Source of the DNA: Bacteroidota bacterium | GTDB taxonomy: Bacteria; Bacteroidota; Ignavibacteria; Ignavibacteriales; Ignavibacteriaceae | Length of the DNA: 64,000 bases | Direction of reading: 5' to 3' | Assembly: GCA_021813585.1 (NCBI GenBank) | Contig: JAKAJV010000015.1 | Span: 124,001 to 188,000, forward strand | In this document: one piece after another, positions 1 to 64,000 of the stretch | Layout: each line of letters begins with the position of its first letter | Position numbering within the stretch: position 1 is the stretch's first letter | The notes under the pieces: generated by a model | Database searches by the model: none | The model's input: the letters and a program-made list of their open reading frames with translations, nothing else | Told to the model about the DNA's origin: nothing | Position numbers and translations under genes: made by a program

Positions 1-87
1 TATTATCAGGACAATATGGAAGAAATACATGGTTTTATAAATCTTAATAAAGTACCGGATGGATTAAGTGGTAAAACTTTATCTTGA
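1..87 (+). CDS. C-terminal end of a small protein, probably DUF433-type antitoxin (partial)
   Basis: Frame 1 is open from the window edge to a TGA at 85-87, giving 28 residues that begin YYQDNMEEIHGF. The gene starts outside the window. The last 20 bases overlap the GTG start of the next gene, the usual arrangement of an antitoxin followed by its toxin. DUF433 proteins often end in an aromatic-rich helix like this (YY.D..EEI) and are frequently encoded just before DUF5615 toxins; that partnership is family knowledge, and the assignment here is an inference from the tail and the neighbour. Confidence 0.45.
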   Translation, partial: YYQDNMEEIHGFINLNKVPDGLSGKTLS

Positions 88-397
88 TGAAGATGTTAAC
101 ATTTTGTTGGCTAAATTGCTTAAAGCAAAAAATATTTTAAATGAAACTACTCAAGAAAGTGGAATGCTGGGTAAAAGCGATTTAGAGCAAATGGGATATG
201 CAATAAAGAGTGAAGCTGCTTTGGTAACACATAATAGAGTTCATTTTGAAAAGATATATGAAGATTATATATACCATCAGAAAAACCATAATGGTATTAT
301 TATTCTTATTAGAAGGGAAGCTTATGTAATGGCAAATCGTCTCGCAAAATTTGTTTTATCACATCATGAAATTAAAAACCAGCTTTGGTACGTTTGA
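68..397 (+). CDS. DUF5615 PIN-like protein, putative toxin
   Basis: This 109-residue protein starts at a GTG overlapping the upstream gene. It opens with VKLYLDEDVN, the acidic first motif of the DUF5615 PIN-like family (two Asp/Glu after a beta strand), and has a central ALVTHNRVHFEKI segment that fits the second conserved motif (T.N..HF). Length is typical (about 100-120 aa). DUF5615 proteins are predicted metal-dependent ribonucleases working as toxins with a DUF433 partner. Enzyme activity is inferred, not shown. It converges on the minus-strand kinase-like gene with only 17 bases between the stops. Confidence 0.7.
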   Translation: MVKLYLDEDVNILLAKLLKAKNILNETTQESGMLGKSDLEQMGYAIKSEAALVTHNRVHFEKIYEDYIYHQKNHNGIIILIRREAYVMANRLAKFVLSHHEIKNQLWYV

Positions 398-414
398 ATG
401 CAATTGTGCATCAA

Positions 415-930
415 TTACCTGTTCAGCATATAATCTGAAAAATCTTTCAGCTCTTCTAACTCTGCTCTTACATATGATTGAAAGAGTGCTTCACCGGTGC
501 GGGATTTAATTGCGGAGATTCCCACATCGATCAATCTAAATCCGTTGTTGGTAAGAATTATATTATCGTATGGCTCACCGTTAAATCCGGAAGGTCTTTG
601 AATATCCCTGTGCACAAATCCGTTTGAATGAAGCTCGGTAAGTTTTTTTTCTAGTTCCATGAACATTGCCTCACGAATCTCTATTTCAAAGGTACGGTAG
701 TCAAGAACTTCCAATCTTTCCATAACAAGAATTTGATTTGGCTCGTCAATGTCAATTCTAATAAACTTGCAGACAAGACCGTTTATAGAATTGGCATACT
801 TCATATTTTCGGCTTCAATTGAAATCTCAACTCTTGAGTCGGGAGTAAAAATTTTTCCGGCTTCCGTATTTGACAAAGCAACAACGGCGTTGTTGTGTCC
901 TTTACTTAGCTGACGGGGGTATTTGTTCAT
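415..930 (-). CDS. Compact protein-kinase-like protein
   Basis: A 171-residue protein. The start chosen is the ATG at 930, because AAAGGAG lies 7 bases before it. It has a miniature kinase fold: an AGKIF strand with a candidate lysine, a Glu-rich helix (EIEAENMKYAN), a hinge (LVMERL), then a catalytic loop FVHRDIQRPSG, a metal-binding Asn in YDNIIL, and DVG where eukaryote-like kinases have DFG. HRD, N and D are all present, so phosphotransfer is possible, but the protein is far shorter than a standard kinase (about 260 aa) and lacks most of the C-lobe. Its 5' end overlaps the MscS gene by 29 bases, suggesting co-translation at the tail of the his transcript. Substrate unknown. Confidence 0.6.
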   Translation of the reverse strand: MNKYPRQLSKGHNNAVVALSNTEAGKIFTPDSRVEISIEAENMKYANSINGLVCKFIRIDIDEPNQILVMERLEVLDYRTFEIEIREAMFMELEKKLTELHSNGFVHRDIQRPSGFNGEPYDNIILTNNGFRLIDVGISAIKSRTGEALFQSYVRAELEELKDFSDYMLNR

Positions 931-1984
931 TGCTATTCTCCTTTGAAACAAACAGAGTTTGAGTTGGATATGCAAACTCTATCCCGCGCTTTTCAAACTC
1001 TTCAAATATTTTTAGGTTAATTGCCTGTTGAATGTCCATATATTTTGTATAGTCGGCATCGGTAACATAATATACAAACTCAAAATTAAGGCTGGAATTG
1101 CCGAACGATGAAAAATGCCCCCGGTCGAATTTGACATCTTGCTGCGCTTCAATAATACTTTTTACCAAGCCGGGGATTTCTCTTAGCTGTGCGGCTGTAG
1201 TTTGATAAATTACTCCAAGACTAAAGACCACACGGCGGTTTTCCATCTTCTTATAATTGTGAATTATTGAGTTGGTTAAATCTTTGTTTGAAAATACAAG
1301 CTGTTCTCCGCCGAGCGCTCTTAATCTGGTTGTCTTTATACCGATATACTCTATCGAGCCGGCTTTATCGCCTACGGTAATGAAGTCGCCTATTTCAAAC
1401 GGGCGGTCGAAGAATATTACAAAGTAGCTGAACAAATCGCCGAGTATTGCCTGCGCAGCCAAAGCTATTGCAATGCCGCCGATACCTAATCCGGCAATTA
1501 CCGCAGAAACATTTACCCCAAGATTATCAAGCAGGAAAACTAAGCCGAGTACCCAGATTAAAAAATTAACTAGAGTTATTATTCCCTTAATCTCTTTCTT
1601 GCGCGTTTTGCTGTCACCGCTTCTTTTTAAAAAAAGAGTAAGTGAAAAATCAATTGCCGAGACGACCATCTTGAGTGAAAAGAACGTAATAAGTATTATG
1701 GATGCCTTATCGAAAACAACAAGCAGCTTGGCTGCTAAGTTTAAAGTTGTTACCGCTAAATAAAAAGCTCCATAGTAAAGAAGAGGTACAATAGATTTTT
1801 CGACTGAAGCAACAAGAAAATCGTCCAGCATAGAATCGGTTTTTTCAGCCCAGCGTTTAAGCCTGGCAAGAACAATTTTCTTAAAGACGATTACCGCAGC
1901 TATGCCGATAATTAAAACTACAAGCGCCGTCATGTATTGCTGATAGCTGTTTCCTAAAAAAGTTTGATCAAGAATGTTTTGCAT
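902..1984 (-). CDS. Mechanosensitive channel of the MscS family
   Basis: A 360-residue inner-membrane protein. Several hydrophobic helices fill about residues 15-160, then comes the pore-lining and beta-domain signature of MscS: a Gly/Ala-rich helix (VIAGLGIGGIAIALAAQ, about 160-180) followed by LGDLFSYFVIFFDRPFEIGDFI and the C-terminal alpha/beta domain. MscS channels open on membrane tension and release solutes during hypo-osmotic shock. It starts 38 bases after hisIE on the same strand and overlaps the kinase-like gene, so it probably rides on the his operon mRNA. Only a weak ribosome site (GAG) is visible. Confidence 0.88.
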   Translation of the reverse strand: MQNILDQTFLGNSYQQYMTALVVLIIGIAAVIVFKKIVLARLKRWAEKTDSMLDDFLVASVEKSIVPLLYYGAFYLAVTTLNLAAKLLVVFDKASIILITFFSLKMVVSAIDFSLTLFLKRSGDSKTRKKEIKGIITLVNFLIWVLGLVFLLDNLGVNVSAVIAGLGIGGIAIALAAQAILGDLFSYFVIFFDRPFEIGDFITVGDKAGSIEYIGIKTTRLRALGGEQLVFSNKDLTNSIIHNYKKMENRRVVFSLGVIYQTTAAQLREIPGLVKSIIEAQQDVKFDRGHFSSFGNSSLNFEFVYYVTDADYTKYMDIQQAINLKIFEEFEKRGIEFAYPTQTLFVSKENSNEQIPPSAK

Positions 1985-2022
1985 TTGGCTCTCGGTTTAA
2001 ATGCCGGGTAATTTAAAAGAAT

Positions 2023-2637
2023 TTATTTCCTGTGCCTGTGTTCTAAATTGCTCACAATTTCCGAAAATTCTATCTCCTGCTCGGCAAGCATTACAAGCAG
2101 ATGAAAAATTAAATCCGAGGTCTCGTTTATTATTTCTTTTTTGTCGCGGTTCTTTGCGGCTATTACGGTCTCAATTGCTTCCTCACCGACTTTCTGAATT
2201 ATCCTGTTCTCGCCTTCCTTGAACAGCTTAGTGGTATAAGAATTCTCAGGCAGTTTTATTTTTCTATCTTTTATCAAGCCGAACAACTCATTTAGAAAAT
2301 TTAAAGAAGTGTAATTCGGAATATCGAAACATGAATAGTTTCCGGTATGGCATGTATTGCCGGCGGGTATTGTATAGACAAGCAGCGTATCGTTGTCGCA
2401 GTCCGGCTTTATATCAACAAGGTGCAGATAGTTCTTCGATGTTTCTCCCTTTGTCCAAAGTTCATTCCTGGTTCTGCTGAAGAAAGTAACCAGCTTTGTT
2501 TCCAGAGTTTTCTCAAGTGCTTCTTTGTTCATAAAGCCGAGCATAAGTACCTGGCTGTTCCTGTTATCTACAACAACAACCGGAACAAGCCCGTTTAGCT
2601 TTTCAAAGTTTATTTTTTCCGGATTAAATTCAGCCAA
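2023..2637 (-). CDS. hisIE: HisIE: phosphoribosyl-AMP cyclohydrolase / phosphoribosyl-ATP pyrophosphohydrolase
   Basis: A 204-residue bifunctional enzyme for steps 2 and 3 of histidine synthesis. Residues about 1-110 are the HisI cyclohydrolase domain, with the metal site DCDNDTLL and the zinc motif GNTCHTG. Residues about 111-204 are the HisE pyrophosphohydrolase domain, with the all-helical EEAIETVIAAKN and ETSDLIFHLLVML motifs. The start is a TTG: AAAGGA lies 7 bases upstream and the first in-frame ATG would remove much of HisI. It is the last biosynthetic gene of the operon, separated from hisF by a palindromic element. Length is normal for fused HisIE. Confidence 0.95.
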   Translation of the reverse strand: MAEFNPEKINFEKLNGLVPVVVVDNRNSQVLMLGFMNKEALEKTLETKLVTFFSRTRNELWTKGETSKNYLHLVDIKPDCDNDTLLVYTIPAGNTCHTGNYSCFDIPNYTSLNFLNELFGLIKDRKIKLPENSYTTKLFKEGENRIIQKVGEEAIETVIAAKNRDKKEIINETSDLIFHLLVMLAEQEIEFSEIVSNLEHRHRK

Positions 2638-2703
2638 GAAGTATTCCTTTATTAAAATTTAACAATTGAATAAAACCATATTACAATCAGTTTTATAATT
2701 TCT

Positions 2704-2834
2704 ATTGCCGTTTTAACTGACGGAGATAGTAAGCAACACAAGCTTGGCTTTAGCCACTTTATAGGGGTTCTTGTGGCTAAAGCCTTAAGAAAATTAAAAA
2801 TACTTTTAGTCCGTCAGTTAAAACTGACGGCAAT
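2704..2834. repeat. 131-bp palindromic (REP/MITE-like) element between hisF and hisIE
   Basis: The ends form an inverted repeat: 2704-2723 (ATTGCCGTTTTAACTGACGG) matches the reverse complement of 2811-2834, except that the right arm has four extra bases, TCAG when read on the left arm's strand. The right arm 2811-2830 is itself a perfect palindrome (CCGTCAGT-TAAA-ACTGACGG). Inside, GGCTTTAGCCAC (2746-2757) pairs with GTGGCTAAAGCC (2773-2784), a 12-bp stem with a 15-base loop. No coding capacity. The form fits a non-autonomous palindromic repeat of the REP/MITE kind; no transposase is present in the window. Confidence 0.75.
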
Positions 2835-2852
2835 ATATAGAAAGATAAAATT

Positions 2853-3611
2853 TTATGATAACCTAACAACAACTCTGTTATTTCTCAAATATACTTTCAA
2901 TTCTTTAATCGGCAGAATATTAAAGTGAAATAAGCTGGCGGCTAAACATGCGTCTGCACCGGCTTGCGCGAATGCTTCCAGAAAATGTTCTTTGGTCCCT
3001 GCACCGCCGGATGCAATTACAGGTATAGTAACCGCTGATGTAAGTTCCTTAAGAAATCCCAGGTCATATCCTTCTTTGGTTCCGTCCCTGTCCATTGATG
3101 TAAGAAGGATTTCTCCAGCGCCCAAGTCTGCTGCTTTCCTGCACCATTCCATTCCTATTAAATCCGTTTCTTCCCTGCCGCCTTTAATGTAGACTTTGTA
3201 GTCTTTGCCATTAAACTTAACATCGATGGCAGCAACTACTGCCTGGCTTCCAAACTGCCTGGATGCCTGAGTAATTAAATCCGGGTTCTTCACTATAGAA
3301 GAATTGAGTGATACTTTATCCGCACCTGCTTTAAGCAGTGCCTCAATATCTTTTATTTCGGAAATTCCTCCGCCCACAGTAAAAGGTATTCTAATGGCTT
3401 TTGCAACATCGGAGACTAGGGAAACCAGTGTCTTCCTTTTTTCTGCAGATGCGGTGATATCGAGGAACACCAGTTCGTCGGCGCCTTCTTCGGAATATCT
3501 TTCCGCCAGCTCAACCGGTGAGCCCGCATCTCTCAGATTAACAAAGTTAGTTCCTTTAACAACGCGTCCGTCTTTTACATCAAGGCACGGTATTATCCTT
3601 TTACACAGCAA
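2853..3611 (-). CDS. hisF: HisF: imidazole glycerol phosphate synthase, cyclase subunit
   Basis: HisF takes ammonia from HisH and PRFAR to make imidazole glycerol phosphate and AICAR. The TTG at 3611 was chosen as start: AAGGAG lies 10 bases before it and the protein then begins [15 protein letters not shown], the family's usual N-terminus, at 252 residues, the usual length. A TTG nine bases further upstream is too close to the ribosome site. The (beta/alpha)8 barrel catalytic Asp residues are in CLDVKDG and SMDRDG; VGGGI and VIASGGAG are the phosphate-binding loops. Its start overlaps the hisA stop by 11 bases, so the two are likely translationally coupled. Confidence 0.95.
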
Positions 3612-4320
3612 ATTTTGCAAGCTCCTTCAATTCAATTTTCTCTTCATAGATTGCCTTACCCACCACTACGCCGAATAAGCGCATCTTATTCAGAGTTCTA
3701 ATTTCTTTCACGTCTTTAACGCCGCCCGATGCAATAAGCTTGATACCCGGGAACATGTCCGTTATTTTTTCGTATAGATCTATATTCGTTCCGATGAGCA
3801 TGCCGTCCTTTGAAATATCGGTGCACAAGAATTTTTTTATTCCCAGACTCATGCAGTATTCAATATGGGAATAAACGGTAATTACCGTGCTTTCGGTCCA
3901 TCCGCTTATATAAATCATTTCATCCATTACATCTACTGCAGCAATTATTTTTTCCGGGGTATTCTCGGCGCAGATAAGCTCGAACTCTGTTTTATTCTTA
4001 ACTGCAAGCGAGCCGATGATTGTCAAGTCGGCTCCCGCCGAAAAAATTTCGGCAACGGATTTTACGTCCCTTACGCCTCCGCCGAATTCAACCTGCAGGC
4101 CGGTCTGTTCTTTTATTGAGCGAACCGATTCGAGTGAAGTAAGCTTGCCCGTTTTCGATCCTAAAAGGTCTACAATGTGAATAAGCTTAAAGCCGAAAGA
4201 ATCGTAAAGTTTGGCTTGCTCGAGCGGCGTATTTTTGTAATATGTTATATTATCGAAGTCGCCTTTCTTTAATCGGACTATCTTTTCTTCGTAAATATCT
4301 ATTGCCGGTATTACGATCAT
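3601..4320 (-). CDS. hisA: HisA: ProFAR isomerase
   Basis: A 239-residue (beta/alpha)8 barrel that isomerises ProFAR to PRFAR, the fourth step of histidine synthesis. The N-terminus [17 protein letters not shown] contains the catalytic Asp of strand 1, VEFGGGVR is the first phosphate loop, and [10 protein letters not shown] carries the second catalytic Asp. LIASGGVKD is the C-terminal phosphate loop. The start codon overlaps the hisH stop in an ATGA, and the gene overlaps hisF downstream. Length and motifs are normal. Confidence 0.95.
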
Positions 4321-4901
4321 ATCTCAACAAAATTTTTTAAAAGTTTTAATCCCGTGTCGCCTGACTTTTCCGGGTGGAACTGCACTCCGTAATAATTTCC
4401 TTTTTCAAGCGAAGCTGAGAAATCGATATTGTTATTAGTTACTGCAGTAGTGAATTCATTAACCGGTACGTAATATGAATGAGCAAAGTAAAAATGCTCG
4501 CCGCTCTTTATCCCGTTGAATAGTTTGCTTTCTTTGTTTAGCTGCACCGAGTTCCAGCCCATGTGCGGTACCTTTGTTTTAGCCGGGTCGAACTTTAGCG
4601 CAGTACCGGGGAAAATTCCCAGACAAGCCACATTGCCTTCGGTGGATTGATCGGCCATAAGCTGCATGCCGAGGCAAATGCCGAGCATTGGCTTTTTCAC
4701 AATCCGCAAAACTGAAAATAAATTTAAAATGTGCAGCTGCCTTACCGCAAAGGAAGCTTCGCCGACTCCTGGAAAGATAACCTTATCCGAATTACAGATG
4801 TCTGCTTCCTTGTTTGTAATTTTAAACTCCTCTCCCAGCTTTGTTAAGGCGTTTGCAACCGAGGCCACATTACCGGCACCGTAATCAATCAGAGCTATCA
4901 T
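4317..4901 (-). CDS. hisH: HisH: imidazole glycerol phosphate synthase, glutaminase subunit
   Basis: A 194-residue class I glutamine amidotransferase that feeds ammonia to HisF. The nucleophile elbow is LGICLGMQL, with Cys in the centre. The catalytic His and Glu are in GVQFHPEKSG near the C-terminus, and the N-terminal IDYGAGN is typical of HisH. It is joined to hisB and hisA by ATGA overlaps on both sides. The pairing hisH-hisA-hisF is the common bacterial order. Confidence 0.95.
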   Translation of the reverse strand: MIALIDYGAGNVASVANALTKLGEEFKITNKEADICNSDKVIFPGVGEASFAVRQLHILNLFSVLRIVKKPMLGICLGMQLMADQSTEGNVACLGIFPGTALKFDPAKTKVPHMGWNSVQLNKESKLFNGIKSGEHFYFAHSYYVPVNEFTTAVTNNNIDFSASLEKGNYYGVQFHPEKSGDTGLKLLKNFVEI

Positions 4902-5794
4902 AACACACCCTTCGTGGAAGGCAGCACGCCTTCGTTCCTTTCATCAAGCCTGCAGGCTTCGTTTAAGGCTTTTGCAAAGGCTTTGAACATTGCCTCAATC
5001 TTATGATGATCGTTCTTGCCCGTTGCCTTAATAAAAATATTTGCCTTTAATCCCGAAGCCAAGCCTCTAAAAAATTCTTCTGTTAGTTCTGTGGGGAATT
5101 CACCGACCTTTTCTCTTTTGAACCTGCATTTAAAATTCAAATAAGATCTGCCGCCGAGATCGACTGCGCATCTTGCTATCGAGTCGTCCATCGGCAGGTA
5201 GTAACCATACCGCTTAATGCCTAGCTTGTTCCCGAGCGCCTCGTTCAGTGCTTCGCCAAGGGTTATACCCGTATCTTCAACAGTATGGTGCTCGTCTACA
5301 GCAAGATCGCCCTTAACAAAGACCGACAAGTTTATGTTTGCGTGCCTGGCAATCTGCTCTAGCATATGATCGAAAAAACCGATGCCTGTGTTGATCTTTG
5401 TTTTTCCGGTTCCGTCTAGAGAAATGTCTATATTAATTTCGGTCTCTTTGGTCTTTCTGCTTTTTGATGCCGAGCGCAGTTTGGTTAAAAGAAGATTAAC
5501 CGCTTCCTCAAAAGTATCGATCGAAGTCTGGGCTGAAACAAGTATGGAATCCTTGTTAATCTTTCTGCCGGATGAAATTGAAAATATTTTTTCAAAGTCG
5601 TCATCTTGCGATGAATTTATTTTAATTCCTTCCAATGCCAAAATCTTATTTAATTCTTCGTTTGAGTTCCAATCAAAATCTTTTACTTCGATAATAAAAT
5701 TTCTGCCGGACAGCTTTTTTAATCCGCTTATCAAACCGGAAGATACCGTAGGTTTTAATTCAAAAAAGTTTTTATCTATTGTTACTTTATACAT
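4898..5794 (-). CDS. hisB: HisB: imidazoleglycerol-phosphate dehydratase with an unusual N-terminal extension
   Basis: The C-terminal about 195 residues are a normal IGP dehydratase with the two manganese motifs, DEHHTVED and KNDHHKIEAMFKA, plus DLGGR. The first about 105 residues are extra. In enteric HisB the N-terminal domain is a HAD histidinol-phosphatase with a DxDG motif; nothing like that is present here, so the extension is a different domain. No ribosome site is visible before the ATG; the repeat element at 5813-5961 ends only 18 bases upstream. The window contains no other clear histidinol-phosphate phosphatase, so that step must be encoded elsewhere or by an unrecognised domain. 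Confidence 0.9.
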   Translation of the reverse strand: MYKVTIDKNFFELKPTVSSGLISGLKKLSGRNFIIEVKDFDWNSNEELNKILALEGIKINSSQDDDFEKIFSISSGRKINKDSILVSAQTSIDTFEEAVNLLLTKLRSASKSRKTKETEINIDISLDGTGKTKINTGIGFFDHMLEQIARHANINLSVFVKGDLAVDEHHTVEDTGITLGEALNEALGNKLGIKRYGYYLPMDDSIARCAVDLGGRSYLNFKCRFKREKVGEFPTELTEEFFRGLASGLKANIFIKATGKNDHHKIEAMFKAFAKALNEACRLDERNEGVLPSTKGVL

Positions 5795-5812
5795 AATAAA
5801 AATTTTACTTAT

Positions 5813-5961
5813 TAACTCATGTTACGCAAAATTATAAAGCTTGAGTGTCATACCCGCGAAAGCGGGTATCCAAGATGCGAAAATATGATAAAAAATGGAT
5901 TCCCACTTTCGTGGGAATGACAATGCTGACATCAAAATGTATTCCTGCGTAACATGAGTTA
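5813..5961. repeat. 149-bp nested palindromic element between hisC and hisB
   Basis: The outer inverted repeat is TAACTCATGTTACGCA at 5813-5828 against TGCGTAACATGAGTTA at 5946-5961, 16 of 16 bases. Nested inside at 5846-5922 is a second unit bounded by TGTCAT and ATGACA. It contains two hairpins, ACCCGCGAAAGCGGGT (5852-5867) and TTCCCACTTTCGTGGGAA (5900-5917). The inner unit resembles the GTCATTCCCGCGAAAGCGGGAATCC palindromes common across bacteria, which I split here as GTCATTCCCGC + GAAAGCGGGAATCC. The outer TTACGCA ends recur in the element at 29897-29996. Confidence 0.75.
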
Positions 5962-6027
5962 TTAAACATTCCTGTTAACCCAATAACCTTTCCATCTTGT
6001 ATCCTCCCTCTTCCGTCTTCCGTTTCC

Positions 6028-7095
6028 TTAAACAATCTTTTTAATTGCTTCCCAAAGAAGATCATTTTCTTCTTTATTTCCAACAGAAATTCTCAGACAG
6101 TTTTCCAGCTTAGGCTGCGTGCTTCTGTCTCTTACAATAATACCTTTGTCCGCCAGCTTCTTTTGTACTTCCTTGGCGTTGTTCAATTTAACCAGTAAAA
6201 AGTTTGCATCGGAACTATAGACCTTTATTACGCCAGCAAGGCTTTCGAGCAGATTTTTCAGACGCTCTCTTTCCTTAATAATTCCGCCTATGTACTCATT
6301 TTTTAAATTTGAATTTCTTGCTGCCGACTCCAGGGCGAATCTGGTTAAAGTATTAATATTATAAGGCGCCTTAACTTTGAAAAGTATATTTATTATTTCT
6401 TCGTTTGCGATGCAGTAGCCAAGCCGGATGCCCGCAAGCCCCCACGCCTTGGAAAAAGTCCTTAAGACTACCAGGTTCGGATAATTTTTTATTTCGTCTA
6501 TAAGGCTGCCGTCTTCCGCAAAATCTATGTACGCCTCATCAACAACGATTACCGAGTTAAATTTACTGCACAAAGTTAGCACGTCTTCCTTTGCCAATAA
6601 ATTGCCGGTGGGATTATTAGGCGAGCAGAGGAAAATTAATTTTGTATTATCCTTCAAGTTATTTTCAACCTCCGGCAAATCTACCTGGAAGTTATCGTTC
6701 AGCAAAACATTTATTGTCTCTACGTTATTTATATCGCATGCAACCTTGTACATCCCGTATGTCGGTTCTGGTATCAGCACGTTGTCTTTGCCCGGCTCGC
6801 AAAAAATTCTGATGAGAAGGTCGATTATTTCATCGGAGCCTACGCCGAAGAATAGATTTTTTTCCGGAACGGAATTAAGACCGCTAACCAGCTTTCTTAA
6901 ATCCTTCTGGTGCGGATCGGGATAACGGTTCAAACGAACGCCCTCAATGCCCGTAAATGTAGAGCCCCAGCTGTTCTCGTTCGCGTCCAGCAGAATGCCC
7001 TTATCGCTTTCATAAATGTCGCGCGCAGAGGTGTACGGATTTAAGTTTAAAATATTTTTTCTAACCAAGTTTTTGACATTCATATTTATTAACAC
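6028..7095 (-). CDS. hisC: HisC: histidinol-phosphate aminotransferase
   Basis: A PLP fold-type I aminotransferase of about 355 residues that converts imidazole-acetol phosphate to histidinol phosphate. Visible signatures are LCSPNNPTGN, VVDEAYIDF (Asp and Tyr that contact PLP), and TFSKAWGLAGIRLGY, which holds the Schiff-base lysine. The reading frame opens with a GTG at 7095, but the ATG at 7083 gives the more usual N-terminus (MNVKNLVRK). A GAGGAG site lies 3 bases before the GTG and 15 before the ATG, so the start is undecided. Flanked on both sides by palindromic elements within the operon. Confidence 0.95.
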   Translation of the reverse strand: MLINMNVKNLVRKNILNLNPYTSARDIYESDKGILLDANENSWGSTFTGIEGVRLNRYPDPHQKDLRKLVSGLNSVPEKNLFFGVGSDEIIDLLIRIFCEPGKDNVLIPEPTYGMYKVACDINNVETINVLLNDNFQVDLPEVENNLKDNTKLIFLCSPNNPTGNLLAKEDVLTLCSKFNSVIVVDEAYIDFAEDGSLIDEIKNYPNLVVLRTFSKAWGLAGIRLGYCIANEEIINILFKVKAPYNINTLTRFALESAARNSNLKNEYIGGIIKERERLKNLLESLAGVIKVYSSDANFLLVKLNNAKEVQKKLADKGIIVRDRSTQPKLENCLRISVGNKEENDLLWEAIKKIV

Positions 7096-7110
7096 ATTCT
7101 CCTCAATTCT

Positions 7111-7187
7111 GGAATAATGGAGTTTTGGAGTAATGGAATGTACCTACTTTACACCATTACTCCAATATTCCAATACTCCATTACTCC
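7111..7187. repeat. Octamer-built long hairpin between hisD and hisC
   Basis: The left arm 7111-7136 (GGAATAATGGAGTTTTGGAG...) pairs with the right arm 7154-7187, which reads as reverse complement of repeated TGGARTAW octamers. The right arm has one octamer (about 8 bases) more than the left, leaving a bulge. The loop contains ATGTACCTACTTTA. A relative with the same octamers and a closely similar loop (ATGTGCCTATTTCA) lies at 29916-29982. No coding capacity; in the his mRNA it would form a stable stem. Confidence 0.75.
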
Positions 7188-7212
7188 TCTAACATTCCAA
7201 TATTCATAGAAC

Positions 7213-8502
7213 TTATTTTAATCTTATACTCACCGCATTCTTATGCGCATCCAGGCCTTCGGTTTCTGCCAGGTTTTGAACTGCGGCTGAAATATTCTTT
7301 AATCCTTCTTTAGTTAAATTCTGAAAGGTAATCGATTTCATAAACATCTCTACCGATACTCCGCCGTAAGCTTTCGCGTAGCCGTAAGTGGGCAGCGAGT
7401 GGTTGGTGCCCGATGCATAATCGCCTGCACTTTCCGGAGAAAACTGACCTAAGAAAACAGAGCCGGCATTAGTAATTTTACCAATATATTTTTCCGGGTC
7501 TTCTATATTTAATATTAAATGTTCGGGCGCATACTTGTTGCTGAAATCGACAGCTTGCTCTACGCTGTCTGAAATTAGTATAAATGAATTCTTCAGTGCT
7601 TTCGATGCAAAGTCTTTCCTCGGCAAATTCTCCAATTGCCGGGTAACTTCCGAGTTTATCCTGTTCGCAGCTTCAGTTGAAGTAGTTACAAGGATAACCT
7701 GCGAGTCGGCGCCGTGCTCTGCCTGCGATAGCAAGTCGGCTGCGGCGAAAGAAGGATCGGCATTTTCATCTGCTATTACCAGCAGCTCGCTCGGGCCAGC
7801 AGGCATATCAATTGCACATCCCGATGAATCGGGGTCTATGCTTATTAGTAATTTTGCCGCAGTTACAAATTGGTTTCCCGGACCGAAAATCTTATTAACT
7901 TTTGGAATTGACTCGTCGCCGTAAGCCATAAGTCCGATTGCCTGCGCCCCGCCAAGCTTATAGAACTCATTTATTCCGCAAAGCCTGGCTGCATATAAAA
8001 GCGGGTAATTTATTATATTATTCTTTGACGGCGAACAGACAACAATTCTTTTACAGCCTGCAATCCCTGCAGGTATCCCCAGCATCAGCATTGTTGAGGG
8101 CAGCACCGCATTACCGCCCGGGACGTAAAGTCCCACATTATCAATCGGTCTGTATTCTCTTGAGCACTTAACTCCGCTCATCGTCTCAATTTCATATCTT
8201 TCAGGCAATTGTTTGCTATGAAATTTTTTTATGTTGTCGAACGCCGTTTTAATTGCTTCTTTTATTTTTGAATCAAGCTTCCGCTCTGCTTCATCAAGTT
8301 CCTTATCCGATACAAGAATATTTTCGCCGTCAAAACCGTCCAGCTGCCTTGCATATTTTAAAGCAGCAGGCAGTCCATTCTTCTTTACCTCGTTTAAGAT
8401 AGGCTTGACTATGCCGAAAATCTTTTCAAGATCGATTGCAGGTCTTTTAGTTAAATCTTCTGCATCCTTCCGGGAAAGATTATTTAGAAAGTAAGTTTTC
8501 AT
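7213..8502 (-). CDS. hisD: HisD: histidinol dehydrogenase
   Basis: A 429-residue zinc- and NAD-dependent enzyme that oxidises histidinol to histidine in two steps. Characteristic segments are YVPGGNAVLPSTMLML, GGAQAIGLMAYG, IFGPGNQFV, DMPAGPSE and LLSQAEHGADSQ (zinc and base residues), and YAPEHL near residue 325. Length is normal. Its start overlaps the hisG stop in an ATGA. It is followed on the mRNA by the octamer hairpin before hisC. Confidence 0.96.
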   Translation of the reverse strand: MKTYFLNNLSRKDAEDLTKRPAIDLEKIFGIVKPILNEVKKNGLPAALKYARQLDGFDGENILVSDKELDEAERKLDSKIKEAIKTAFDNIKKFHSKQLPERYEIETMSGVKCSREYRPIDNVGLYVPGGNAVLPSTMLMLGIPAGIAGCKRIVVCSPSKNNIINYPLLYAARLCGINEFYKLGGAQAIGLMAYGDESIPKVNKIFGPGNQFVTAAKLLISIDPDSSGCAIDMPAGPSELLVIADENADPSFAAADLLSQAEHGADSQVILVTTSTEAANRINSEVTRQLENLPRKDFASKALKNSFILISDSVEQAVDFSNKYAPEHLILNIEDPEKYIGKITNAGSVFLGQFSPESAGDYASGTNHSLPTYGYAKAYGGVSVEMFMKSITFQNLTKEGLKNISAAVQNLAETEGLDAHKNAVSIRLK

Positions 8503-9365
8503 TGTATCAAATTCTCTATTGGCAGTAAAAGAACTCCGGAGGCGCCGGCGGATTTTAAGTCTTCTATTATTTCCCAGAACTTATCCGATGGAATAACCGC
8601 ATGAACCGCCAGCATGTTCTCATCCGCAAGGTGCAGAACCGTAGGGCTCTTAAGAGAGGGTATTATCCCGATAATCTTATCGAGCGATTCCTTCGGAATG
8701 TTCATCATAAGGTACTTGGACGAGTGGGCGGTTTTAACCGACCTGATCCGGCGCAGAAGGTCCCTAAGTACGTCGTTCTTCCTTTCATCCTTTAGCTCTC
8801 CGGCTGCCGAGATAAGCACAGCCTGGGAATCAAAAACCTTGAAAGATTTTTTCAGCTTGTTCATCATTAGTGTGTTGCCGGTAGATACGATATCGCAGAT
8901 TAAATCGGCAACGCCTAGAGAAGGCGCAATTTCAACCGAGCCTCTTAGCTCTATTACCTTTGCGTTTAGGTTGTTCGTCCTAAGATATTCTTTTAGAATC
9001 CTGGGGTAAGTGGTTGCAATTGTTTTTTCGTTTATGTCTTCAATCTTTTTTATTTCCTTGCCTTCCGGGTAAGCGAACAGAAGGCTGCACCTGCCGAAGC
9101 CCAGCTTTTCTAGTATAAGAGACTGCGTCTGTTTTTCGGATACAACGTTCTCACCCACGATGCCGATGTCAGCAACACCGTCCTGCACGTACTCAGGTAT
9201 ATCGTCGTCTCTAAGAAATAAAATATCCATGGGAAAATTTCTTACGGAAACAACAAGCCGCTCGGAATAGTTTTCTATATCCAAGCCGCACAAGCTTAAA
9301 AGCTCAAGGGATTTTTCCGTCAGCCTTCCTTTTTTCTGCAAAGCCAACTTTAAATTACCGCTCAT
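8499..9365 (-). CDS. hisG: HisG: ATP phosphoribosyltransferase, long form
   Basis: A 288-residue first and committed enzyme of histidine synthesis. The N-terminal KLALQKKGRLTEKS and GVADIGIVGENVV are substrate-binding segments, and the PRPP loop is in ICDIVSTGNTL. The last about 75 residues (KYLMMNIPKESL to GVLLLP) form the C-terminal regulatory domain that binds histidine for feedback inhibition, so no HisZ is needed. AAAGGAAG lies 6 bases before the ATG. It is the first structural gene after the leader peptide and attenuator hairpin. Confidence 0.96.
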   Translation of the reverse strand: MSGNLKLALQKKGRLTEKSLELLSLCGLDIENYSERLVVSVRNFPMDILFLRDDDIPEYVQDGVADIGIVGENVVSEKQTQSLILEKLGFGRCSLLFAYPEGKEIKKIEDINEKTIATTYPRILKEYLRTNNLNAKVIELRGSVEIAPSLGVADLICDIVSTGNTLMMNKLKKSFKVFDSQAVLISAAGELKDERKNDVLRDLLRRIRSVKTAHSSKYLMMNIPKESLDKIIGIIPSLKSPTVLHLADENMLAVHAVIPSDKFWEIIEDLKSAGASGVLLLPIENLIQ

Positions 9366-9385
9366 TAATTTCTTCCTTTAAAAGC

Positions 9386-9409
9386 AAAAACCCCGGTATC
9401 TGCCGGGGT
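9386..9409 (-). terminator. Attenuator terminator of the his operon
   Basis: Read on the minus strand, ACCCCGG (9409-9403) pairs with CCGGGGT (9396-9390) around the loop CAGATA, a 7-bp GC-rich stem followed by TTTTTGCTTTT. It lies between the leader peptide stop and hisG, 20 bases before the hisG start. The 5' arm CCGGCA can pair instead with TGCCGG in leader codons 18-20, which would block the terminator. Confidence 0.85.
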
Positions 9410-9433
9410 GACGATTTCGCTTAATTTTACGGC

Positions 9434-9502
9434 TCAATACAATCCGGCAAGATAGTTGAATACCTCGTGATGATGATGGATTGTATGGGCTTTGTTATAC
9501 AT
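9434..9502 (-). CDS. hisL: His operon leader peptide
   Basis: A 22-codon reading frame on the minus strand, ATG at 9502 and TGA at 9436-9434. Codon 6 and codons 9-12 are histidine (the core reads AHTIHHHHEVF). It is followed by a rho-independent hairpin and then hisG. In the classic attenuation model, shortage of charged His-tRNA stalls the ribosome at codons 9-12 and leaves TGCCGG (codons 18-20) free to capture the 5' arm of the terminator; with ample histidine the ribosome reaches the stop, covers that segment, and the terminator forms. The ribosome site is AT-rich and weak, as is common in this phylum. Five His codons in 22 beside hisG make chance very unlikely. Confidence 0.9.
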   Translation of the reverse strand: MYNKAHTIHHHHEVFNYLAGLY

Positions 9503-9534
9503 TTTTATTTTAAAGTCATTTATTAAAAGCACTG

Positions 9535-9564
9535 CAAATTTATAGAAAATTAGTCACAATTCAA
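9535..9564 (-). promoter_or_regulatory. Predicted his operon promoter (Bacteroidetes-type)
   Basis: On the minus strand TTG at 9564-9562 is followed after 19 bases by TAAATTTG at 9542-9535. This matches the TTG-N(17-23)-TAnnTTTG consensus of primary promoters in Bacteroidetes and relatives. The start of transcription would be near 9529, leaving about 27 bases before the hisL ATG. Position and match support it, but no experiment is implied. Confidence 0.6.
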
Positions 9565-10041
9565 ATAACGCGTTAGATACAGCATAGCGCGGCAAACCGC
9601 AATTCAAAATTAAGAATGAAAAATTAAAAATTGAAGACACTTAAAATATCTTGACGCAAAAAATCCCGAAGGGATCACAATGTGACAAAAATTTAATTGG
9701 CAATACTATAATGTTAACCTTAAATACATTTCCATAGATTAAGCAAGTACCCATTTAGGATTTGTTTCCGGCTTCTGTCTCTTCGGCTTACGGCTTCAAT
9801 TAACCTATTGCAAGAAAAATTTTTTATTGCCTTTGGAATATTTAATTTCTAATTTACCGGCGGATTCAAATTGTTTCCGGTTATTCATTCCGGGCAATCA
9901 GAGCAGTTTAATACGGGAAAGTTTTTTTTTCTTCAAGCTGCCAAATAATCCCGGATATCCTCCTGAACATACTTAAGCGGCAGTATTCTTCAAACAGATC
10001 AGATTTTTTTATCAATACCAACAAATATATTGGGAGGAACT
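9565..10041. other. Intergenic region between the his promoter and the next plus-strand gene
   Basis: About 480 bases, AT-rich, with no convincing reading frame. It holds a small hairpin ATCCCGAAGGGAT (9663-9675) and the segments AATATCTTGACGCAAAAAA (9645-9663) and GCAATACTATAAT (9700-9712), both of which recur in the same order at 33733-33778. The ribosome site GGGAGG of the next gene is at the end. Confidence 0.5.
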
Positions 10042-11385
10042 ATGAAACGTGTGTACATTTTTATTTTGCTGGCTCTGGTCTTAAGCAATACGCCGTTCCT
10101 GCATTCGCAAATTAGAAATATCGCTTCAATAAAGGGTACGTGGACGGGCCAGTGGGTGAATAATTTCTATCATTCAAGCGGTTTCATTTCTGTTAATATT
10201 ACCGTAGATCAGGTTAATAAAACTGCTCACGGGGACTGGAACGTTGGAGGAAATATACTTGGACAGCCGAGGTTGCCTTTTTCTACGGATATAACATTGA
10301 ACGATAGCGGATTTGTCGCATCGTTTTATTCTTCTATTTGGGGAAACATATCGGGTTCCGGTTTATATACCGGCGGCTATTCGGGCACTGCGGCAAATTG
10401 CCCGAATCCGAATGCAACAAGCATAGCGGCGGTCGGCAGTTTTAATAGCCGGCAAATAAACGGCACATTCACTTTTATATGGCTGCCTGCCGGTTCAAGC
10501 CCGATAAACGGGACGGTAACCATTACAAAGCAGAATCCGATTAACGATCCCACCAATCTTACTGTTAGCCAAGCTGCTAGCGGTGCTGCTAATTTAAATT
10601 GGAATGATAATGCATCGAACGAGACCGGGTACAGAATTGAAAGAAAAAATTCCAATACCGGAATATGGAGCCAAATAGCTACTGTCGGGCCGAATTCTAA
10701 TGCCTACACAGATAACAGCGTTATGGCCGATACACCATATGTTTATCGGGTCGCTGCATTCAATACTTATACCGAATCTGAATACAGCCAGGAGGCCGCC
10801 TATAAAACTTTAATTCCCGTCGAGCTTATCTCTTTTGATTATGCTTTAAATGAAAACGGAATACGGCTTAACTGGGTAACTGCAACGGAGAAGAACAACA
10901 AATGTTTCGAGATAGACAGGAAGCTGGAGAATTTCGGCTGGGTAAAGATTGGAATTGTGCCGGGCAGCGGAACTACGACCGAGAAATCTTATTACAGGTT
11001 TACAGATGGGCTAAAAAATGTTTCGCTTACAGGGGCAATCAAATACCGGCTGAAGCAAATTGATTTTGACGGCACGGTTGGCTATTCGCAGGAGATTGAT
11101 ATAGACGCCGGCAAAATATTATCCGGCTATTCCATCAGTCAGAATTTTCCCAATCCTTTCAACCCGGTAACAACAATCGACTATCAGCTGCCAGTAAGCG
11201 GGTTTGTTGTTTTAAGGGTATTTGATATCTGCGGCAATGAAGTCAATACGCTGGTTAAAGAGTATAAGCCTGCCGGCAGATATTCAATTAACTTCGATGC
11301 TTCTAGCCTGTCAAGCGGCGTATACCTTTACCGTCTGCAGGCCGGTCTTTTTAATTCTACTAAGAAGCTGGTAGTATTAAAATAA
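10042..11385 (+). CDS. Exported fibronectin-type III protein with T9SS sorting domain
   Basis: A 447-residue surface or secreted protein. The ATG at 10042 follows GGGAGG by 4-5 bases. A signal peptide (KRVYIFILLALVLSNTPFLHS) is followed by a beta-rich region of about 140 residues, then a fibronectin III domain (about 170-255: DPTNLTVSQ, NLNWNDNASNETGYRIERK, YVYRVAAFN), and a second beta segment starting PVELISFDY. The last about 80 residues are a type A T9SS sorting domain (SQNFPNPFNPVTTIDYQL to YLYRLQAG...KLVVLK). It is thus predicted to cross the outer membrane by T9SS. Function of the N-terminal part unknown. Confidence 0.85.
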   Translation: MKRVYIFILLALVLSNTPFLHSQIRNIASIKGTWTGQWVNNFYHSSGFISVNITVDQVNKTAHGDWNVGGNILGQPRLPFSTDITLNDSGFVASFYSSIWGNISGSGLYTGGYSGTAANCPNPNATSIAAVGSFNSRQINGTFTFIWLPAGSSPINGTVTITKQNPINDPTNLTVSQAASGAANLNWNDNASNETGYRIERKNSNTGIWSQIATVGPNSNAYTDNSVMADTPYVYRVAAFNTYTESEYSQEAAYKTLIPVELISFDYALNENGIRLNWVTATEKNNKCFEIDRKLENFGWVKIGIVPGSGTTTEKSYYRFTDGLKNVSLTGAIKYRLKQIDFDGTVGYSQEIDIDAGKILSGYSISQNFPNPFNPVTTIDYQLPVSGFVVLRVFDICGNEVNTLVKEYKPAGRYSINFDASSLSSGVYLYRLQAGLFNSTKKLVVLK

Positions 11386-11391
11386 CGAAAT

Positions 11392-11425
11392 CTTGAAGGC
11401 CTCCTTAAAGACCTTCAAGGTTTTT
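11392..11425. terminator. Bidirectional terminator between convergent genes
   Basis: CTTGAAGG (11392-11399) pairs with CCTTCAAG (11412-11419), followed by GTTTTT on the plus strand. It lies 7 bases after the stop of the T9SS cargo gene and 12 before the end of the minus-strand TonB receptor gene. Confidence 0.75.
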
Positions 11426-11430
11426 ATAAA

Positions 11431-13497
11431 CTAAAACTTAAGTCTGAGGCTTGTAAAGTACTCTCTCTTCGGACCCGGCTGGTAGCAGTTGCCGTCGGGG
11501 TCGGGCTCGGTAAACGCAATGTAGGATTCGTCGAATAAATTCTTAACAAAGAGACTAATCTCTGCGGAAAAATTTTCTATTTTAAATTGATAAGAAGCTC
11601 TCGCGTTGAAGAGCTTAAAGCCGTTCTGAAATATGCTTTGGTTATCGGTATAAATAAACCACTTCGATTGGACGTCTGCACTGAGGCCGATTGAAAAATC
11701 TTTAAGGAATTTATACTCGGCATCTAAATTAAATTGGTGTTCCGGCGAATTAGGCAGCCAATTGTTTTTTATGCTGTCCGGCGCAGTGTACTTGAAATTA
11801 GAAAAAGTGTAAGCAGATTGGAGTGTGAGATTTTGGACCGGCTGAAGAGTGAAGAAGGTTTCAATTCCTATTCTGCTGCTCGAGCCGGCGTTTCTGTAAA
11901 AAGTTTCGAGCGGACGCCCGGGTAAAATTCTGTACCTGTCGAAATCCTTTTCGGTAGTCATATAAAAAGCTGACAGGTCAAAGTAGAGTTCTTTTACCGG
12001 GGAACTTCTAACTCCCAGCTCAAATCCGCTTGAAGTAGACGGCTCCAGACTGCTGTTAAAACCGCCGGGATTTAAAGGATTGCTTGCAAGTTCTTCAGTA
12101 GCCGGGGGTAAGAATCCCTGTCCCCAGTTTGCGTAAAGGTTAAGGTATTCTTCGGGCGAATAAGTTACGCCAGCGCGGCCGGTAAGCTTTTCAAAATTTG
12201 CTTCGCCGGAAAGATCGACGGTGCCCTTTAACAGATCGATGAGCCTGTTGTTCATTTTATCGTATCTTAAGCTTACCATAAAATTAATCTTTGAGCCTAT
12301 TTGGATTTGATCAATAAGAAAAAGTCCCAGCCCGGACTGTTCGATATTTTCATTTGAAAGCAAAGCAGTGCCTTCAACGGCGGATGAAAGATTTTGTACG
12401 GTATAAGCATTTATCGTCTGCCATTGCAAGTCGCTGCCTGCGCAGATGTCGTTCTTTATCATCTTATTCTTAATTAAAAGATTATATTGAATGGAAGCGC
12501 CGGGAGTTCCGTATTTTCTGTGCCAGATATATTTAGAACCCGGTTCCAAATAACCGGTTGTTCTGTAATAGCCGGTCAGCTTTACAGACTGATCTCCTGA
12601 AAGGCTGATATCGCCGATCGCACCTACCGTCAGGCGCTCCGTCTGCTGAAACTCGTTCATCGGTATAGCATCATTGTTCGGCAGCCGCGGATCGATATTC
12701 ACCTGATCGATGTTCAGACCTTCCGGATTTTCATTAAAATAATTTGAATACGATAGAATTTGTTTCACGCGGAAGTTGTCCGAAATATTGAAATTAATTT
12801 TTCCGTAAATATTGCTTGCATTATACGCAGAATGGATACGGTATCCGTCTCCGCCCATTCTTGAAACGGAAAGAGAATAATCCAGGCCGCTGCTGCTTCC
12901 GCCCGCCTGCGCGTACGATTTCCAGAAGCCGTTGGTACCGAAGCTTCCGAACAGTTCCGCTCCCCGGGAACTGTCGGTTCCGTTTTTAGTAATAATATTT
13001 ATTACTCCCGCCGAAGAGCCGCCGCCGTAAAGCGCTGCTGCCGGCCCCCTGAGTACTTCAATCTTATCCACACTTTCCCAGTCGATATCGTACAAGTCCG
13101 GTGCAAAGCCGGTAGGATCGTTCAACGGTATTCCATCGAGCAGAATTTTAACTCCTCTTATGCCGTGCTCGGAAAGGATTCCCTGTCCCCGGATAGACAT
13201 GTGCACTCTTGAGCCGTCGGCCTGGTTATCCACCCTTACTCCCGGTACAAGCTTTAATGCTTCATCTACGGCAATAGTGCGGGGCATGGATTGCAAAGTC
13301 TTTTCTTCCACTACGGAAATTGCAGCGGGATTTTCTTTTAACGGCAGGCCCAGTCTTTGTGCAGTTACTATTACTTCGAAAGGATTAGTGTAAATGCGGA
13401 CGTGCGACGTATCTGCCGCCCGGTCTTTCTTCTGAGAATATAATTCGGATGAAGAAAAAATTATTGCAAAAAGATAGATAAGATAAGTCTTGTACAT
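11431..13497 (-). CDS. TonB-dependent outer-membrane receptor
   Basis: A 688-residue outer-membrane receptor without the carboxypeptidase-like N-terminal domain found in the two large receptors of this window. After a signal peptide (YLIYLFAIIFSSSELYS), the plug domain spans about residues 45-170, with VSVVEEKTLQSMPRTIAVDEALKLVPGV, split here as VSVVEEKTLQ and LKLVPGV, then ILLDGIPLNDPTG, VEVLRGPAAALYGGG-like VLRGPAAALYGGG and GVINIITKNG. The rest is a 22-strand barrel ending in the aromatic residue F (YFTSLRLKF). Length is that of siderophore/metal or cobalamin receptors; the ligand cannot be told. It shares a 19-base leader with the histidine kinase at 18598. Confidence 0.9.
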   Translation of the reverse strand: MYKTYLIYLFAIIFSSSELYSQKKDRAADTSHVRIYTNPFEVIVTAQRLGLPLKENPAAISVVEEKTLQSMPRTIAVDEALKLVPGVRVDNQADGSRVHMSIRGQGILSEHGIRGVKILLDGIPLNDPTGFAPDLYDIDWESVDKIEVLRGPAAALYGGGSSAGVINIITKNGTDSSRGAELFGSFGTNGFWKSYAQAGGSSSGLDYSLSVSRMGGDGYRIHSAYNASNIYGKINFNISDNFRVKQILSYSNYFNENPEGLNIDQVNIDPRLPNNDAIPMNEFQQTERLTVGAIGDISLSGDQSVKLTGYYRTTGYLEPGSKYIWHRKYGTPGASIQYNLLIKNKMIKNDICAGSDLQWQTINAYTVQNLSSAVEGTALLSNENIEQSGLGLFLIDQIQIGSKINFMVSLRYDKMNNRLIDLLKGTVDLSGEANFEKLTGRAGVTYSPEEYLNLYANWGQGFLPPATEELASNPLNPGGFNSSLEPSTSSGFELGVRSSPVKELYFDLSAFYMTTEKDFDRYRILPGRPLETFYRNAGSSSRIGIETFFTLQPVQNLTLQSAYTFSNFKYTAPDSIKNNWLPNSPEHQFNLDAEYKFLKDFSIGLSADVQSKWFIYTDNQSIFQNGFKLFNARASYQFKIENFSAEISLFVKNLFDESYIAFTEPDPDGNCYQPGPKREYFTSLRLKF

Positions 13498-13499
13498 AG

Positions 13500-13518
13500 T
13501 TCCCCGGCTTGTTGTTCG
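13500..13518 (-). promoter_or_regulatory. 19-base leader element, copy 1 (before TonB receptor)
   Basis: On the minus strand CGAACAACAAGCCGGGGAA ends 2 bases before the receptor's ATG. The identical 19 bases occur before the histidine kinase at 19636-19654. The GGGGAA end may serve as the ribosome site; identity over the whole stretch suggests more than a Shine-Dalgarno match. Confidence 0.6.
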
Positions 13519-13647
13519 AATAATTTAAAATTTTATAAATTGATATGTAAAATTAAATAATTTCCTGTTCAATGCCGAAGTATATTGTTTCTGTTGTGCT
13601 TATTATTGAATTAAACATCGAGTAATAAATAAAGATAGGAGATCAAT

Positions 13648-14289
13648 ATGAAAATAGGAATTATTGGTTCGGGTGTAGTCGGGCAACAGCTTGGTCTTGG
13701 GTTTATCAAACTCGGCCACGAAGTAATTATAGGTACTCGCGACGTATCAAAATTAAGCGAATGGAAAAAGACGGCGGGCGAAAAAGGGAGCGCTTCCGGC
13801 TTGAAAGAGTGTGCAGAGTTCGGGGAAATTATAGTGCTTGCAACTAGCTGGGCGGGTACTGAGAACGCAATAAGCCTGGCGGGTAAAGAAAATTTTAAAG
13901 GCAAAACAGTAATTGATGTTACCAACCCGCTTGACTTTTCAAGCGGCACTCCGCCTAAGCTTGCCGCATCATTCGGCAACTCAGGCGGTGAGCAGGTTCA
14001 AAATCGGCTGCCGGAAGCTAAAGTGGTAAAGGCTTTTAATATTATAAATGCTTATACCATGTGTAATCCCGGAAGGGAAGAAGGAGTACCGGATATGTTT
14101 ATTGCCGGCAACGATAAGGATGCTAAAAAAATTGTCTCTTCATTTGCCGAAAAGTGGGGCTGGGCAAGCGTAATAGATTTGGGCGATATTTCCCAGGCCT
14201 TCTGGCTTGAAGCTTTGGCAATCCTGTGGATCAATTACGCGTTCCAGACCAACCAATGGTCGCACGCGTTTAAATTATTAAGAAAATAA
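13648..14289 (+). CDS. NAD(P)-binding F420 oxidoreductase-like protein
   Basis: A 213-residue single-domain Rossmann protein of the coenzyme F420-dependent NADP reductase / ProC-like superfamily. The N-terminal KIGIIGSGVVGQQLG is the dinucleotide loop, followed by IIGTRDVSKL, an NADP-type second strand with Arg. IVLATSW and VIDVTNPL mark later strands, and the C-terminal region includes KVVKAFNII and MFIAGND. Such proteins act on varied substrates, and most bacterial members do not use F420. AGGAG lies before the ATG. No partner genes suggest a pathway. Confidence 0.75.
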   Translation: MKIGIIGSGVVGQQLGLGFIKLGHEVIIGTRDVSKLSEWKKTAGEKGSASGLKECAEFGEIIVLATSWAGTENAISLAGKENFKGKTVIDVTNPLDFSSGTPPKLAASFGNSGGEQVQNRLPEAKVVKAFNIINAYTMCNPGREEGVPDMFIAGNDKDAKKIVSSFAEKWGWASVIDLGDISQAFWLEALAILWINYAFQTNQWSHAFKLLRK

Positions 14290-14322
14290 TTTTTAATCTT
14301 AAAATATTATAATTTAAATTCC

Positions 14323-14348
14323 GTAGCACAGAATTAAGTCTGTGCTAC
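14323..14348. repeat. Perfect 10-bp hairpin, possible terminator
   Basis: GTAGCACAGA (14323-14332) pairs with TCTGTGCTAC (14339-14348) around a 6-base loop, followed by AATAAAAAGTTTTTT. It lies between the oxidoreductase and DUF116 genes and could stop transcription of the first; the ATG of the next gene is only 16 bases away. Confidence 0.5.
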
Positions 14349-14364
14349 AATAAAAAGTTTTTTA

Positions 14365-15180
14365 ATGGCAAGAGAAAATTATAAAAAAATAGAAATACCG
14401 GTAATCGGCAGGACATATTCTCTGTACGGCGGCGGCCAAGACACAAACCGGTTCTATGAACTAATAGAAACTCTGGCCGATGAACTGCAAGAAGATAATG
14501 AAGATTCCGCCCGGCTGATTGATCATCTGCAAATGATAAGCAGGAAGAAACTTTATCTAAAAAAAATTTTAAACGGGAAAAGCGACACTGCCGATTCCGG
14601 GCTCATGAAAAGAATTCATTCCGGGCTGCAAATATACATTACCGGAATCGACCGCCACTTAAGTTCGCTGCCTTTGCTAAAAAAATGGGATTGGGCGCTA
14701 TCTACTACTAGAGAGCAGTATTATATTTACATGCTGGAGTTCAGCCTGGTAAACCGGCTGAATAAAAATAATTTTAGAAACTGCGGCTATAAGATAGCTT
14801 TGCTTCCTCATTGCGTAAGAGACTTGAGCCGGGACTGCCTTTCCAAGCCGGGGGAAATAGATTATGTATGTAAAGGTTGTTCCAAAGTTTGCAGCCTGAA
14901 TAACGTAAGCAAGCTGCTGAAAAAGTATGGTGTCGATCCTTATATCTGGAAGACTGTGGAACTTAAGCAGCTGTTTAAAATGATTAAGGATAAGCACGGA
15001 CGTTTCGGAGTTCTTGGTATAGCTTGCGTACCGGAGCTGATAAGAGGTATGAGGAGATGCAGTAAGCATAATATACCCGTTGTCGGTATTCCCCTGGATG
15101 CCAACAGGTGTAGAAGATGGATGGGAGAATTTTATGATAATACCGTTAACATCGAAAAGCTTGAAAAACTGCTGGCGTAA
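14365..15180 (+). CDS. DUF116 family protein
   Basis: A 271-residue protein. The C-terminal half carries the DUF116 cysteine pattern: LPHCVRDLSRDC (about 151-164), then CKGCSKVC (about 170-177), and later IACVPEL and PLDANRCRRW. These Cys residues probably hold an iron-sulfur cluster or zinc. The N-terminal half is helical and charged without a membrane anchor (unlike many DUF116 members that begin with membrane helices). The biochemical role of the family is unknown. Neighbours give no clear link. Confidence 0.75.
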   Translation: MARENYKKIEIPVIGRTYSLYGGGQDTNRFYELIETLADELQEDNEDSARLIDHLQMISRKKLYLKKILNGKSDTADSGLMKRIHSGLQIYITGIDRHLSSLPLLKKWDWALSTTREQYYIYMLEFSLVNRLNKNNFRNCGYKIALLPHCVRDLSRDCLSKPGEIDYVCKGCSKVCSLNNVSKLLKKYGVDPYIWKTVELKQLFKMIKDKHGRFGVLGIACVPELIRGMRRCSKHNIPVVGIPLDANRCRRWMGEFYDNTVNIEKLEKLLA

Positions 15181-15332
15181 AACCAAGCACCTTTTTTAAT
15201 TACCCAACCTTTTTAAATTTACTTAAGTCAAACAATCTATGTAAAACGATTTTTATTCGAAATGTAACCGTAGCAAATTTTTTTTAGTCAAATTATAAGG
15301 TTGCATTTAACTAAACCACTAAGAGGTGAAAT

Positions 15333-16046
15333 ATGAAAAGATCAATTCTTCCGGTTTTAATGTTTTTCTTTTTCTCGTTAATATCCGTAAATACCTTCGG
15401 CTTAGACAAAGTAACAAAAAGCTATGGCTTCAAAGATTTTTCATCTATTGATGTCAGTTCGGGCATGTACTTAAGTGTAACTCAGTCGGAATCATTCTCA
15501 ATTGAGATTAAGGCCGAAGAGAAAGATTTCAAAGACCTGGAAGTTGTAAAGAAGGGAAGTAAGCTGGAGGTATACTTTAAAAAAGGATTTTTTAACTTTG
15601 GTTTTAAAAGACACGGCAAAGTGGAAATATATATTAAAATGCCGGTACTTAAGGGACTGGATTTAAGCGGCGGTGCTCATGGTAATATTGAGATGAACAA
15701 CTCTTCGGCGGTGTTTTCGGCCGATATGTCCGGCGGAGCTTACCTGGAAGGCAATCTGAAGTGCGGGAATGTTAGTTTAGATATTTCTGGCGGAAGCAAG
15801 GTGAACCTGAAGGGCAAAGGTTATAATCTTAAGCTTGAGGGTTCCGGAGGATGTACCTATTTGATGAAAGGTTTTTCGGTTAACAATGTAGATGCGGACC
15901 TATCCGGCGGCTCCCATGCATCAATTACAATGAACGGTACATTAAATGCAGACCTGAACGGCGGTTCAAGATTAGTTTATTACGGCAATATGACTTTAGG
16001 CCACACAGATTTCAGCGGCGGCTCCGGTGTGAGCAAGGGCGATTGA
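15333..16046 (+). CDS. Exported DUF2807 (head GIN domain) protein
   Basis: A 237-residue exported protein. A signal peptide (about residues 1-23) is followed by a right-handed beta-helix-like DUF2807 domain. Typical is the short repeat DLSGG/DMSGG/DISGGS/DLSGGSHA spaced at regular intervals, with GLDLSGGAHG first. Family members are common in Bacteroidetes and relatives as putative adhesin-like envelope proteins of unknown function. AGAGGTG precedes the ATG and a good terminator follows the stop. Confidence 0.82.
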   Translation: MKRSILPVLMFFFFSLISVNTFGLDKVTKSYGFKDFSSIDVSSGMYLSVTQSESFSIEIKAEEKDFKDLEVVKKGSKLEVYFKKGFFNFGFKRHGKVEIYIKMPVLKGLDLSGGAHGNIEMNNSSAVFSADMSGGAYLEGNLKCGNVSLDISGGSKVNLKGKGYNLKLEGSGGCTYLMKGFSVNNVDADLSGGSHASITMNGTLNADLNGGSRLVYYGNMTLGHTDFSGGSGVSKGD

Positions 16047-16073
16047 TTGTGTTTTAATTTTTGAATATTATTT

Positions 16074-16109
16074 ATGCCGGAATGGAGAACTTTCCAATCC
16101 GGCATTTTA
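16074..16109 (+). terminator. Rho-independent terminator after DUF2807 gene
   Basis: ATGCCGGA (16074-16081) pairs with TCCGGCAT (16098-16105); an inner GG/CC step extends the stem, and TTTTAATATTT follows. It precedes msrA, which therefore probably has its own transcript start or receives read-through. Confidence 0.75.
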
Positions 16110-16127
16110 ATATTTGAAGGAATTAAT

Positions 16128-16679
16128 ATGGAAGAAAAAACCCCGGCACCGCTTCAGAAGGCAACATTCGGATCGGGATGCTTCTGGTGTACGGAAGCGG
16201 TGTTTGAAAGACTAAACGGAGTTCATTCTGTTGTATCCGGTTACTCGGGAGGCAGCGTCCCTAATCCAAATTATGAGGCGGTATGTACCGGCAGAACCGG
16301 CCACGCTGAAGTATGCATGATAGAATTTGATCCGGGAAGAATAACTTACGACGAATTGCTGGAGGTTTTCTGGAAGACGCACGACCCGACGACTTTAAAT
16401 AGGCAGGGAAACGATACCGGTACACAATACCGTTCGGTTATTTTCTACCATGACAATTGGCAAAAAGAAAAGGCGGAATATTATAAAAACGAACTTAACA
16501 AATCGGGTGCGTGGAAAAACCCTATAGGTACGGAAATTTCCGCTTTCAAAAAATTCTATAGAGCGGAAGAATACCACCAGCATTATTTTGAAAGAAATCC
16601 GTACCAGGGATACTGCTCATTTGTAATTGCACCGAAGGTTGAAAAGTTTAAGAAAGTATTCAAAGATAAATTGAAATAA
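16128..16679 (+). CDS. msrA: MsrA: peptide methionine-S-sulfoxide reductase
   Basis: A 183-residue enzyme that repairs methionine-S-sulfoxide in proteins. The catalytic motif GSGCFWCTEAVF lies near residue 20, and GTQYRS and the HDPTTLNRQGND loop follow as usual. A further Cys in YQGYCSF near the C-terminus can act as resolving cysteine. The ATG at 16128 was chosen because GAAGGA lies 6 bases upstream; a longer frame reading through the preceding terminator hairpin is not credible. No msrB is nearby. Cytoplasmic, no signal peptide. Confidence 0.95.
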   Translation: MEEKTPAPLQKATFGSGCFWCTEAVFERLNGVHSVVSGYSGGSVPNPNYEAVCTGRTGHAEVCMIEFDPGRITYDELLEVFWKTHDPTTLNRQGNDTGTQYRSVIFYHDNWQKEKAEYYKNELNKSGAWKNPIGTEISAFKKFYRAEEYHQHYFERNPYQGYCSFVIAPKVEKFKKVFKDKLK

Positions 16680-16849
16680 TTATCAGGCTCCTTTTTCATT
16701 CTCAGGCTTAAGGCTAAAGCAGAAGGGGCGCTTCCGCTTATAATAAATTTATTCCGGCCATATGGTTATCTGTGCCGCTCAAAAAAAAGGCCGCATACCT
16801 TAACAACCAAAATCAAATTCCTTCGTCTCAACATTAGGAATAAGCATTT

Positions 16850-16900
16850 CCGTTTGATTTATAACCGCATAAATCTTCCGGATAAAATAAAATCAAACGG
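16850..16900. repeat. 11-bp inverted repeat upstream of the helical lipoprotein gene
   Basis: CCGTTTGATTT (16850-16860) is the exact reverse complement of AAATCAAACGG (16890-16900), with 29 bases between. It lies 36 bases before the start of the next gene and may be an operator or a leader stem. Nothing else is recognised in the 16680-16936 gap, apart from a short GAAGGGGCGCTTC hairpin near its start. Confidence 0.5.
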
Positions 16901-16936
16901 GTGAAGTTTTATACAATAATTTTACGGAGGCAAAAT

Positions 16937-17938
16937 ATGAGCTCGTACTCTACAAAAAAGAATTCCATCCAAAGCAGGGCAGGCTTAATTACTGTGCTTG
17001 CATTTATTCTTTCCACACTTGTCTTCTATTCATGTTCGACCTCGCAGGAAAACATCTACAAAGATTCCAATACAGGCGACGAATTAAACGGCAACAAGAA
17101 GGCGCTTTCATTCAGCACTAAGCAAGATGGAAAAGTTACATACTGGAAAGCAGAGTTTGAAGATGGTAAAATATCTGCGCTGTTTAGGAACGGCGAAAAA
17201 GTTTCCCCGGCCGATATTGATAAGTTTAAGGATATGGTTTACGATAATGTGGATGAATTGACTAGCGATGACAGGGTATACGAAAGAAAACATTTCCTTT
17301 TCGATGAAGAGGGCCGGGACGAAGAACCCGGAGGATTGCACGATGTTCCGGACTCGATCGACTTTGATTTTCACTTTGACAAGGAAGCATTGGAAAAAAG
17401 CATGAAGGATTTGAAAGATTATCTTGAGTGCCTGAAGGACCGAAAGTTTGAATTTCACTTCGATACGGCTCAATTCAACAAGAACATGCGGCACCTGAAG
17501 GAAGGCCTGCAGAACATGAAGCTTGATCTCCCCGATTTTGAATGCGATATGGGCGCGCTTAAAGACAATATGAAGAAATTTAGGCATGAACATTTTTATA
17601 ACGGTGACTTTGAAAAAGATATGTCCCGCTTCAAAGAAGAAATGGAAAAATTCAAAGACAAAATGAAAGATTTCAAATTCGAAATGAAGGGCTTCAAAGA
17701 GAAAATGAAAAAGTTCGGCGCTTTTATGAAGGAACTGAAGCATGAAATGGTTAAGGACGGCTTGATTCAAAACGAAGACGAAGAAATCAATCTAAAATTT
17801 AATTCAAACGAGATGAGGGTTAACGGGAAAAAAGTCCCGGACAATCTATTCGAAAAATACAAGAAGATGTACAAGGACTATTCCGGCAAGAGCATCGATG
17901 ACGGGATTAATCTTCGAACATGTATCCCGCGCTTCTAA
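16937..17938 (+). CDS. Helical, charged lipoprotein of unknown function
   Basis: A 333-residue lipoprotein. The ATG at 16937 follows GGAGG by 7 bases. The signal peptide ends in LVFYSC, a lipobox with the lipidated Cys near residue 34. The middle (about 140-285) is a long, strongly charged helical stretch dominated by K, E, D, F and M in a repeating KxMKxFK/KEEMEKFKDKM pattern, probably coiled coil. The tail (MRVNGKKVPDNLFEKYKKMYKDYSGKS) resembles tails seen in periplasmic domains of BlaR-like and sensor proteins in Bacteroidetes. Its 3' end overlaps the convergent response regulator gene by 32 bases. A role with that two-component system is only a guess. Confidence 0.7.
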   Translation: MSSYSTKKNSIQSRAGLITVLAFILSTLVFYSCSTSQENIYKDSNTGDELNGNKKALSFSTKQDGKVTYWKAEFEDGKISALFRNGEKVSPADIDKFKDMVYDNVDELTSDDRVYERKHFLFDEEGRDEEPGGLHDVPDSIDFDFHFDKEALEKSMKDLKDYLECLKDRKFEFHFDTAQFNKNMRHLKEGLQNMKLDLPDFECDMGALKDNMKKFRHEHFYNGDFEKDMSRFKEEMEKFKDKMKDFKFEMKGFKEKMKKFGAFMKELKHEMVKDGLIQNEDEEINLKFNSNEMRVNGKKVPDNLFEKYKKMYKDYSGKSIDDGINLRTCIPRF

Positions 17939-18605
17939 CGCTTTTAATATAAACAGGGCGGGAAGGATCATCCTCAAAGTACTTCCTAAGCCTGACGATA
18001 AAATTATCTACCGTCCGGGTTTCGATATCGGGATTCATATGCCATGCGTTTTCAAGCAGTTCCTTCCTGGAGACAATTTTCCCTTTATTTTCAACAAGGT
18101 ATTTTAATACTACCGCTTCCTGCTGCGTTAGCCTGAATTTGTCTTTGCCTTTAGAGCAGTTAAAATTTTCAAAGTTAATTACATTATCTCCAAATCTGAA
18201 TACCGGCTGGCTGGCTGAAACTTCCTTATACCAGTTCTTACGCTTAAGCATTCCCCTAACTCTTAATATCAGTTCATTCAGATGGAATGGCTTGGTCATG
18301 TAGTCGTCGGCGCCCAGTTCCAGTCCTTTAACTTTATCTTTAATTCCCGCCCTTGCCGTAAGGATAAGGATAGGCATCTGCGGAGACGTGGCTCTAACAA
18401 TTTCGGCAATCTCAAAGCCGTCCACATAAGGAAGCATTATATCCAGAATTATCAGGTCGTAGTCTTCTTTGTTAAAAAATTCGAGCGCCTGTTTGCCGTC
18501 CCTTGCCCAGGAAATCTTAAAGCCTTCCTCGGTTAGATTATATTCAAGTCCGACGGCAAGAGTTTCTTCGTCTTCGACGAGCAGTATTTTGCTTCCTTCA
18601 AACAT
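17907..18605 (-). CDS. OmpR-family response regulator
   Basis: A 232-residue two-domain regulator. The receiver domain (residues 1-about 120) has the acidic pair in VEDEE, the phospho-acceptor Asp55 in LIILDIMLPY, and KPFHL with the conserved Lys. The C-terminal winged helix (about 135-232) carries FRLTQQEAVVLKYL and TVDNFIVRLRKYFEDD, typical of OmpR/PhoB DNA-binding. It is co-transcribed with the histidine kinase upstream, overlapping it by 8 bases, so the two are a cognate pair. Targets unknown. Confidence 0.92.
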   Translation of the reverse strand: MFEGSKILLVEDEETLAVGLEYNLTEEGFKISWARDGKQALEFFNKEDYDLIILDIMLPYVDGFEIAEIVRATSPQMPILILTARAGIKDKVKGLELGADDYMTKPFHLNELILRVRGMLKRKNWYKEVSASQPVFRFGDNVINFENFNCSKGKDKFRLTQQEAVVLKYLVENKGKIVSRKELLENAWHMNPDIETRTVDNFIVRLRKYFEDDPSRPVYIKSVRSAGYMFED

Positions 18606-19629
18606 AGTCCGATTCTCCTTTTATGCTTTTCCCGGTGCTTTCAATTGTCTGCCTTATCAGACGGTTGATAAATCTTTTTTTAGATACTTTGTAAATCGGC
18701 AGCTCTATTTTAAAAGCAGTGCCCGCATTCTGTCCCTTGCTTGCTGCAGTTATTTTACCGCCGTGGTTTTTAATAATTTCCCTTACCCAGTATAAACCCA
18801 AGCCGGTTCCCTTTACGCTGGGAATGTTTTTATCGTCTATGCGGTAGAATTTATTGAATATCTTCTTCAGTTCCTGGGCAGGTATTCCTATGCCGTTGTC
18901 TTTAAACTCGATTAAAATGTTTTTTGCAGAGCGGAAAGTTCTTATCGAAATTTCTGCTTTGTCCCGTGTATATTTTATGGAGTTGTCGATCAGGTTGTCG
19001 AACACGATCTTAAGCGCACTCTTATCCGCCGCGCAATTGCAGTCTGCATGGCCTTCAACTTTAATTGTGCCGGGCGGAAGATTGAACTGCTCTGCAGATT
19101 CACCGACCAGCTTTTCAATTAGGTTATCGGCATCGTAAACCTGATAATTGTGGGAAACTTTTTTCTGCTCGAGCATGGAAATCTCTAGAATAGAGTTGAT
19201 CAAATTCTGAAGCCTGTTGGCGTCTTTTGTCATCAGCTCAATAAACTCATTCCTCTTTTGTGCGGGCACATCCCTAGACTGCAGAGTTTCGAGATAAAGC
19301 TGAATTGAAGAGAGCGGCGACTTAAGCTCGTGGGTTATATTCGCTATAAAATTATCGTAAAGGTTGTTTAGCTTTAATTGAACGTTCAACTGGCGGAAGA
19401 TTAAGGAGATGCTGAATGAAATTGCCACCAGCAGTACAATGCCGCCGACGAAAGGGAAAATGTTTGTTCCCTCGTAAATAGCTTGCGGTGAAATCTTTTC
19501 GCCTACATTTTTTAGCAAAATATAGTTTATAACATACCAGTAAATCCATATCCCCAATAACAACAGCCAGGCCAGCTGTGTTATAACAAATATGGTTATG
19601 TGGTAAAAGATGGAATGTTTTTTTTTCAT
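18598..19629 (-). CDS. Membrane sensor histidine kinase
   Basis: A 343-residue kinase. Two transmembrane helices (about residues 8-33 and 52-75) enclose only a very short periplasmic loop of about 20 residues, so it likely senses a membrane or partner signal. The H box is IANITHELKSPLSSIQ, then NLIDNSIKYT (N box), DNGIGIPAQE (G1), and KGTGLGLYWVREI (G2). It lies just before the OmpR-type regulator. The 19-base leader shared with the TonB receptor at 11431 lies 6 bases before its ATG. Confidence 0.92.
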   Translation of the reverse strand: MKKKHSIFYHITIFVITQLAWLLLLGIWIYWYVINYILLKNVGEKISPQAIYEGTNIFPFVGGIVLLVAISFSISLIFRQLNVQLKLNNLYDNFIANITHELKSPLSSIQLYLETLQSRDVPAQKRNEFIELMTKDANRLQNLINSILEISMLEQKKVSHNYQVYDADNLIEKLVGESAEQFNLPPGTIKVEGHADCNCAADKSALKIVFDNLIDNSIKYTRDKAEISIRTFRSAKNILIEFKDNGIGIPAQELKKIFNKFYRIDDKNIPSVKGTGLGLYWVREIIKNHGGKITAASKGQNAGTAFKIELPIYKVSKKRFINRLIRQTIESTGKSIKGESDYV

Positions 19630-19635
19630 AATAAC

Positions 19636-19654
19636 TTCCCCGGCTTGTTGTTCG
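19636..19654 (-). promoter_or_regulatory. 19-base leader element, copy 2 (before histidine kinase)
   Basis: This is the same 19 bases as at 13500-13518, reading CGAACAACAAGCCGGGGAA on the minus strand, here 6 bases before the kinase ATG. The bases outside the element differ between copies. Confidence 0.6.
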
Positions 19655-19826
19655 GGTATAATTATAAATTATTGGTCACGTGAAATATCATGTATTAGAT
19701 CGATAAGTTCAAATTTTTCTCCTCATCTTTTACATTTCTTTTACAGTACTAATGGTAAATAATTATCATCTTTTCAATAAAGAAATCCCGGTTTAATCTG
19801 CCGAAAAATTAATAAAGGAGAAATTG

Positions 19827-21305
19827 ATGAATATCCTTCTTGTATATCCCGAAACGCCGTCAACATACTGGAGCTTCCACGACGCACTAAAATTCATATC
19901 GAAAAAATCCGCAGAACCGCCTTTGGGCTTAATTACTGTTGCCGCTCTGCTTCCCAAAGACTGGGAGAAAAAATTAATCGATATGAATGTATCGAGTCTT
20001 GAAGATAAGCACCTGCTGTGGGCAGACTATGTTTTCCTCAGCGGCATGAGCGTTCATCTGAAATCATTTAAAGAAATTGTAAGAAGGTGCAACAAGCTGG
20101 GCGTTAAGGTAGTTGCCGGCGGTCCGCTCTGCACAACGCAATACCAGGAATTTCTTGGGATCGATCATTTCATTCTAAATGAAGCCGAGATTACGCTTCC
20201 TCTCTTTATTAACGATTTATTAAACGGAACTCCAAAACATATTTATACTTCGGATGAATTCCCCGATATGTCCTTAACTCCGGCGCCGATGTGGGAACTG
20301 CTGGAAAAGAAAAAATATGTTTCGATGAGCATCCAGTATTCACGGGGATGCCCTTACGACTGCGAGTTCTGCAGCATTACAATGCTTAACGGAAGAAAGC
20401 CCAGAACGAAGAGTTCCGGGCAATTTATCAACGAGCTTAACGTACTTTACGAGCAAGGCTGGCGCGGCGATGTATCTGTAGTTGATGATAACTTTATCGG
20501 GAACAAGAAAAAGCTGAAGACGGAAATTCTTCCGGCATTAGTCGAGTGGTCCAAGGAAAAGAAGCACCCGTTCAGCTTTATTACCGAAGTTTCGGTTAAC
20601 ATTGCCGATGATGAGGAGCTGATGAGACTGATGATAGAGGCAGGCTTCTATAGTATTTTTATAGGCATCGAAACACCGAACGACGAAAGCCTTGAAGAAT
20701 GCGGCAAATCCCAGAATCGCAGGCGTAATCTTATTACTTCCATACAAAGGCTGCAGCAAAAAGGCTTTATAGTATCGGGCGGATTTATAGTGGGCTTCGA
20801 TAATGACAGGGATGATATTTTTGATCAGCAAATAAATTTTATTCAGAAGAGCGGTATTGTCTCGGCTATGGTTGGCTTGCTGAATGCACCGACCGGGACT
20901 AAATTGTTTAAGCGGCTTAAGTCTGAAAAAAGGCTGCTTGAATTTTTTAGCGGGGATAATATGGACGGCTCAATCAACTTTATACCGAAGATGAATTACC
21001 GCGATTTGATAGGCGGCTACAGCAAAATTTTGAACACGATTTACGGACAGCAGGAATTTTATGAGCGGGTTAAGAAGTTCCTTAACGAGTATCGCCTGCC
21101 CTCGTGGAGAACAGCAAGGATTTCCTTAACGGAAGTGAAAGCGTTTTTCAGGCTGCTGTGGATACTGGGAATAATTGAGCGCGGCAAGAAGTATTTCTGG
21201 AAGCTGTTCTTTGTTTCGCTGTTCAAGCATCCGAAAAAATTCCCGCTTGCAATGACGTTCGCGGTCTATGGTTTTCACTTTAGAAAAATTACTCAGTCGG
21301 TATAA
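19827..21305 (+). CDS. B12-binding radical SAM protein with DUF4070-like C-terminus
   Basis: A 492-residue cytoplasmic enzyme. The ATG at 19827 follows AAAGGAG by 6 bases. The N-terminal about 140 residues are a cobalamin-binding domain (NILLVYPETP, KLIDMNV, VVAGGPLCT). The radical SAM core follows with the cluster motif SRGCPYDCEFCS (Cys near 174, 178, 181), VVDDNFIGNKK and GIETPNDESLEECGK. The last about 170 residues resemble DUF4070. This architecture occurs in methylases such as the hopanoid C-2 methylase HpnP and in many uncharacterised enzymes. No hopanoid genes are near, so the substrate is open. Confidence 0.85.
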   Translation: MNILLVYPETPSTYWSFHDALKFISKKSAEPPLGLITVAALLPKDWEKKLIDMNVSSLEDKHLLWADYVFLSGMSVHLKSFKEIVRRCNKLGVKVVAGGPLCTTQYQEFLGIDHFILNEAEITLPLFINDLLNGTPKHIYTSDEFPDMSLTPAPMWELLEKKKYVSMSIQYSRGCPYDCEFCSITMLNGRKPRTKSSGQFINELNVLYEQGWRGDVSVVDDNFIGNKKKLKTEILPALVEWSKEKKHPFSFITEVSVNIADDEELMRLMIEAGFYSIFIGIETPNDESLEECGKSQNRRRNLITSIQRLQQKGFIVSGGFIVGFDNDRDDIFDQQINFIQKSGIVSAMVGLLNAPTGTKLFKRLKSEKRLLEFFSGDNMDGSINFIPKMNYRDLIGGYSKILNTIYGQQEFYERVKKFLNEYRLPSWRTARISLTEVKAFFRLLWILGIIERGKKYFWKLFFVSLFKHPKKFPLAMTFAVYGFHFRKITQSV

Positions 21306-21338
21306 GGCAAAGGGAATAGGAAATATTCGGGTATAGAG

Positions 21339-21365
21339 TATAAGGGCGTTTGCGATGCCCTTATA
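21339..21365. terminator. Hairpin between convergent genes
   Basis: TATAAGGGC (21339-21347) pairs with GCCCTTATA (21357-21365), and GGTATA/TATACC bases nearby can extend it. It lies between the converging radical SAM and chemoreceptor genes. There is no strong T-run on either strand, so terminator function is moderate. Confidence 0.5.
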
Positions 21366-21433
21366 CCATATACCTAAATCCTTTGATGGTATAAAAAATA
21401 TTCCACCATATATTGCAATTTTGAAACATGAAT

Positions 21434-23368
21434 CTATCCTTCAACAATATGCCCGTTAGACCTTACAGAGTAGCGGTTCGATTTTAAATTTTCATCCTTC
21501 ATTACTTTAAATTCGTTTACAAGGGTTTCAAGTTTGGAAGTTAACTGCTGCAGCTCCTCGGCAGAGTTTGCGATCTGCTTAGATCTAACAGCCGACTGCT
21601 GGGTGATTGTGCTTATTTCTTCAATGCTCTGGCTTATTTGCCCGGCCGCATTCGACTGCTCGTTTGTGCTTACTGCAAACTGGTTTACTTCCGAAATAAC
21701 ATTAGTCGAAGCATGGATTATATCTTTTAGCGAGCTGCCGGCTTTGTTGGCCAGCTCTTTTCCTTTTATAACTTCGGAAGAGCCCTTGGTTATTGAGTCG
21801 ACAGCCTCGGTGGTATCCCGCTGTATCTGCTTGATCATTGCCGCAATTTCCTTAGTGGCTTTAGTAGTACGCTCGGCAAGCTTTCTTACTTCGTCCGCAA
21901 CTACTGCAAACCCGCGCCCCTGTTCCCCAGCCCTGGCAGCTTCAATTGCCGCATTAAGGGCCAAGAGGTTGGTCTGGTCTGCTATGTCGTCTATTACCTG
22001 GATTATCTCCCCGATTTCATCGCTGCTCTTGCCCAGCTGCTCAACCGTCTCTGCGGCTTTTTTAACAACGTCGGTTATTCTCACTATGCCGTTAATCGTC
22101 TCTTCGACGACCTTGCCTCCTTCATTAGCAATCTCGCCGGCCTTCTTAGCGTTTGCAACCGCGCCGTTTGCATTGTTTGTGGTTGTAAGAATTATGGAGG
22201 TCATCTCTTCTATCGAGCTGGCAACCTCGCCTGCCTGTTCGCTTTGCTTGCCGGTGCCGGCAGCAAGTTCCTCTGCGCTGGAAAGAATTGCCTGGCTGGC
22301 TTCGGCAGAAGAAATTACCGCTTGTTGAATTTTGAGAAGCATTTCTCTCACCTTGTCAAGCGCCTTGTTAAAGGCGTTAAACAGTTTTCCCACATCGTCG
22401 TCCTTCTCGGCACTAACACTTACGGTAAGGTCTCCGTTTGAAAACTTTTCAATTGCGGAGAGCATCCTGTTTGTATTTAACGAAAGATATTCAGCCTGTT
22501 CCTCGGCAATCCGCTTAGCCTTGCTGGCCTGTGCCGCAGCTGTTTCGGCTTCCAGGCTTTTGGCTTTTATTTCTTCTACCGAAGTTCGTATGTTGCCCAC
22601 CATAGCATTGAAGGAAGATGCTAGGTTGCCTATTTCGTTTTTGCTGTTAAGGCTAATGTTTATATCGTAATTCCCTTTGGAAACCTTTTCGGCGGCATCG
22701 CCAAGCAGTTTAATAGGATTGGAAATTTTCTTTGCGTAAATAAAGGCAAAGATGTTTATGACGAAAAGAAGAATGAGAAGGATCAGGAGGAAATTTTTGC
22801 CCAGCGCTGAAGTTTCAGATTGAATATCGCTCAGCAACATGCCGTTGGTAACAATCCAACCCCAGGGCTTGAATAAGCGGAAGCAATAGATTTTAGTAAT
22901 TATCTGGTTGTTAACGTTCCAATGGTACACCGCAAAGCCGAAGCCGTCTCTTTGGCTTATATTCCGCATTTCCCTGTTGGAATAAACGCCGTTGGCATCC
23001 TTATCGTCGCCAAAGTATTTTCCAACGTTGTCTGCATTCCTTGAAACGCGGCAGTAGCCGTTAACGTCGTTTACAAAAAGATAATTTTGCGGGCCGAAGC
23101 TGGTGTTCGTAATTAAGTCTGCCGCTACCGCTTTGGCGGAATCAATTGAAAGCTTGCCCGAATCAACTTTGGATTGGATATTATCCAGCTGAGAGCAGAC
23201 TGCATCCACAACATATTTAAGCCCGGCTTTTTTGTCTTCCGTTACGGTTTTTTTAATGCTTGGTAAAAAATAAAACTCGAATACCAGGAATAAAGCAAGC
23301 GAGAAGATAAGGCTGAAGCTTAGAATCCTGGAAAAGAGGCTCCAATCCCTTACGGCTTTAATATGCAT
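21434..23368 (-). CDS. Methyl-accepting chemotaxis protein with single Cache sensor
   Basis: A 644-residue transmembrane chemoreceptor. The ATG at 23368 was chosen because GAGGAAAG precedes it; earlier starts add an unlikely tail before the first membrane helix. A first helix ([21 protein letters not shown]) leads into a periplasmic sCache_2-type domain (about 30-180: [22 protein letters not shown]), then the second helix ([19 protein letters not shown]) and a HAMP domain ([19 protein letters not shown]). A second HAMP-like segment follows, then the signalling domain with the invariant tip [20 protein letters not shown]. It relays ligand binding to CheA/CheW, which are not in this window. Ligand unknown. 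Confidence 0.93.
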
Positions 23369-23850
23369 TTCTTTCCTCATTTTTTGTAATGTCTTATTAT
23401 CGAAAAATTTTTTTAGAAATTTACCATTAAGATTGAACGGCATGTATAAAACTATAGGCATCAATGTTGTCTTCCCAGATATAGCCGTCCTTAATAAGCC
23501 ATAGGAAATATTTCAATTTTGTTATACAAATGTGATGAATACGAGAACAGGTTAAGTTATTTTACTCTTATATTTAAAAACAAAAATATCTTTGCGGAAA
23601 AATTACTTCACGGTTACAATATTAAATAATTAGCAGGAGGGACTCTCTCCATGTGCAGCAAAATAATCTGTTTGAAAAGAAAATAATAAATGAGAAAAAT
23701 GTACCCTTCCGGTTTAGTCATTCCTCTTCAAATATTTATAAAAGATTACATGAAAGTTTATGATCTCTTTTTTGAATTTGAGGCGGCGGATCAAATGACC
23801 GAAATAATATTAGCGCTAGTACAGCTTACATTTTAGCAAGGAGAATTCAG
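23369..23850. other. Divergent intergenic region between chemoreceptor and symporter
   Basis: About 480 bases and AT-rich. Its only candidate content is an AGGAGGG ribosome-site-like run at 23634-23641 followed by a 10-codon frame (ATG at 23651), then the 48-codon frame listed separately. No clear promoter or hairpin was seen. Confidence 0.4.
23690..23836 (+). CDS. Possible 48-residue small protein upstream of the symporter
   Basis: An open frame from ATG 23690 to TAG 23836 gives a 48-residue peptide beginning MRKMYPSGLVIPLQIF and ending ILALVQLTF. It stops 14 bases before the symporter ATG, a spacing compatible with translational coupling. It has no recognised family and only a weak A-rich ribosome site. 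The composition is not obviously random (hydrophobic ends, acidic middle), but chance cannot be excluded. Confidence 0.25.
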   Translation: MRKMYPSGLVIPLQIFIKDYMKVYDLFFEFEAADQMTEIILALVQLTF

Positions 23851-25233
23851 ATGAGCTATGTTTTAACCTGGCAGTGGATTGTGCTGGTTTCATTCTCGGT
23901 TGTACTTATTTTAATTACTCCGTTCGTAAAAACCATTGAGAGCTTTTACAGGGGGACTTCCAGGGAAGCCAAAAGACCTGGAATAATAATGCTTACTTTC
24001 AGTCTCGTTATATCATGGATTTTTTCAAAGTCGGTTACAAATGCAGCGAACCTGGGACTCAGCTTCGGTATAGTAGGCGGTATTGCTTATGCAACTTATT
24101 ATCTTTCCTTCCTTGTAGCGGGAATAGTTATTTATAAAATAAGAACCGGCCTTAAGGTTCAAAGCCTTCATCAATTTCTGGAAAGAAAATTCGGCGCTGG
24201 CGCAGTAAAATTTTTTACAATCATTATTGCGGTCAGGCTTCTAAACGAAGTCTGGTCGAACACCGAAGTTATCGGAACCTATTTCGGAAGCACCGGCTCG
24301 CCGCAGTATATTATATCGATAATCGTGTTCACCATATTAACTCTTGTTTATGCTTTGAAGGGAGGCTTAAGAAGCTCCTTAATAACAGACCTGCTTCAGA
24401 TGAGTTTGTTTGTGGTTCTGCTGGTACTGGTCCTTGGAATGATTCTTCCCAAAGAGGGGTCGGTAACACCGTTCTTAACAAGCGGCAAGTGGTCGTTATC
24501 AGGCGGTGTTGACCTGGTACTTGTCGCTCTCATTCAAATTTTCAGCTACCCGTTTCACGATCCTATTCTTACCGACCGAGGTTTTATATCAGATGAAAAG
24601 ACTACTCTGCGCAGTTATATACTGGCAACGATCGGAGGCTTCCTTTGCATTTTGCTTTTTAGCTTCGTGGGTATTTATGCAAAGTTCCTTGGACTTAACG
24701 GCGAGGCTCCGGTAGAAGTATCAAAAACTCTCGGAGTCTTTTCAATGATCGTTATGAACTTCATTATGGTAACATCGGCATCGTCTTCTGTAGATTCCAC
24801 GTTTGCATCGGTCTCCAAGCTGGTGGTTGTCGATCTGGGTAAATCGAAAACCTCAATGGTCTCAAAAGGGAGATGGACGATGATAATAACGGCAATAGGC
24901 GGGACAATTCCTTTGTTGTTTTCTCCGGCAATTTTATCGGCTACTACTTTAAGCGGAACGATGGTGCTGGGATTAATGCCTGTATTTATTTTCTGGAAGA
25001 TACCGGCGCCTAAAATCTCGTTTCACCTTTCGCTGTGGGTAGGCGTAATAGCGGGTGCGGTTATGGTCTTCGGATGGCTGCCCAAATGGTTGTACTTAGG
25101 CCGCGGCTCGTTCGCCGATCTGCTTGCTGTAAATGTGTACGCCACGGTTTTAATTTTATTTGTTTATTTTGTACCGGCTCTTGCGGCGAGTAAAGTAAAG
25201 AAACCGAATGCACAGGCAATAGAACACGGATGA
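23851..25233 (+). CDS. Sodium:solute symporter family protein
   Basis: A 460-residue inner-membrane transporter with about 12 hydrophobic helices. Typical SSS-fold segments are VTNAANLGLSFGIVGG, IIAVRLLNEVWSNTEV, YALKGGLRSSLITDLLQM (the family's GGL.a...TD..Q signature), FSYPFHDPILTDRGF, and TSASSSVDSTFASVSKL with Ser/Thr residues expected at the Na2 site. It couples sodium entry to uptake of an unidentified small solute. AAGGAG lies before the ATG. A radical SAM/phosphoesterase pair follows 36 bases downstream, so the three may form one transcript. Confidence 0.88.
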   Translation: MSYVLTWQWIVLVSFSVVLILITPFVKTIESFYRGTSREAKRPGIIMLTFSLVISWIFSKSVTNAANLGLSFGIVGGIAYATYYLSFLVAGIVIYKIRTGLKVQSLHQFLERKFGAGAVKFFTIIIAVRLLNEVWSNTEVIGTYFGSTGSPQYIISIIVFTILTLVYALKGGLRSSLITDLLQMSLFVVLLVLVLGMILPKEGSVTPFLTSGKWSLSGGVDLVLVALIQIFSYPFHDPILTDRGFISDEKTTLRSYILATIGGFLCILLFSFVGIYAKFLGLNGEAPVEVSKTLGVFSMIVMNFIMVTSASSSVDSTFASVSKLVVVDLGKSKTSMVSKGRWTMIITAIGGTIPLLFSPAILSATTLSGTMVLGLMPVFIFWKIPAPKISFHLSLWVGVIAGAVMVFGWLPKWLYLGRGSFADLLAVNVYATVLILFVYFVPALAASKVKKPNAQAIEHG

Positions 25234-25269
25234 CACGGATTAAACAGATTTACACGGATAAAAATTAAA

Positions 25270-26154
25270 ATGAAGCACCCTGAAATATATCTTGATGCAC
25301 TTGATAACTTATGGTTCCAGGTAAGCGGAACGCTTTGCAACATAGTATGTGAACATTGCTTTATAAGCTGCAGCCCGGTTAATCATAGCTTTGAGTTTAT
25401 GTCCATCGCTCAGGTAAGCGCATATCTGGAAGAATCCGTTAAGCTGGGAGTGAAGGAATATTACTTTACCGGTGGTGAGCCTTTTATGAACAAAGAGATT
25501 CTCGATATACTGGAAAGAACCTTGAGCATTGGTCCGGCAACAGTTTTAACAAACAGTATGCTTATTAGACCGCATCATGCAAAAAGGCTAAAAGAAATTT
25601 CGGACAGTTCAATTTACTCGCTTGAAATGAGAGTAAGCATCGACGGCTACACGGAAGAGATGAACGATGTAATTCGCGGTAAAGGCGTTTTCAAAAAAGC
25701 TATGACAGGAGTAAAGCTGCTTGTAGATAACGGCTTTCTCCCGATTATTACAATTACAAAAACCTGGCAGGATAAAGACGATGATAAAGTCCTAACCGGT
25801 TTTATGGACACGTTAAAATCTTACGGCTATGCCAGACCGCGCTTAAAAATACTTCCTTCTTTAAAAATCGGGAAAGAAGCGGTCCGTACTAAAGGATATG
25901 ATGAATATGAATTCGTAACGCACGAAATGTTGGAAGATTATGAAATAAGAAATCTGATCTGCGCAAACAGCCGCATCGCCACGTCGAAGGGGGTTTATGT
26001 TTGTCCTATTCTTATAGATTCGCCAGATGCAAAATTAGGTGAATCACTTGAGGAGTCAATGACGCCATATGAATTGAAGCATCAAGCATGTTACACTTGC
26101 TATTTATTCGGCGCAATCTGTTCAAACTTTTCATCGACGAGTCATGATGCTTAG
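25270..26154 (+). CDS. Radical SAM protein with Cys-rich C-terminus
   Basis: A 294-residue radical SAM enzyme. The cluster motif CNIVCEHCF lies near residues 22-29, with YYFTGGEPFMN (GGEP, SAM binding) and VSIDGYTEEMNDVIRG following. The C-terminal 75 residues contain five cysteines (LICANSR, VCPIL, ACYTCYLFGAIC), a possible SPASM-like auxiliary cluster. Its end overlaps the start of the metallophosphoesterase gene by 11 bases, a strong sign of paired function. No precursor peptide was found upstream unless the 48-codon frame before the symporter plays that part, which is speculative. Product unknown. Confidence 0.82.
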   Translation: MKHPEIYLDALDNLWFQVSGTLCNIVCEHCFISCSPVNHSFEFMSIAQVSAYLEESVKLGVKEYYFTGGEPFMNKEILDILERTLSIGPATVLTNSMLIRPHHAKRLKEISDSSIYSLEMRVSIDGYTEEMNDVIRGKGVFKKAMTGVKLLVDNGFLPIITITKTWQDKDDDKVLTGFMDTLKSYGYARPRLKILPSLKIGKEAVRTKGYDEYEFVTHEMLEDYEIRNLICANSRIATSKGVYVCPILIDSPDAKLGESLEESMTPYELKHQACYTCYLFGAICSNFSSTSHDA

Positions 26155-26932
26155 AAAGATTGCATTGTTGGGAGGAGTGTACAGCAATTATCTTTCTCTT
26201 AAAGAGGTAATAAAGGATGCGAACAAAAGGAAGGTAGATGCGATTTATTGCCTGGGCGACCTCGGCGCTTTCGGTCCCCACCCCGATAAAGTTTTTCCGT
26301 TGCTTCTTCAGAATAATATCCATGTGGTCCAGGGCAATTACGATAATTCCATAGCAAACGATAAAGACGACTGCCAGTGCGGTTACACAGATCCGAGAGA
26401 TAATTACTTCGCACGCTTGAGCTATGACTACACATACAAAAATACGAGTGACGAATTTAAAAAGTGGATGAAGAATCTTCCCGCAGAAATAAGATTTGAA
26501 TTGGGGGATTATAAAGTTTTGCTTTGCCACGGCTCGCCCAGACAAATGAATGAATTCTTATGGGAGACAACTACGCCCACACACTTCCTGGAAAAATTAT
26601 GTGGTGATTTTAATGCAGATATAATCTGCGCAGCGCATACGGGAATTCATTGGAACAGAAAACTTGGCGGCGAAAAATATTTTATAAACGTCGGTGTTAT
26701 TGGCAGACCAGAAAACGACGGCAATACATTCGTAGGCTATACATTGCTTGAATTAAGAGAAGGAAAGATAAGTACAGAATATATTCCGGTCGAATACGAT
26801 TATAAAACCCTGGCGGAAGAGATGCGTAAAGAAAAGCTGCCGGAAGAATTTATTGAAACAATCCTTACCGGCTGGTGGGCTACTTGCCTGGAGATTTTGC
26901 CGGGTAAGGAAAGGGCTAAAGGAAAATACTAG
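26144..26932 (+). CDS. Calcineurin-like metallophosphoesterase with altered first metal motif
   Basis: A 262-residue protein of the YfcE/MJ0936-like calcineurin superfamily. CLGDLGAFGPHP holds the GD motif, VQGNYDNS the GNxD motif, LLCHGSP the later His, and ICAAHTGIHW a variant of GHTH. The first motif, normally D.HSN, reads GGVYSNY: both the Asp and His ligands are replaced. One metal site may therefore be lost or remodelled. A Cys pair (CQCGY) follows near residue 84. It is encoded overlapping the radical SAM gene, so it may act on that enzyme's substrate or product. Confidence 0.8.
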   Translation: MMLRKIALLGGVYSNYLSLKEVIKDANKRKVDAIYCLGDLGAFGPHPDKVFPLLLQNNIHVVQGNYDNSIANDKDDCQCGYTDPRDNYFARLSYDYTYKNTSDEFKKWMKNLPAEIRFELGDYKVLLCHGSPRQMNEFLWETTTPTHFLEKLCGDFNADIICAAHTGIHWNRKLGGEKYFINVGVIGRPENDGNTFVGYTLLELREGKISTEYIPVEYDYKTLAEEMRKEKLPEEFIETILTGWWATCLEILPGKERAKGKY

Positions 26933-27048
26933 TATTATTCTTTCAATTTCTCATTTAATTTTTTTGTTAAATTCCAGTGAATTAAAAAATCAATATAAGG
27001 CGATTAGAGCTATGATTACATTAAATCATCAATTCAACTTACTGCGAA

Positions 27049-27201
27049 ATGGGAATTGATGTAAGATGGTATGCGCAGCGCGGGCAGAACATAATCCACT
27101 CTTCATGTGTAGGCTGCGGAGTATGCGCGGCTGTATGTCCTAGAGGCGTACTTAAGCTGGAAAATCTTCCGTTAGCAGGAAGATTTAATGAATCGAAATA
27201 A
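27049..27201 (+). pseudogene. Fragment of a 4Fe-4S ferredoxin-type protein
   Basis: A 50-codon frame carries one complete ferredoxin motif, SCVGCGVCAAVCPRG, with flanking GIDVRWYAQRG and VLKLENLPL. Such segments are normally the C-terminal part of a larger iron-sulfur membrane or electron-transfer protein. Upstream the frame meets a TAA near 27021 and no homologous N-terminal part is visible. It is most likely a relic left by deletion; a free-standing mini-ferredoxin is the alternative. The rest of 26933-27494 shows no gene. Confidence 0.55.
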
Positions 27202-27494
27202 TGCATGGTTAAAAAATTTGTTTGATTCATAAAAAAAATTTTATAACTTGCTAAAGTAATAGGGAGAACATTACCGTAAATTCAGTTGTTTCTCTAATTC
27301 ATAATTAAATTTTTCTGATCCGAAAATATTTTGTAAGGCTATTAAAAATTATATGAATTATAAACACATTGAAAAGATGGGATAATAAAAAGCTTTTCTG
27401 TGCATACCTAAAGATGTTTGTGTATAATACTAGACCTCTCATTAATATTTAGTTTTAAAATGACGGAAGTAGAAAATTTAATTGGGATAATAAT

Positions 27495-29315
27495 ATGATT
27501 GGGAAGGTACTTTCTCATTACAAAATTATAGAAAAGCTTGGCGAAGGCGGAAACGGCGTAGTTTACAAAGCCGAAGATACAAATTTAAAACGTACCGTTG
27601 CGTTAAAGTTTCTTTCTCAATTCTTTTCTTCAGATGAAGAATCGAAACGAAGATTTATTTACGAGGCGCAGAAAGCCTCGGCATTAGACCATCCCAACAT
27701 ATATACCATTCATGAAATTGGACAGACCGACGAAGAGAAGTTGTTTATTTCGATGACGTACTATGATGGAGAAAATTTAAGGGAAAGAATTAAAAGCAAG
27801 GGAGTAAAAAAAGAAGAGGCTGCTGAAATCGCAATTCAAATTTGCGAAGGACTGAATAAGGCACATCAAAACAACCTTGTCCATAGAGATATTAAGCCCG
27901 CAAACATTTTTCTTACAAAAGACGGAATAGTTAAGATACTGGATTTCGGATTAGCTAAAGAGAAGGGGCAGTCTCATTTAACTAAAGAGGGAACTACTCT
28001 GGGTACTGTTGCGTATATGTCGCCTGAACAGGCAAGAGGCGAGGACGTAGACCAGAGGACAGACATCTGGTCGCTTGGAATAGTTATGTATGAAATGCTC
28101 ACCGGCAAGCCTCCGTTTGATGCCGATTATTACCAGGCGACAATTTATTCAATACTTAATACAAAGCCGGAGCTTAACAAACTTCCAAAAGAATTTACTC
28201 CAATCATAAAGAAGGCTCTGGCCAAACCGGTTAACGAAAGGTATCAAAATACAGAAGAGCTTTTAGTTGATTTAAATTTATTGAGAAGTGGATTTCCGGC
28301 TAAGCATTATTTCTCAACTCATGCTTTTTTAAAAAGCTTTAAAGTGAAATTAGCTGCTGCAGCTATTATAATTATTTTACTCGCTGTAATTTCATTCCTT
28401 GTTATAAAGAAACCTGCAGTTGAGCATTCAACAATAGAAGAGAGAAAGATAGTTGTTGTTTTTCCTTTTGAGAATCTTGGCTCGCCGGATGACAAATATT
28501 TTGCCGAAGCGATAGCGCAGGAAATTACCAGCAAGCTTGCATCGATACAAGAGATTAGCGTAATCTCATCAAAGAGTGCAAAAAGATTTTTTGATTTAAA
28601 GATGAGTACAATGGAAATAAGCAGCGAGCTGGGTGCCAATTACATCCTTGAAGGAACGGTAGCATGGGCTAAGACAAACGATAAGAAGAGCACCGTCAAA
28701 ATAATTCCGGAGCTCACCAGGGTTTCGGATAATACAATCGTCTGGTCGGACTCGTATGATAAAATTCTTGACGATATTTTTTCGGTTCAGGATGAAATGG
28801 CCAGGAACGTTTCTGAAAAAATCAACGGCTCATTGATCCCGGCAAAAAATACGGAGGCTGAATCTCCTACCGGAAACATGGGCGCGTACACTTATTATCT
28901 TAAAGGGCTGGATTATGAAAACCGATGGTATGTCTTCAAGGAAGATTTCCAGAAGAGAGTTTCTTTATTTAAGAAAGCCATAGAATTAGATCCAAAGTTT
29001 GCTGGGGCGTATGCTCATCTGTCTATAGCCGAATCAGGTTTGTTTGGGTTATACTTTGACCGTAATGAAAAGACTGCCGCCGAAGCACTTGAGTATGCAG
29101 AAAAAGCTTATCACTTAAATCCAAGTCTTGCAGATGTTCACTTTGCGCTTGCTTATTATTACGCAAGCTGCGGCGGAAATTTTGTCTTACCTGTAAAGAT
29201 TAAAATCCCTTCTCCCCCGATCGCCTGTGAACCGGCGATGTCAGTCTCTAAGTCATCGCCGATCATAAAAAAAGAATTGTCTTTGCCAAAGCCAAGCTTC
29301 CTCAATGCAGCTTGA
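27495..29315 (+). CDS. Ser/Thr protein kinase with TolB-like and TPR region, 3'-truncated
   Basis: A membrane kinase. The Hanks-type domain spans residues 1-270: LGEGGNGVVYKAED (P-loop), VALKF (Lys), HRDIKPAN, LDFGLAK and GTVAYMSPEQARG. One transmembrane helix lies near 283-303. An extracytoplasmic TolB/FlgO-like region follows (VVFPFENLGSPDDKYFAEAI, YILEGTVAW, IVWSDSYD), then TPR repeats from about 465. From about residue 555 (base 29160) the sequence stops looking like TPR and runs as the antisense of the HAD gene tail, ending after another 52 residues. Related kinases continue with more TPRs, so this one is truncated at a rearrangement joint. Confidence 0.85.
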   Translation: MIGKVLSHYKIIEKLGEGGNGVVYKAEDTNLKRTVALKFLSQFFSSDEESKRRFIYEAQKASALDHPNIYTIHEIGQTDEEKLFISMTYYDGENLRERIKSKGVKKEEAAEIAIQICEGLNKAHQNNLVHRDIKPANIFLTKDGIVKILDFGLAKEKGQSHLTKEGTTLGTVAYMSPEQARGEDVDQRTDIWSLGIVMYEMLTGKPPFDADYYQATIYSILNTKPELNKLPKEFTPIIKKALAKPVNERYQNTEELLVDLNLLRSGFPAKHYFSTHAFLKSFKVKLAAAAIIIILLAVISFLVIKKPAVEHSTIEERKIVVVFPFENLGSPDDKYFAEAIAQEITSKLASIQEISVISSKSAKRFFDLKMSTMEISSELGANYILEGTVAWAKTNDKKSTVKIIPELTRVSDNTIVWSDSYDKILDDIFSVQDEMARNVSEKINGSLIPAKNTEAESPTGNMGAYTYYLKGLDYENRWYVFKEDFQKRVSLFKKAIELDPKFAGAYAHLSIAESGLFGLYFDRNEKTAAEALEYAEKAYHLNPSLADVHFALAYYYASCGGNFVLPVKIKIPSPPIACEPAMSVSKSSPIIKKELSLPKPSFLNAA

Positions 29316-29866
29316 AAATAAAACGGAGACGGCTTACCGATTAACACTGCTTCCTTACCTGATGCATATTCAATTGCAGCTACAAAGGCACCGGCATCAA
29401 GCGACAAATTTTTCCCGTCCGGCTGCCAGAATTTATTTTTCTGCATTGCAATAATTTCTGCGCCGGCGTGAACTTTTCTGAAAATTTCATTTAGAATTTT
29501 ATACGACCACTCTTCTCCCAAATCGCCTATTACAACTGCATCCGGATTCTTATCGTCAATAAGCTCTTTAAATTCCTTTTTAACGTTATGAATGCAGTAA
29601 ACAGAAACGCGCAGATTCCTTTCCTTTATGTATGCCAAAGTCACATCAATAGTCGTCATTGCATTAACATGAAGACTAATTCCCTTTTTATTTAAGAATT
29701 GAAGAACTTCTTGTGAAGTGTTTCTGGTAGAATTTGTAATTATACAAGAAGGAATTTTATTTTCATTAAGAAAGTCAAACATTTCCGCAGCTCCGCCGGC
29801 AAGCTTATCTCCAGGCCGGATAATGCCGTCGAAATCTATTAAGACTGGTAAGTCATGTTTTGTCAT
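29159..29866 (-). CDS. HAD-family phosphatase, probably C-terminally truncated
   Basis: A 235-residue protein of the LHPP/NagD-like HAD group. The nucleophile motif is VLIDFDGIIRPG, motif II SCIITNSTRN, and motifs III/IV VLIGKPSPF and MIGDDLETDIAGSQ. After GILIFTGKTKF the family usually runs another 20-30 residues; here the frame ends in PPQLA, which overlaps the kinase frame. The truncation coincides with the kinase breakpoint near 29160-29185. Active-site residues are all upstream, so activity may persist. Substrate unknown. Confidence 0.82.
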   Translation of the reverse strand: MTKHDLPVLIDFDGIIRPGDKLAGGAAEMFDFLNENKIPSCIITNSTRNTSQEVLQFLNKKGISLHVNAMTTIDVTLAYIKERNLRVSVYCIHNVKKEFKELIDDKNPDAVVIGDLGEEWSYKILNEIFRKVHAGAEIIAMQKNKFWQPDGKNLSLDAGAFVAAIEYASGKEAVLIGKPSPFYFQAALRKLGFGKDNSFFMIGDDLETDIAGSQAIGGEGILIFTGKTKFPPQLA

Positions 29867-29896
29867 TTGCTCTTCATATTAAATTAAAATGTCACC

Positions 29897-29996
29897 TTAC
29901 GCAAAAATATTTTTAGGAATAATGGAGTGTTGGAATATTGGAGAAATGTGCCTATTTCATTTCTCCACTACTCCTTTATTCCAAGAATCTGCGTAA
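29897..29996. repeat. Palindromic element with TTACGCA ends and octamer hairpin
   Basis: TTACGCA (29897-29903) and TGCGTAA (29990-29996) bound the element. Inside, the left arm 29916-29947 (GGAATAATGGAGTGTTGGAA...) pairs with the right arm 29958-29982 in the same TGGARTAW octamer pattern as the element at 7111-7187, again with one octamer more on one arm. The ends match those of the element at 5813-5961. It sits upstream of the HAD gene and 135 bases before the hybrid kinase. Confidence 0.7.
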
Positions 29997-30130
29997 CATT
30001 ACTAATATTAACAAACCTTAGCTGAAATCTAAATTAAAGAATTTCTTCTTTGAATAAAAAAATATTTTTTCTAAATTATCATTGAATAGTGCTTTAACTA
30101 TTAACTTTTTGGAGAGGAGAAGAGGGGGTA

Positions 30131-32881
30131 ATGGCAAACGTTAAAGGGAAAAAAGAAGTCTCGTGTAAATTTGTAATACTTTTGGTTAATGCCTTAAAAG
30201 TACATAATATTCCTTTAGAGGTATTATTTGAGGGAGTTCCATACGACCATTCTTATCTTTTAAATAAGCACGAACGTATCGAGTGGCATTATTGGGGACG
30301 AATGCTTTCAAACTTAAAACCATATTTTTCAACTAAAGGATTCGAAACTCTTGGTGCCGACTTTGTAAAAGATAAAGGATTTACCCAGGGTCTAATCGTA
30401 TCTTTTGTAATGTACTCATCAAGTAAATTAGCCAGGCTGCTCACCAAACCATTAAATAACTTTGTTAAAGATGCGATTTCATGCGTGCCTTACAGACAAA
30501 AGTGGCTCGACGAAAATAACACCAGAATAACAGGTTTGGTGGATGAGGGTTATGAAACAATTCCTGAATTCTTTATGACATGTAAAGGCACTTTTGAACA
30601 ATATGGCATTTTTGCTGGTGTAAAAAACGTTAAAGTCGATTTAACATTGTTGGAATGCGGTGCTGTTTGTGACATAACATGGGAAAAAAGTCCAGGTCTA
30701 TTTGGAAGATTCACAAGAATTTTAAAGTTACTAATAAACATTAAAAAAACATTTTATGAACAATCAGATTCTTACAGCATATTATTAGAGAAATATCAAA
30801 AACTGGATGAATCAAAGGCGGTTTTGCAAAAACAAGCCACAAACCTTAAGACAGCCTATGAAATAACTAAATCAATTCAGCAGATAAGGGATATAAAAAC
30901 AACTTTAAATTCAATAACAAGTATATTGATTAAGGATACTGAAATTGCATCCGCAGGTATAAAGCTGATGAAAGATACTGATGGAAATACCCTGGAACTA
31001 GAATCATTCAGCGGAGATAATATTTCAACAAAACCTCTTTGCCAAAATATTTTAATCAATAATGAAATATTAGGAGAATTAGAAGTCCAACCAAAGTTAG
31101 AAGCCGACATTTCTGAATTGGAAAAACTTATGAATTATATACTTCCAGTAATAGACATTTCAATTTATAATTCACTTGTGCTTCGTACTATTACCGATTA
31201 TAAAAATAATCTCGAATCTAAAGTAGGAGAGAGAACATCGGAATTAAAAGCGGCTCAAGAAGAATTATCTAAAACAATTTCACTTTTAAAAGAAGCACAG
31301 CAGAATCAGAACCGATTCTTTACAAATATTTCTCACGAGTTTAGAACTCCTTTAACTCTTATACTTGGTCCCGCAGAACAAATTATAGAACTCTCGAAAA
31401 ACGAAAAGAATAAGGAAAATGCAAGAATAATCTTTCGTAGCGCGAAGAAATTGAAGAGACTTGCTAATCAGCTTCTTGACTTAGCCCGGCTTGGAACAAA
31501 CAGTATGAAGCTGGAGACAAGGCTGCAGAACTTAATAACTGTTTTGTGGGAAATTGTTTCATCATTCTTTTCAATGGCAGAGTCTAAAAAAATCATTTTA
31601 AAGTTCATTCCGCATAGTGAAACAATAATGATTTATCTTGATAGAGATAAACTCGAAAAGATAATGAACAATTTAATTTCCAACGCATTAAAGTTTACAC
31701 CTTCGGGAGGGGAAGTAATCATTGAAGCATTTGAGATAGATACGGAAGTTGGAATATCCGTTGCAGATACCGGAATTGGAATTCCTGAAAATGAATTGAA
31801 TAAAGTATTCGATAGATTTTATCAGGTAGATAATAGATTGTATAAGGAATTTGAAGGAACCGGAGTTGGTTTATCTTTAACCAAAGAATTAGTCGAGCTT
31901 CATAAAGGAAAAATTATTGCTGAAAGCGAAGAGGGCAAGGGTTCAACTTTCAAAATAATTCTTACGCTTGGTAAAGAGCATTTGAAGCCGGATGAAATTG
32001 CTGAAGAAACCATGTCAGGTAAAGAATCTTGTAGCGGGATTGGTAAAGAGGAATTTCAATATGAAGAATCAGCATTGGTGCAAGACGATCATAAACCTGA
32101 TGTTGAAGGGCTGTTGGATACGCAGCCGCCATTATTATTAATAGTTGAAGATAACCCCGATGTAAGAAATTATATCTCGGATATTATGAGAAAGGAATAC
32201 AAAATTGTCGAAGCCGTAAACGGCGAAGAAGGTCTAAGCAAATCATTTGAATTGATGCCGGAAATAATTATAAGCGATGTAATGATGCCGAAGATGGACG
32301 GCTTTCAATTATGTAATCGAATAAAATCGGATTCGAGAACGAGCCACATTCCAATTATTTTATTGACCGCAAAAGCAACGTTGAACGACAAGGTTGAAGG
32401 ATTTGAATCGGGAGCCGACTCTTATATAATGAAGCCGTTTGACGCCGCCGAACTGAGAGCGCGTATAAAGAATTTATTGCAGCAAAGGCAGCGGCTGCAT
32501 GAATATTTTCGCGCTCACGGCTTAATTGAAGTTGAAGAAAACGGCATAACTCCGGTAGACCAAAAATTTTTGCAAAATGCAGCTTCAATAATTAATGAGC
32601 ATATTTCCGATCCTTCATTTGATGTTGAAAAGTTTGCAGAAAAATTAGCCGTCAGCCGGTCGCTGCTTCATAAAAAGCTTACTGCGCTAACAGGAGAATC
32701 GCCGGGCGAGCTTATTAAAAGATTCCGCTTAAATAAGGCTGCAAAAATGCTCGAGCTGAAATCGGGAAATATAACGGAGATAGCTTTTCAAGTAGGCTTT
32801 AATGACGCTTCGTATTTTACGCTATGCTTTAGAAGGCAGTTCGGGATGTCGCCTTCGCAATACCATAAAAATAATTCATGA
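30131..32881 (+). CDS. Hybrid histidine kinase / response regulator / AraC regulator
   Basis: A 916-residue one-protein signalling system. The N-terminal about 200 residues (NALKVHNIPLEVLFEGVPYD, IEWHYWGRML) are an unrecognised sensor-like domain with no membrane helix; a GAF-like stretch and coiled coil follow to about 395. The H box is NISHEFRTPLTLILG (near 400), with NLISNALKFT, DTGIGIPENE and GTGVGLSLTKEL after it. The receiver (about 665-785) has VEDNPD and SDVMMPKMDG, and an AraC helix-turn-helix domain ends the protein (KLAVSRSLLHKKL, GFNDASYFTLCFRRQFG). It probably reads a cytoplasmic signal and binds DNA directly. A strong GGAGAGGAG site precedes it. Confidence 0.9.
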   Translation: MANVKGKKEVSCKFVILLVNALKVHNIPLEVLFEGVPYDHSYLLNKHERIEWHYWGRMLSNLKPYFSTKGFETLGADFVKDKGFTQGLIVSFVMYSSSKLARLLTKPLNNFVKDAISCVPYRQKWLDENNTRITGLVDEGYETIPEFFMTCKGTFEQYGIFAGVKNVKVDLTLLECGAVCDITWEKSPGLFGRFTRILKLLINIKKTFYEQSDSYSILLEKYQKLDESKAVLQKQATNLKTAYEITKSIQQIRDIKTTLNSITSILIKDTEIASAGIKLMKDTDGNTLELESFSGDNISTKPLCQNILINNEILGELEVQPKLEADISELEKLMNYILPVIDISIYNSLVLRTITDYKNNLESKVGERTSELKAAQEELSKTISLLKEAQQNQNRFFTNISHEFRTPLTLILGPAEQIIELSKNEKNKENARIIFRSAKKLKRLANQLLDLARLGTNSMKLETRLQNLITVLWEIVSSFFSMAESKKIILKFIPHSETIMIYLDRDKLEKIMNNLISNALKFTPSGGEVIIEAFEIDTEVGISVADTGIGIPENELNKVFDRFYQVDNRLYKEFEGTGVGLSLTKELVELHKGKIIAESEEGKGSTFKIILTLGKEHLKPDEIAEETMSGKESCSGIGKEEFQYEESALVQDDHKPDVEGLLDTQPPLLLIVEDNPDVRNYISDIMRKEYKIVEAVNGEEGLSKSFELMPEIIISDVMMPKMDGFQLCNRIKSDSRTSHIPIILLTAKATLNDKVEGFESGADSYIMKPFDAAELRARIKNLLQQRQRLHEYFRAHGLIEVEENGITPVDQKFLQNAASIINEHISDPSFDVEKFAEKLAVSRSLLHKKLTALTGESPGELIKRFRLNKAAKMLELKSGNITEIAFQVGFNDASYFTLCFRRQFGMSPSQYHKNNS

Positions 32882-32931
32882 AACCTGCCTGCCGGTCAGG
32901 CAAGTTTGTGCCGATTCGAGGCTGAATGTCT

Positions 32932-33055
32932 TTAGCCACGAATTATCACGAATTACACTAATTATACTTTTTTAATAGTTGTTTGCACAGTTATTACGGA
33001 ATTACTTCCTTCCAAAATTTATTTCGGTAACAGAAAAGAAATCTTTTGTTGAATG
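32932..33055. repeat. 3' flank repeat, copy A (after hybrid kinase)
   Basis: This segment begins TTAGCCACGAATTATCACG and continues through TTAATAGTTGTTTGCACAG to GTAACAGAAAAGAAATC. It aligns with 34111-34235 (copy B) with scattered mismatches. Both copies follow an AraC-type C-terminus, so gene end and flank were duplicated together. No coding content. Confidence 0.65.
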
Positions 33056-33080
33056 CTTTTAGTGTTTTTACCAACTGCAG

Positions 33081-33326
33081 CTATCCATGCGCAAGTGATT
33101 TTCTTTTTTTATAAATTTTTTGTGGAAGTGCAGTAATGATAGCTCGAAGTGCCTCATTTACTTCAGAAGGGGTACGGAATACTTCCGCAACATCATTTTC
33201 CAACGGAACAAGCACAGTTTTTTCTCTGACTATATTAACAAAACGATTTGCTTTAGCTTTTGAATAATCGAAATTATATTCATTATTTATATCATTGTTA
33301 TTTTTTTTTGCCGATGTTTTCTTCAT
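33081..33326 (-). CDS. Putative antitoxin of the BrnT-type pair
   Basis: An 81-residue basic protein starting MKKTSAKKNNNDINNEYNFDY. It follows the BrnT-like toxin gene with a 29-base overlap, the normal toxin-first order of brnTA. The segment YDYSKAKANRF-like FDYSKAKANRF and VFRTPSEVNEALRAII fit the small BrnA-like or DUF-type antitoxins that autoregulate the pair, but no clear ribbon-helix-helix motif can be stated. The assignment rests mainly on context and size. Confidence 0.6.
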   Translation of the reverse strand: MKKTSAKKNNNDINNEYNFDYSKAKANRFVNIVREKTVLVPLENDVAEVFRTPSEVNEALRAIITALPQKIYKKRKSLAHG

Positions 33327-33594
33327 AATTCTTTCTTTCTTTTTTAGTAGAAATTCTAGAGCTAATTATTCTAATTAAGTTTTTCTTTTTCTCGGTAAAA
33401 ACCACAAGTAATAATCTTCCTTTGTAGGAATGACCAATTATAATTTCTCTTCTTTCATTTATTGAATGAATTTCATCATCAAATATTTTTGCCAGTGGAT
33501 TAAAAAATACTGTCTTCGCTTCTTCAAAACTGACATTGTGTTTGTGGATATTCAGTTTAGCCTTTTTTACATCCCATTCGAAGATTAAATTCAC
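33298..33594 (-). CDS. BrnT-family (DUF497) toxin
   Basis: A 98-residue protein. The GTG at 33594 is favoured over a GTG two codons upstream, because GAGG lies 5 bases before it. The family hallmarks are all seen: FEWDVKKAKLNIHKHNVSFEEAKTVF, split here as FEWDVKKAK and NIHKHNVSFEEAKTVF, then DDEIHSINERREIIIG and a strand-rich end with RIISSRISTKKER. BrnT is a RelE-fold ribonuclease that blocks translation until bound by its antitoxin. The pair sits between the two copies of the AraC segment. Confidence 0.85.
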   Translation of the reverse strand: MNLIFEWDVKKAKLNIHKHNVSFEEAKTVFFNPLAKIFDDEIHSINERREIIIGHSYKGRLLLVVFTEKKKNLIRIISSRISTKKERKNYEENIGKKK

Positions 33595-33791
33595 AAGCAC
33601 CTCAAATTTTAATTAAAATATATCTAAAGAATTATTACTATTCAATTAAAAAAAATATAGAAAAAATCCTGGCGCGCTAAAACGCAAGTTTACGCATGCC
33701 TTCTGCAAGCAGGTTCAAGGAAAAACAAATGAAATATCTTGACACAAAAAACAAAGATTTAAGCAGCAATACTATAATACCGCCATATTAA

Positions 33792-34079
33792 GTTATCAAT
33801 GAACATCTTTCCGAAACTTCATTCGGGGTTGAAATGTTCGCAGAAAAATTAGCCGTCAGCAGATCGCTGCTGCATAAAAAGCTTACTGCTTTAACCGGCG
33901 AATCGCCGGGCGAGCTTATTAAAAGATTCCGCCTAAACAAAGCGGCAAAAATGCTTGAACTGAAATCCGGGAATGTAACCGGGATTGCGTTTGAAGTTGG
34001 ATTTAATGACGCTTCATATTTTACAGCATGTTTCAGAAAGCAATTCGGCATTTCACCTTCGCAGTACCATAAGAATTAG
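33792..34079 (+). pseudogene. Duplicated AraC C-terminal fragment
   Basis: From GTT 33792 the frame reads VINEHLSETSFGVEMFAEK and then an AraC helix-turn-helix domain almost the same as residues about 820-915 of the hybrid kinase (INEHISDPSFDVEKFAEK...). A TAA stands directly before 33792, so the homology begins abruptly and nothing upstream matches a kinase or receiver. An ATG at 33834 could give an 81-residue DNA-binding protein. A free-standing AraC domain could bind the parent's sites, but a relic is more likely. Confidence 0.7.
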
Positions 34080-34235
34080 TGCAATTAGTGTTAATTAGTG
34101 GCTGAAGAACTTAGCCACGAATTGGCACGAATTGCACTAAAAACACAATCTTAATAGTTATTTACACAATTCTTACAGAATTATACTCTCCAATAATTTA
34201 TTTCTGTAACAGAAAATAAATCTTTATTGATTCAT
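34076..34235. repeat. 3' flank repeat, copy B, with a large hairpin
   Basis: At 34076-34140 TTAGTGCAATTAGTGTTAAT (and on to TTAGTGGCT) faces AGCCACGAATTGGCACGAAT (and on to TGCACTAA), an imperfect inverted repeat of about 28 bases per arm. From 34111 to 34235 it matches the flank of the hybrid kinase gene (32932-33055). It starts at the stop of the AraC fragment and ends 21 bases before the orphan sorting-domain gene. Confidence 0.65.
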
Positions 34236-34255
34236 CAATACCCGAAGAGAAAATT

Positions 34256-34570
34256 ATGAGCGTAGAAAAGAATTCTCAAAACCATGATGAGATGATCCCC
34301 CTGGAGTTTCACTTAAGTCAGAATTATCCTAATCCGTTTAGGGATAAAACCATAATTAAATATTGCATCGCATATAAAACCAAGGCAACAATTTCAATTT
34401 ACAACGCTGACAAAATGATGATAAAAAAAATATTACATAAAGAGCATGAAGCAGGAACTTATGAGATTGAATTTGATGGCAGCAGTTTACCTGAAGGAAT
34501 TTATTTCTGCGAATTAATTGCAGACGGATTTAGTGAAAGAAAAAAAATAGTAAAAAAGTATAGCCACTAA
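34256..34570 (+). CDS. Orphan T9SS type A sorting domain protein
   Basis: A 104-residue protein that is little more than a sorting domain: LEFHLSQNYPNPFRDKT, then YKTKATISIYNADK, EHEAGTYEIEFDGSSLPEG and FCELIADG, ending in a basic KKIVKKYSH. There is no signal peptide before it, so as it stands it cannot reach the periplasm by Sec. It may be the 3' remnant of a cargo gene or a fused regulator end. AGAGAAAAT precedes the ATG. Confidence 0.6.
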   Translation: MSVEKNSQNHDEMIPLEFHLSQNYPNPFRDKTIIKYCIAYKTKATISIYNADKMMIKKILHKEHEAGTYEIEFDGSSLPEGIYFCELIADGFSERKKIVKKYSH

Positions 34571-34590
34571 TTAACACGAATTACACTAAA
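34561..34590 (+). repeat. Third copy of the TAGCCAC-AATT repeat
   Basis: TAGCCACTAATTAACACGAA followed by TTACACTAAA repeats the start of the flanks at 32932 and 34111. It overlaps the last codons of the orphan sorting-domain gene and lies just before the next gene's AAGGAG. Confidence 0.55.
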
Positions 34591-34608
34591 AAATTAAGGA
34601 GAACTAAA

Positions 34609-35979
34609 ATGAAAAAGTTACTAACGATTTCACTACTTTTGTTGCTTGCTTCTACAATAAGCTACTCCCAATCGTGGCAAGCAAAGACTGTCAGCGCGCC
34701 GTCTGACATTTGGCTTGGACCTATCTCAATAGTTAATGAAAACATCTGCTGGGCTTCCTGGTCAACAGGCTATGTCAGCAGTACCGAATGCAAAAACGGA
34801 GTAATAATAACCACTGATGGTGGTGAAACATGGTCAGGCGGAGAAATCCCCAAAATTGAATCCGGCATTATCTTATCAATAGAGGCGATAGATGCCAACA
34901 CTGCCTATATTGCAGTTGAGAATTTTGCGGGGACCGGTGTAGAGGGATTATATAAAACAACGGACGGAGGAATAACCTGGCAAAAGGATACCACTATTTA
35001 TGGAAGTTCTCCTTCGGGTCCGGGATATATTCATTTTTTTGACAGCAGCAACGGCGTTGTTGTGGGTGAAAAAAATACTGGCGCAGGGTTTGAAATATTT
35101 ACAACAACAAACGGAGGAACAGACTGGAAAGAAGTCCCGCAATCTAATATTCCTCCTATAAATCCAGGTGAGGTGACACAACAAACTCCCCTAGGTGAAT
35201 ATAGAGATTGCATCTGGCTTACTACTTTTCCCCCGAAAGGTAAAGGTCCTAGAATATTTAAGACAACGGATAAAGGTTATCATTGGTCTGTAATTGCGCC
35301 TTCTGGTTTGACAGATCAAGATTTAATCAGCCTTGCTTTTCAAGATGAAAAAAACGGATTGATGGTTGAATTCACACTCAACAAAGGTAAAATATTGAAG
35401 ACAACCGATGGCGGAGAAACCTGGAAATTACTTGCCAATCCAAGAGATGTTACACCGAATTTTATTGCATATGTCCCCGGAACAACTTCAAGTTATGTAG
35501 TTGCAAATGATGCAAACTTTGCCGGCGGACCCGGCGGCTCGGCATATACACTTGACGAGGGAAATACGTGGAATTTAATTGATAACCAAAATCACGCTGT
35601 TCCGAGCTTTTATTCAGCTTCAGTCGGATGGAGTTCCAGCTTTGCTTCGAACACTATTTATAAATTCTCAGGTTCATTAACTGCTGTTTCTGATGGCTCG
35701 AAAAATGAACAAATAAATTCGTACTCTCTTTCGCAGAATTATCCTAATCCGTTTAATCCGAGCACAGCTATCAGCTATCAGCTTTCAGCATTCAGCCAAG
35801 TTACTTTGAAAGTTTATAATGTGCTTGGTAGAGAAGTAGCAACCTTGGTTAACGAACTAAAACATGCCGGTAAATACGAAGTTGAATTTAACGCTGCAGC
35901 ATTGCCGAGCGGAGTTTATTTCTACAAAATAAAAGCCGGGAATTTTACCGACGTTAAAAAGATGCTGCTTTTAAAATGA
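34609..35979 (+). CDS. Exported BNR/Ycf48-like propeller protein with T9SS sorting domain
   Basis: A 456-residue exported protein. A signal peptide (KKLLTISLLLLLASTISYS) is followed by a beta-propeller built of repeats with the motif TTDGGxTW: ITTDGGETW, KTTDGGITW, TTNGGTDW, KTTDKGYHW and KTTDGGETW at about 60-75 residue spacing. This resembles sortilin/Ycf48-type BNR propellers. The last about 80 residues are a T9SS type A domain (SLSQNYPNPFNPSTAI ... KKMLLLK). AAGGAG lies 6 bases before the ATG. Secreted or surface-bound; the ligand is unknown. Confidence 0.87.
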   Translation: MKKLLTISLLLLLASTISYSQSWQAKTVSAPSDIWLGPISIVNENICWASWSTGYVSSTECKNGVIITTDGGETWSGGEIPKIESGIILSIEAIDANTAYIAVENFAGTGVEGLYKTTDGGITWQKDTTIYGSSPSGPGYIHFFDSSNGVVVGEKNTGAGFEIFTTTNGGTDWKEVPQSNIPPINPGEVTQQTPLGEYRDCIWLTTFPPKGKGPRIFKTTDKGYHWSVIAPSGLTDQDLISLAFQDEKNGLMVEFTLNKGKILKTTDGGETWKLLANPRDVTPNFIAYVPGTTSSYVVANDANFAGGPGGSAYTLDEGNTWNLIDNQNHAVPSFYSASVGWSSSFASNTIYKFSGSLTAVSDGSKNEQINSYSLSQNYPNPFNPSTAISYQLSAFSQVTLKVYNVLGREVATLVNELKHAGKYEVEFNAAALPSGVYFYKIKAGNFTDVKKMLLLK

Positions 35980-36049
35980 TCAGGCAAATGACTGCATATA
36001 CATGTGTACTGTGCAATCAACTTTTATTCTCTGTGGAACTCAGTGCTGA

Positions 36050-36085
36050 CTCTGTGTAACTGATTCTAAAAAATATTACACAGAG
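36050..36085. repeat. Hairpin in a CTCTGTG-rich intergenic repeat
   Basis: CTCTGTGTAA (36050-36059) pairs with TTACACAGAG (36076-36085) around a 16-base loop. Related words (CTCTGTGGAACTCAGTG at 36030, CACAGAGTTTCACTGAG at 36100) flank it. Such CTCTGTG/CACAGAG intergenic repeats are widespread in environmental genomes. No gene lies in 35980-36192. Confidence 0.5.
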
Positions 36086-36192
36086 TTCCTCGGAGGACGC
36101 ACAGAGTTTCACTGAGAAAGAATAATAGCGCAGCACACCCGGCAGGCAAGTTTAACTAATTATTACGAACGAATTGCCTTGAGGAAATTAGA

Positions 36193-38661
36193 ATGAGGAA
36201 AATATTAATCGCCGCTTTAGTTTTTTTTAACTGCTTTTTCTTTTTCATTTTCCCGCAGAATAAAAACAGCAGTGAAGACGCCGCCGATAAGCCGGAATAT
36301 TTCATCCCTAAAAATCATCAATCGGATTTTGCAAAACTAAAAAAGTTATTGGTAAAATCATTTTACAAATCCAATAAGGATTGGCGGCATATTATAGATT
36401 CAACATGGGGTCCGGGAGATCCGCTGCCTCAAAAGCTATTAATATTTAATACATACGCAAAGGCTGTTCATGATGAATATGACGGAATAAAATCTCTTAA
36501 CTTAAACTGGGATTCGCTTTATAATTTCTATCTGAATAAAATTAATGATTCGACCAGCCGCGGTGGCTTTTCTGCAATCATGAGCCGCTTTGCCTACAGT
36601 TTGAAGGACTTACACACCAAAGCTTATGATTCAACCGTAGTCTGGACTCCGTTGAATCCCGGTGTCCCTGTTTTATTATTGGGAAGCTATAACACAGTTG
36701 AACATTTTGGCGCAGTAACAACAATATTATCCGACAGCACGACTTTAGTATTGAGGGTGGTGCCTAATCATCCTCTCGGACTGGAACCGGGCGATATTAT
36801 TTTAGGCTATGAAGGTAAACCATGGAAAGATTTGGTAAGGGAGTTATTAGATGCAATTCTGCCCATGGCTGCATCCACCGGAGGCTGCGAATCTGCAGAT
36901 ACATATCTAAATCTTTCATGTGCTGGTCTAAACTGGCATTTGTTTGATACGATCGATATTCTTAAATATTCCACTGGTGACACTGTGCATCTATCAGTTC
37001 TTCCTTTATTGAATTTGAATCTTCCGGTTATGCCGAACAACGAACAGCTATCAATTCCGAATATCCCTTTCCCGGATGTTTTTTCAGATCAGTCGGCGAC
37101 TTATGGAATTCTGCAAGGGACAAATATTGGATATATATTTCTTGCGCAGGAAGCATATGATTCTCCCGTACTAAATGCAGAAAAAGAATTTTATGAAGCG
37201 ATATATTCGTTAAGAAATACTGATGCATTGATTATAGACATGAGGTTAAATTACGGCGGCTGGGCTTTGTTTAATGACGCTTTCCGAATTTTATTTAATG
37301 AATCATTAAACACTCTGGGAGATGCTTTTAGATGCAGCAGCAATTCCTTTGAACTATGTCCCTCTAATAATTATTCTAATTATTACATTGTAGGAAAGCC
37401 TCCCAAATTTTATGATAGACCTATTGCCGTACTCTTAGGTCCAACATGTGTAAGTGATGGGGATATAACCGCACAGCGCTTAAGGTATCACCCAATGGTA
37501 AAATTTTTTGGTAAAAGCTCGGATGCTTCTTTAGGATTCAACACATTTATAAAAAACTTTCCCGGGTGGTTCCTTCGGTATTCTATTACAGATGCGTTTC
37601 ATATTAATAATCCGGGTGTGTATTTAAACAGAAAAGAGTTTCCAATTGACTTTCCCGTTTGGCATAATAAGGAGGATGCAGCAAAGGGGAAAGACGCAGT
37701 CGTTGAAAAAGCTTTGGATTGGATTAATAATTTAGTCTACTGCCATAACCTAAACGCTAACAATTCGTTTTGTCGTCCCGGTAAAGATACATTGAAATTT
37801 TCTGTGCAAATCGAGAACCCGAATTTACATCAAACCTCTTCTTTGTTGTATTTAAATAATTCTCAAGGAAATTTAATTGACTCACTCTTGCTTATTAAAA
37901 CCGGAACTTCGAATAAAACAGAGACCTGGAACGGGAGCCTTGTAGTGCCGGATTACGAAGATATCTTCAAGATTTCAATGAGTGCCGGCGACGTAAGTTA
38001 TTCAAAAAATTTTATGAGTAAGGATGTAATGCGATTTACCACGGGAGGACCTGTAACTGTCGATAGTATTAAATACGACAACAGCGCAAGCGGTTCTGTA
38101 AGCATAAGACCGTTCCTGCATAACAATGGAAAGACCATGACGATAAAAAATGTTTCAGTTAATATAACTTCAAAAGATCCCTGGGTAAAAGCAATCAATC
38201 CCGGCGAAATAATTTTAAACGATATTTTGCCGGCTTCTACTATAGGAGCTTCCACATGGTGCAATGTCGGATTTACTGACTCTGAGTTTCCCGGCCATTT
38301 CAATCTTAATTTTAAAATAATGAGCGAAGGATGGGCATACTGGACAGACTCAACGAATATTATAATAACTGGAATTAGAGAAGGAGCGGCTCAGCCTTTA
38401 ACTTATAGACTGGAACAAAACTATCCCAATCCATTTAACCCGGCTACAGAAATCAGCTATCAGCTTTCAGCATTCAGCCAAGTTACTTTGAAAGTTTATG
38501 ATGTGCTTGGCAGAGAAGTTGCAACCCTGGTTAACGAACAAAAACAAGCCGGTAAATATGAAGTTGAATTTAATGCTGCTTCATTGCCGAGCGGCGTTTA
38601 TTACTACAGAATAACGGCAGGAAATTTTACCGACGTTAAGAAGATGCTGCTGCTGAAATGA
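36193..38661 (+). CDS. Exported S41-like protease with T9SS sorting domain
   Basis: An 822-residue exported protein. After a signal peptide (about 1-22), residues about 30-520 resemble C-terminal processing proteases of family S41: SLKDLHTKAYD, a small PDZ-like segment VVPNHPLGLEPGDIILGYEGK, split here as VVPNHPLGLEPGD and IILGYEGK, IIDMRLNYGGW, and GPTCVSDGDITAQRL with the likely nucleophile Ser. FFGKSSDASLGF follows as in the family. A beta-rich region of about 200 residues precedes the T9SS type A domain (LEQNYPNPFNPATEI ... KKMLLLK). It is probably a surface protease; substrate unknown. Confidence 0.82.
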   Translation: MRKILIAALVFFNCFFFFIFPQNKNSSEDAADKPEYFIPKNHQSDFAKLKKLLVKSFYKSNKDWRHIIDSTWGPGDPLPQKLLIFNTYAKAVHDEYDGIKSLNLNWDSLYNFYLNKINDSTSRGGFSAIMSRFAYSLKDLHTKAYDSTVVWTPLNPGVPVLLLGSYNTVEHFGAVTTILSDSTTLVLRVVPNHPLGLEPGDIILGYEGKPWKDLVRELLDAILPMAASTGGCESADTYLNLSCAGLNWHLFDTIDILKYSTGDTVHLSVLPLLNLNLPVMPNNEQLSIPNIPFPDVFSDQSATYGILQGTNIGYIFLAQEAYDSPVLNAEKEFYEAIYSLRNTDALIIDMRLNYGGWALFNDAFRILFNESLNTLGDAFRCSSNSFELCPSNNYSNYYIVGKPPKFYDRPIAVLLGPTCVSDGDITAQRLRYHPMVKFFGKSSDASLGFNTFIKNFPGWFLRYSITDAFHINNPGVYLNRKEFPIDFPVWHNKEDAAKGKDAVVEKALDWINNLVYCHNLNANNSFCRPGKDTLKFSVQIENPNLHQTSSLLYLNNSQGNLIDSLLLIKTGTSNKTETWNGSLVVPDYEDIFKISMSAGDVSYSKNFMSKDVMRFTTGGPVTVDSIKYDNSASGSVSIRPFLHNNGKTMTIKNVSVNITSKDPWVKAINPGEIILNDILPASTIGASTWCNVGFTDSEFPGHFNLNFKIMSEGWAYWTDSTNIIITGIREGAAQPLTYRLEQNYPNPFNPATEISYQLSAFSQVTLKVYDVLGREVATLVNEQKQAGKYEVEFNAASLPSGVYYYRITAGNFTDVKKMLLLK

Positions 38662-38666
38662 TTTTC

Positions 38667-38801
38667 ATGAAAGGGCTGTCTTTATACTATTACTATGATA
38701 GCGAGAATGGAAGAAACTTTATCTTTTCATAGGATTGAGATTCTTCTCCGGCAAATCGAGATCTGAATAATTAGCATTAATTTTTAGGCAGCCCCTTTCA
38801 T
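38667..38801. repeat. 135-bp stretch with inverted-repeat ends
   Basis: ATGAAAGGGCTG (38667-38678) matches the reverse complement of CAGCCCCTTTCAT (38789-38801), with one extra C in the right end. The interior is not coding. It could be a small non-autonomous element or a long terminator stem after the protease gene. The remaining gap to 38988 is AT-rich and shows nothing else. Confidence 0.4.
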
Positions 38802-38988
38802 TCAACAAAATTTAAATTGCCTTTCATTTATTTCTTTTCGTAAATTTAATTGTAACTTTATTATAGATAGCTTTTTATTTACTACTTACTGCGTACTACC
38901 TACTTTAATACAGTAAGATCATCTATACTAAGCTAAGTCAAAAATAATTTAACTGTTACAATTAATTTAAATAGAATGGGGCAGCCAT

Positions 38989-40719
38989 ATGAAAAAGATT
39001 CAACTCAATAAAGTACCGGAAATATCCTCGGTCCAGGATATGCTGATTAAGTCGGCAAACAAATTCCAAAATAAAACTGCGCTTGAAGATTTGGCGCAGA
39101 CACCGATACCCAGAGTCTCTTTCTCCCAGCTATTGGAGTACGTATTAAAGTTTGGAAGCGCATTAAAAAAGCTCGGAGTTAAAGAAAGAACTCACATCGC
39201 GGTTATAGGCGATAACCGGGTGCAATGGGGAATTACTTACCTTACCGCGCTGTCGTTTAATTATGTTATCGTCCCGATTGATAAGAACCTGAACACCAAC
39301 GAGATATTGAATATTATCCATGAGTCCGACGCCGAGGTTATAGTTTTTACAGATAACTTTGAGCAGATGCTAAGGGAGAAGATGCATGCTCTGAAGAAAA
39401 TGAAAATTTATATCAGCATGGATATGCCTGCCGAAAAGGACGGCATTTATTCAATGACGGCATTGATAAATAATTCGGGCATAGTTAATGTGAACGACCT
39501 GCCGAAAATAAATTATTCTGACCTGGCGGAAATTATTTTCACTTCCGGATCGCTGGGCAGGGCAAAAGGAGTAATGCTCAGCCAGAAGAATCTCGCTTCA
39601 AATTTAATGGCAATGACCAGTATGATAGAGATTACCGATAAGGACAGATTTTTATCCGTACTTCCTATTCATCATACTTATGAATGCACATGCGGTTTTT
39701 TGTGCCCGTTGTTCATGGGCAGTTCCGTGCATTACGCGCGTTCGTTAAAAACGGTTGTCGAAGATCTTCAAAACGTGAAGGCTACAATTCTTCTCGGTGT
39801 ACCGCTTCTGTTTGATAAAATGTTTAAGCGCATCCACAAATCAATCAGCGAGGATAAGGTAAAGTCTAAAATCGTTCCTCCGTTGCTTAAGGCAACCACA
39901 ATTATAGAAAAAGTCGGCTGGAAAGGATTGAAGAGAAAAGTATTCAAAGAGCTGCATAATAGGTTCGGTGGGTCTATCAGGATATTTATTGCGGGCGGCG
40001 CCGCTCCGGATCCTAAAGTAGCAAAAGGCCTAAGAGAATTCGGATTCAATTTTGTGCAGGGCTACGGCCTAACAGAAACATCACCGATTCTTACTTTAAA
40101 CCAGCTAGATAATTTTAAGGACGACGCGGCAGGAATCCCGTTGCCGGGAATTGAGATAAAGATTAATAATCCCAATACAGACGGTGTAGGAGAGGTATAT
40201 GCAAAAGGTCCCAACGTTATGCTTGGGTACTACAAGAACGAAAAGATGACCTCAGATACCTTCGACGACGGGTGGTTTAAGACCGGCGATCTGGGCTATA
40301 TGGACCAGGACGGCTTTCTTCATATAAGCGGAAGGAAAAAGAATATGATATTATCGAAGAACGGTGAGAATGTTTTCCCCGAAGAGATTGAAGATTTGCT
40401 GAACAGGAGTCCGTATGTGCTTGAGTCTTTAATCTTCGGTCAAAAAGATGAAAAGCAGGATGAGATAATTGCCGCACAAATTGTAACAGACGCCGAAGCG
40501 TTTATTGAATATTCCGAAGTGAATAATATAAAGATTACCGATGATTTGATTCAATCTATGATAGACAAGGTAATAAAGGATGTTAACAAAGAACTTCCTT
40601 TGCATAAGCAGATAAGGAAGTTCTACATTAGAGATAAAGAATTTGAAAAAACCACCACACAAAAGATTAAGAGATACCTTGTTAATACTCAAAATATAAC
40701 AAGGGAAAACGATTCATAA
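38989..40719 (+). CDS. Long-chain acyl-CoA synthetase (AMP-forming)
   Basis: A 576-residue ANL-superfamily enzyme that activates a fatty acid with ATP and joins it to CoA. The AMP-binding P-loop is FTSGSLGRAKGVMLS, followed by LPIHHTYECT, GYGLTETSP (motif with the invariant Glu), and the Asp motif GWFKTGDLGY. The hinge reads ISGRKKNMIL, and the C-terminal lysine probably lies in TTTQKIKRYL. Length fits the FadD/FAA group. A short-chain or carboxylic-acid substrate cannot be excluded. It stands alone, facing the DedA gene. Confidence 0.9.
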   Translation: MKKIQLNKVPEISSVQDMLIKSANKFQNKTALEDLAQTPIPRVSFSQLLEYVLKFGSALKKLGVKERTHIAVIGDNRVQWGITYLTALSFNYVIVPIDKNLNTNEILNIIHESDAEVIVFTDNFEQMLREKMHALKKMKIYISMDMPAEKDGIYSMTALINNSGIVNVNDLPKINYSDLAEIIFTSGSLGRAKGVMLSQKNLASNLMAMTSMIEITDKDRFLSVLPIHHTYECTCGFLCPLFMGSSVHYARSLKTVVEDLQNVKATILLGVPLLFDKMFKRIHKSISEDKVKSKIVPPLLKATTIIEKVGWKGLKRKVFKELHNRFGGSIRIFIAGGAAPDPKVAKGLREFGFNFVQGYGLTETSPILTLNQLDNFKDDAAGIPLPGIEIKINNPNTDGVGEVYAKGPNVMLGYYKNEKMTSDTFDDGWFKTGDLGYMDQDGFLHISGRKKNMILSKNGENVFPEEIEDLLNRSPYVLESLIFGQKDEKQDEIIAAQIVTDAEAFIEYSEVNNIKITDDLIQSMIDKVIKDVNKELPLHKQIRKFYIRDKEFEKTTTQKIKRYLVNTQNITRENDS

Positions 40720-40749
40720 GCAGTCGGCAATGTGCAGCCCGGTGCCGGC

Positions 40750-41343
40750 TTATTTGCTCGCTTTTTTCTTCTTCTTAATAAAGTAGAAGATTAATAATAT
40801 TAAAGCAGCAGCAATAGAAAGAATAATTATGTGGTGGTTTATTGTTTCCATAATAATTTTCCATTTTCTGCCGAAAAAGAATCCGATTGAAATAAAAGTT
40901 AATGACCAGATAAAAGCGCCGGTGTAGGCAAACAGTCCGAACTCCCATATTTGCAGTTCTGAAGCGCCGGCCAGGATAGCAACCACATGGCGTACACCGG
41001 GAATAAAATACCCGACCAATAAAGCCCATCGGCCAACCTTCTCAAACCAGTGGTGAGCTCGTTTAAGTCTATCTTCGGTGATGTGAAAATAGTGTCCGTA
41101 TTTTACCAGTACATGATGGCCGAATGTACTGCCGATTGCGTAGCTGACGGATATTCCCGAAATGCTGCCTAAATACGCCGCTAAAAAGGTGGGAACAAAA
41201 TGCAGTTCGCCCCTTGAAACTAAATACCCGGAGAGAGTAAGCAATGTTTCGTCAGGCACCGGCAGTCCAACTATCCCCAGTACCAGCAGTGCAAATATGC
41301 CGAAATAACCATAATGTATTATTAGGTAATGAAGCGTTTCCAT
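40750..41343 (-). CDS. DedA-family membrane protein
   Basis: A 197-residue inner-membrane protein with about 5-6 hydrophobic segments. The DedA/SNARE-associated domain is seen in GIVGLPVPDETLLTLSGYL (an acidic residue after PVP), FLAAYLGSISGISVSYAIG, and GYFIPGVRHVVAILAG, where the R of FxPGxR is conserved. DedA proteins include phospholipid flippases and are needed for membrane homeostasis. The C-terminus is very basic (KKKKKASK). Converges with the acyl-CoA synthetase, with 30 bases between stops. Confidence 0.9.
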   Translation of the reverse strand: METLHYLIIHYGYFGIFALLVLGIVGLPVPDETLLTLSGYLVSRGELHFVPTFLAAYLGSISGISVSYAIGSTFGHHVLVKYGHYFHITEDRLKRAHHWFEKVGRWALLVGYFIPGVRHVVAILAGASELQIWEFGLFAYTGAFIWSLTFISIGFFFGRKWKIIMETINHHIIILSIAAALILLIFYFIKKKKKASK

Positions 41344-41571
41344 CAGTTTAAAATATTGAAATTTTTATAACCGTATGCAAATTAAAAAAAATCAATGAAT
41401 GAAATACTATTTCGGATTTTAATCCAACCTTTTCTATATTTATATAGAGGCTGGAAATTTTTAATCATGCCTTTTTTATTATTCGGCAGTGTTTAAATTT
41501 TAATAACTGAATTATAAATTTGACCTCTGTTTATTAATACTTTTAGAAATGGATATTCTTAAATAAAGTTT

Positions 41572-42225
41572 ATGATGTTAAAATATTTTTTATCGGCTTT
41601 AATTTTAAGCTGCCTTCTCGGCACACCGGGTTTTTCACAGGCAAAGTATCACGCTTCGATATACGGCAATTGGGAGTCAGTTGCATCAAAAGGCGGCCAG
41701 CGCATGATGATTAAGTTGAAGCCCGACTTTTCTTTCATTCTTCAAACCGATCTTTCTGCCGACTATTCATACATAATTAAGGGGGACACAATGATAACTA
41801 AATTTAAGAATGAAAATTCAGGCAGACTGATTATCGATACCATGAAAATTAAGTTGAAGAAAGATACACTGATAAGCGTATTTAAAAGGAACGGGAAAGA
41901 GGAAATTACTACAATGGCTAAGACCTCCGAAGATAGAAATAAAAAACCTGAAATAGCCGGCAATTATATCTGGCGGTATCCTAACGGCAAAACCGCATTC
42001 TCCAAGTTCACAAAGGACGGTCACTGGCTGTTCCGCCTCCCTATTCAGAATGCGAACGGGAAATATGCCATAAATAAGAACATCATTACTTTCACTTATG
42101 AATACCCGGACACTACTAAAGAGATGAAGAAGTTTTGGCTTAAAGGAAAACTGCTTGTTTTAACAGACGTTAAAACTGGCGTGCAGAGTATGTATAAAAA
42201 GGTGGATTACTTTATTGAAAAGTAA
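41572..42225 (+). CDS. Small exported protein of unknown function
   Basis: A 217-residue protein with a signal peptide (LKYFLSALILSCLLGTPGFS). Two repeats of a lipocalin-like beta pattern follow: IYGNWESVASKGGQRMMI ... GDTMITKF and IAGNYIWRYPNGKTAFSKF ... NKNIITFTY. Each half reads as a strand meander beginning with GNW/GNY, so this may be a tandem small-barrel protein. Two adjacent ATGs make the start uncertain by one codon. No family is claimed. Confidence 0.65.
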   Translation: MMLKYFLSALILSCLLGTPGFSQAKYHASIYGNWESVASKGGQRMMIKLKPDFSFILQTDLSADYSYIIKGDTMITKFKNENSGRLIIDTMKIKLKKDTLISVFKRNGKEEITTMAKTSEDRNKKPEIAGNYIWRYPNGKTAFSKFTKDGHWLFRLPIQNANGKYAINKNIITFTYEYPDTTKEMKKFWLKGKLLVLTDVKTGVQSMYKKVDYFIEK

Positions 42226-42290
42226 GCGGGCCATTTTATAATGAGCGAAAAGAATTTAAATTGTAAATAACTTAAACAAACGGGAACAAT

Positions 42291-43001
42291 ATGAAATATA
42301 TTAAGATAATTTTAGTTTTATTTTTACTGGTCGGTTTATCTTCATGTCAGAAGAAACAAGAGGCACCCAAATCAGCGGCGGCTAATCTGCCTGCGGGCAC
42401 TCACGCTGTTAAGGTAATCGATTTTATCGACGTCCCAAGCTATACGTATATTCAAGTGAGTGAAAACGGCAACAGCTATTGGCTTGCAGCTCCGCAGACC
42501 AAAGTGGAAAAAGGACAAACAATATATTATTCGCAAGGCATGGAAATGAAAAATTTCCACAGCCAAACTATAAATAGAACATTTGATGTAATTTATTTTG
42601 TCCAGGGAGTATCAACACAGCCGGCTGGGCAAAGCCTGGAAAGCATTCACCAGCAAGCGGCAAACTCGGAAAAGGAAAATATTTCCGTAGTGCCTTTAAA
42701 AGACGGCAAAACAATCTCTCAAATATTTGGAGATAAAAACGCCCTAGCGGGAAAAATTGTGAAGATAAAAGGGCAGGTTACCAAGTACAATCCGAACATT
42801 ATGGGCAGAAACTGGATCCATATCCAGGACGGCACCAGCTCTTCGGGAAACTTTGATCTTCTTGTTACCAGCAAAGATGAAGCTTCGGTTGGACAGACAA
42901 TTGTTGTTGAAGGTAAAGTAGCGGTAAATAAAGATTTTGGCGCCGGTTATTCCTATACTGTAATGATAGAAGATGCCAAAATTATTCCCGCTTTACATTA
43001 A
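42291..43001 (+). CDS. OB-fold lipoprotein
   Basis: A 236-residue lipoprotein with the lipobox LVGLSSC (Cys near residue 20). The N-terminal half (about 35-110) has a strand-rich segment YTYIQVSENGNSYWLAAPQT that resembles a small OB domain. The C-terminal half (about 140-236) is clearer: AGKIVKIKGQVTKYNP, NWIHIQDGTSSSG and GQTIVVEGKVAV make an OB fold of the tRNA-anti-like type. Such proteins are periplasmic or outer-membrane and of unknown role. A 65-base gap separates it from the previous exported protein. Confidence 0.72.
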   Translation: MKYIKIILVLFLLVGLSSCQKKQEAPKSAAANLPAGTHAVKVIDFIDVPSYTYIQVSENGNSYWLAAPQTKVEKGQTIYYSQGMEMKNFHSQTINRTFDVIYFVQGVSTQPAGQSLESIHQQAANSEKENISVVPLKDGKTISQIFGDKNALAGKIVKIKGQVTKYNPNIMGRNWIHIQDGTSSSGNFDLLVTSKDEASVGQTIVVEGKVAVNKDFGAGYSYTVMIEDAKIIPALH

Positions 43002-43804
43002 TAATAAGTACATTGGATTGCTTAACAACAAAGTTAAAGCCGCCGGGGAATTGCAAATAAAAATAAAATTTTGCAAATATTTTATTTGAAATTATTGATG
43101 GATTTCAGTAAAATAGGCAGGCGTTTTATAAGAGTTATGCTTTTGTGCTTAAGAATTTCTAACGCTGTTTGATATTTTTAGATATTCTTCATTCCGGAAT
43201 TTTTTAGGGGGAGAATTTTATTTTGATAATATTATAGTAAATTTTTGAGTGAGTTCTTTTATACTGCTTCGATATACAATTTTTAAGCAAAGATTATATA
43301 CCAGTAAAGAAGTAAAATTTTAATTTATATTATTCATTTTAGGCGCAGCAAATTTATTTAAATGAGCTTTTTTTATCTGGTGCCTTTTTAATTTAAATAT
43401 GTATTTGGTTATTGACTTTAAATTAGTTTTTTAGGACGTTAAGGCTACATTTTTAATTTAATAGGGTTTTAAAGAAATCATTTAATAAGATGAGAGTAAA
43501 AATTATTGAAATAATTATACTATCTTCAATGAGATCATTTTCAAATCACTAATTCACATATTATTACCAATTATTACCGGAATGCAATTGCGGTTTGTTA
43601 TTGCATTTAATTGGTTTGATAGTTTTTTAAATTTTCCTAAAACTTAGGAGAGAGAGATGATGAATTTTTTACACTATCCTAAATAAAGTCTTCCCTTCAG
43701 ATTTTTAATTATACCCAGGATATTACCGAGGTGTATTCATTACCGGAATACATTTTATCCCGGGCAACCATTAACTAATCACTAATATATAGGAGAGAGA
43801 GAAT
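43002..43804. other. 803-base AT-rich leader region of cassette 1
   Basis: There is no long reading frame on either strand. Near its end lies an AGGAGAGAGAG ribosome site with a 9-codon mini frame (listed separately), then the segment TTAACTAATCACTAAT and the second AGGAGAGAGAG before the receptor gene. The upstream region of cassette 2 has a similar AACTAATTA...CACTAAT stretch, so these bases may contain shared control sites. No terminator hairpin was identified after the lipoprotein gene. Confidence 0.45.
43657..43686 (+). CDS. Possible 9-residue upstream peptide with strong ribosome site
   Basis: AGGAGAGAGAG is directly followed by ATGATG and then six more sense codons to a TAA (MMNFLHYPK). 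The same ribosome-site word recurs 120 bases later before the TonB receptor. This may be a leader peptide or the remnant of a duplicated gene start. Coding status is unproven. Confidence 0.25.
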   Translation: MMNFLHYPK

Positions 43805-46774
43805 ATGAAACGAAAGATTACCGTCCTGTTTTTCTTGTTGTTTCTGCCTATGCTAGTTTATGCGGGAACAACCGGAAAAATAAAAGGTAAAGTTGTAGAT
43901 CTCCAAACGGGCGAGCCGCTGATAGGAGCCAACGTAATTGTAGTTGGTACCTCCTTTGGCGCCGCGACCGATGTAAAAGGAGAATATATTATCAGCAACT
44001 TGGATGCCGCAGTGTATGATGTTAAAGCATCGTACCTGGGTTATAAAACCGTTACGGTATCCAACGTTCGCGTTAATGCCGATCTTACTACCGAATTAAA
44101 CTTCCAGCTTCCCGCTACCGGCGTTTCTGTTGGCGAAGTTGAAATTGTGGCCAAAAGACCCCTGATTAACAAGAGCAATACAAACGCTATTCGCACCACT
44201 ACAAATGCGGAAATAGACGCATTGCCGGTGCGCGGTGTTGATAACATTGTTGCTCTTACTCCGGGTGTTATTCTTCAGAACGGAACCATATATGTTAGAG
44301 GCGGCCGCCAGGATGAAGTAGGCTATTACCTGGAAGGAACCAATATTACCAGCGCATACTCAGGCAACCGCCAGGTTACCATTCCGCAGGATGCATTGGA
44401 AGAAATTCAAGTACAGGCCGGAGGCTATACAGCTGAGTTCGGCGGTGCTAATGCCGGCATTATCCGTACTCAATTAAAGTCGGGTGGACCCACGCTTAAG
44501 GCCAGCCTGGAATACATTACCGATAACTGGGCTTTCAAAGGCAAAAATAAGCGATACGATGGAAAACAGAATTTGGGAACCTATTCCTACGGGTATAACG
44601 ATATTATCGGTACGTTAAGCGGTCCTATCTACGAAAACAAAATTAAGTTCTTCGGCTTATTCGAGAACCTGTCTCAGTCCGATGGTACACCTCTCCCGGT
44701 TGACGGATTTAACCTAGGAGTTGTAGGTGACCCTGAAAGCGGAGACACTTTAAGTATTAGCTACCCCGGCGGACCCAGACCGGGCAATCTCTCTACGCAG
44801 TATACCGGAACGGCTACCTTTACGTTTGATTTTAATCCGTTGATAGTCCGTTTAATCGGAACTTATACAACTCGCCAAAGCCGTAACGCGGCCAGTATTT
44901 ATAATATGTTCGATATGAATAGACAGGGTATTGTAAATAACAATAACGGCGACTTCGGAATTAAAGTAACGCATATCTTGAGTCCGAATACTTATTACGA
45001 AATAAGCGCTGGTTATATCTTTAACCAAGGTGAAACTTACGACCCGTACTTAAAGGCTAATTATCTATCTTATGGAGATAGTGCAGCTAACGCTAATGCA
45101 GGCGCAGTTTGGAATAGGAGAGCCAGAGAGCAGAGCATTGGTTACGACGGCCAATACAACCAGCCTTTGGCTTATACCATGTTTAACTTCCTGTTCAGCG
45201 CACCCAACGCCCCGCTGTCGGGTTATGGAAAATCTAAAAACGAAAACATCAACATGAATGCATCCTTTTCAACAACATTGAGCAAAGAACACTCAATAAA
45301 ATTTGGTGGAGAGCTGCAGTTGATGACATTTAGAAACTTTAGTCCGGCATACAATGCTGCAAACACATTGAACCTTGCTCAAAGTATTGCTTCCAACCCG
45401 AACAAGACAGTTCACGAAATTCAGATAAGCAACGGAGCTAATAACTACGGCTACGACCTGGATGGAAATGTTTATTCGGGCTCTTCAAATTATGCAACCG
45501 GGCAAATAGCCCCTAAGAAACCCGTCTTTGCCGGAGTATATGTCGAAGACAGGATGGAGTACAAAAATTTAATAGTTAATGCAGGTATTCGTTACGACTA
45601 TATAAATACGGATAACAATATGCTGATAGACCCGACGCGTCCAGAAAAATCTATTGATATTAATACCGGCGCTATCATTCCTTCCGGATTTGTAAAAGTT
45701 CCTTCTTACAGCAGTGTAAGCCCTAGGTTAGGCTTCTCATTCCCGGTTACCGATCAAACAGTATTCCATGCTCAGTTCGGTAAATTCGTTCAGCAGTCTA
45801 GACTGCAGGATGAGTATTTAGGTATTTATGCTCTGTCATATCAATTAAGAGGCGGTTACTTCTTCTCGCAGCCTGTTGGACAAAATGTTCGTCCAGTTAG
45901 AACAACTCAATACGAAATAGGCTTCACCCAGCAGATCGGCACCTTCGCTTCGGTTGATATTACAGGCTATTACAAAGATATTGCCAACCAGGTAATCTTT
46001 GATGTACAAAACGTAGCAGCCGGCTCGCCGTACCAGGCGTACACAACATTAACCAACGGCGATTATGCTACAACCAAAGGTGTTGAGCTTGCATTCAACA
46101 TGAGAAGAATGGAAAGATTAATGATTAACGGTTCCGTATCCTTCCAGGATGCTAAGGGAACAGGCTCTAATCCGTATTCGGATTCCGGTCCGTTCGGCGG
46201 CCCCGTTGATCCGGAACATGTTTTTGTTCCTCATTTTATTAATCCGCTGCCGTTTAATCATGATCTAAGCGGAAACCTGAGTTTCGATTATAGGTTCGGT
46301 AAAGATGACGGCCCTGTTGTACTGCAAGAGTTCGGCGCTTCGGTATTGTTGACTTTCGCAAGCGGCCATCCATATACATTGGGTTCCGGCGGTACTAATA
46401 TTGAAACAGATACCAGAACCAGGTCGCCTATTGAGCCGATAAATTCATCAGTAACTCCTTCTACTTTCCAGGTCGATCTGCGCTTGGATAAAACCGTTCA
46501 ATTATACGATAGGCTGTCTGCTAATATTTACATCTATGCAATAAATATTTTTAATGCTAAAAACATTATTAACGTATTTACTAGAACCGGCTCGGCAACA
46601 GACGACGGCTTCCTTTCGGATCCTAATTTGGGCCAGCCGCTTGTTGAAAGATACGGCGCTCAATACGCGCAGATGTACCAGGTAATTAACCTCGCTTACG
46701 GATATGGCTATCCAAACGGTAATCTTTACGGTCCTCCGCGTCAAATTAGACTTGGCATTCGTTTAGAATACTAA
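43805..46774 (+). CDS. Large TonB-dependent receptor, cassette 1
   Basis: A 989-residue outer-membrane receptor. A signal peptide ends near YAGTTGKIKG; then a carboxypeptidase-regulatory-like beta domain (about 22-105: GKVVDLQTGEPLIGANVIV, GTSFGAATDVKGEY), a plug (about 125-240: TLTP-type ALTPGV, IYVRGGRQDEVGYYLEG, GGYTAEFGGANAGIIRT), and a barrel ending in IRLGIRLEY. The layout is that of SusC/Oar-like receptors, but no SusD partner is present; instead a ~1100-aa cargo and a PorV-like protein follow. It is paralogous to the gene at 54043, almost identical over the first 240 residues. Ligand unknown. Confidence 0.92.
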   Translation: MKRKITVLFFLLFLPMLVYAGTTGKIKGKVVDLQTGEPLIGANVIVVGTSFGAATDVKGEYIISNLDAAVYDVKASYLGYKTVTVSNVRVNADLTTELNFQLPATGVSVGEVEIVAKRPLINKSNTNAIRTTTNAEIDALPVRGVDNIVALTPGVILQNGTIYVRGGRQDEVGYYLEGTNITSAYSGNRQVTIPQDALEEIQVQAGGYTAEFGGANAGIIRTQLKSGGPTLKASLEYITDNWAFKGKNKRYDGKQNLGTYSYGYNDIIGTLSGPIYENKIKFFGLFENLSQSDGTPLPVDGFNLGVVGDPESGDTLSISYPGGPRPGNLSTQYTGTATFTFDFNPLIVRLIGTYTTRQSRNAASIYNMFDMNRQGIVNNNNGDFGIKVTHILSPNTYYEISAGYIFNQGETYDPYLKANYLSYGDSAANANAGAVWNRRAREQSIGYDGQYNQPLAYTMFNFLFSAPNAPLSGYGKSKNENINMNASFSTTLSKEHSIKFGGELQLMTFRNFSPAYNAANTLNLAQSIASNPNKTVHEIQISNGANNYGYDLDGNVYSGSSNYATGQIAPKKPVFAGVYVEDRMEYKNLIVNAGIRYDYINTDNNMLIDPTRPEKSIDINTGAIIPSGFVKVPSYSSVSPRLGFSFPVTDQTVFHAQFGKFVQQSRLQDEYLGIYALSYQLRGGYFFSQPVGQNVRPVRTTQYEIGFTQQIGTFASVDITGYYKDIANQVIFDVQNVAAGSPYQAYTTLTNGDYATTKGVELAFNMRRMERLMINGSVSFQDAKGTGSNPYSDSGPFGGPVDPEHVFVPHFINPLPFNHDLSGNLSFDYRFGKDDGPVVLQEFGASVLLTFASGHPYTLGSGGTNIETDTRTRSPIEPINSSVTPSTFQVDLRLDKTVQLYDRLSANIYIYAINIFNAKNIINVFTRTGSATDDGFLSDPNLGQPLVERYGAQYAQMYQVINLAYGYGYPNGNLYGPPRQIRLGIRLEY

Positions 46775-46814
46775 TGTTAGACAGCTAATACAAAAAGAAT
46801 AGGAGTTTAAAAAT

Positions 46815-49800
46815 ATGAATTATAAGAAAATTAAATACTTACTTATTTTAATAGTAGGTATAATGTTTCTAGTACCCGTTGGAGTTAATGCCAAGGGGGA
46901 TAGAAAAGATAACAAAGGGATGAAGAAAACCCTTGAAGATCAAATTGCCAATACATATATAAACATTAATAATGTAATGGCTCTGCAATCCAACCAGGGA
47001 TTCAGCGATTACAACCTTAATTCCAACCTGGGCGGAACTGTGTTTCCCAAAGGCAGCGGCAGAACCTGCATCTTCGAATCTGGGTTTTTGTGGGGCGGCT
47101 TTGTTGCCAACGATCCCCAGGTTAGAGTAGGCGGTTCCGCTTATATCTCCGGCATACAGCCCGGCCCTATCTTGGATAACGGTCAGGCAGATGCTAATCC
47201 AAGCGATCCTAAATGGAGAGTATATAGAGTTAGGCCGGATGTCTATCCCGGCGGCCCGGCTATCGATCTTAGCAGCTATGCCCAGCTGGAAGGTACTACC
47301 GCCGATGCTTTAAGACAGCAGTACGAAAAAGACTGGAATGAATGGCCGGCAGTAGGAACAGCAAACAATCTAGGCGCGCCATTCCTGGATAAAAACGGCG
47401 ACGGCAAATACGATCCCGCCGTTGATGTTCCCGGCGTTCCCGGCGCAGACCAGACTGTTTATTATGTTTCTAACGATATGGACGGAGGAAAAACCGTAAA
47501 AATGTACGGTACACAACCTCTCGGCCTAGAAGTACATGCTACGTTCTGGGCCTATGCTCAGCAGGGCGCACTCGGTAATATGTATTTTAAAAAGTTCACT
47601 ATTGTAAATAAGGGATTTCAAAAATATTCTATAGATAGTATGTTCGTATCCTGGTGGGCAGATATCGATCTCGGCGATGCAACAGACGATTTGGTAGGAA
47701 ACGATACCACATTGAGTTTAACATACTGTTATAACGGCTACCCGGAGGATGCAACTTATGCACCTCTTCCTCCTCCGGCAGATGGTGCGGACTTTTTCCA
47801 GGGGCCGATCGTTCCCGGTGAGCCGACCGATGTAGCTCAATTCGGAGGAAGAATGATACCCGGGAAGAAGAATCTCCCGATGACCGCAGCTTACTTCTTC
47901 GTTAACGGCGTAGCTGCCTACAGTGATCCGGATCAGGGAGTACCGATAGGATCGACTCAATTCTATTGGCTCTTTAACGGATTGAACGGAATCTCCGGTC
48001 AGGAAGTTACAAATCCCATTACCGGTCAGGTAACAAAATTTGCATTTACCGGCGATCCGGCTACACAGACTGGCTGGGTTGACGGAAAAGACTTACCTCC
48101 GGGAGACCGCAGGCAGGGTATGGCCTCCGGTCCTTTCAATATGGCGCCGGGCGATACGCAGGAAGTTGTTGTTGCCGAAGTATTCGCCGGAGCTATACCG
48201 GGCGTAAGCAATATTCAAGCAATTGCACTATTAAAGTTTTATGATAGGACAGCACAGGCTGCCTACGATCTCTTCTTCCAGCTGCCTTCACCTCCGCCTG
48301 CACCCAAGCTGAATGTTGTTGCACAGGATAAAAAGGTTGTTCTGGATTGGGGTGAAGATGCGGCTGCCATTAATCTTACAGAGAATACGGTAATTAAAGG
48401 CTATGCATTCCAGGGATATAATGTTTACCAACTGCCTAACAGAGCCGCAACCATTAGCCAGGCGGTTAAGTTGGCTACCTACGATATTATTGACGGTGTA
48501 ACTAAAATAACCGATGAAGATTTTGACCCTGTTACCGGGCAATTCTATCAGAAGCTTGTTGAAGACGGAACCGATGCGGGAATTCAAAGATCTTATTTGG
48601 TTACTACAGATGCATTCAATTCAAATAATCCGTTAATTAACGGAACAAAATATTTCTTTGCTGTTACTGCGTACAGCTATAATCCGGATGCTATTCCTCG
48701 CGCAGTTGAAAACCCGATTTCAATAATAACCGTAACTCCGCAGAGTCCTAATCCGGGAGTTTCGTACGCAATGGCATCGGGCGATACTATTAAGTCGGTT
48801 CATTCGGCAGGAAAAAGTGAAGGACAGGTCATCCCTCTGGTAGTCGATCCTACCAAACTGACCGGGCATGACTACAAAGTTACGTTCGATACCGCAGGCG
48901 GCACTACAACCTGGGCGATAACCGATGTTACAACCGGTGAAGTTAAATTATCCAAGCAGACAAATCAATCCGGCGATAACAGCTACACCTTTGTTGACGG
49001 TATGATGATTAAGGTCGTCGGTCCCCCAACCGGTATGAAAGCCGGCGGACAAGGTGAAGGCTGGGATATACCGAAAGGCACAAGAAGATTTACATGGGCA
49101 GGCGGTGCAGCAGGGTTCGGATTTGAAGGCTTCAGCGGAGCGATTGGTTATTCGTCTCCGGATAATTTCTTCAATGGAGATCCGATGACTGTACCTGCTC
49201 AAAACACGCTGCTTACATTAGCCCAGGTTACCGATACTTCACTATATAATCCGGTATTTCCATCAAACGATGTAAACATGTCTTACGGATATCGTTACTT
49301 AAGAGGCCCGGGTGCACCGGCACAGCCTCAGTTTGCACCATATATAATTAATACAACCGGCGGTACATATCCGTATCAGGATTATAATAAATCCGTACCG
49401 ATGTCTGCATGGAATATTGAAGACCCGGCTCACGCAATAAGGCTTAACTTAGGCTATCTGGAAAATAATAAGATACGCGGATTAGTAGACGGCAAATACT
49501 GGCCGCCGGATTACAGTCAACGTGATAATACTGCCGCGAATGATTCTCGCGAGTGGCTGTTTATCTTTAATGAAGAATACAGCGAGACTGCAAAAGCCAG
49601 TGACCAGGTTGATGTAATCAACACGCCTCTACCGATTATGTGGTTCTGTACTATTGCCAGACGAGGAGCGGTGCCGTTTTCACCAAATGCTACCGGCGAT
49701 GATCAGTTTGTAATCTATGCCAATCATCCGAACGGGGTTAGCGATGTATTCACGTTCAAGTCGGTGGCTCCTTCGTATTCTACTGCTAATGCAAAGCAGG

Positions 49801-50117
49801 ATGTAAATAAGATTAATGTATTCCCGAATCCGTATTACGGAGTTAATCCCCAAGAGTTAAACAAGTATTCGCGGTTTGTAACATTTAACCATCTGCCTAC
49901 AAGTGCTGTAATACGAATATTCAACCTGGCAGGTACAATGGTTAAAACAATAAACCACAGCGGTTCGCAATTCGATTCGTGGGATCTTACGAACGAATCC
50001 GGCCTGCCGGTTGCAAGCGGCCTTTACATTGCATACATAGATATGCCGGATATAGGCGCAACCAAAATACTTAAAATAGCAATCATTCAAGAACAACAGT
50101 ATCTTGATAGATTTTGA
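46815..50117 (+). CDS. ~1100-residue exported protein with T9SS-like C-terminus, cassette 1
   Basis: An 1100-residue exported protein. A signal peptide (LLILIVGIMFLVPVGVNA) is followed by a large domain of unknown fold (about 50-480), with a calcium-loop-like DKNGDGKYDP near 195. A fibronectin III-like segment begins at PPPAPKLNVV (about 495). The final about 95 residues (INVFPNPYYGVNPQELNK ... SGLYIAYIDMPD) are a variant T9SS sorting domain with PNPYYG in place of PNPFNP. The protein is predicted to be placed on the cell surface. It is paralogous to 57046; the gene starts 40 bases after the receptor, with AGGAG before the ATG. Confidence 0.82.
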   Translation: MNYKKIKYLLILIVGIMFLVPVGVNAKGDRKDNKGMKKTLEDQIANTYININNVMALQSNQGFSDYNLNSNLGGTVFPKGSGRTCIFESGFLWGGFVANDPQVRVGGSAYISGIQPGPILDNGQADANPSDPKWRVYRVRPDVYPGGPAIDLSSYAQLEGTTADALRQQYEKDWNEWPAVGTANNLGAPFLDKNGDGKYDPAVDVPGVPGADQTVYYVSNDMDGGKTVKMYGTQPLGLEVHATFWAYAQQGALGNMYFKKFTIVNKGFQKYSIDSMFVSWWADIDLGDATDDLVGNDTTLSLTYCYNGYPEDATYAPLPPPADGADFFQGPIVPGEPTDVAQFGGRMIPGKKNLPMTAAYFFVNGVAAYSDPDQGVPIGSTQFYWLFNGLNGISGQEVTNPITGQVTKFAFTGDPATQTGWVDGKDLPPGDRRQGMASGPFNMAPGDTQEVVVAEVFAGAIPGVSNIQAIALLKFYDRTAQAAYDLFFQLPSPPPAPKLNVVAQDKKVVLDWGEDAAAINLTENTVIKGYAFQGYNVYQLPNRAATISQAVKLATYDIIDGVTKITDEDFDPVTGQFYQKLVEDGTDAGIQRSYLVTTDAFNSNNPLINGTKYFFAVTAYSYNPDAIPRAVENPISIITVTPQSPNPGVSYAMASGDTIKSVHSAGKSEGQVIPLVVDPTKLTGHDYKVTFDTAGGTTTWAITDVTTGEVKLSKQTNQSGDNSYTFVDGMMIKVVGPPTGMKAGGQGEGWDIPKGTRRFTWAGGAAGFGFEGFSGAIGYSSPDNFFNGDPMTVPAQNTLLTLAQVTDTSLYNPVFPSNDVNMSYGYRYLRGPGAPAQPQFAPYIINTTGGTYPYQDYNKSVPMSAWNIEDPAHAIRLNLGYLENNKIRGLVDGKYWPPDYSQRDNTAANDSREWLFIFNEEYSETAKASDQVDVINTPLPIMWFCTIARRGAVPFSPNATGDDQFVIYANHPNGVSDVFTFKSVAPSYSTANAKQDVNKINVFPNPYYGVNPQELNKYSRFVTFNHLPTSAVIRIFNLAGTMVKTINHSGSQFDSWDLTNESGLPVASGLYIAYIDMPDIGATKILKIAIIQEQQYLDRF

Positions 50118-50148
50118 TTAAAAGAAGTTTAAAACTCAAGGAGTGAAA

Positions 50149-51180
50149 ATGAAAATAACATTTAAATTTTTAATTGTCGCAGCTATACTCCTAATGGGAG
50201 TAGATAGTATGTACGCAGGCGGCGGTGTTCGTAACGGTACGGGCGGAGCTACTCAGCTTTTAATCCCGGTCGGTACACGCGGTATAGCAATGGGCGGGGC
50301 CAATGTTGCCACAGCTACTGGCATAGAAGCACTCTTCTGGAACCCTGCAGGCGCCGCAGAAATGAATAACTCGGCAACACTATTGTTCTCTCACATGAAT
50401 TATATTGCCGACATTGGAGTTGAATACGGAGCCGTCTCGGCAAACTTTGAAGGCTTCGGAGTTATTTCGTTAACTATAAAATCCCTGGCAATAGGCAGCA
50501 TAGATGTAACCACAGTTGACCAGCCGGACGGAACCGGCCAGACATTTACACCGCAAATGCTAACTGCCGGCGCATCCTATTCCAGGCAGCTTACGGATCG
50601 CATCGCAATCGGCCTTACTGTAAACTATATATCCGAGTCGATTGACCAAGTAAGCACCACCGGCTTTGCACTAAATGCAGGCGTAATGTATAGAGACCTT
50701 GGTGACATAAGCGGATTAAGCTTCGGGCTGGTATTAAAAAACCTCGGCCCTCAAATGAGCTACTCCGGCCCCGGAATGCTTGTTAAAGCATCGCCGAGCG
50801 GATTGGACAGGCCGCCCAGTTACTATTCAATTAATACGGCGGCGTTTGACCTGCCATCTTCATTCGAGCTCGGCTTAGGCTACAACCCGGTTCTAGACGA
50901 CATGAATGCCCTACAGGTTTCTGCATCGTTCCAGAACAATAACTTTTCCGGCGATGTTTACAATGTAGGCGCTGAATACGGCTATAATAAAATGTTCTTT
51001 GTAAGAGGCGGATACGCCATGTCTCCTAAGAACCAGGATGTAAATTATATTTACGGCTTAACTGCCGGTGCAGGTATCGACTATATGATGGGCGGCGTTG
51101 ACCTGAAAGTTGATTATGCATACAGAGCCGTAAAATATTTCGGAGGCAATCACATATTCTCGGTCTCTTTAGGGTTCTAA
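50149..51180 (+). CDS. PorV/PorQ-family outer-membrane protein, cassette 1
   Basis: A 343-residue beta-barrel protein. The ATG at 50149 was chosen over the GTG two codons upstream because AAGGAG is correctly spaced and the start then equals that of its paralogue. The signal peptide ends in SMYAGGG. Typical PorV/PorQ segments follow: VGTRGIAMGGANVATATG and LFWNPAGAAEM near residues 45-70, with a C-terminal strand ending in SVSLGF. PorV binds T9SS sorting domains and shuttles cargo to the surface; the family also includes FadL-like barrels. Placement directly after a T9SS-like cargo gene favours a dedicated shuttle. Confidence 0.85.
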   Translation: MKITFKFLIVAAILLMGVDSMYAGGGVRNGTGGATQLLIPVGTRGIAMGGANVATATGIEALFWNPAGAAEMNNSATLLFSHMNYIADIGVEYGAVSANFEGFGVISLTIKSLAIGSIDVTTVDQPDGTGQTFTPQMLTAGASYSRQLTDRIAIGLTVNYISESIDQVSTTGFALNAGVMYRDLGDISGLSFGLVLKNLGPQMSYSGPGMLVKASPSGLDRPPSYYSINTAAFDLPSSFELGLGYNPVLDDMNALQVSASFQNNNFSGDVYNVGAEYGYNKMFFVRGGYAMSPKNQDVNYIYGLTAGAGIDYMMGGVDLKVDYAYRAVKYFGGNHIFSVSLGF

Positions 51181-51198
51181 GCAATCAAAAAAAATTTC

Positions 51199-51283
51199 CA
51201 TCGAGCTTTTCCGGCTCGATGAAAATTTATTGAATGCTTTCATTTAATACCGTGCGGAAGCAAATTCTGCACGGTATTTTTTT
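51199..51283 (+). terminator. Tandem terminator hairpins after cassette 1
   Basis: First stem: CATCGAGC (51199-51206) with GCTCGATG (51214-51221), flanked by AAATTT on both sides. Second stem: ATACCGTGC (51247-51255) with GCACGGTAT (51269-51277), followed by a run of seven T. The second is a strong rho-independent terminator and marks the end of the cassette 1 transcript. Confidence 0.85.
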
Positions 51284-51286
51284 ATT

Positions 51287-51340
51287 AACTTGAACCTTAA
51301 ACTTAAACTTGAACTTAAACTTGAACTTGAACTTGAATAT
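51287..51340 (+). repeat. Hexamer tandem repeat (AACTTR)n
   Basis: About nine head-to-tail units of AACTTG or AACTTA (one AACCTT variant) cover some 54 bases. It lies just after the cassette 1 terminator and 60 bases before the histidine kinase start, so copy-number change would alter the kinase promoter spacing. Confidence 0.75.
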
Positions 51341-51403
51341 CATTATTCACACTCTTAACTTCACGGTGTTTTCAACAAAACTTTTTTTTCAATTCTTATT
51401 ACC

Positions 51404-52990
51404 GTGTTTAAAGAGACTATAAATAAAATAATAATAATTTTTGCCGTCTTAATTTCGATACCCGCAATCATCTTCTCTATAGATGAGATAAGCTCGCTTA
51501 ACGAGACCGAAAGAGTGATTGATACGGTTTACAAAGACCAGCTGAATACAATCCTTTCATCCGTAGACCAGTATACTTATGATATTATAAACGGATGGTC
51601 CAGAAAAATAAATCTGATAGCGGTAAATTGGAAGAATAGGGACCCGAAAAAATTTAAAGAGAACATTAAAAATTTTTTAACCTTGAACCCGCCCCTGCAA
51701 ATGGCTGTCTTCGCAGACCTCAACCGGAACGACGCGGATTATTTTTACGCTTTGGGAGAAGATTCGATTTCGGCCTTGATAAAAACTTCATGGAAAGATA
51801 TAATTAATTCTAATGAGCCCGGTATAAGAAGGATAACCAATTCGAACCGGGACAGTATAAGAAGGATTGAAGCAGTTGTCTTGGGTAATAACGGCAGTGA
51901 AGAGTTGTTTTTCTTTCCGCTTGACTATACCGATAACACGAGCGACTATTGCGCCGTTCTTGTTAAGCCTGCCTCGCTTATAAAATATTTGCTCATCCCG
52001 GAAATAAATATACTTTCCTGCGGAAAATTTACAGTTGCAATTACAGATGTAAAGACGAACAGGGAGATTTTTTTAAGCAACGGCACAAAGCCCGGCAATA
52101 TTCAATTGAAAAGTAACCTTATGCTGCTGCCTAATTATGCAGCCGCTATTTACTTTAAGGGAAAAACCATAGCCGAGCTTGTTAAGGAAAGAGCCAACAG
52201 AAATTTGATAACTATTTTTATAATAGACATAATCCTTTTTGCCGGTATTTGGTTTATGTTAAAAAACCTGCGCAAAGAAATGGAGCTTGCAAAAATAAAA
52301 TCGGATTTTGTATCTAATGTTTCTCACGAGCTGAGAACGCCGCTTTCCTTAATCAGCCTCTTCTCCGAAACGCTGGCCGAGGGAAGAATATCCTCGCCGG
52401 AAAAGAAAAATGAATACTATAAAATCATCTACCAGGAAAGCAGCCGGCTTAGCAGAATTGTTGATAAGATACTCAGCTTTTATAAAATCGAGCAAAAGAA
52501 TAAAACTTATATATTCAGGCAGGTAAAAGTAAATTCCGTAGTTGAAAAAATTTTGGATACATACGGCTACCACCTGAGCAACTCGGGGTTCAAATACGGC
52601 TTTAATAAACAGGGAGATATTCCGGATATTACCGGCGACGAAGAAGCTATCTCAGAGGCTGTTATAAATCTTATTGACAATGCCATGAAATATTGTTCCG
52701 ACAGAAAAGAAATTGAAATATCGACCGGATGCGACAACGGCTTCGCTTATATTAAAGTGAAGGATTACGGTATAGGCATACCGCAGGATAAGCAGAAAAA
52801 TATTTTTGAAAAATTTTACCGTGTGCAGAACGGGCTCGTTCATAATACAAAAGGCGCCGGACTAGGATTAACCATTGTTAAAAATATAATGACAGAGCAT
52901 AAAGGCGAAGTTATAGTTGAAAGCAGCGAGTTTAATGGAAGCTGCTTTACGCTGAGGTTCCCTGCCGTAAAGGAATTTCTGCGTGTGTAG
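51404..52990 (+). CDS. Sensor histidine kinase between the two cassettes
   Basis: A 528-residue membrane kinase starting with GTG; no Shine-Dalgarno is visible, so the start is less sure. Helix 1 (IIIIFAVLISIPAIIFSI) and helix 2 (LITIFIIDIILFAGIWFML, near 265-285) enclose a periplasmic sensor domain of about 235 residues without a recognised fold. The H box is SNVSHELRTPLSLIS, the N box NLIDNAMKY, then DYGIGIPQDK and GAGLGLTIVKNI. With the next gene it forms a two-component system flanked on both sides by paralogous receptor/cargo/PorV cassettes. Confidence 0.9.
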   Translation: MFKETINKIIIIFAVLISIPAIIFSIDEISSLNETERVIDTVYKDQLNTILSSVDQYTYDIINGWSRKINLIAVNWKNRDPKKFKENIKNFLTLNPPLQMAVFADLNRNDADYFYALGEDSISALIKTSWKDIINSNEPGIRRITNSNRDSIRRIEAVVLGNNGSEELFFFPLDYTDNTSDYCAVLVKPASLIKYLLIPEINILSCGKFTVAITDVKTNREIFLSNGTKPGNIQLKSNLMLLPNYAAAIYFKGKTIAELVKERANRNLITIFIIDIILFAGIWFMLKNLRKEMELAKIKSDFVSNVSHELRTPLSLISLFSETLAEGRISSPEKKNEYYKIIYQESSRLSRIVDKILSFYKIEQKNKTYIFRQVKVNSVVEKILDTYGYHLSNSGFKYGFNKQGDIPDITGDEEAISEAVINLIDNAMKYCSDRKEIEISTGCDNGFAYIKVKDYGIGIPQDKQKNIFEKFYRVQNGLVHNTKGAGLGLTIVKNIMTEHKGEVIVESSEFNGSCFTLRFPAVKEFLRV

Positions 52991-53078
52991 TTTTTTTATT
53001 GAAATTAGAGAAGTAAAAGAGAAAGCAAAAATTTTATCCGGCTTATAACGCCGCCTAAGTTTTTTGCATGGAGGAGAG

Positions 53079-53768
53079 ATGATAAATATTCTTATAGTGG
53101 AAGATGAACCGAATATGATTACCGGCTTAAAAGATAATTTTGAAGTCGAAGGATATACGGTGGATACCGCCAGGAACGGTGAGGAAGGCTTAAAAAAAAT
53201 ATTCGAAAAAAATTACGACATGGTAATACTCGATGTTATGCTACCCAAGCTTTCCGGATTCGAAGTCTGCAAGTCCGTTAGAAAGAAAGGCAACAGTACA
53301 CCCATAATTCTGCTTACTGCACGGGGCGAGGAGATTGACAGGGTGCTGGGCCTAGAACTAGGCGCCGATGATTATATTACAAAACCTTTCAGCATCCGCG
53401 AACTGATTGCCCGTATAAAAGCCATACTAAGGCGCCGGGACAACGGCACATTACAAAGCGGGAAAGGAGAAACTGTCTCTATAGGAAAGCTTGAAATAAA
53501 TTTTGCTACCTACAATGCGTACAGCTTTTTTGGAGAAGTTCAAATGTCCCACAAAGAATTCGAAATATTAAACCTGCTCTGGAACAACAGAAACAAAACT
53601 GTAAGCAGGGACGATCTTTTAAAAATAATTTGGGGCTTCGAGGAAAGTCCCACTACTAGAACAATAGATAACTTTATAGTTAAGCTGCGCCAAAAGATAG
53701 AAGAAAACCCCAACAAGCCAAAAACAATCTTAACAGTCCACGGCATTGGTTATAAGCTTATTTCTTAG
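53079..53768 (+). CDS. OmpR-family response regulator between the two cassettes
   Basis: A 229-residue regulator. ATG 53079 follows GGAGGAG by a few bases; a TTG five codons earlier lies inside that site. The receiver domain has VEDEP, Asp52 in MVILDVMLPK, LTARG and KPFSI. The C-terminal winged helix carries MSHKEFEILNLLW and RTIDNFIVKLRQKIEENP. It lies 88 bases after the kinase and 274 before the second receptor gene, whose upstream region holds paired palindromes that are candidate binding sites. Confidence 0.92.
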   Translation: MINILIVEDEPNMITGLKDNFEVEGYTVDTARNGEEGLKKIFEKNYDMVILDVMLPKLSGFEVCKSVRKKGNSTPIILLTARGEEIDRVLGLELGADDYITKPFSIRELIARIKAILRRRDNGTLQSGKGETVSIGKLEINFATYNAYSFFGEVQMSHKEFEILNLLWNNRNKTVSRDDLLKIIWGFEESPTTRTIDNFIVKLRQKIEENPNKPKTILTVHGIGYKLIS

Positions 53769-53844
53769 CAAAAGCAGGTTTGGTTTTTATTAAGTTTTTG
53801 TCACGGCCTGTTTTTAAGCCGGTGTAAAAATTTCCCACCTAACA

Positions 53845-53998
53845 GGTAAAACTTACCACAGTAATATTCGATTTTTGAATAAAAATGATATTCAGGTCAA
53901 AACTTACCTCTGCGTGACAATTTTTTACAATTAGTTACAATTTAATGACACTGATTACTGAGTTACTTTCTATTTTTTTAACATTAGTTATAACTAAT
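53845..53998. promoter_or_regulatory. Candidate operator region before cassette 2
   Basis: Two similar imperfect palindromes, GGTAAAACTTACC (53845-53857) and GGTCAAAACTTACC (53895-53908), lie about 50 bases apart. A perfect 16-base palindrome ATTAGTTATAACTAAT is at 53983-53998, 44 bases before the receptor ATG. OmpR-type regulators bind repeated half-sites, and one is encoded immediately upstream. The assignment is inference; the first cassette lacks the GGT...ACC pair. Confidence 0.5.
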
Positions 53999-54042
53999 TA
54001 AACAATCACTAATTATTTTATCCATATATAAGGAGAAGCGAT

Positions 54043-57006
54043 ATGAAGCGAATAATTACCGTCGTTTCTTTCCTGTTTTTGTTACCAACATTGTTGCTAG
54101 CAGGTACGACGGGAAAAATTAGAGGTAAAGTGACTGATCTCCAGACTGGTGAGCCGTTGATAGGAGCCAACGTTATTGTGGTTGGCACTTCACTCGGCGC
54201 AGCCACAGATGTAAAGGGAGAATATGTAATCAGCAATCTTGAAGCGGGGGTCTATGAAGTGAAATCTTCATACCTCGGTTACAAAACGGTAACCGTAACC
54301 AACGTTCGGGTAAATTCTGATTTGTCTACCGAATTAAACTTCCAGCTTCCGGCTACAGGCGTTTCTGTCGGTGAAGTTACTATAGTTGCTAAGAGACCTC
54401 TTATCAACAAGAGTAATACCAACGCTATTCGCACCACTACTAATGCGGAAATAGATGCATTGCCGGTTAGAGGTGTTGATAATATTGTTGCTCTTACTCC
54501 GGGTGTTACACTTCAGGACGGAACTATATACGTTAGAGGTGGCCGTCAGGATGAAGTTGGCTATTATTTGGAAGGCACAAACATTACCAGCGCTCTTTCC
54601 GGTAATCGTCAGGTTACTATTCCGCAGGATGCTTTGGAAGAAATACAAGTTCAAGCCGGCGGTTATACTGCGGAATTCGGCGGAGCTAATGCCGGTATTA
54701 TTCGTACTCAATTAAAGTCGGGCGGACCAACATTAAAAGCCAGCCTGCAATACATAACGGATAACCTTTCCTTAAAAGGAAAAAGTAATAGGTACAACGG
54801 CAAGCAAGTTTTAGGAACCTATTCATACGGCTATAACGATTTAACCGCTTCTTTAAGCGGCCCGTTAGTAGGCGATAAAATTAAATTCTTCGGTTTGTTC
54901 GATAACCTATCCCAAGCCGATGCAAATCCGCAGCCCTTTGATGGTATAAACCTCGGAACAATCGGCGACGGAGTAACGCCGGGCGATACTTTGAATTTCA
55001 ACGTTCCCGGAGGTCCGGTACCAGGCCATTATACAAATCAATATTCAGGTACCGCTACATTCACTTTTGATTATAACCCGCTCATCGTTCGTTTGATAGG
55101 CACTTATTCTTACAGCAAATCTGTTGACGGAAGCATCGGTACAATGTTCGATTCCCAACGCTGGCCTATTACCGAAGGAAGGAACGGAGACTTCGGTTTT
55201 AAAGTAACACATCTTTTAAGTAAAAACACTTATTACGAAATTAATGCCGGATACGTATTTAACAGCGGAACAACCTACGACCCGCTTTTAGGCACAAGTT
55301 ATGCCGGATACGGCGACAGCGTTGCAAACGCACAGGCAGGCGCTGTTTGGTATAGAAGGCCTAGAGAGCAAAGCTCGGATTATTACGGCCGGTACCTGGC
55401 CCCGCTTCCGTATCAAGTTTTTACTTTTCAGTTTACTGCACCCAATGCACCAATTGCCAACTACAGTAAATTTAAAAATGAAAATATCAACCTCGATGCA
55501 TCGTTCACTTCTAACCTAAGCAGCGAGCATTCACTAAAATTCGGCGGTCAGCTACAGTTGATGACCTTCAGAAACTTCAGCAGCGGCTTTGCTTCCACTG
55601 CCAGCTACGCTCCTTTGCTGAACTCCAACCCCGGCAAAACTTTGCAGGATATTGAAATTAGCCAGGGTATTGATAATTACGGCTACGACTTGAACGGAAA
55701 CGTTTACTCCGGTTCGGATAACTTTTCTACAGGCCAGTTTGCGCCTAAGAAACCTGTTTATGCAGGCGTTTATGTAGAAGACAGAATGGAATATAAAAAC
55801 TTAATAGTTAATGCAGGCTTGCGCTACGATTATATAAACACAGACAACGAACAAATGGTTGATCCTTACAAGCCTGAAAATTCCATCAACAACAACACAG
55901 GCGCTATTATTCCTGCCGGCTGGGAAAAAGCTCCTACTTTCAGCTCGCTAAGCCCTAGAGTCGGGTTCTCATTCCCGATTACAGATCAAACCGTATTCCA
56001 TGCGCAGTACGGAAAATTCGTTCAGCAGTCATCCTTGAACGATTTGTATATGGGCTATTACGAACTTTCTTACGTTGTTCGCGGCGGGTTCTTCTTCTCT
56101 ACACCGGTAGGACAAAACGTAAGACCCGAAAGAACTACACAGTATGAAGTAGGTTTTACTCAGCAGATAGGCAACTTTGCTTCCTTTGATGTTACCGGCT
56201 ATTATAAAGACATCTCAAACGAAGTTGTCTTCGACGTTCAAAACGTAGATCCCGGTTCACCGTTCCAGTCATACACAACTCTTACCAACGGTGATTATGC
56301 AACTACTAAAGGTGTTGAGCTGTCATTTAATATGAGAAGAACCGACAGACTTATGGTTAACGGTTCTGTTTCCTTCCAGGATGCAAAGGGAACCGGTGCT
56401 AATCCGTTCTCCGATTCGGGTATCTTCGGAAATCCCATAAATCCTGCTTACGTATTTACTCCTCACTTTATTAATCCTTTGCCGTTTAATCATTCTCTCA
56501 GCGGCAATATTAACTTAGACTATCGCTGGGGGAATAACGACGGACCGGACGTATTGCACAACTTCGGCGCATCTTTGCTGTTAACTTTTGCAAGCGGCCA
56601 TCCTTATACTCTTGGTTCCGGCGGTGCTAATATAGAAACCGATACAAGAACAAGATCACCTATCGAGCCGATAAATTCATCTGTTACTCCGTCTACATTC
56701 CAGGCAGATCTGCAGCTGGATAAGACAGTATCGCTAGTTGATAAGCTGTCGCTTAACATCTTTGTTCAGGTGATCAATTTATTTAATGCTCAGAATATAG
56801 TTAACGTATTTACAAGAACCGGTTCGGCTACAGACGACGGCTTCTTAAGCGATCCTAACCTTGGCTTACCGCTTGTTGAAAAATACGGAACCGATTATGC
56901 AAAGCTCTATCAAGCACTAAATATTAATTACGGCTTAGGTTATCCAAATGGAAATCTGTACGGACCCCCACGCCAAATTAGGGTAGGAGTTCGTTTTGAA
57001 TACTAA
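54043..57006 (+). CDS. Large TonB-dependent receptor, cassette 2
   Basis: A 987-residue paralogue of the receptor at 43805 with the same order: signal peptide, carboxypeptidase-like domain (GKVTDLQTGEPLIGANVIV), plug (IYVRGGRQDEVGYYLEG) and barrel ending IRVGVRFEY. The first 240 residues are nearly the same as its partner; the barrel differs most in stretches about 260-500 that likely form extracellular loops (for example DANPQPFDGINLGTIGDG here against DGTPLPVDGFNLGVVGDP). Many codons differ silently, so the copies are old and both under selection. The different loops suggest different ligands. AAGGAG precedes the ATG. Confidence 0.92.
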   Translation: MKRIITVVSFLFLLPTLLLAGTTGKIRGKVTDLQTGEPLIGANVIVVGTSLGAATDVKGEYVISNLEAGVYEVKSSYLGYKTVTVTNVRVNSDLSTELNFQLPATGVSVGEVTIVAKRPLINKSNTNAIRTTTNAEIDALPVRGVDNIVALTPGVTLQDGTIYVRGGRQDEVGYYLEGTNITSALSGNRQVTIPQDALEEIQVQAGGYTAEFGGANAGIIRTQLKSGGPTLKASLQYITDNLSLKGKSNRYNGKQVLGTYSYGYNDLTASLSGPLVGDKIKFFGLFDNLSQADANPQPFDGINLGTIGDGVTPGDTLNFNVPGGPVPGHYTNQYSGTATFTFDYNPLIVRLIGTYSYSKSVDGSIGTMFDSQRWPITEGRNGDFGFKVTHLLSKNTYYEINAGYVFNSGTTYDPLLGTSYAGYGDSVANAQAGAVWYRRPREQSSDYYGRYLAPLPYQVFTFQFTAPNAPIANYSKFKNENINLDASFTSNLSSEHSLKFGGQLQLMTFRNFSSGFASTASYAPLLNSNPGKTLQDIEISQGIDNYGYDLNGNVYSGSDNFSTGQFAPKKPVYAGVYVEDRMEYKNLIVNAGLRYDYINTDNEQMVDPYKPENSINNNTGAIIPAGWEKAPTFSSLSPRVGFSFPITDQTVFHAQYGKFVQQSSLNDLYMGYYELSYVVRGGFFFSTPVGQNVRPERTTQYEVGFTQQIGNFASFDVTGYYKDISNEVVFDVQNVDPGSPFQSYTTLTNGDYATTKGVELSFNMRRTDRLMVNGSVSFQDAKGTGANPFSDSGIFGNPINPAYVFTPHFINPLPFNHSLSGNINLDYRWGNNDGPDVLHNFGASLLLTFASGHPYTLGSGGANIETDTRTRSPIEPINSSVTPSTFQADLQLDKTVSLVDKLSLNIFVQVINLFNAQNIVNVFTRTGSATDDGFLSDPNLGLPLVEKYGTDYAKLYQALNINYGLGYPNGNLYGPPRQIRVGVRFEY

Positions 57007-57045
57007 AATTTGGCAGCAAATACTAAAAGTATAGGAGTTTAAATT

Positions 57046-60000
57046 ATGAATTTAAAAAAATTAAGATACTTGCTTATTATAATAGTAGGTATACTGTTTC
57101 TTGTTCCCGTAGGCGTATTGGCCAAGGGCAACAAAAAGGAAAGAAGAGAAATATACAAGACCAATGCTTCACAGATTACTACTACATATATCGATATAAA
57201 CAATCTGGTGGCTTTGCAATCAAATCAAGGTTACAGCGATTACAACGCTAACCCCAACCTTGAAGGAACCGTATTCCCCAAAGGCAGCGGCAAAACTGCA
57301 GTGTTCGAATCAGGCTTTCTGTGGGGAGGCTATGTTAACGGAGATTTTTCTCAGGTAAGAGTGGGCGGTTCGGCATATATCTCCGGCATTCAGCCCGGCC
57401 CTATTTTGCCAAACGGCCAAGCTGCAGATCCAAGCGATCCTAAATATCAAATATACAGAGTTAGACCGGATGTTTATCCCGGCGGACCTGCTATCGATCT
57501 AAGTTCCGACGCTCAGAACGAAGGCATTCCGGCCGATCAAATTAGAGCACAGTACGAGAGTGATTGGAATAATTGGCCTGCCGCAGGTACAGCTAACGAT
57601 CTTGGAGCCCCTTTCCAGGATAAGAACGGCGACGGAAAGTATGAGCCCAACATAGACGTACCCGGCGTTCCCGGTGCAGATCAAACTGTATTTTACGTAG
57701 CCAACGATATGGACGGCGGCAAGACAACAAAAATGTACGGTACCCAGCCGCTGGGTATTGAAGTTCAGGCTACATTCTGGGCGTACGCTCAGCAGGGCGC
57801 CCTCGGCAATATGTATTTTAAGAAATGGTCTATTATTAACAAAGGCGCTCAGAAAAATACAATCGATAGTATGTTCGTTTCTTTCTGGGCAGACGTAGAC
57901 TTAGGCGATGCCAACGATGATCTCATGGCTTCCGATACTACATTAAGCATGTTGATTGCTTATAACGGCGGGCCTACGGATGCAGTTTATTCACCACTGC
58001 CTCCTCCGGCAGACGGCTTTACTTTCTTCCAGGGTCCTGTAGTTCCCGGCGAACCGACCGACTCGGCAATATTTATTGAGCCGCCGTTTAACTTCCAGGA
58101 AGTTCAAGGCAAAAAGAATTTGCCAATGACCTCGGCTTATTTCTTTGTTAACAGCGATCCTAACTTCGGCGATCCGCCGCAGGGTGAAGCTTTAGGTTCT
58201 ACAGAGTTCTATCGTTTCTTTAACGGCGAATACGGAATTTCCGGCGCACCGTTTATTAACCCTGTTACAAACGCACCTACAAAGTATGCTTTCTCTGGAG
58301 ACCCTGTCACTCAAACAGGTTGGATGGATGGAACAACAATACCGCCCGGCGACCGTCGTTACGGTTCTGCTTCCGGTCCATTCACAATGGCCCCCGGCGA
58401 TACACAGGAAGTGGTAGTAGCAGAAATTTTTGCGGGTGCTATTCCGGGCGTAAGCTATCTGGCAGCTATCAGCCTGTTAAGGTTCTATGACCGAACCGCG
58501 CAGTCCTCTTACAACAACTTCTTCCAGTTGCCCAGCCCGCCGCCCGCACCTAAGGTTAATATAGTTGCACTAAACAATAAGGTGCTTCTAGACTGGGGTG
58601 AAAATACAGCAGCAATAAATGCAACGGAGAACACCGTTATTAAAGGCTATACCTTTGAAGGCTACAATGTTTACCAGCTGCCCAGCCAGGGTGCCTCTGC
58701 AAGCCAGGCAAAGTTATTGGCAACATACGACCTGGTTGACGGCGTTACAAAAATTACCGACGAAGATTTTGATCCCAACTCAGGCCAATTATATCAGAAG
58801 CTTGTTGAGAACGGAACCGATTCTGGAATCAAAAGATCATTCATAGATTCTGTAGATGTTTTTAATGGGAACAACCCACTAATTAATGGAACCAGATATT
58901 ACTTTGCAGTAACTGCATATAACTATAATGCAAACGCCACGCCTCATGCAGTTGAAAACCCGATGACTGTAATTACGGTAATTCCGCAGTCGCCAAATCC
59001 CGGAGTAAGGTATACATCCCAGCCTGGCGATACAATTAAATCCGTTCACGCATCAGGTAAAAGCGAAGGCTCGGTATTCGCCCTGGTAATCGATCCTACA
59101 AAATTAACCGGCGATCAGTACAAGGTTACATTCGATACGACAGGCGGCACTACAACCTGGTCGTTAACTGATGTTACTAAAAATTCTGTTGTTCTTACAA
59201 AGCAAACAAACCAGTCCGGCGACAATAGTTATGCATACGTAGACGGAATGGAAGTTAAGGTTATCGGTCCGCCGCCCGGAATGAAAGACTGGTCTATACC
59301 GCAAGGTACAAGAAGATTTACATGGGCAAACAATGCCGGCGGATTTGGGTTTGAAGGATTTAGCGGCGCTATAGGTTGGGCTGCTCCAAGTACTTTATTC
59401 GGAGACGGGGTAGAACCTGTTCCGGCAAGCAACCTTTCAAATACACTTTTAACATTAGCTCAGGTTTCGGATACATCTCTGTATAATCCTACATTCCCGG
59501 GCGCCTCAGATGTTAATATGTCTCTCGGCTACAGATACGGAAGAGGATTTGCAAATGCACCTGCTCAACCGCAGTTTGCACCCTACATTGTAAACGCATC
59601 CGGCGGATATTCATATCAAGATTATAATTTGGATGTTCCGTTATCGGCATGGAATGTTGAGGACCCTGCTCACCCGGCAAGACTTGCAGTAGGATTTTTA
59701 GAGAATAACGCAGCCAGCGGTTTGGTTGATGGAAAATACTGGCCGCCGGATTACAGCCAGTTAGATAATACTGCAGGCAGCGGGCCGCGCGAATGGTTGT
59801 GGATTTTCCAGGCACCTTATAGTACTACTCCAAATGCGGCATTTCAAGTTGAAGCAATAAGCAACGATTTGCCGATTATGTGGTTCTGCACCTTTGCAAG
59901 AAGAGGACCGGTTCCGTTCTCTCCGGATAAGACCGGCGAAGACCAGTTCTTGATATTAGCTAACCATGTAAACGCGTCTGCCGATCAATTTACATTTACA

Positions 60001-60357
60001 TCAAAAGCTCCTTCATATTCTACCACTACTGCAAAGCTGGATGTAAATGCAATAAACGTTTTCCCGAATCCGTATTACGGAGTTAATCCCCGTGAGTTAA
60101 ACAAGTACGCTAAATTTGTTACCTTTAACCATTTGCCAGCAAGTGCCGTAATAAGAATCTTTAATTTGGCGGGTACATTGGTAAAGACGATAAATCACAG
60201 CGGGTCGCAGTATGATACCTGGGACTTAACCAACCAGGACGGCTTACCGGTAGCGAGCGGTTTGTATATCGCTTATATAGATATGCCGGATCTCGGCGCG
60301 ACAAAGATACTGAAAATAGCAATCATTCAAGAACAACAATTTCTTGATAGATTTTGA
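57046..60357 (+). CDS. ~1100-residue exported protein with T9SS-like C-terminus, cassette 2
   Basis: A 1103-residue paralogue of the protein at 46815. It shares the signal peptide type (LLIIIVGILFLVPVGVLA), DKNGDGKYEP near 195, the fibronectin-like start PPPAPKVNIV, and the C-terminal INVFPNPYYGVNPRELNK domain, which is almost unchanged. The most divergent parts are about residues 320-400 and 740-800, with small insertions and deletions. It begins 39 bases after the receptor; the short leader (AGGAGTTTAAA before ATG) is also conserved between cassettes. Function unknown; surface delivery by T9SS is inferred. Confidence 0.82.
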   Translation: MNLKKLRYLLIIIVGILFLVPVGVLAKGNKKERREIYKTNASQITTTYIDINNLVALQSNQGYSDYNANPNLEGTVFPKGSGKTAVFESGFLWGGYVNGDFSQVRVGGSAYISGIQPGPILPNGQAADPSDPKYQIYRVRPDVYPGGPAIDLSSDAQNEGIPADQIRAQYESDWNNWPAAGTANDLGAPFQDKNGDGKYEPNIDVPGVPGADQTVFYVANDMDGGKTTKMYGTQPLGIEVQATFWAYAQQGALGNMYFKKWSIINKGAQKNTIDSMFVSFWADVDLGDANDDLMASDTTLSMLIAYNGGPTDAVYSPLPPPADGFTFFQGPVVPGEPTDSAIFIEPPFNFQEVQGKKNLPMTSAYFFVNSDPNFGDPPQGEALGSTEFYRFFNGEYGISGAPFINPVTNAPTKYAFSGDPVTQTGWMDGTTIPPGDRRYGSASGPFTMAPGDTQEVVVAEIFAGAIPGVSYLAAISLLRFYDRTAQSSYNNFFQLPSPPPAPKVNIVALNNKVLLDWGENTAAINATENTVIKGYTFEGYNVYQLPSQGASASQAKLLATYDLVDGVTKITDEDFDPNSGQLYQKLVENGTDSGIKRSFIDSVDVFNGNNPLINGTRYYFAVTAYNYNANATPHAVENPMTVITVIPQSPNPGVRYTSQPGDTIKSVHASGKSEGSVFALVIDPTKLTGDQYKVTFDTTGGTTTWSLTDVTKNSVVLTKQTNQSGDNSYAYVDGMEVKVIGPPPGMKDWSIPQGTRRFTWANNAGGFGFEGFSGAIGWAAPSTLFGDGVEPVPASNLSNTLLTLAQVSDTSLYNPTFPGASDVNMSLGYRYGRGFANAPAQPQFAPYIVNASGGYSYQDYNLDVPLSAWNVEDPAHPARLAVGFLENNAASGLVDGKYWPPDYSQLDNTAGSGPREWLWIFQAPYSTTPNAAFQVEAISNDLPIMWFCTFARRGPVPFSPDKTGEDQFLILANHVNASADQFTFTSKAPSYSTTTAKLDVNAINVFPNPYYGVNPRELNKYAKFVTFNHLPASAVIRIFNLAGTLVKTINHSGSQYDTWDLTNQDGLPVASGLYIAYIDMPDLGATKILKIAIIQEQQFLDRF

Positions 60358-60387
60358 TTAAGAAAAGTTTAAACTCAAGGAGTAAAA

Positions 60388-61419
60388 ATGAAAATAACAT
60401 TTAAGTTTTTAATCATCGTAGCTATTCTCCTTATAGGAGTAAATAGTATTTACGCCGGCGGTGGAGTCCGTAATGGTACGGGCGGTGCAACAGAGTTATT
60501 AATACCGGTCGGCACACGCGGTATAGCAATGGGCGGCGCAGATGTAGCAACTTCTACAGGCATCGAAGCCCTTTTCTGGAACCCTGCAGGCGCTGCAATT
60601 ATGAACAACTCGGCAACTTTACTGTTCTCTCATATGAACTACATTGCCGACATTGGTGTTGAGTACGGCGCAGTATCCGCCAACTTCGAAGGATTCGGCG
60701 TTGTTTCTTTGGCAATCAAGTCTCTGGCAATCGGAGATATCCCTGTTACCACTGTAGACCAGCCCGACGGTACCGGCCAAACATTTAAACCGCAAATGAT
60801 GGTTGCCGGCGCTACTTATTCCAGACAGTTAACAGACCGCATCTCAATTGGCATAACTGCAAATTATATCTCTGAAACTTTAGACCAGGTTAGTACAAGC
60901 GGCGTAGCCTTTAACGCAGGCGTTATGTACAAAGACCTTGGAGATATAAACGGTCTCGACTTCGGTATAGTTATGAAAAACATCGGGCCGCAGATGCAAT
61001 ACGGCGGACCCGGAATGCTTGTAACCGCTTCACCGCAGGGATACGATCGTCCCCCGAACTATTACGATATCCAGACGGCAGCTTTCGATCTCCCCTCGTC
61101 CTTTGAAATAGGCTTTGGATACAAGCCGGTAATAAACGATATGAACTCTCTTCAAATTACCGGTTCTTTCCAGAACAATAATTTCTCGGGCGATGTTTAC
61201 AACGTCGGCGCCGAATACGGCTATAATAAGATGTTCTTTGTTAGAGGCGGCTATTCAATGTCTCCCAAGAGCCAGGATCCGGATTACATATACGGATTAA
61301 CTGCCGGTGCAGGCATTAGCTACGATTTGGGCGGTATAGATATAAAGGTAGATTACGCATACAGAGCGGTAAAATACTTCAGCGGTAATCATATCTTCTC
61401 AGTATCGCTTGGTTTCTAA
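60388..61419 (+). CDS. PorV/PorQ-family outer-membrane protein, cassette 2
   Basis: A 343-residue protein, equal in length to the paralogue at 50149, with VGTRGIAMGGADVATSTG, LFWNPAGAAIM and a final SVSLGF. AAGGAG lies 5-6 bases before the ATG. It is predicted to be an outer-membrane barrel that ferries sorting-domain cargo, here presumably the protein of the gene just upstream. Differences from the paralogue cluster around residues 205-225 (QGYDRPPNYYDIQT against SGLDRPPSYYSINT). Two terminators follow. Confidence 0.85.
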   Translation: MKITFKFLIIVAILLIGVNSIYAGGGVRNGTGGATELLIPVGTRGIAMGGADVATSTGIEALFWNPAGAAIMNNSATLLFSHMNYIADIGVEYGAVSANFEGFGVVSLAIKSLAIGDIPVTTVDQPDGTGQTFKPQMMVAGATYSRQLTDRISIGITANYISETLDQVSTSGVAFNAGVMYKDLGDINGLDFGIVMKNIGPQMQYGGPGMLVTASPQGYDRPPNYYDIQTAAFDLPSSFEIGFGYKPVINDMNSLQITGSFQNNNFSGDVYNVGAEYGYNKMFFVRGGYSMSPKSQDPDYIYGLTAGAGISYDLGGIDIKVDYAYRAVKYFSGNHIFSVSLGF

Positions 61420-61451
61420 GGTTTAATCCTCCTCATATCTCTCTCTCCTGT

Positions 61452-61486
61452 TCCGTGCGGTTACGGTAAGCCGCACGGAGCTTTTT
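61452..61486 (+). terminator. Terminator after cassette 2
   Basis: TCCGTGCGG (61452-61460) pairs with CCGCACGGA (61471-61479), followed by GCTTTTT. The stem core CCGTGC/GCACGG is like the one after cassette 1, so the 3' end was probably part of the duplication. Confidence 0.85.
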
Positions 61487-61513
61487 ACTGAGGAGGTTTA
61501 ATTTTTTTTATAA

Positions 61514-61560
61514 CGAGACTTCTTTAATCCGGAATGAATTGAAAGAAGTCTCGCTTTTTT
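61514..61560 (+). terminator. Second terminator before ppc
   Basis: CGAGACTTCTTT (61514-61525) pairs with AAAGAAGTCTCG (61542-61553), a 12-bp stem followed by CTTTTTT on the plus strand. It abuts the end of the minus-strand ppc gene; for that strand the run is of A, so it mainly protects ppc from plus-strand read-through. Confidence 0.8.
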
Positions 61561-64000
61561 ATCCAGTGTTTCTAATACCCGCAGCTATCCCGTTAACGGT
61601 AGATCGTAGTAATAAAAGAAGCTCATCTCTTTTTGCCTTCGATAAGTTTTTCTTTCTGAACCGGTTGATAAATTTAACCTGTATAAAGCTTATCGGGTCA
61701 ATATACGGATTCCTAAGCAGAAGAGATTTCTGAAGGGATTTGTTTTTATCTAGTAATTTTTCTTCGCCAGTTATCTTTAAAAGCACCTTGCACGAAAGCT
61801 CGTACTCCAAATTGATCATATCAAAAATTTTTTTTGCTTCTGGCTTATCGCCTGCCAGCTTCAAATATTCTTTGCCGATTATCATATCCGTTTTAAACAA
61901 TACCATTTCGATATTAGAGACGAGCGCCTGGAAGAACTTCCATTCGTTGTGCATTTTTGCAAGTTCTTCCCAGGTAATTTGTTTGCTGTTTATGCAGTTG
62001 TTAACCGCAGTTCCGAAGCCGTACCAGCCGGAAATCGTCTGGCGGTTTTGCGTCCATGCGAACACCCACGGTATGGCTCTAAGATACCTGATGTCTTTGC
62101 CGTGCTTGCGCGTAGCCGGCCTGGAACCGATTTCTATGTGCTCTATTAAATCGATCGGCGTTACGGTTCTAAAGTAGTTCAGAAAGTACGGGTAGTTTAT
62201 CAGTTCCCTATAGGCTGCCAGCGCACTGTCGGATATCGCGTTAAATATTTTACCGTAGCTGTCAATATAATCCGCTTCCTTTTTATAATTAGAATTTGCG
62301 GTTGTAATTAGCACAGCCGATGCCATTAGCTCAAGGCTGTCTTCGGCAATTTCCGGAATCAGGTATTTGGAAGATATCATCTCGCCCTGTTCGGTTATTT
62401 TAATTTTGCCTTCAATTGTACCCGCGGGCTGGGCAAGTATTGATTGGTTGACCGGTCCGCCGCCTCTGGAAATGCTGCCGCCCCGCCCGTGGAAGAGAAT
62501 TAGCTCTATGTCTTTTGAATCGCATAAGCTCTTTAAATTTCTTTGGGCTTTATACAGCTCATAGTTGCTGGTTACAATACCGCCGTCCTTGTTGCTGTCG
62601 GAATAGCCGATCATGATTTTCTGGACGCTGTTTCTAATCTTAAGATGCTGTGCATAAGCCGCGTTGTCTATCAATTCACCCATTACCTTTTCAGAATTTC
62701 TTAGGTCGTCTATCGTTTCGAATAGAGGTAGGATATCGAAGCCGGATGCCGAGATTTTTTTACCGGATGAGTAAACTAGCCCGGCTTCTTTTGCCAGCAG
62801 CAGAACGCTTAGCACGTCGCTTACAGAAGAGCAGTTGCTAATAATGTAATCGTTGCAGGCGCTTAAAGATATATTCTCCTTTCCCCACTTAATTATCTCC
62901 AGCTCGCTTAAAACCTGCCTTGCTACCAGGCTTAATTCGCTGAAGAAATTCTTTAACGGCCTTGAATTTAAAATCTCGCGGGTTAGTATTTCTATCTTTT
63001 CGCCCTCGCTTAGACTTTTAAAATTCCTGCTCACTTCACTATAATTTAACAAGTCCACCATTGCCGACCTTATTAAGGAAGCGTTTTGTCTTATATCCAG
63101 CGAGGCCAGCCGGAAGCCGAACGTCTTCGCTTTATAGATTAAAGGCAGCAGGATAGAATCGGCGATGATCTTTCCTTTGTTGTTTATCAGGCTATTGTAC
63201 ATTAGGTAAAGATCGTCGATAAATTCACCTGAGTCTTTATAGCTTAGGAGCGAGTCCTGCTTGGTTTCTTCAAGCTTTAACGAAACGAGCAGAATTTTTG
63301 CTCTGTATACTTCGGACGGATCGCGCAGCACCCCGTCTGTCTTTTCCATTCCAATCAGCTGGCTGTCTGATTTAATCGAGTCAAGCAGCCTGCCGTCTGC
63401 ATCTATAATATTTGATGAAGAGCTGAGAGCAGTATAAGTAAGCTCAAGGTCGCGCTGGTAGAGTGAGATGATCTGCTTCTTATTGTTTTGAAGAGTCTTC
63501 TTCGTCAGTTCTGCAGTTACAAACGGATGCCCGTCCCTGTCGCCTCCTATCCAAGAGCCGAACTTGAAGATTGTATTAGCCGGGTATTCGAAGTTAAAAT
63601 AATTTTTAAGATTGACGTTTAATGCCTGGTAGAATTTGGGAATAACATCGTACAGTACTTCTTTAAAGAAAAACAGACCGTTCTGTATTTCATCCGTAAC
63701 AGTAACCTTCTGGAACCTTATCTCGTTAGACTGCCAGAGCAATGTAATTTCCGTTTGCAGCTTTTGGTTTACCAGCTCATTCTCTTCATCCGTAATAACA
63801 AGCAGTTCCCTTTCCAGCAGCAGCCTGCTTATCTTTAAAATCTTTCTTAGTATTGTCTGCCTGGCTGCTTCGGTGGGATGCGCTGTGAAGACAGGGACAA
63901 TTTCAATTTTATCCAGAATTTTTTTCACAGAATCCTTATCAATGCCTTCATTTTTCAGATGCAGCAGAGCATTTGAAACCGTACCCTGCGGCAGAGGCAT
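61559..64000 (-). CDS. ppc: Phosphoenolpyruvate carboxylase (5' end outside window)
   Basis: 813 residues of PEP carboxylase, which fixes bicarbonate onto PEP to replenish oxaloacetate. Seen are VFTAHPTEAARQT (catalytic His), GSWIGGDRDGHPFVT, FHGRGGSISRGGGP (the mobile Gly-rich loop), GYSDSNKDGG, and the C-terminal GIAAGIRNTG, where the last residues complete the active site. The family is usually 880-970 residues, so roughly the first 80-150 residues lie beyond 64000; the Met at the window edge is probably internal. The gene ends 140 bases from the cassette 2 stop, tail to tail. Confidence 0.95.
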   Translation of the reverse strand: MPLPQGTVSNALLHLKNEGIDKDSVKKILDKIEIVPVFTAHPTEAARQTILRKILKISRLLLERELLVITDEENELVNQKLQTEITLLWQSNEIRFQKVTVTDEIQNGLFFFKEVLYDVIPKFYQALNVNLKNYFNFEYPANTIFKFGSWIGGDRDGHPFVTAELTKKTLQNNKKQIISLYQRDLELTYTALSSSSNIIDADGRLLDSIKSDSQLIGMEKTDGVLRDPSEVYRAKILLVSLKLEETKQDSLLSYKDSGEFIDDLYLMYNSLINNKGKIIADSILLPLIYKAKTFGFRLASLDIRQNASLIRSAMVDLLNYSEVSRNFKSLSEGEKIEILTREILNSRPLKNFFSELSLVARQVLSELEIIKWGKENISLSACNDYIISNCSSVSDVLSVLLLAKEAGLVYSSGKKISASGFDILPLFETIDDLRNSEKVMGELIDNAAYAQHLKIRNSVQKIMIGYSDSNKDGGIVTSNYELYKAQRNLKSLCDSKDIELILFHGRGGSISRGGGPVNQSILAQPAGTIEGKIKITEQGEMISSKYLIPEIAEDSLELMASAVLITTANSNYKKEADYIDSYGKIFNAISDSALAAYRELINYPYFLNYFRTVTPIDLIEHIEIGSRPATRKHGKDIRYLRAIPWVFAWTQNRQTISGWYGFGTAVNNCINSKQITWEELAKMHNEWKFFQALVSNIEMVLFKTDMIIGKEYLKLAGDKPEAKKIFDMINLEYELSCKVLLKITGEEKLLDKNKSLQKSLLLRNPYIDPISFIQVKFINRFRKKNLSKAKRDELLLLLRSTVNGIAAGIRNTG

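What the first reader, a model, noticed from the sequence alone, without database searches (positions are those of the whole stretch)
9386..9564. Histidine-codon attenuator with leader peptide in an Ignavibacteria-like genome
A 22-codon leader with His at codon 6 and 9-12, a terminator before hisG, an alternative TGCCGG/CCGGCA pairing placed where a stalled ribosome would free it, and a Bacteroidetes-type promoter 27 bases before the leader. Ribosome-mediated his attenuation is best known from Proteobacteria; here the logic is simplified to one antiterminator and one terminator.
Basis: partly seen in the sequence, partly recalled or inferred. Interest (0 to 1): 0.7.

Follow-up and report, generated by a model that had tools for sequence, protein, structure and literature searches.

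The report
Histidine-sensing attenuator before the his operon
The DNA just before this bacterium's histidine-making genes encodes a tiny histidine-rich peptide and an RNA on/off switch, so that a ribosome running short of histidine should turn the genes on; it is the classic switch known from E. coli, found here intact and conserved throughout the Ignavibacteriales, a poorly studied, mostly uncultured group.

Summary
The finding holds up. On the minus strand, upstream of a complete hisGDCBHAFI(E) operon, lie a TTTG-N19-TAAATTTG promoter, a 22-codon leader MYNKAHTIHHHHEVFNYLAGLY (His at codons 6 and 9-12), and a GC-rich hairpin followed by U's, 20 nt before hisG. Fifty-six of 56 distinct Ignavibacteriales hisG upstream regions carry a His-run leader (1.5% of shuffles do), and a terminator follows it in all 56 (3 with one imperfect pair). 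The antiterminator (2:3) is far stronger than shuffles, and its two strands co-evolve (0 of 10,000 permutations). One detail is wrong: the logic is not simplified. A third, mutually exclusive helix (1:2, the protector) is present and also co-evolves, so this is the full classical three-state attenuator. Folding with ribosome footprints masked gives the expected states: no ribosome, terminator; stalled on His codons, antiterminator; ribosome at the stop codon, terminator. The same genome has a Trp leader before trpE, as do all 27 Ignavibacteriales trpE regions examined. His leaders also precede hisG in 45 of 60 regions sampled across the phylum, so this is not peculiar to Ignavibacteria. Verdict: a very well supported new member of a known kind. 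No experiment has been done.

The parts
9562..9565 (-). promoter -33 element TTTG
   Evidence: sequence; 19 nt from the -7 element; 29 of 56 relatives have TTTG-N17-23-TAnnTTTG upstream of the leader, 0.2 expected
9535..9542 (-). promoter -7 element TAAATTTG (TAnnTTTG)
   Evidence: sequence; TAnnTTTG within 75 nt of the leader start in 36 of 56 relatives against 4.5 expected
9434..9502 (-). leader peptide gene (proposed hisL), 22 codons, MYNKAHTIHHHHEVFNYLAGLY*
   Evidence: His-run leader in 56 of 56 relatives
9485..9487 (-). His codon 6 (CAT)
   Evidence: sequence
9467..9478 (-). regulatory His codons 9-12 (CATCATCATCAC)
   Evidence: sequence
9478..9486 (-). strand 1 (ATACAATCC), 5' arm of the protector helix 1:2
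   Evidence: fold; swap test 0 of 10000
9437..9445 (-). 3' part of strand 2 (GGATTGTAT), pairs with strand 1
   Evidence: fold
9444..9454 (-). strand 2 (TATCTTGCCGG), antiterminator 5' arm, inside leader codons 17-20
9397..9406 (-). strand 3 (CCGGCAGATA), antiterminator 3' arm overlapping the terminator 5' arm and loop
9390..9409 (-). intrinsic terminator hairpin 3:4 (ACCCCGG CAGATA CCGGGGT)
   Evidence: terminator in all 56 relatives, 53 with a perfect stem
9386..9390 (-). T-tract of the terminator
   Evidence: sequence
8499..9365 (-). hisG, first gene of the controlled operon (long form with C-terminal regulatory domain)
   Evidence: TIGR00070 and TIGR03455
7213..8502 (-). hisD
   Evidence: TIGR00069
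6028..7095 (-). hisC
   Evidence: TIGR01141
4898..5794 (-). hisB (imidazoleglycerol-phosphate dehydratase with an N-terminal extension)
   Evidence: NCBIfam HisB models and PF00475
4317..4901 (-). hisH
   Evidence: TIGR01855
3601..4320 (-). hisA
   Evidence: TIGR00007
2853..3620 (-). hisF
   Evidence: TIGR00735
2023..2637 (-). hisIE
   Evidence: NF002747

Best explanation
This is a classical ribosome-mediated transcription attenuator of the his operon. RNA polymerase starts about 26 nt before a 22-codon leader and a ribosome follows it. When charged tRNA-His is scarce, the ribosome stalls on His codons 9-12. It then covers strand 1 but leaves strand 2 (codons 17-20) free, so strand 2 pairs with strand 3 before strand 4 is made, the terminator cannot form, and hisG and the genes after it are transcribed. 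When histidine is plentiful, the ribosome reaches the stop codon and covers strand 2, so the 3:4 terminator forms and transcription stops 20 nt before hisG. If the leader is not translated, the 1:2 helix captures strand 2 and the terminator forms again. Shown here by sequence and comparative statistics: the leader, the codon run, the three exclusive helices, their co-evolution and their spacing. Inferred: promoter activity, leader translation, stalling, and the response to histidine.
For: His-run leader in 56 of 56 distinct Ignavibacteriales hisG upstream regions, against 1.5% of shuffles. Terminator downstream of the leader in all 56, 53 with perfect stems. Antiterminator 2:3 mean -13.4 kcal/mol against -7.3 for shuffles, 85% of species individually at p<=0.05. 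Swapping strands between species weakens 2:3 (-13.4 own, -11.65 sd 0.29 swapped, 0 of 10000 as good) and 1:2 (-13.9 own, -10.4 sd 0.35 swapped, 0 of 10000). Strand 2 sits at a tighter distance from the last His codon (20.6 sd 3.4 nt) than from the stop codon (8.9 sd 5.6), as sensing by stalling at His requires. Ribosome-mask folding of the window's own RNA: no ribosome, P(1:2)=1.00 and P(terminator)=0.96; A site at His codons 9-12 before strand 4 is made, P(2:3)=0.92; ribosome at the stop, P(terminator)=0.98. A complete his operon follows. A Trp leader with terminator precedes trpE in the same genome; all 27 Ignavibacteriales trpE regions examined have a Trp leader, 26 with a terminator.
Against: No expression, ribosome-profiling or 3'-end data. 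At equilibrium with strand 4 already made, the terminator still competes with the antiterminator (P(2:3) 0.18-0.45), so the switch must rely on folding during transcription, as in known attenuators. The 1:2 helix is individually significant in only 45% of relatives. More distant genomes lack the leader: two MAGs labelled Ignavibacteriae (L091, L108), one member of the window's own family by the tool's kinship (L134) and some same-class families.
Confidence: 0.93

Rival explanations
1. The leader senses His but acts mainly on translation (hisG ribosome-binding site access) or through Rho, and the hairpin is secondary.
For: Some Bacteroidota (Sphingobacteriaceae and family f27) have His leaders without an intrinsic terminator, so other read-outs may exist in the phylum.
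Against: In Ignavibacteriales a GC-rich hairpin followed by U's is present in all 56 regions and its 5' arm is the strand that co-evolves with the leader. The hisG Shine-Dalgarno-like AAAGGAAG lies downstream of the hairpin and its T-tract, outside all three alternative helices.
Confidence: 0.04
2. A chance His-rich small ORF next to an ordinary terminator of another transcript.
For: Short ORFs and terminators are common; 12 of 982 260-nt stretches of the window have an ORF with 3 His in 7 codons and one has 5.
Against: Conservation in 56 of 56 relatives with co-evolving strands. No convincing minus-strand gene lies between 9366 and 11431 that this terminator could serve (the only minus-strand ORF of 80 codons or more there, 10377-10655, is antisense to a larger plus-strand ORF).
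Confidence: 0.01
3. A T-box, riboswitch or known structured RNA family controls hisG here.
For: T-boxes control his genes in some Firmicutes (PMC9413887).
Against: No Rfam family reaches its gathering score in the window or in 12 hisG loci; a permissive scan of the leader lists neither T-box nor His_leader.
Confidence: 0.01

Closest known systems
his operon attenuator of enterobacteria (Rfam His_leader; E. coli/Salmonella hisL)
   Same: Leader peptide with a run of His codons; mutually exclusive 1:2, 2:3 and 3:4 helices; intrinsic terminator before hisG; same operon controlled (the enteric details are textbook knowledge, outlined in PMC9413887).
   Different: No sequence or structure similarity detectable by Rfam. 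3-6 His codons in the leader instead of 7 in a row (the 7 is from memory), and a Bacteroidetes-type promoter.
His-leader attenuators predicted in Firmicutes (Bacillus cereus group, Eubacteriales, Erysipelotrichales; PMC9413887) and before hisS/hisZ in bacilli (PMC2965389)
   Same: Comparative-genomic prediction of a leader with 3-5 His codons in a row, terminator and antiterminator upstream of his genes.
   Different: Other phylum; those were found in 17 genomes, whereas here the element is near-universal in an order and widespread in the phylum.
Bacteroid-trp RNA motif of Bacteroidetes (Rfam RF01692; listed in PMC2864571 as cis-regulatory, not a riboswitch)
   Same: Leader RNA upstream of trp genes (association known from memory) in the same superphylum; comparable to the Trp leader found here before trpE.
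   Different: A different amino acid; the window genome's own trpE leader did not match it at E<=0.5.
Lopatovskaya, Seliverstov and Lyubetsky 2010 (Mol Biol 44:128), comparative genomics of attenuation in bacteria
   Same: From memory and by its title, a survey of classical attenuation across bacterial groups that may already include Bacteroidetes his or trp operons.
   Different: Not held in the library, so it could not be checked; few Ignavibacteria genomes existed at that date (from memory).

Membership tests
Classical ribosome-mediated amino-acid attenuator | short leader ORF with a run of codons for the operon's end product | tested here: met
   His at codons 6 and 9-12; 56 of 56 relatives
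Classical ribosome-mediated amino-acid attenuator | intrinsic terminator between leader and first structural gene | tested here: met
   9409-9386; all 56 relatives
Classical ribosome-mediated amino-acid attenuator | mutually exclusive antiterminator (2:3) placed beyond the footprint of a ribosome stalled at the regulatory codons | tested here: met
Classical ribosome-mediated amino-acid attenuator | protector helix 1:2 that favours termination without translation | tested here: met
   P(1:2)=1.00 in the full leader; swap test 0 of 10000; individually significant in 45% of relatives
Classical ribosome-mediated amino-acid attenuator | controls the cognate biosynthetic operon | tested here: met
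   hisG, D, C, B, H, A, F and IE follow on the same strand; met by position, expression not tested
Classical ribosome-mediated amino-acid attenuator | termination responds to tRNA charging in vivo and needs leader translation | not testable with these tools
   no expression data
Rfam His_leader family (homology) | match to the covariance model | tested here: not met
   no match at gathering score or at E<=10
T-box riboswitch | match to the T-box model | tested here: not met
   no match

The most novel reading that the evidence does not exclude
His-sensing leader peptides upstream of hisG are an old, near-universal device of the Bacteroidota/Ignavibacteriota group that has diversified its read-out: a classical terminator/antiterminator in Ignavibacteriales and many families, and a terminator-less version in Sphingobacteriaceae and family f27 (in Sphingobacteriaceae, a hairpin formed by the end of the leader plus a near-invariant TGTTTCTACGTGAAA-type element) that works by another, undescribed route such as Rho or translational control.
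Probability: 0.35. Interest if true: 0.6.

Novelty: new member of a known kind. Interest (0 to 1): 0.4.

Why it matters
It places coupled transcription-translation and textbook amino-acid attenuation in a mostly uncultured lineage for which I found no published attenuator in the library, and shows that His (and Trp) leaders there are the rule rather than the exception. That bears on whether leader-peptide attenuation is ancient or has arisen repeatedly, and it gives about 56 natural variants of one switch for studying how such switches evolve.

Tried and rejected
Rfam scans of the window and relatives gave no relevant family. Folding the plus strand first was the wrong strand. leuA in the same genome shows no Leu leader, only a repeat palindrome. 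Other CATCATCATCAT sites in the genome do not look like leaders (by eye only). A strict perfect-stem terminator finder missed L016, L017 and L019, which have one imperfect pair. Permutation tests treat species as independent; swaps between close relatives make the swapped score better, not worse, so this should not inflate the result. The 60-region phylum sample was hand-picked from listed hisG hits and leans towards closer HisG types, so 45 of 60 is not an unbiased frequency. A hand-made structure count on alignment A1 failed on length and was replaced by the alifold run, which predicts only the leader-end hairpin, with little covariation.

Full report
Observation. The feature is on the minus strand. 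Reading 5' to 3': TTTG (9565-9562), a 19-nt spacer, TAAATTTG (9542-9535), then ATG at 9502 opening a 22-codon ORF, MYNKAHTIHHHHEVFNYLAGLY, that stops at 9434. It is followed by a perfect 7-pair hairpin, ACCCCGG CAGATA CCGGGGT (9409-9390), with TTTTT, and hisG starts at 9365. Downstream on the same strand lie hisG, hisD, hisC, hisB, hisH, hisA, hisF and hisIE.

Is it more than chance? None of 2000 dinucleotide shuffles of the window's own upstream region produced four His codons within seven codons of a small ORF, and 7 produced three. The nearest relatives settle it. HisG was searched in 59 related genomes and in a genome collection, giving 56 distinct upstream regions from HisG at least about 60% identical. 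All 56 have a small ORF with at least three His codons within seven, against 1.5% of shuffles. The leader peptides differ widely apart from the His run and the codons that form strand 2 (typically ...AGLY...AGLC...CRR), the pattern expected if only the codons and the RNA pairing are selected.

Alternative structures. A terminator lies between leader and hisG in all 56 regions; 53 have a perfect stem by a strict rule and three (L016, L017, L019) have one imperfect pair. For the 53, the RNA just after the His run pairs with the 5' arm of the terminator at a mean of -13.4 kcal/mol, against -7.3 for shuffles, and 85% are individually at or below p=0.05. The sequences change together, for example TGCCGG/CCGGCA in the window, GTGTCGG/CCGACAC in L018, TTTGTACCGGT/CCCGGTACAA in L074 and AAGGCGCCGGT/CCCGGCGCTT in L026. 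Pairing each species' strand 2 with another species' strand 3 weakens the helix: own mean -13.43, permuted -11.65 with sd 0.29, none of 10,000 permutations as good. The centre of strand 2 lies 20.6 (sd 3.4) nt after the last His codon, a tighter distance than that to the stop codon (8.9, sd 5.6). In some species (such as L064 and L065) the stop codon even comes before strand 2. The element thus keeps its distance to the His codons, as stalling-based sensing needs, and strand 2 stays within reach of a ribosome sitting at the stop codon.

The third helix. In the window, ATACAATCC (9486-9478) pairs with GGATTGTAT (9445-9437), the latter overlapping strand 2. Across relatives this 1:2 helix averages -13.9 kcal/mol against -10.4 (sd 0.35) when strands are swapped between species, again none of 10,000, although it is individually significant in only 45% of species. 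So the classical three-state arrangement is present.

Model of the switch. The window's own RNA was folded with the part covered by a ribosome removed. Without a ribosome, 1:2 forms (P=1.00) and the terminator forms (P=0.96). With the A site at any of His codons 9-12, and RNA made only as far as the terminator loop, the antiterminator forms at P=0.92. With the ribosome at the stop codon the terminator forms at P=0.98. Once strand 4 is complete, equilibrium shifts back towards the terminator (P(2:3) 0.18-0.45), so the switch is expected to be kinetic. The footprint (15 nt from the first base of the A site) is an assumption.

Promoter. In 29 of 56 relatives TTTG lies 17-23 nt before TAnnTTTG upstream of the leader, 22 of them at 19 nt as in the window, with 0.2 expected. 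This fits the Bacteroidetes promoter consensus (from memory), but no start site has been mapped.

Breadth. The same genome has a leader MKDITGTYYLANNLYGQNNWWWYSMQNNMTQ and a terminator before trpE. All 27 Ignavibacteriales trpE upstream regions examined have a Trp-cluster leader, and 26 have a terminator. Upstream regions of hisG from across the phylum (60, hand-picked and fetched) have His leaders in 45 cases, in 17 of 23 families, against 3 of 60 on the antisense strand and 4% of shuffles. Many of these also have terminators. Sphingobacteriaceae and family f27 have the leader but no intrinsic terminator; Sphingobacteriaceae carry a leader-end hairpin and a near-invariant TGTTTCTACGTGAAA-type element. 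Some genomes lack any leader, including two MAGs named Ignavibacteriae with distant HisG (L091, L108), one member of the window's family (L134) and several same-class families.

Known or new. By mechanism this is a classical His attenuator. It is not a member of the Rfam His_leader family by homology. Published comparative work describes His attenuators in Proteobacteria and some Firmicutes (PMC9413887, PMC2965389), and a trp-associated leader motif in Bacteroidetes is in Rfam (PMC2864571). A study of his genes across Bacteroidota and Chlorobiota, including Ignavibacterium, mentions attenuation only for enterobacteria (PMC8305728). I found no paper in the library describing this element in Ignavibacteria or Bacteroidota, but Lopatovskaya et al. 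2010 could not be read and may contain Bacteroidetes cases. I therefore file it as a new member of a known kind.

What is shown and what is inferred. Shown: the anatomy, its conservation, and the co-evolution of both alternative helices. Inferred: promoter use, leader translation, stalling, termination, and the response to histidine.

Noticed in passing
L114 (window genome, contig C88, upstream of trpE) and L185-L210: Trp leader peptides (2 to 4 Trp within six codons) with a terminator before trpE: 27 of 27 Ignavibacteriales have the leader, 26 also the terminator.
   Followed up: partly
L079-L111, about 55-130 bases before hisG; alignment A1: In Mucilaginibacter, Pedobacter and relatives a His-rich leader precedes hisG without an intrinsic terminator; instead there is a CATCGCC/GGCGATA hairpin at the leader end and a near-invariant TGTTTCTACGTGAAA-type element. 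The read-out is unknown.
   Followed up: partly
L146-L151, L184 (family f27): A second clade with very His-rich leaders (for example HHLGHHHHGSHEHVVH) before hisG and no intrinsic terminator.
   Followed up: no
L078, L098: Two bins labelled Parcubacteria/Patescibacteria have hisG with a His leader and terminator; they resemble each other, and either misbinning or true presence is possible.
   Followed up: no
window 4898-5794 (-): HisB has an N-terminal extension of about 105 residues before the dehydratase domain that matches no Pfam family.
   Followed up: partly
window 5809-5965: A 20-nt inverted repeat (95% complementary, 117 nt apart) between hisC and hisB looks like a small miniature-transposon-type insertion in the operon.
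   Followed up: no
window 5832-6083 and L112 upstream of leuA: A repeat coding in one frame for VIPTKVGIH...RFRGYD, seen between hisC and hisB and again in similar form before leuA, resembles a dispersed REP-like element.
   Followed up: no

What the first reader, a model, noticed from the sequence alone, without database searches (positions are those of the whole stretch)
23690..27201. Symporter + radical SAM + degenerate phosphoesterase: possible undescribed small-molecule pathway
The radical SAM and phosphoesterase genes overlap by 11 bases and follow a sodium symporter by 36. The radical SAM protein has five C-terminal cysteines suggestive of an extra cluster. The phosphoesterase has lost the Asp and His of its first metal motif (GGVYSNY) but keeps the other motifs. 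A 48-codon frame precedes the symporter and a ferredoxin fragment follows. Together this could import and modify a phosphorylated or peptide substrate.
Basis: partly seen in the sequence, partly recalled or inferred. Interest (0 to 1): 0.6.

Follow-up and report, generated by a model that had tools for sequence, protein, structure and literature searches.

The report
Radical enzyme pair linked to arsenic
Three neighbouring bacterial genes include a radical enzyme and a phosphoesterase relative that has lost part of its metal site; the two travel together across several bacterial phyla, and in some other bacteria the radical enzyme sits beside, or is fused to, an arsenic-methylating enzyme, so the genes probably handle arsenic compounds rather than an ordinary phosphate or peptide.

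Summary
In detail: at 23851-26932 lie a symporter (SSS), a radical SAM protein (rSAM) and a metallophosphoesterase (MPE) with GGVYSNY, the last two overlapping by 11 bases. rSAM and MPE are old partners: of 53 rSAM relatives in several phyla, 37 have the MPE in the same locus; 15 of 18 genomes whose locus lacked a whole MPE have one elsewhere. GGxYxN is a subfamily feature. The MPE also lost GNH and GHTH, but keeps four residues expected to hold the second metal. The 48-codon frame is a porin remnant and the ferredoxin frame the tail of a NapH-like gene; the symporter was found only in this genus. New: 6 of 53 loci hold an arsenite-methyltransferase-family gene (ArsM), and in 9 of 33 rSAM-positive Planctomycetota genomes the rSAM is fused to an ArsM domain. 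Best reading: a system that handles organoarsenicals, with a radical SAM family distinct from ArsS and, by architecture, from ArsL. The chemistry is inferred; the window's locus has no ArsM, and the nine fused genomes lack the MPE variant.

The parts
23690..23836 (+). 48-codon frame: remnant of an OprP-type (Porin_O_P) porin gene that stands whole in front of the symporter in a sister species (L031); not a gene of its own
   Evidence: tblastn of the sister porin: 55.6% over 27 aa, E 3e-6 (L031); 50% over 30 aa, E 5e-7 (L024); same frame. L031 porin is Porin_O_P, E 1.1e-9. No Pfam match of the frame itself
23851..25233 (+). sodium/solute symporter (SSS superfamily, divergent); the transporter of this genus's version of the unit
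   Evidence: TIGR00813 E 5e-6, 26 of 184 bits; 69-70% identical in three sister species in the same place; no PDB match at E 1e-5
25270..26154 (+). radical SAM enzyme: CX3CX2C plus five invariant C-terminal cysteines that suggest an auxiliary-cluster domain
   Evidence: Radical_SAM E 1.7e-16; best named model Rv1681 family, 103 of 380 bits, ArsS 54 of 300 bits; invariant columns in 54 sequences; model pLDDT 93.6, nearest solved BlsE and SkfB
26144..26932 (+). variant metallophosphoesterase: residues of metal site 1 and the catalytic His replaced, residues of metal site 2 kept (assignment from general knowledge of the superfamily)
   Evidence: Metallophos_2 E 8.7e-12; model pLDDT 90.6, nearest solved SapH Ap4A hydrolase 3qfn; D39, N65, H129, H165 invariant, and Y13, Y66, G167 invariant, in 37 sequences
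27025..27201 (+). C-terminal remnant of a NapH-like membrane ferredoxin gene; the rest of it, and the FAD oxidoreductase gene that precedes it in sister species, were not found in this stretch
   Evidence: 87% over 53 aa to the ends of whole genes in three sister species; 106-bit profile match; the only match in G000 at E 1e-15

Best explanation
The rSAM-MPE pair is the core of a system that handles arsenic compounds. The radical SAM enzyme most likely forms or rearranges a carbon-arsenic bond on arsenite or a methylated arsenical, as ArsS does for arsenosugars and ArsL for arsinothricin, but it is a separate family. The MPE variant, with one metal site left, most likely serves as its binding partner or acts on the phosphorylated or nucleotide-like part of the product. 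Different carriers (SSS with an OprP-type porin in this genus; MFS or PiT elsewhere) would move substrate or product. Shown: strong though not perfect pairing, motif loss, ArsM neighbours in some loci, and ArsM fusion in a sister clade. Inferred: the C-As chemistry, the role of the MPE, the role of the carriers, and that the window's unit, which has no ArsM beside it, does the same job as its relatives.
For: Pairing: MPE on the same strand in 36 of 53 rSAM loci, 30 of them within 150 bases, and in one more on the opposite strand; 15 of 18 genomes tested because their locus had no whole MPE have one elsewhere in the assembly. Of the 24 unfused rSAM genomes of the Planctomycetota sample, 20 have the MPE in the locus and 2 elsewhere. 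Arsenic: an ArsM-family gene in 6 of 53 loci (five of the six scanned by NCBIfam), in five of them on the same strand in the same run of genes: Calditrichota L027, L028, L030; Ignavibacteria L035; Planctomycetota L076 (L053, opposite strand). About 0.14-0.27 would be expected if ArsM density is 1-2 per 3.9 Mb (rough; loci not independent). L028 reads FAD protein, ArsM, PiT, rSAM, MPE. In L076 a MIP channel follows ArsM. In 9 of 33 rSAM-positive genomes among 392 Planctomycetota the rSAM domain (306-336 bits) is fused to an ArsM domain (three of the nine scanned). Cysteines at the ArsM positions are invariant in six of six. In the quick tree the window groups, support 93, with Calditrichota, three of which carry ArsM. 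Radical SAM enzymes that make C-As bonds are known (PMC12159101, passages).
Against: 47 of 53 loci show no ArsM in the fetched flanks (up to 6 kb a side, many cut by contig ends), among them all 15 records titled Acidobacteria or Acidobacteriota and the three sister species; the window has none either. ArsM over cut-off is in 49 of 59 related genomes, so its presence in a genome says little, and G005, which has the trio, shows no strong match (79% complete). The fused proteins form a separate clade and none of those 9 genomes has the MPE variant, so the fusion speaks for the rSAM family and not directly for the pair. G558, with an unfused rSAM of 414 bits, and G502 have no MPE variant, nor do G059 and G074. 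TIGR04282 genes of G000, G002, G003, G008 and G009 lie in an unrelated sugar locus. The ArsM proteins scanned (five of six, and three of nine fusions) score under the NCBIfam cut-offs.
Confidence: 0.5

Rival explanations
1. The pair imports and modifies an ordinary phosphorylated small molecule or nucleotide, with no arsenic; the MPE binds the nucleotide like its Ap4A-hydrolase relatives, and ArsM is a hitch-hiker.
For: Nearest solved MPE is the Ap4A hydrolase SapH; nearest solved rSAMs include BlsE and viperin-like enzymes, which act on nucleotide substrates (recalled); a porin of the phosphate-selective type and PiT carriers could serve phosphate; most loci lack ArsM.
Against: ArsM in 6 of 53 loci in several gene orders and as a fusion in 9 genomes is hard to put down to hitch-hiking.
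Confidence: 0.25
2. The genes belong to arsenic resistance gene groups but act only as helpers, for example in redox or repair, without making a C-As bond.
For: A FAD protein in 31 of 56 loci with a weak ArsO resemblance in the one tested at E 1e-5 (30 of 425 bits); a MIP channel and PiT carriers nearby.
Against: Fusion to ArsM suggests a shared substrate. I made no family scan of the neighbours for ArsR, ArsB, Acr3 or ArsC, so their absence is not claimed.
Confidence: 0.12
3. A peptide (RiPP) maturation system with a short precursor.
For: The rSAM resembles peptide maturases by fold (SkfB, SuiB, EpeE) and has auxiliary-cluster-like cysteines.
Against: The one candidate precursor, the 48-codon frame, is a porin remnant; in 30 of 53 loci rSAM and MPE lie so close that there is little room between them. 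No systematic search for other short frames was made.
Confidence: 0.04
4. A decaying remnant operon without function in this organism.
For: The porin gene and most of the NapH-like gene survive here only as scraps, and the FAD oxidoreductase gene was not found in this stretch, while sister species have them.
Against: The three frames are open with the conserved residues; dN to sister species is 0.15-0.25 while dS is saturated or not computable.
Confidence: 0.07

Closest known systems
ArsS, arsenosugar radical SAM enzyme (TIGR04167)
   Same: radical SAM enzyme that works with ArsM (PMC8552651 passage); here too ArsM and TIGR04282/TIGR04283 genes lie near some members
   Different: only 54 of 300 bits, over residues 12-156; far apart in the quick tree; ArsS over cut-off in 3 of 56 genomes with this rSAM and in none of the four trio genomes
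ArsQML arsinothricin cluster (ArsL radical SAM, ArsM, ArsQ permease)
   Same: radical SAM + ArsM + permease; the ArsM of L035, L053 and L076 scores best against the arsinothricin ArsM model, under its cut-off
   Different: ArsL is described as 428 aa with CX3CX2C at residue 194 and only three conserved cysteines (PMC8552651, passages); here 294 aa, motif at residue 23, eight conserved cysteines. No direct comparison with an ArsL sequence was made
Rv1681-family radical SAM protein (NF049973)
   Same: highest-scoring named model for the rSAM
   Different: 103 of 380 bits, residues 22-183 only; a paper search gave four tuberculosis papers in the listing, none opened
SapH (Spr1479) Ap4A hydrolase and the Pyrococcus proteins 1nnw/2gju
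   Same: nearest solved structures by sequence and fold, nearly whole length
   Different: SapH keeps SDIHGN and GHIH (and has GNW); the Pyrococcus proteins have lost more of the motifs; the present family stands between them

Membership tests
ArsS (TIGR04167) | score over the curated cut-off (300 bits) along the whole length | tested here: not met
   53.9 bits, residues 12-156 only; three fused homologues 63-71 bits
ArsS (TIGR04167) | adenosylation of a methylated arsenical | not testable with these tools
   needs an enzyme assay
ArsL / arsinothricin system | ArsL architecture, long part before CX3CX2C, three conserved cysteines | tested here: not met
   motif at residue 23 of 294 and eight invariant cysteines against residue 194 of 428 and three (PMC8552651 passages)
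ArsL / arsinothricin system | sequence similarity to ArsL | not tested
   no ArsL sequence was fetched; one search shows only 25 of 48 matched models
Radical SAM superfamily | CX3CX2C in a Radical_SAM domain | tested here: met
   PF04055 61.3 of 29.5 bits; cysteines invariant in 54 sequences
SPASM/twitch auxiliary-cluster domain | match to a SPASM model or its cysteine spacing | tested here: inconclusive
   no Pfam SPASM match at E 0.1; five invariant C-terminal cysteines, C-X13-C and C-X2-C-X6-C; SPASM spacing recalled
Calcineurin-like phosphoesterase superfamily | Pfam match and fold | tested here: met
   PF12850 45.7 of 27 bits; fold matches
Catalytic two-metal phosphoesterase | DxH, GD, GNH[DE], H, GHTH | tested here: not met
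   DxH, GNH and GHTH absent in 15 of 15 and 20 of 20 members checked and in the 37 aligned; present in 8 of 8 outgroup MPEs L184-L191
Arsenite methyltransferase (neighbour gene) | conserved cysteines of ArsM | tested here: met
   C53, C54, C81, C176, C226 (numbers of L030) invariant in six of six; that most ArsM have four conserved Cys: PMC8552651 passage; which positions they are is recalled
Arsenite methyltransferase (neighbour gene and fused domain) | curated NCBIfam cut-off | tested here: not met
   NF008823 (263): L027 202, L030 202, L159 181, fusions L150, L151, L153 238-242; NF040538 (500): L035 357, L053 340, L076 348. L028 and six fusions not scanned

The most novel reading that the evidence does not exclude
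A third radical SAM route to organoarsenicals, not in the papers I could search, spread over Planctomycetota, Acidobacteriota, Calditrichota and Ignavibacteria-like bacteria, in which a phosphoesterase was stripped of one metal site and its catalytic His and turned into a dedicated partner of a C-As bond-forming enzyme.
Probability: 0.4. Interest if true: 0.8.

Novelty: new variant of a known kind. Interest (0 to 1): 0.6.

Why it matters
A 2025 review names two kinds of radical SAM enzyme that make carbon-arsenic bonds, one for arsenosugars and one for arsinothricin (PMC12159101, passages). A further family, fused to an arsenite methyltransferase domain in some bacteria and tied to an altered phosphoesterase in others, would widen the known arsenic cycle to phyla that are known here mostly from metagenome-assembled genomes, and would give a direct test of what a phosphoesterase fold with a single metal site does. 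It would also give a meaning to genes for which the curated models used here give no specific name.

Tried and rejected
A RiPP precursor in the 48-codon frame: rejected, it is a porin remnant. The ferredoxin as a part: rejected, tail of a NapH-like gene. The symporter as a general part: rejected, found only in this genus among the loci fetched. TIGR04282 as arsenic evidence inside the genus: rejected. 6 of 13 genomes have it over the cut-off (all four with the trio, two without), but in G000, G002, G003, G008 and G009 it lies beside sugar and other glycosyltransferase genes; only in G005 (L031) is it near the trio. ArsM presence in a genome as evidence: rejected, it is over the cut-off in 49 of 59 relatives. 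The CxC motif of the MPE as a new metal site: not claimed, outgroup MPEs with intact motifs have a like CxC. MPEs not linked to the rSAM in 13 Planctomycetota stretches: no match beside them to the neighbour profiles used. The careful tree did not finish; the quick tree, rooted at the midpoint for drawing only, is cited.

Papers: PMC8552651, PMC12159101, PMC7826186 and PMC5552862 were seen as passages only; the last two gave nothing on this pair. The listings of searches (20 of 33 shown; none found; none found) showed no title on the pair or the fusion; two gave unrelated papers; 92 was too broad to tell (8 of 4,539 shown). Only open-licence PMC papers are in that library, so this is not proof of novelty.

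Rows dropped: L077 (cut by the contig end) and L078, L079 (distant rSAMs) were left out of the 53-locus counts. L168 repeats L076 and L171 repeats L047 (equal contig lengths); loci L150-L181 were therefore not added to the 53. The locus of G070 was not fetched again. L026 is counted as having the MPE in its locus although the gene is cut by the contig end.
Full report
What is there. The window lies in assembly G000, contig C83; records of the sister species are titled Bacteroidetes MAGs, and 'Ignavibacteria-like' is my reading. At 23851-26932 three genes run on the plus strand: a divergent sodium/solute symporter, a radical SAM protein 36 bases behind it, and a calcineurin-like phosphoesterase that overlaps the radical SAM gene by 11 bases.

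Conservation of the unit. In the genus, 4 of 13 genomes have the rSAM, and all four have the trio (G000, G005, G008, G009). Proteins are 67-79% (rSAM), 76-77% (MPE) and 69-70% (symporter) identical to the window's. dN is 0.15-0.25 while dS is saturated or not computable, so all three genes are under selection. A scan of one genome per species found 56 loci, of which 53 are whole relatives of the rSAM, in records titled Bacteroidetes, Ignavibacteria, Calditrichaeota, Planctomycetota, Acidobacteria, Latescibacterota, candidate division GN15 and, once, Deltaproteobacteria. The MPE is in the same locus in 37 of 53: 36 on the same strand, 30 of these within 150 bases, and one opposite. Of 18 genomes tested because their locus had no whole MPE, 15 have it elsewhere in the assembly; the other three are G059, G074 (contig ends 34 bases behind the rSAM) and G076 (MPE cut by the contig end). 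In the window's phylum 1 of 395 sampled genomes has the rSAM at E 1e-50, in the phylum of G076 7 of 40, and in the phylum of G070 33 of 392 at E 1e-60: patchy spread. Of these 33, nine are fused (below); of the other 24, 20 have the MPE in the locus, two elsewhere (G070, G835), and two not at all (G558, and G502 with a divergent rSAM). The pairing is thus strong but not perfect.

The phosphoesterase. Motif I is GGxYxN in 38 of 38 members aligned, 15 of 15 unlinked copies, and 20 of 20 in further Planctomycetota loci, a few of which repeat loci. Against SapH (SDIHGN) and the Sphaerobacter MPE (SDVHAN) the Asp and His of motif I are gone. So are the His of GNH (Tyr here; SapH itself has GNW) and the second His of GHTH (Gly here). 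D39, N65, H129 and H165 are invariant; these are the residues expected to hold the second metal (from general knowledge of the superfamily). The best-scoring outgroup MPEs in my comparison, from genomes with the fused rSAM (L184-L191), have DxH, GNHD and GHTH in 8 of 8, so the loss looks derived and belongs to the rSAM-linked clade. The model is confident (pLDDT 90.6) and the fold is nearest to an Ap4A hydrolase.

The radical SAM protein. Three N-terminal and five C-terminal cysteines are invariant in 54 sequences; the further cysteine of HCFISC is not. The best named model is the Rv1681 family, 103 of 380 bits; ArsS scores 54 of 300. The nearest solved structures are BlsE and SkfB.

The side observations. 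The 48-codon frame is a remnant of an OprP-type porin gene, which stands in front of the symporter in L031 and, split by a stop codon, in L024; none was found in L025. The ferredoxin frame is the tail of a NapH-like membrane ferredoxin gene; three sister species have a whole copy behind an FAD oxidoreductase gene. Both neighbours have decayed in the window's genome.

Who else is there. A FAD protein is in 31 of 56 loci, mostly directly before the rSAM. Carriers differ by group: SSS in this genus, MFS in 10 Acidobacteria loci, a PHO4/PiT permease in L028 and L030, a sodium:sulfate-type symporter in L029. An ArsM-family gene lies in 6 of 53 loci: L027, L028, L030, L035, L053 and L076 (all but L028 scanned by NCBIfam). 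In five it stands in the same run of genes, at differing positions; in L028 the order is FAD protein, ArsM, PiT, rSAM, MPE, one directly after another. In L076 a MIP channel follows ArsM. Cysteines at the ArsM positions are invariant in the six. A rough chance figure for the 530 kb of loci is 0.14-0.27 ArsM genes; the density used is an assumption guided by relatives, and related loci are not independent. 47 of 53 loci show no ArsM in the fetched flanks, among them all Acidobacteria loci.

The fusion. Among the 33 Planctomycetota genomes with the rSAM, 9 encode one protein (open frames of 608-627 codons) with the rSAM domain in front (306-336 bits) and an ArsM domain behind (three scanned by NCBIfam). 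The C-terminal cysteines of the rSAM are kept in the nine. In the quick tree the fused proteins form one branch beside the MPE-linked clade, both far from four ArsS proteins (midpoint root, for drawing only). In L159 an ArsM gene stands directly before a divergent rSAM gene. Fused genomes lack the MPE variant: best scores 77-96 bits in eight and no match in G844, against about 450 for true members. TIGR04283- or TIGR04282-type genes lie near several fused genes (L150, L153, L155, L156; weaker matches in L152 and L157).

Reading. A fusion and repeated operon membership with ArsM tie the rSAM family to arsenic better than to any other subject that I found. Radical SAM enzymes that make carbon-arsenic bonds are known for arsenosugars and arsinothricin (PMC12159101 and PMC8552651, passages). 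By the tests made, this family is not ArsS, and its architecture is not that of ArsL. The step from 'arsenic neighbourhood' to 'C-As bond former' is inference, and the role of the MPE is open: partner subunit, or an enzyme with one metal. The window's own unit has no ArsM beside it, though G000 has an ArsM gene over the cut-off elsewhere (C132). Hence 0.5 for the main explanation.

Novelty. ArsS is over its cut-off in only 3 of 56 genomes with this rSAM, so in most of them it does not accompany the known arsenosugar enzyme. Searches of open-licence papers showed no account of the pair or of the fusion; subscription papers were not searched.

Noticed in passing
window 43805-51180 and 54043-61419: Two copies of a three-gene set: TonB-dependent-receptor-like protein (989/987 aa), a large protein without Pfam match (1100/1103 aa) and a PorV-like protein (345/343 aa); it looks like a tandem duplication whose middle gene is unknown.
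   Followed up: partly
window 27495-29315: Serine/threonine kinase gene (Pfam) whose 3' end overlaps a HAD hydrolase gene on the other strand (29159-29866); the kinase may be truncated.
   Followed up: partly
L150-L158: Radical SAM-ArsM fusion proteins in nine Planctomycetota genomes, a find in its own right; the tools did not tell the host orders.
   Followed up: partly
L184-L191: MPEs with intact motifs in fused-rSAM genomes share a CxC (CGC or CRC) with the variant family (CQC), of unknown use.
   Followed up: no
L150 2968-3345: A frame about 4 kb before the fused gene that reads like an ArsR-type regulator (by eye, not tested).
   Followed up: no
L024, L025, L031 and L146: FAD oxidoreductase plus NapH-like membrane ferredoxin module behind the trio in sister species; in G002 the NapH-like gene lies at a contig end with stops inside, and no rSAM ortholog was found in that assembly.
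   Followed up: partly
L026 1524-1913 and L030 2978-3358: A small protein that resembles the four-helix type often seen inside ribosomal RNA genes (recalled, not tested) lies between the FAD gene and the rSAM gene in two Calditrichota loci.
   Followed up: no
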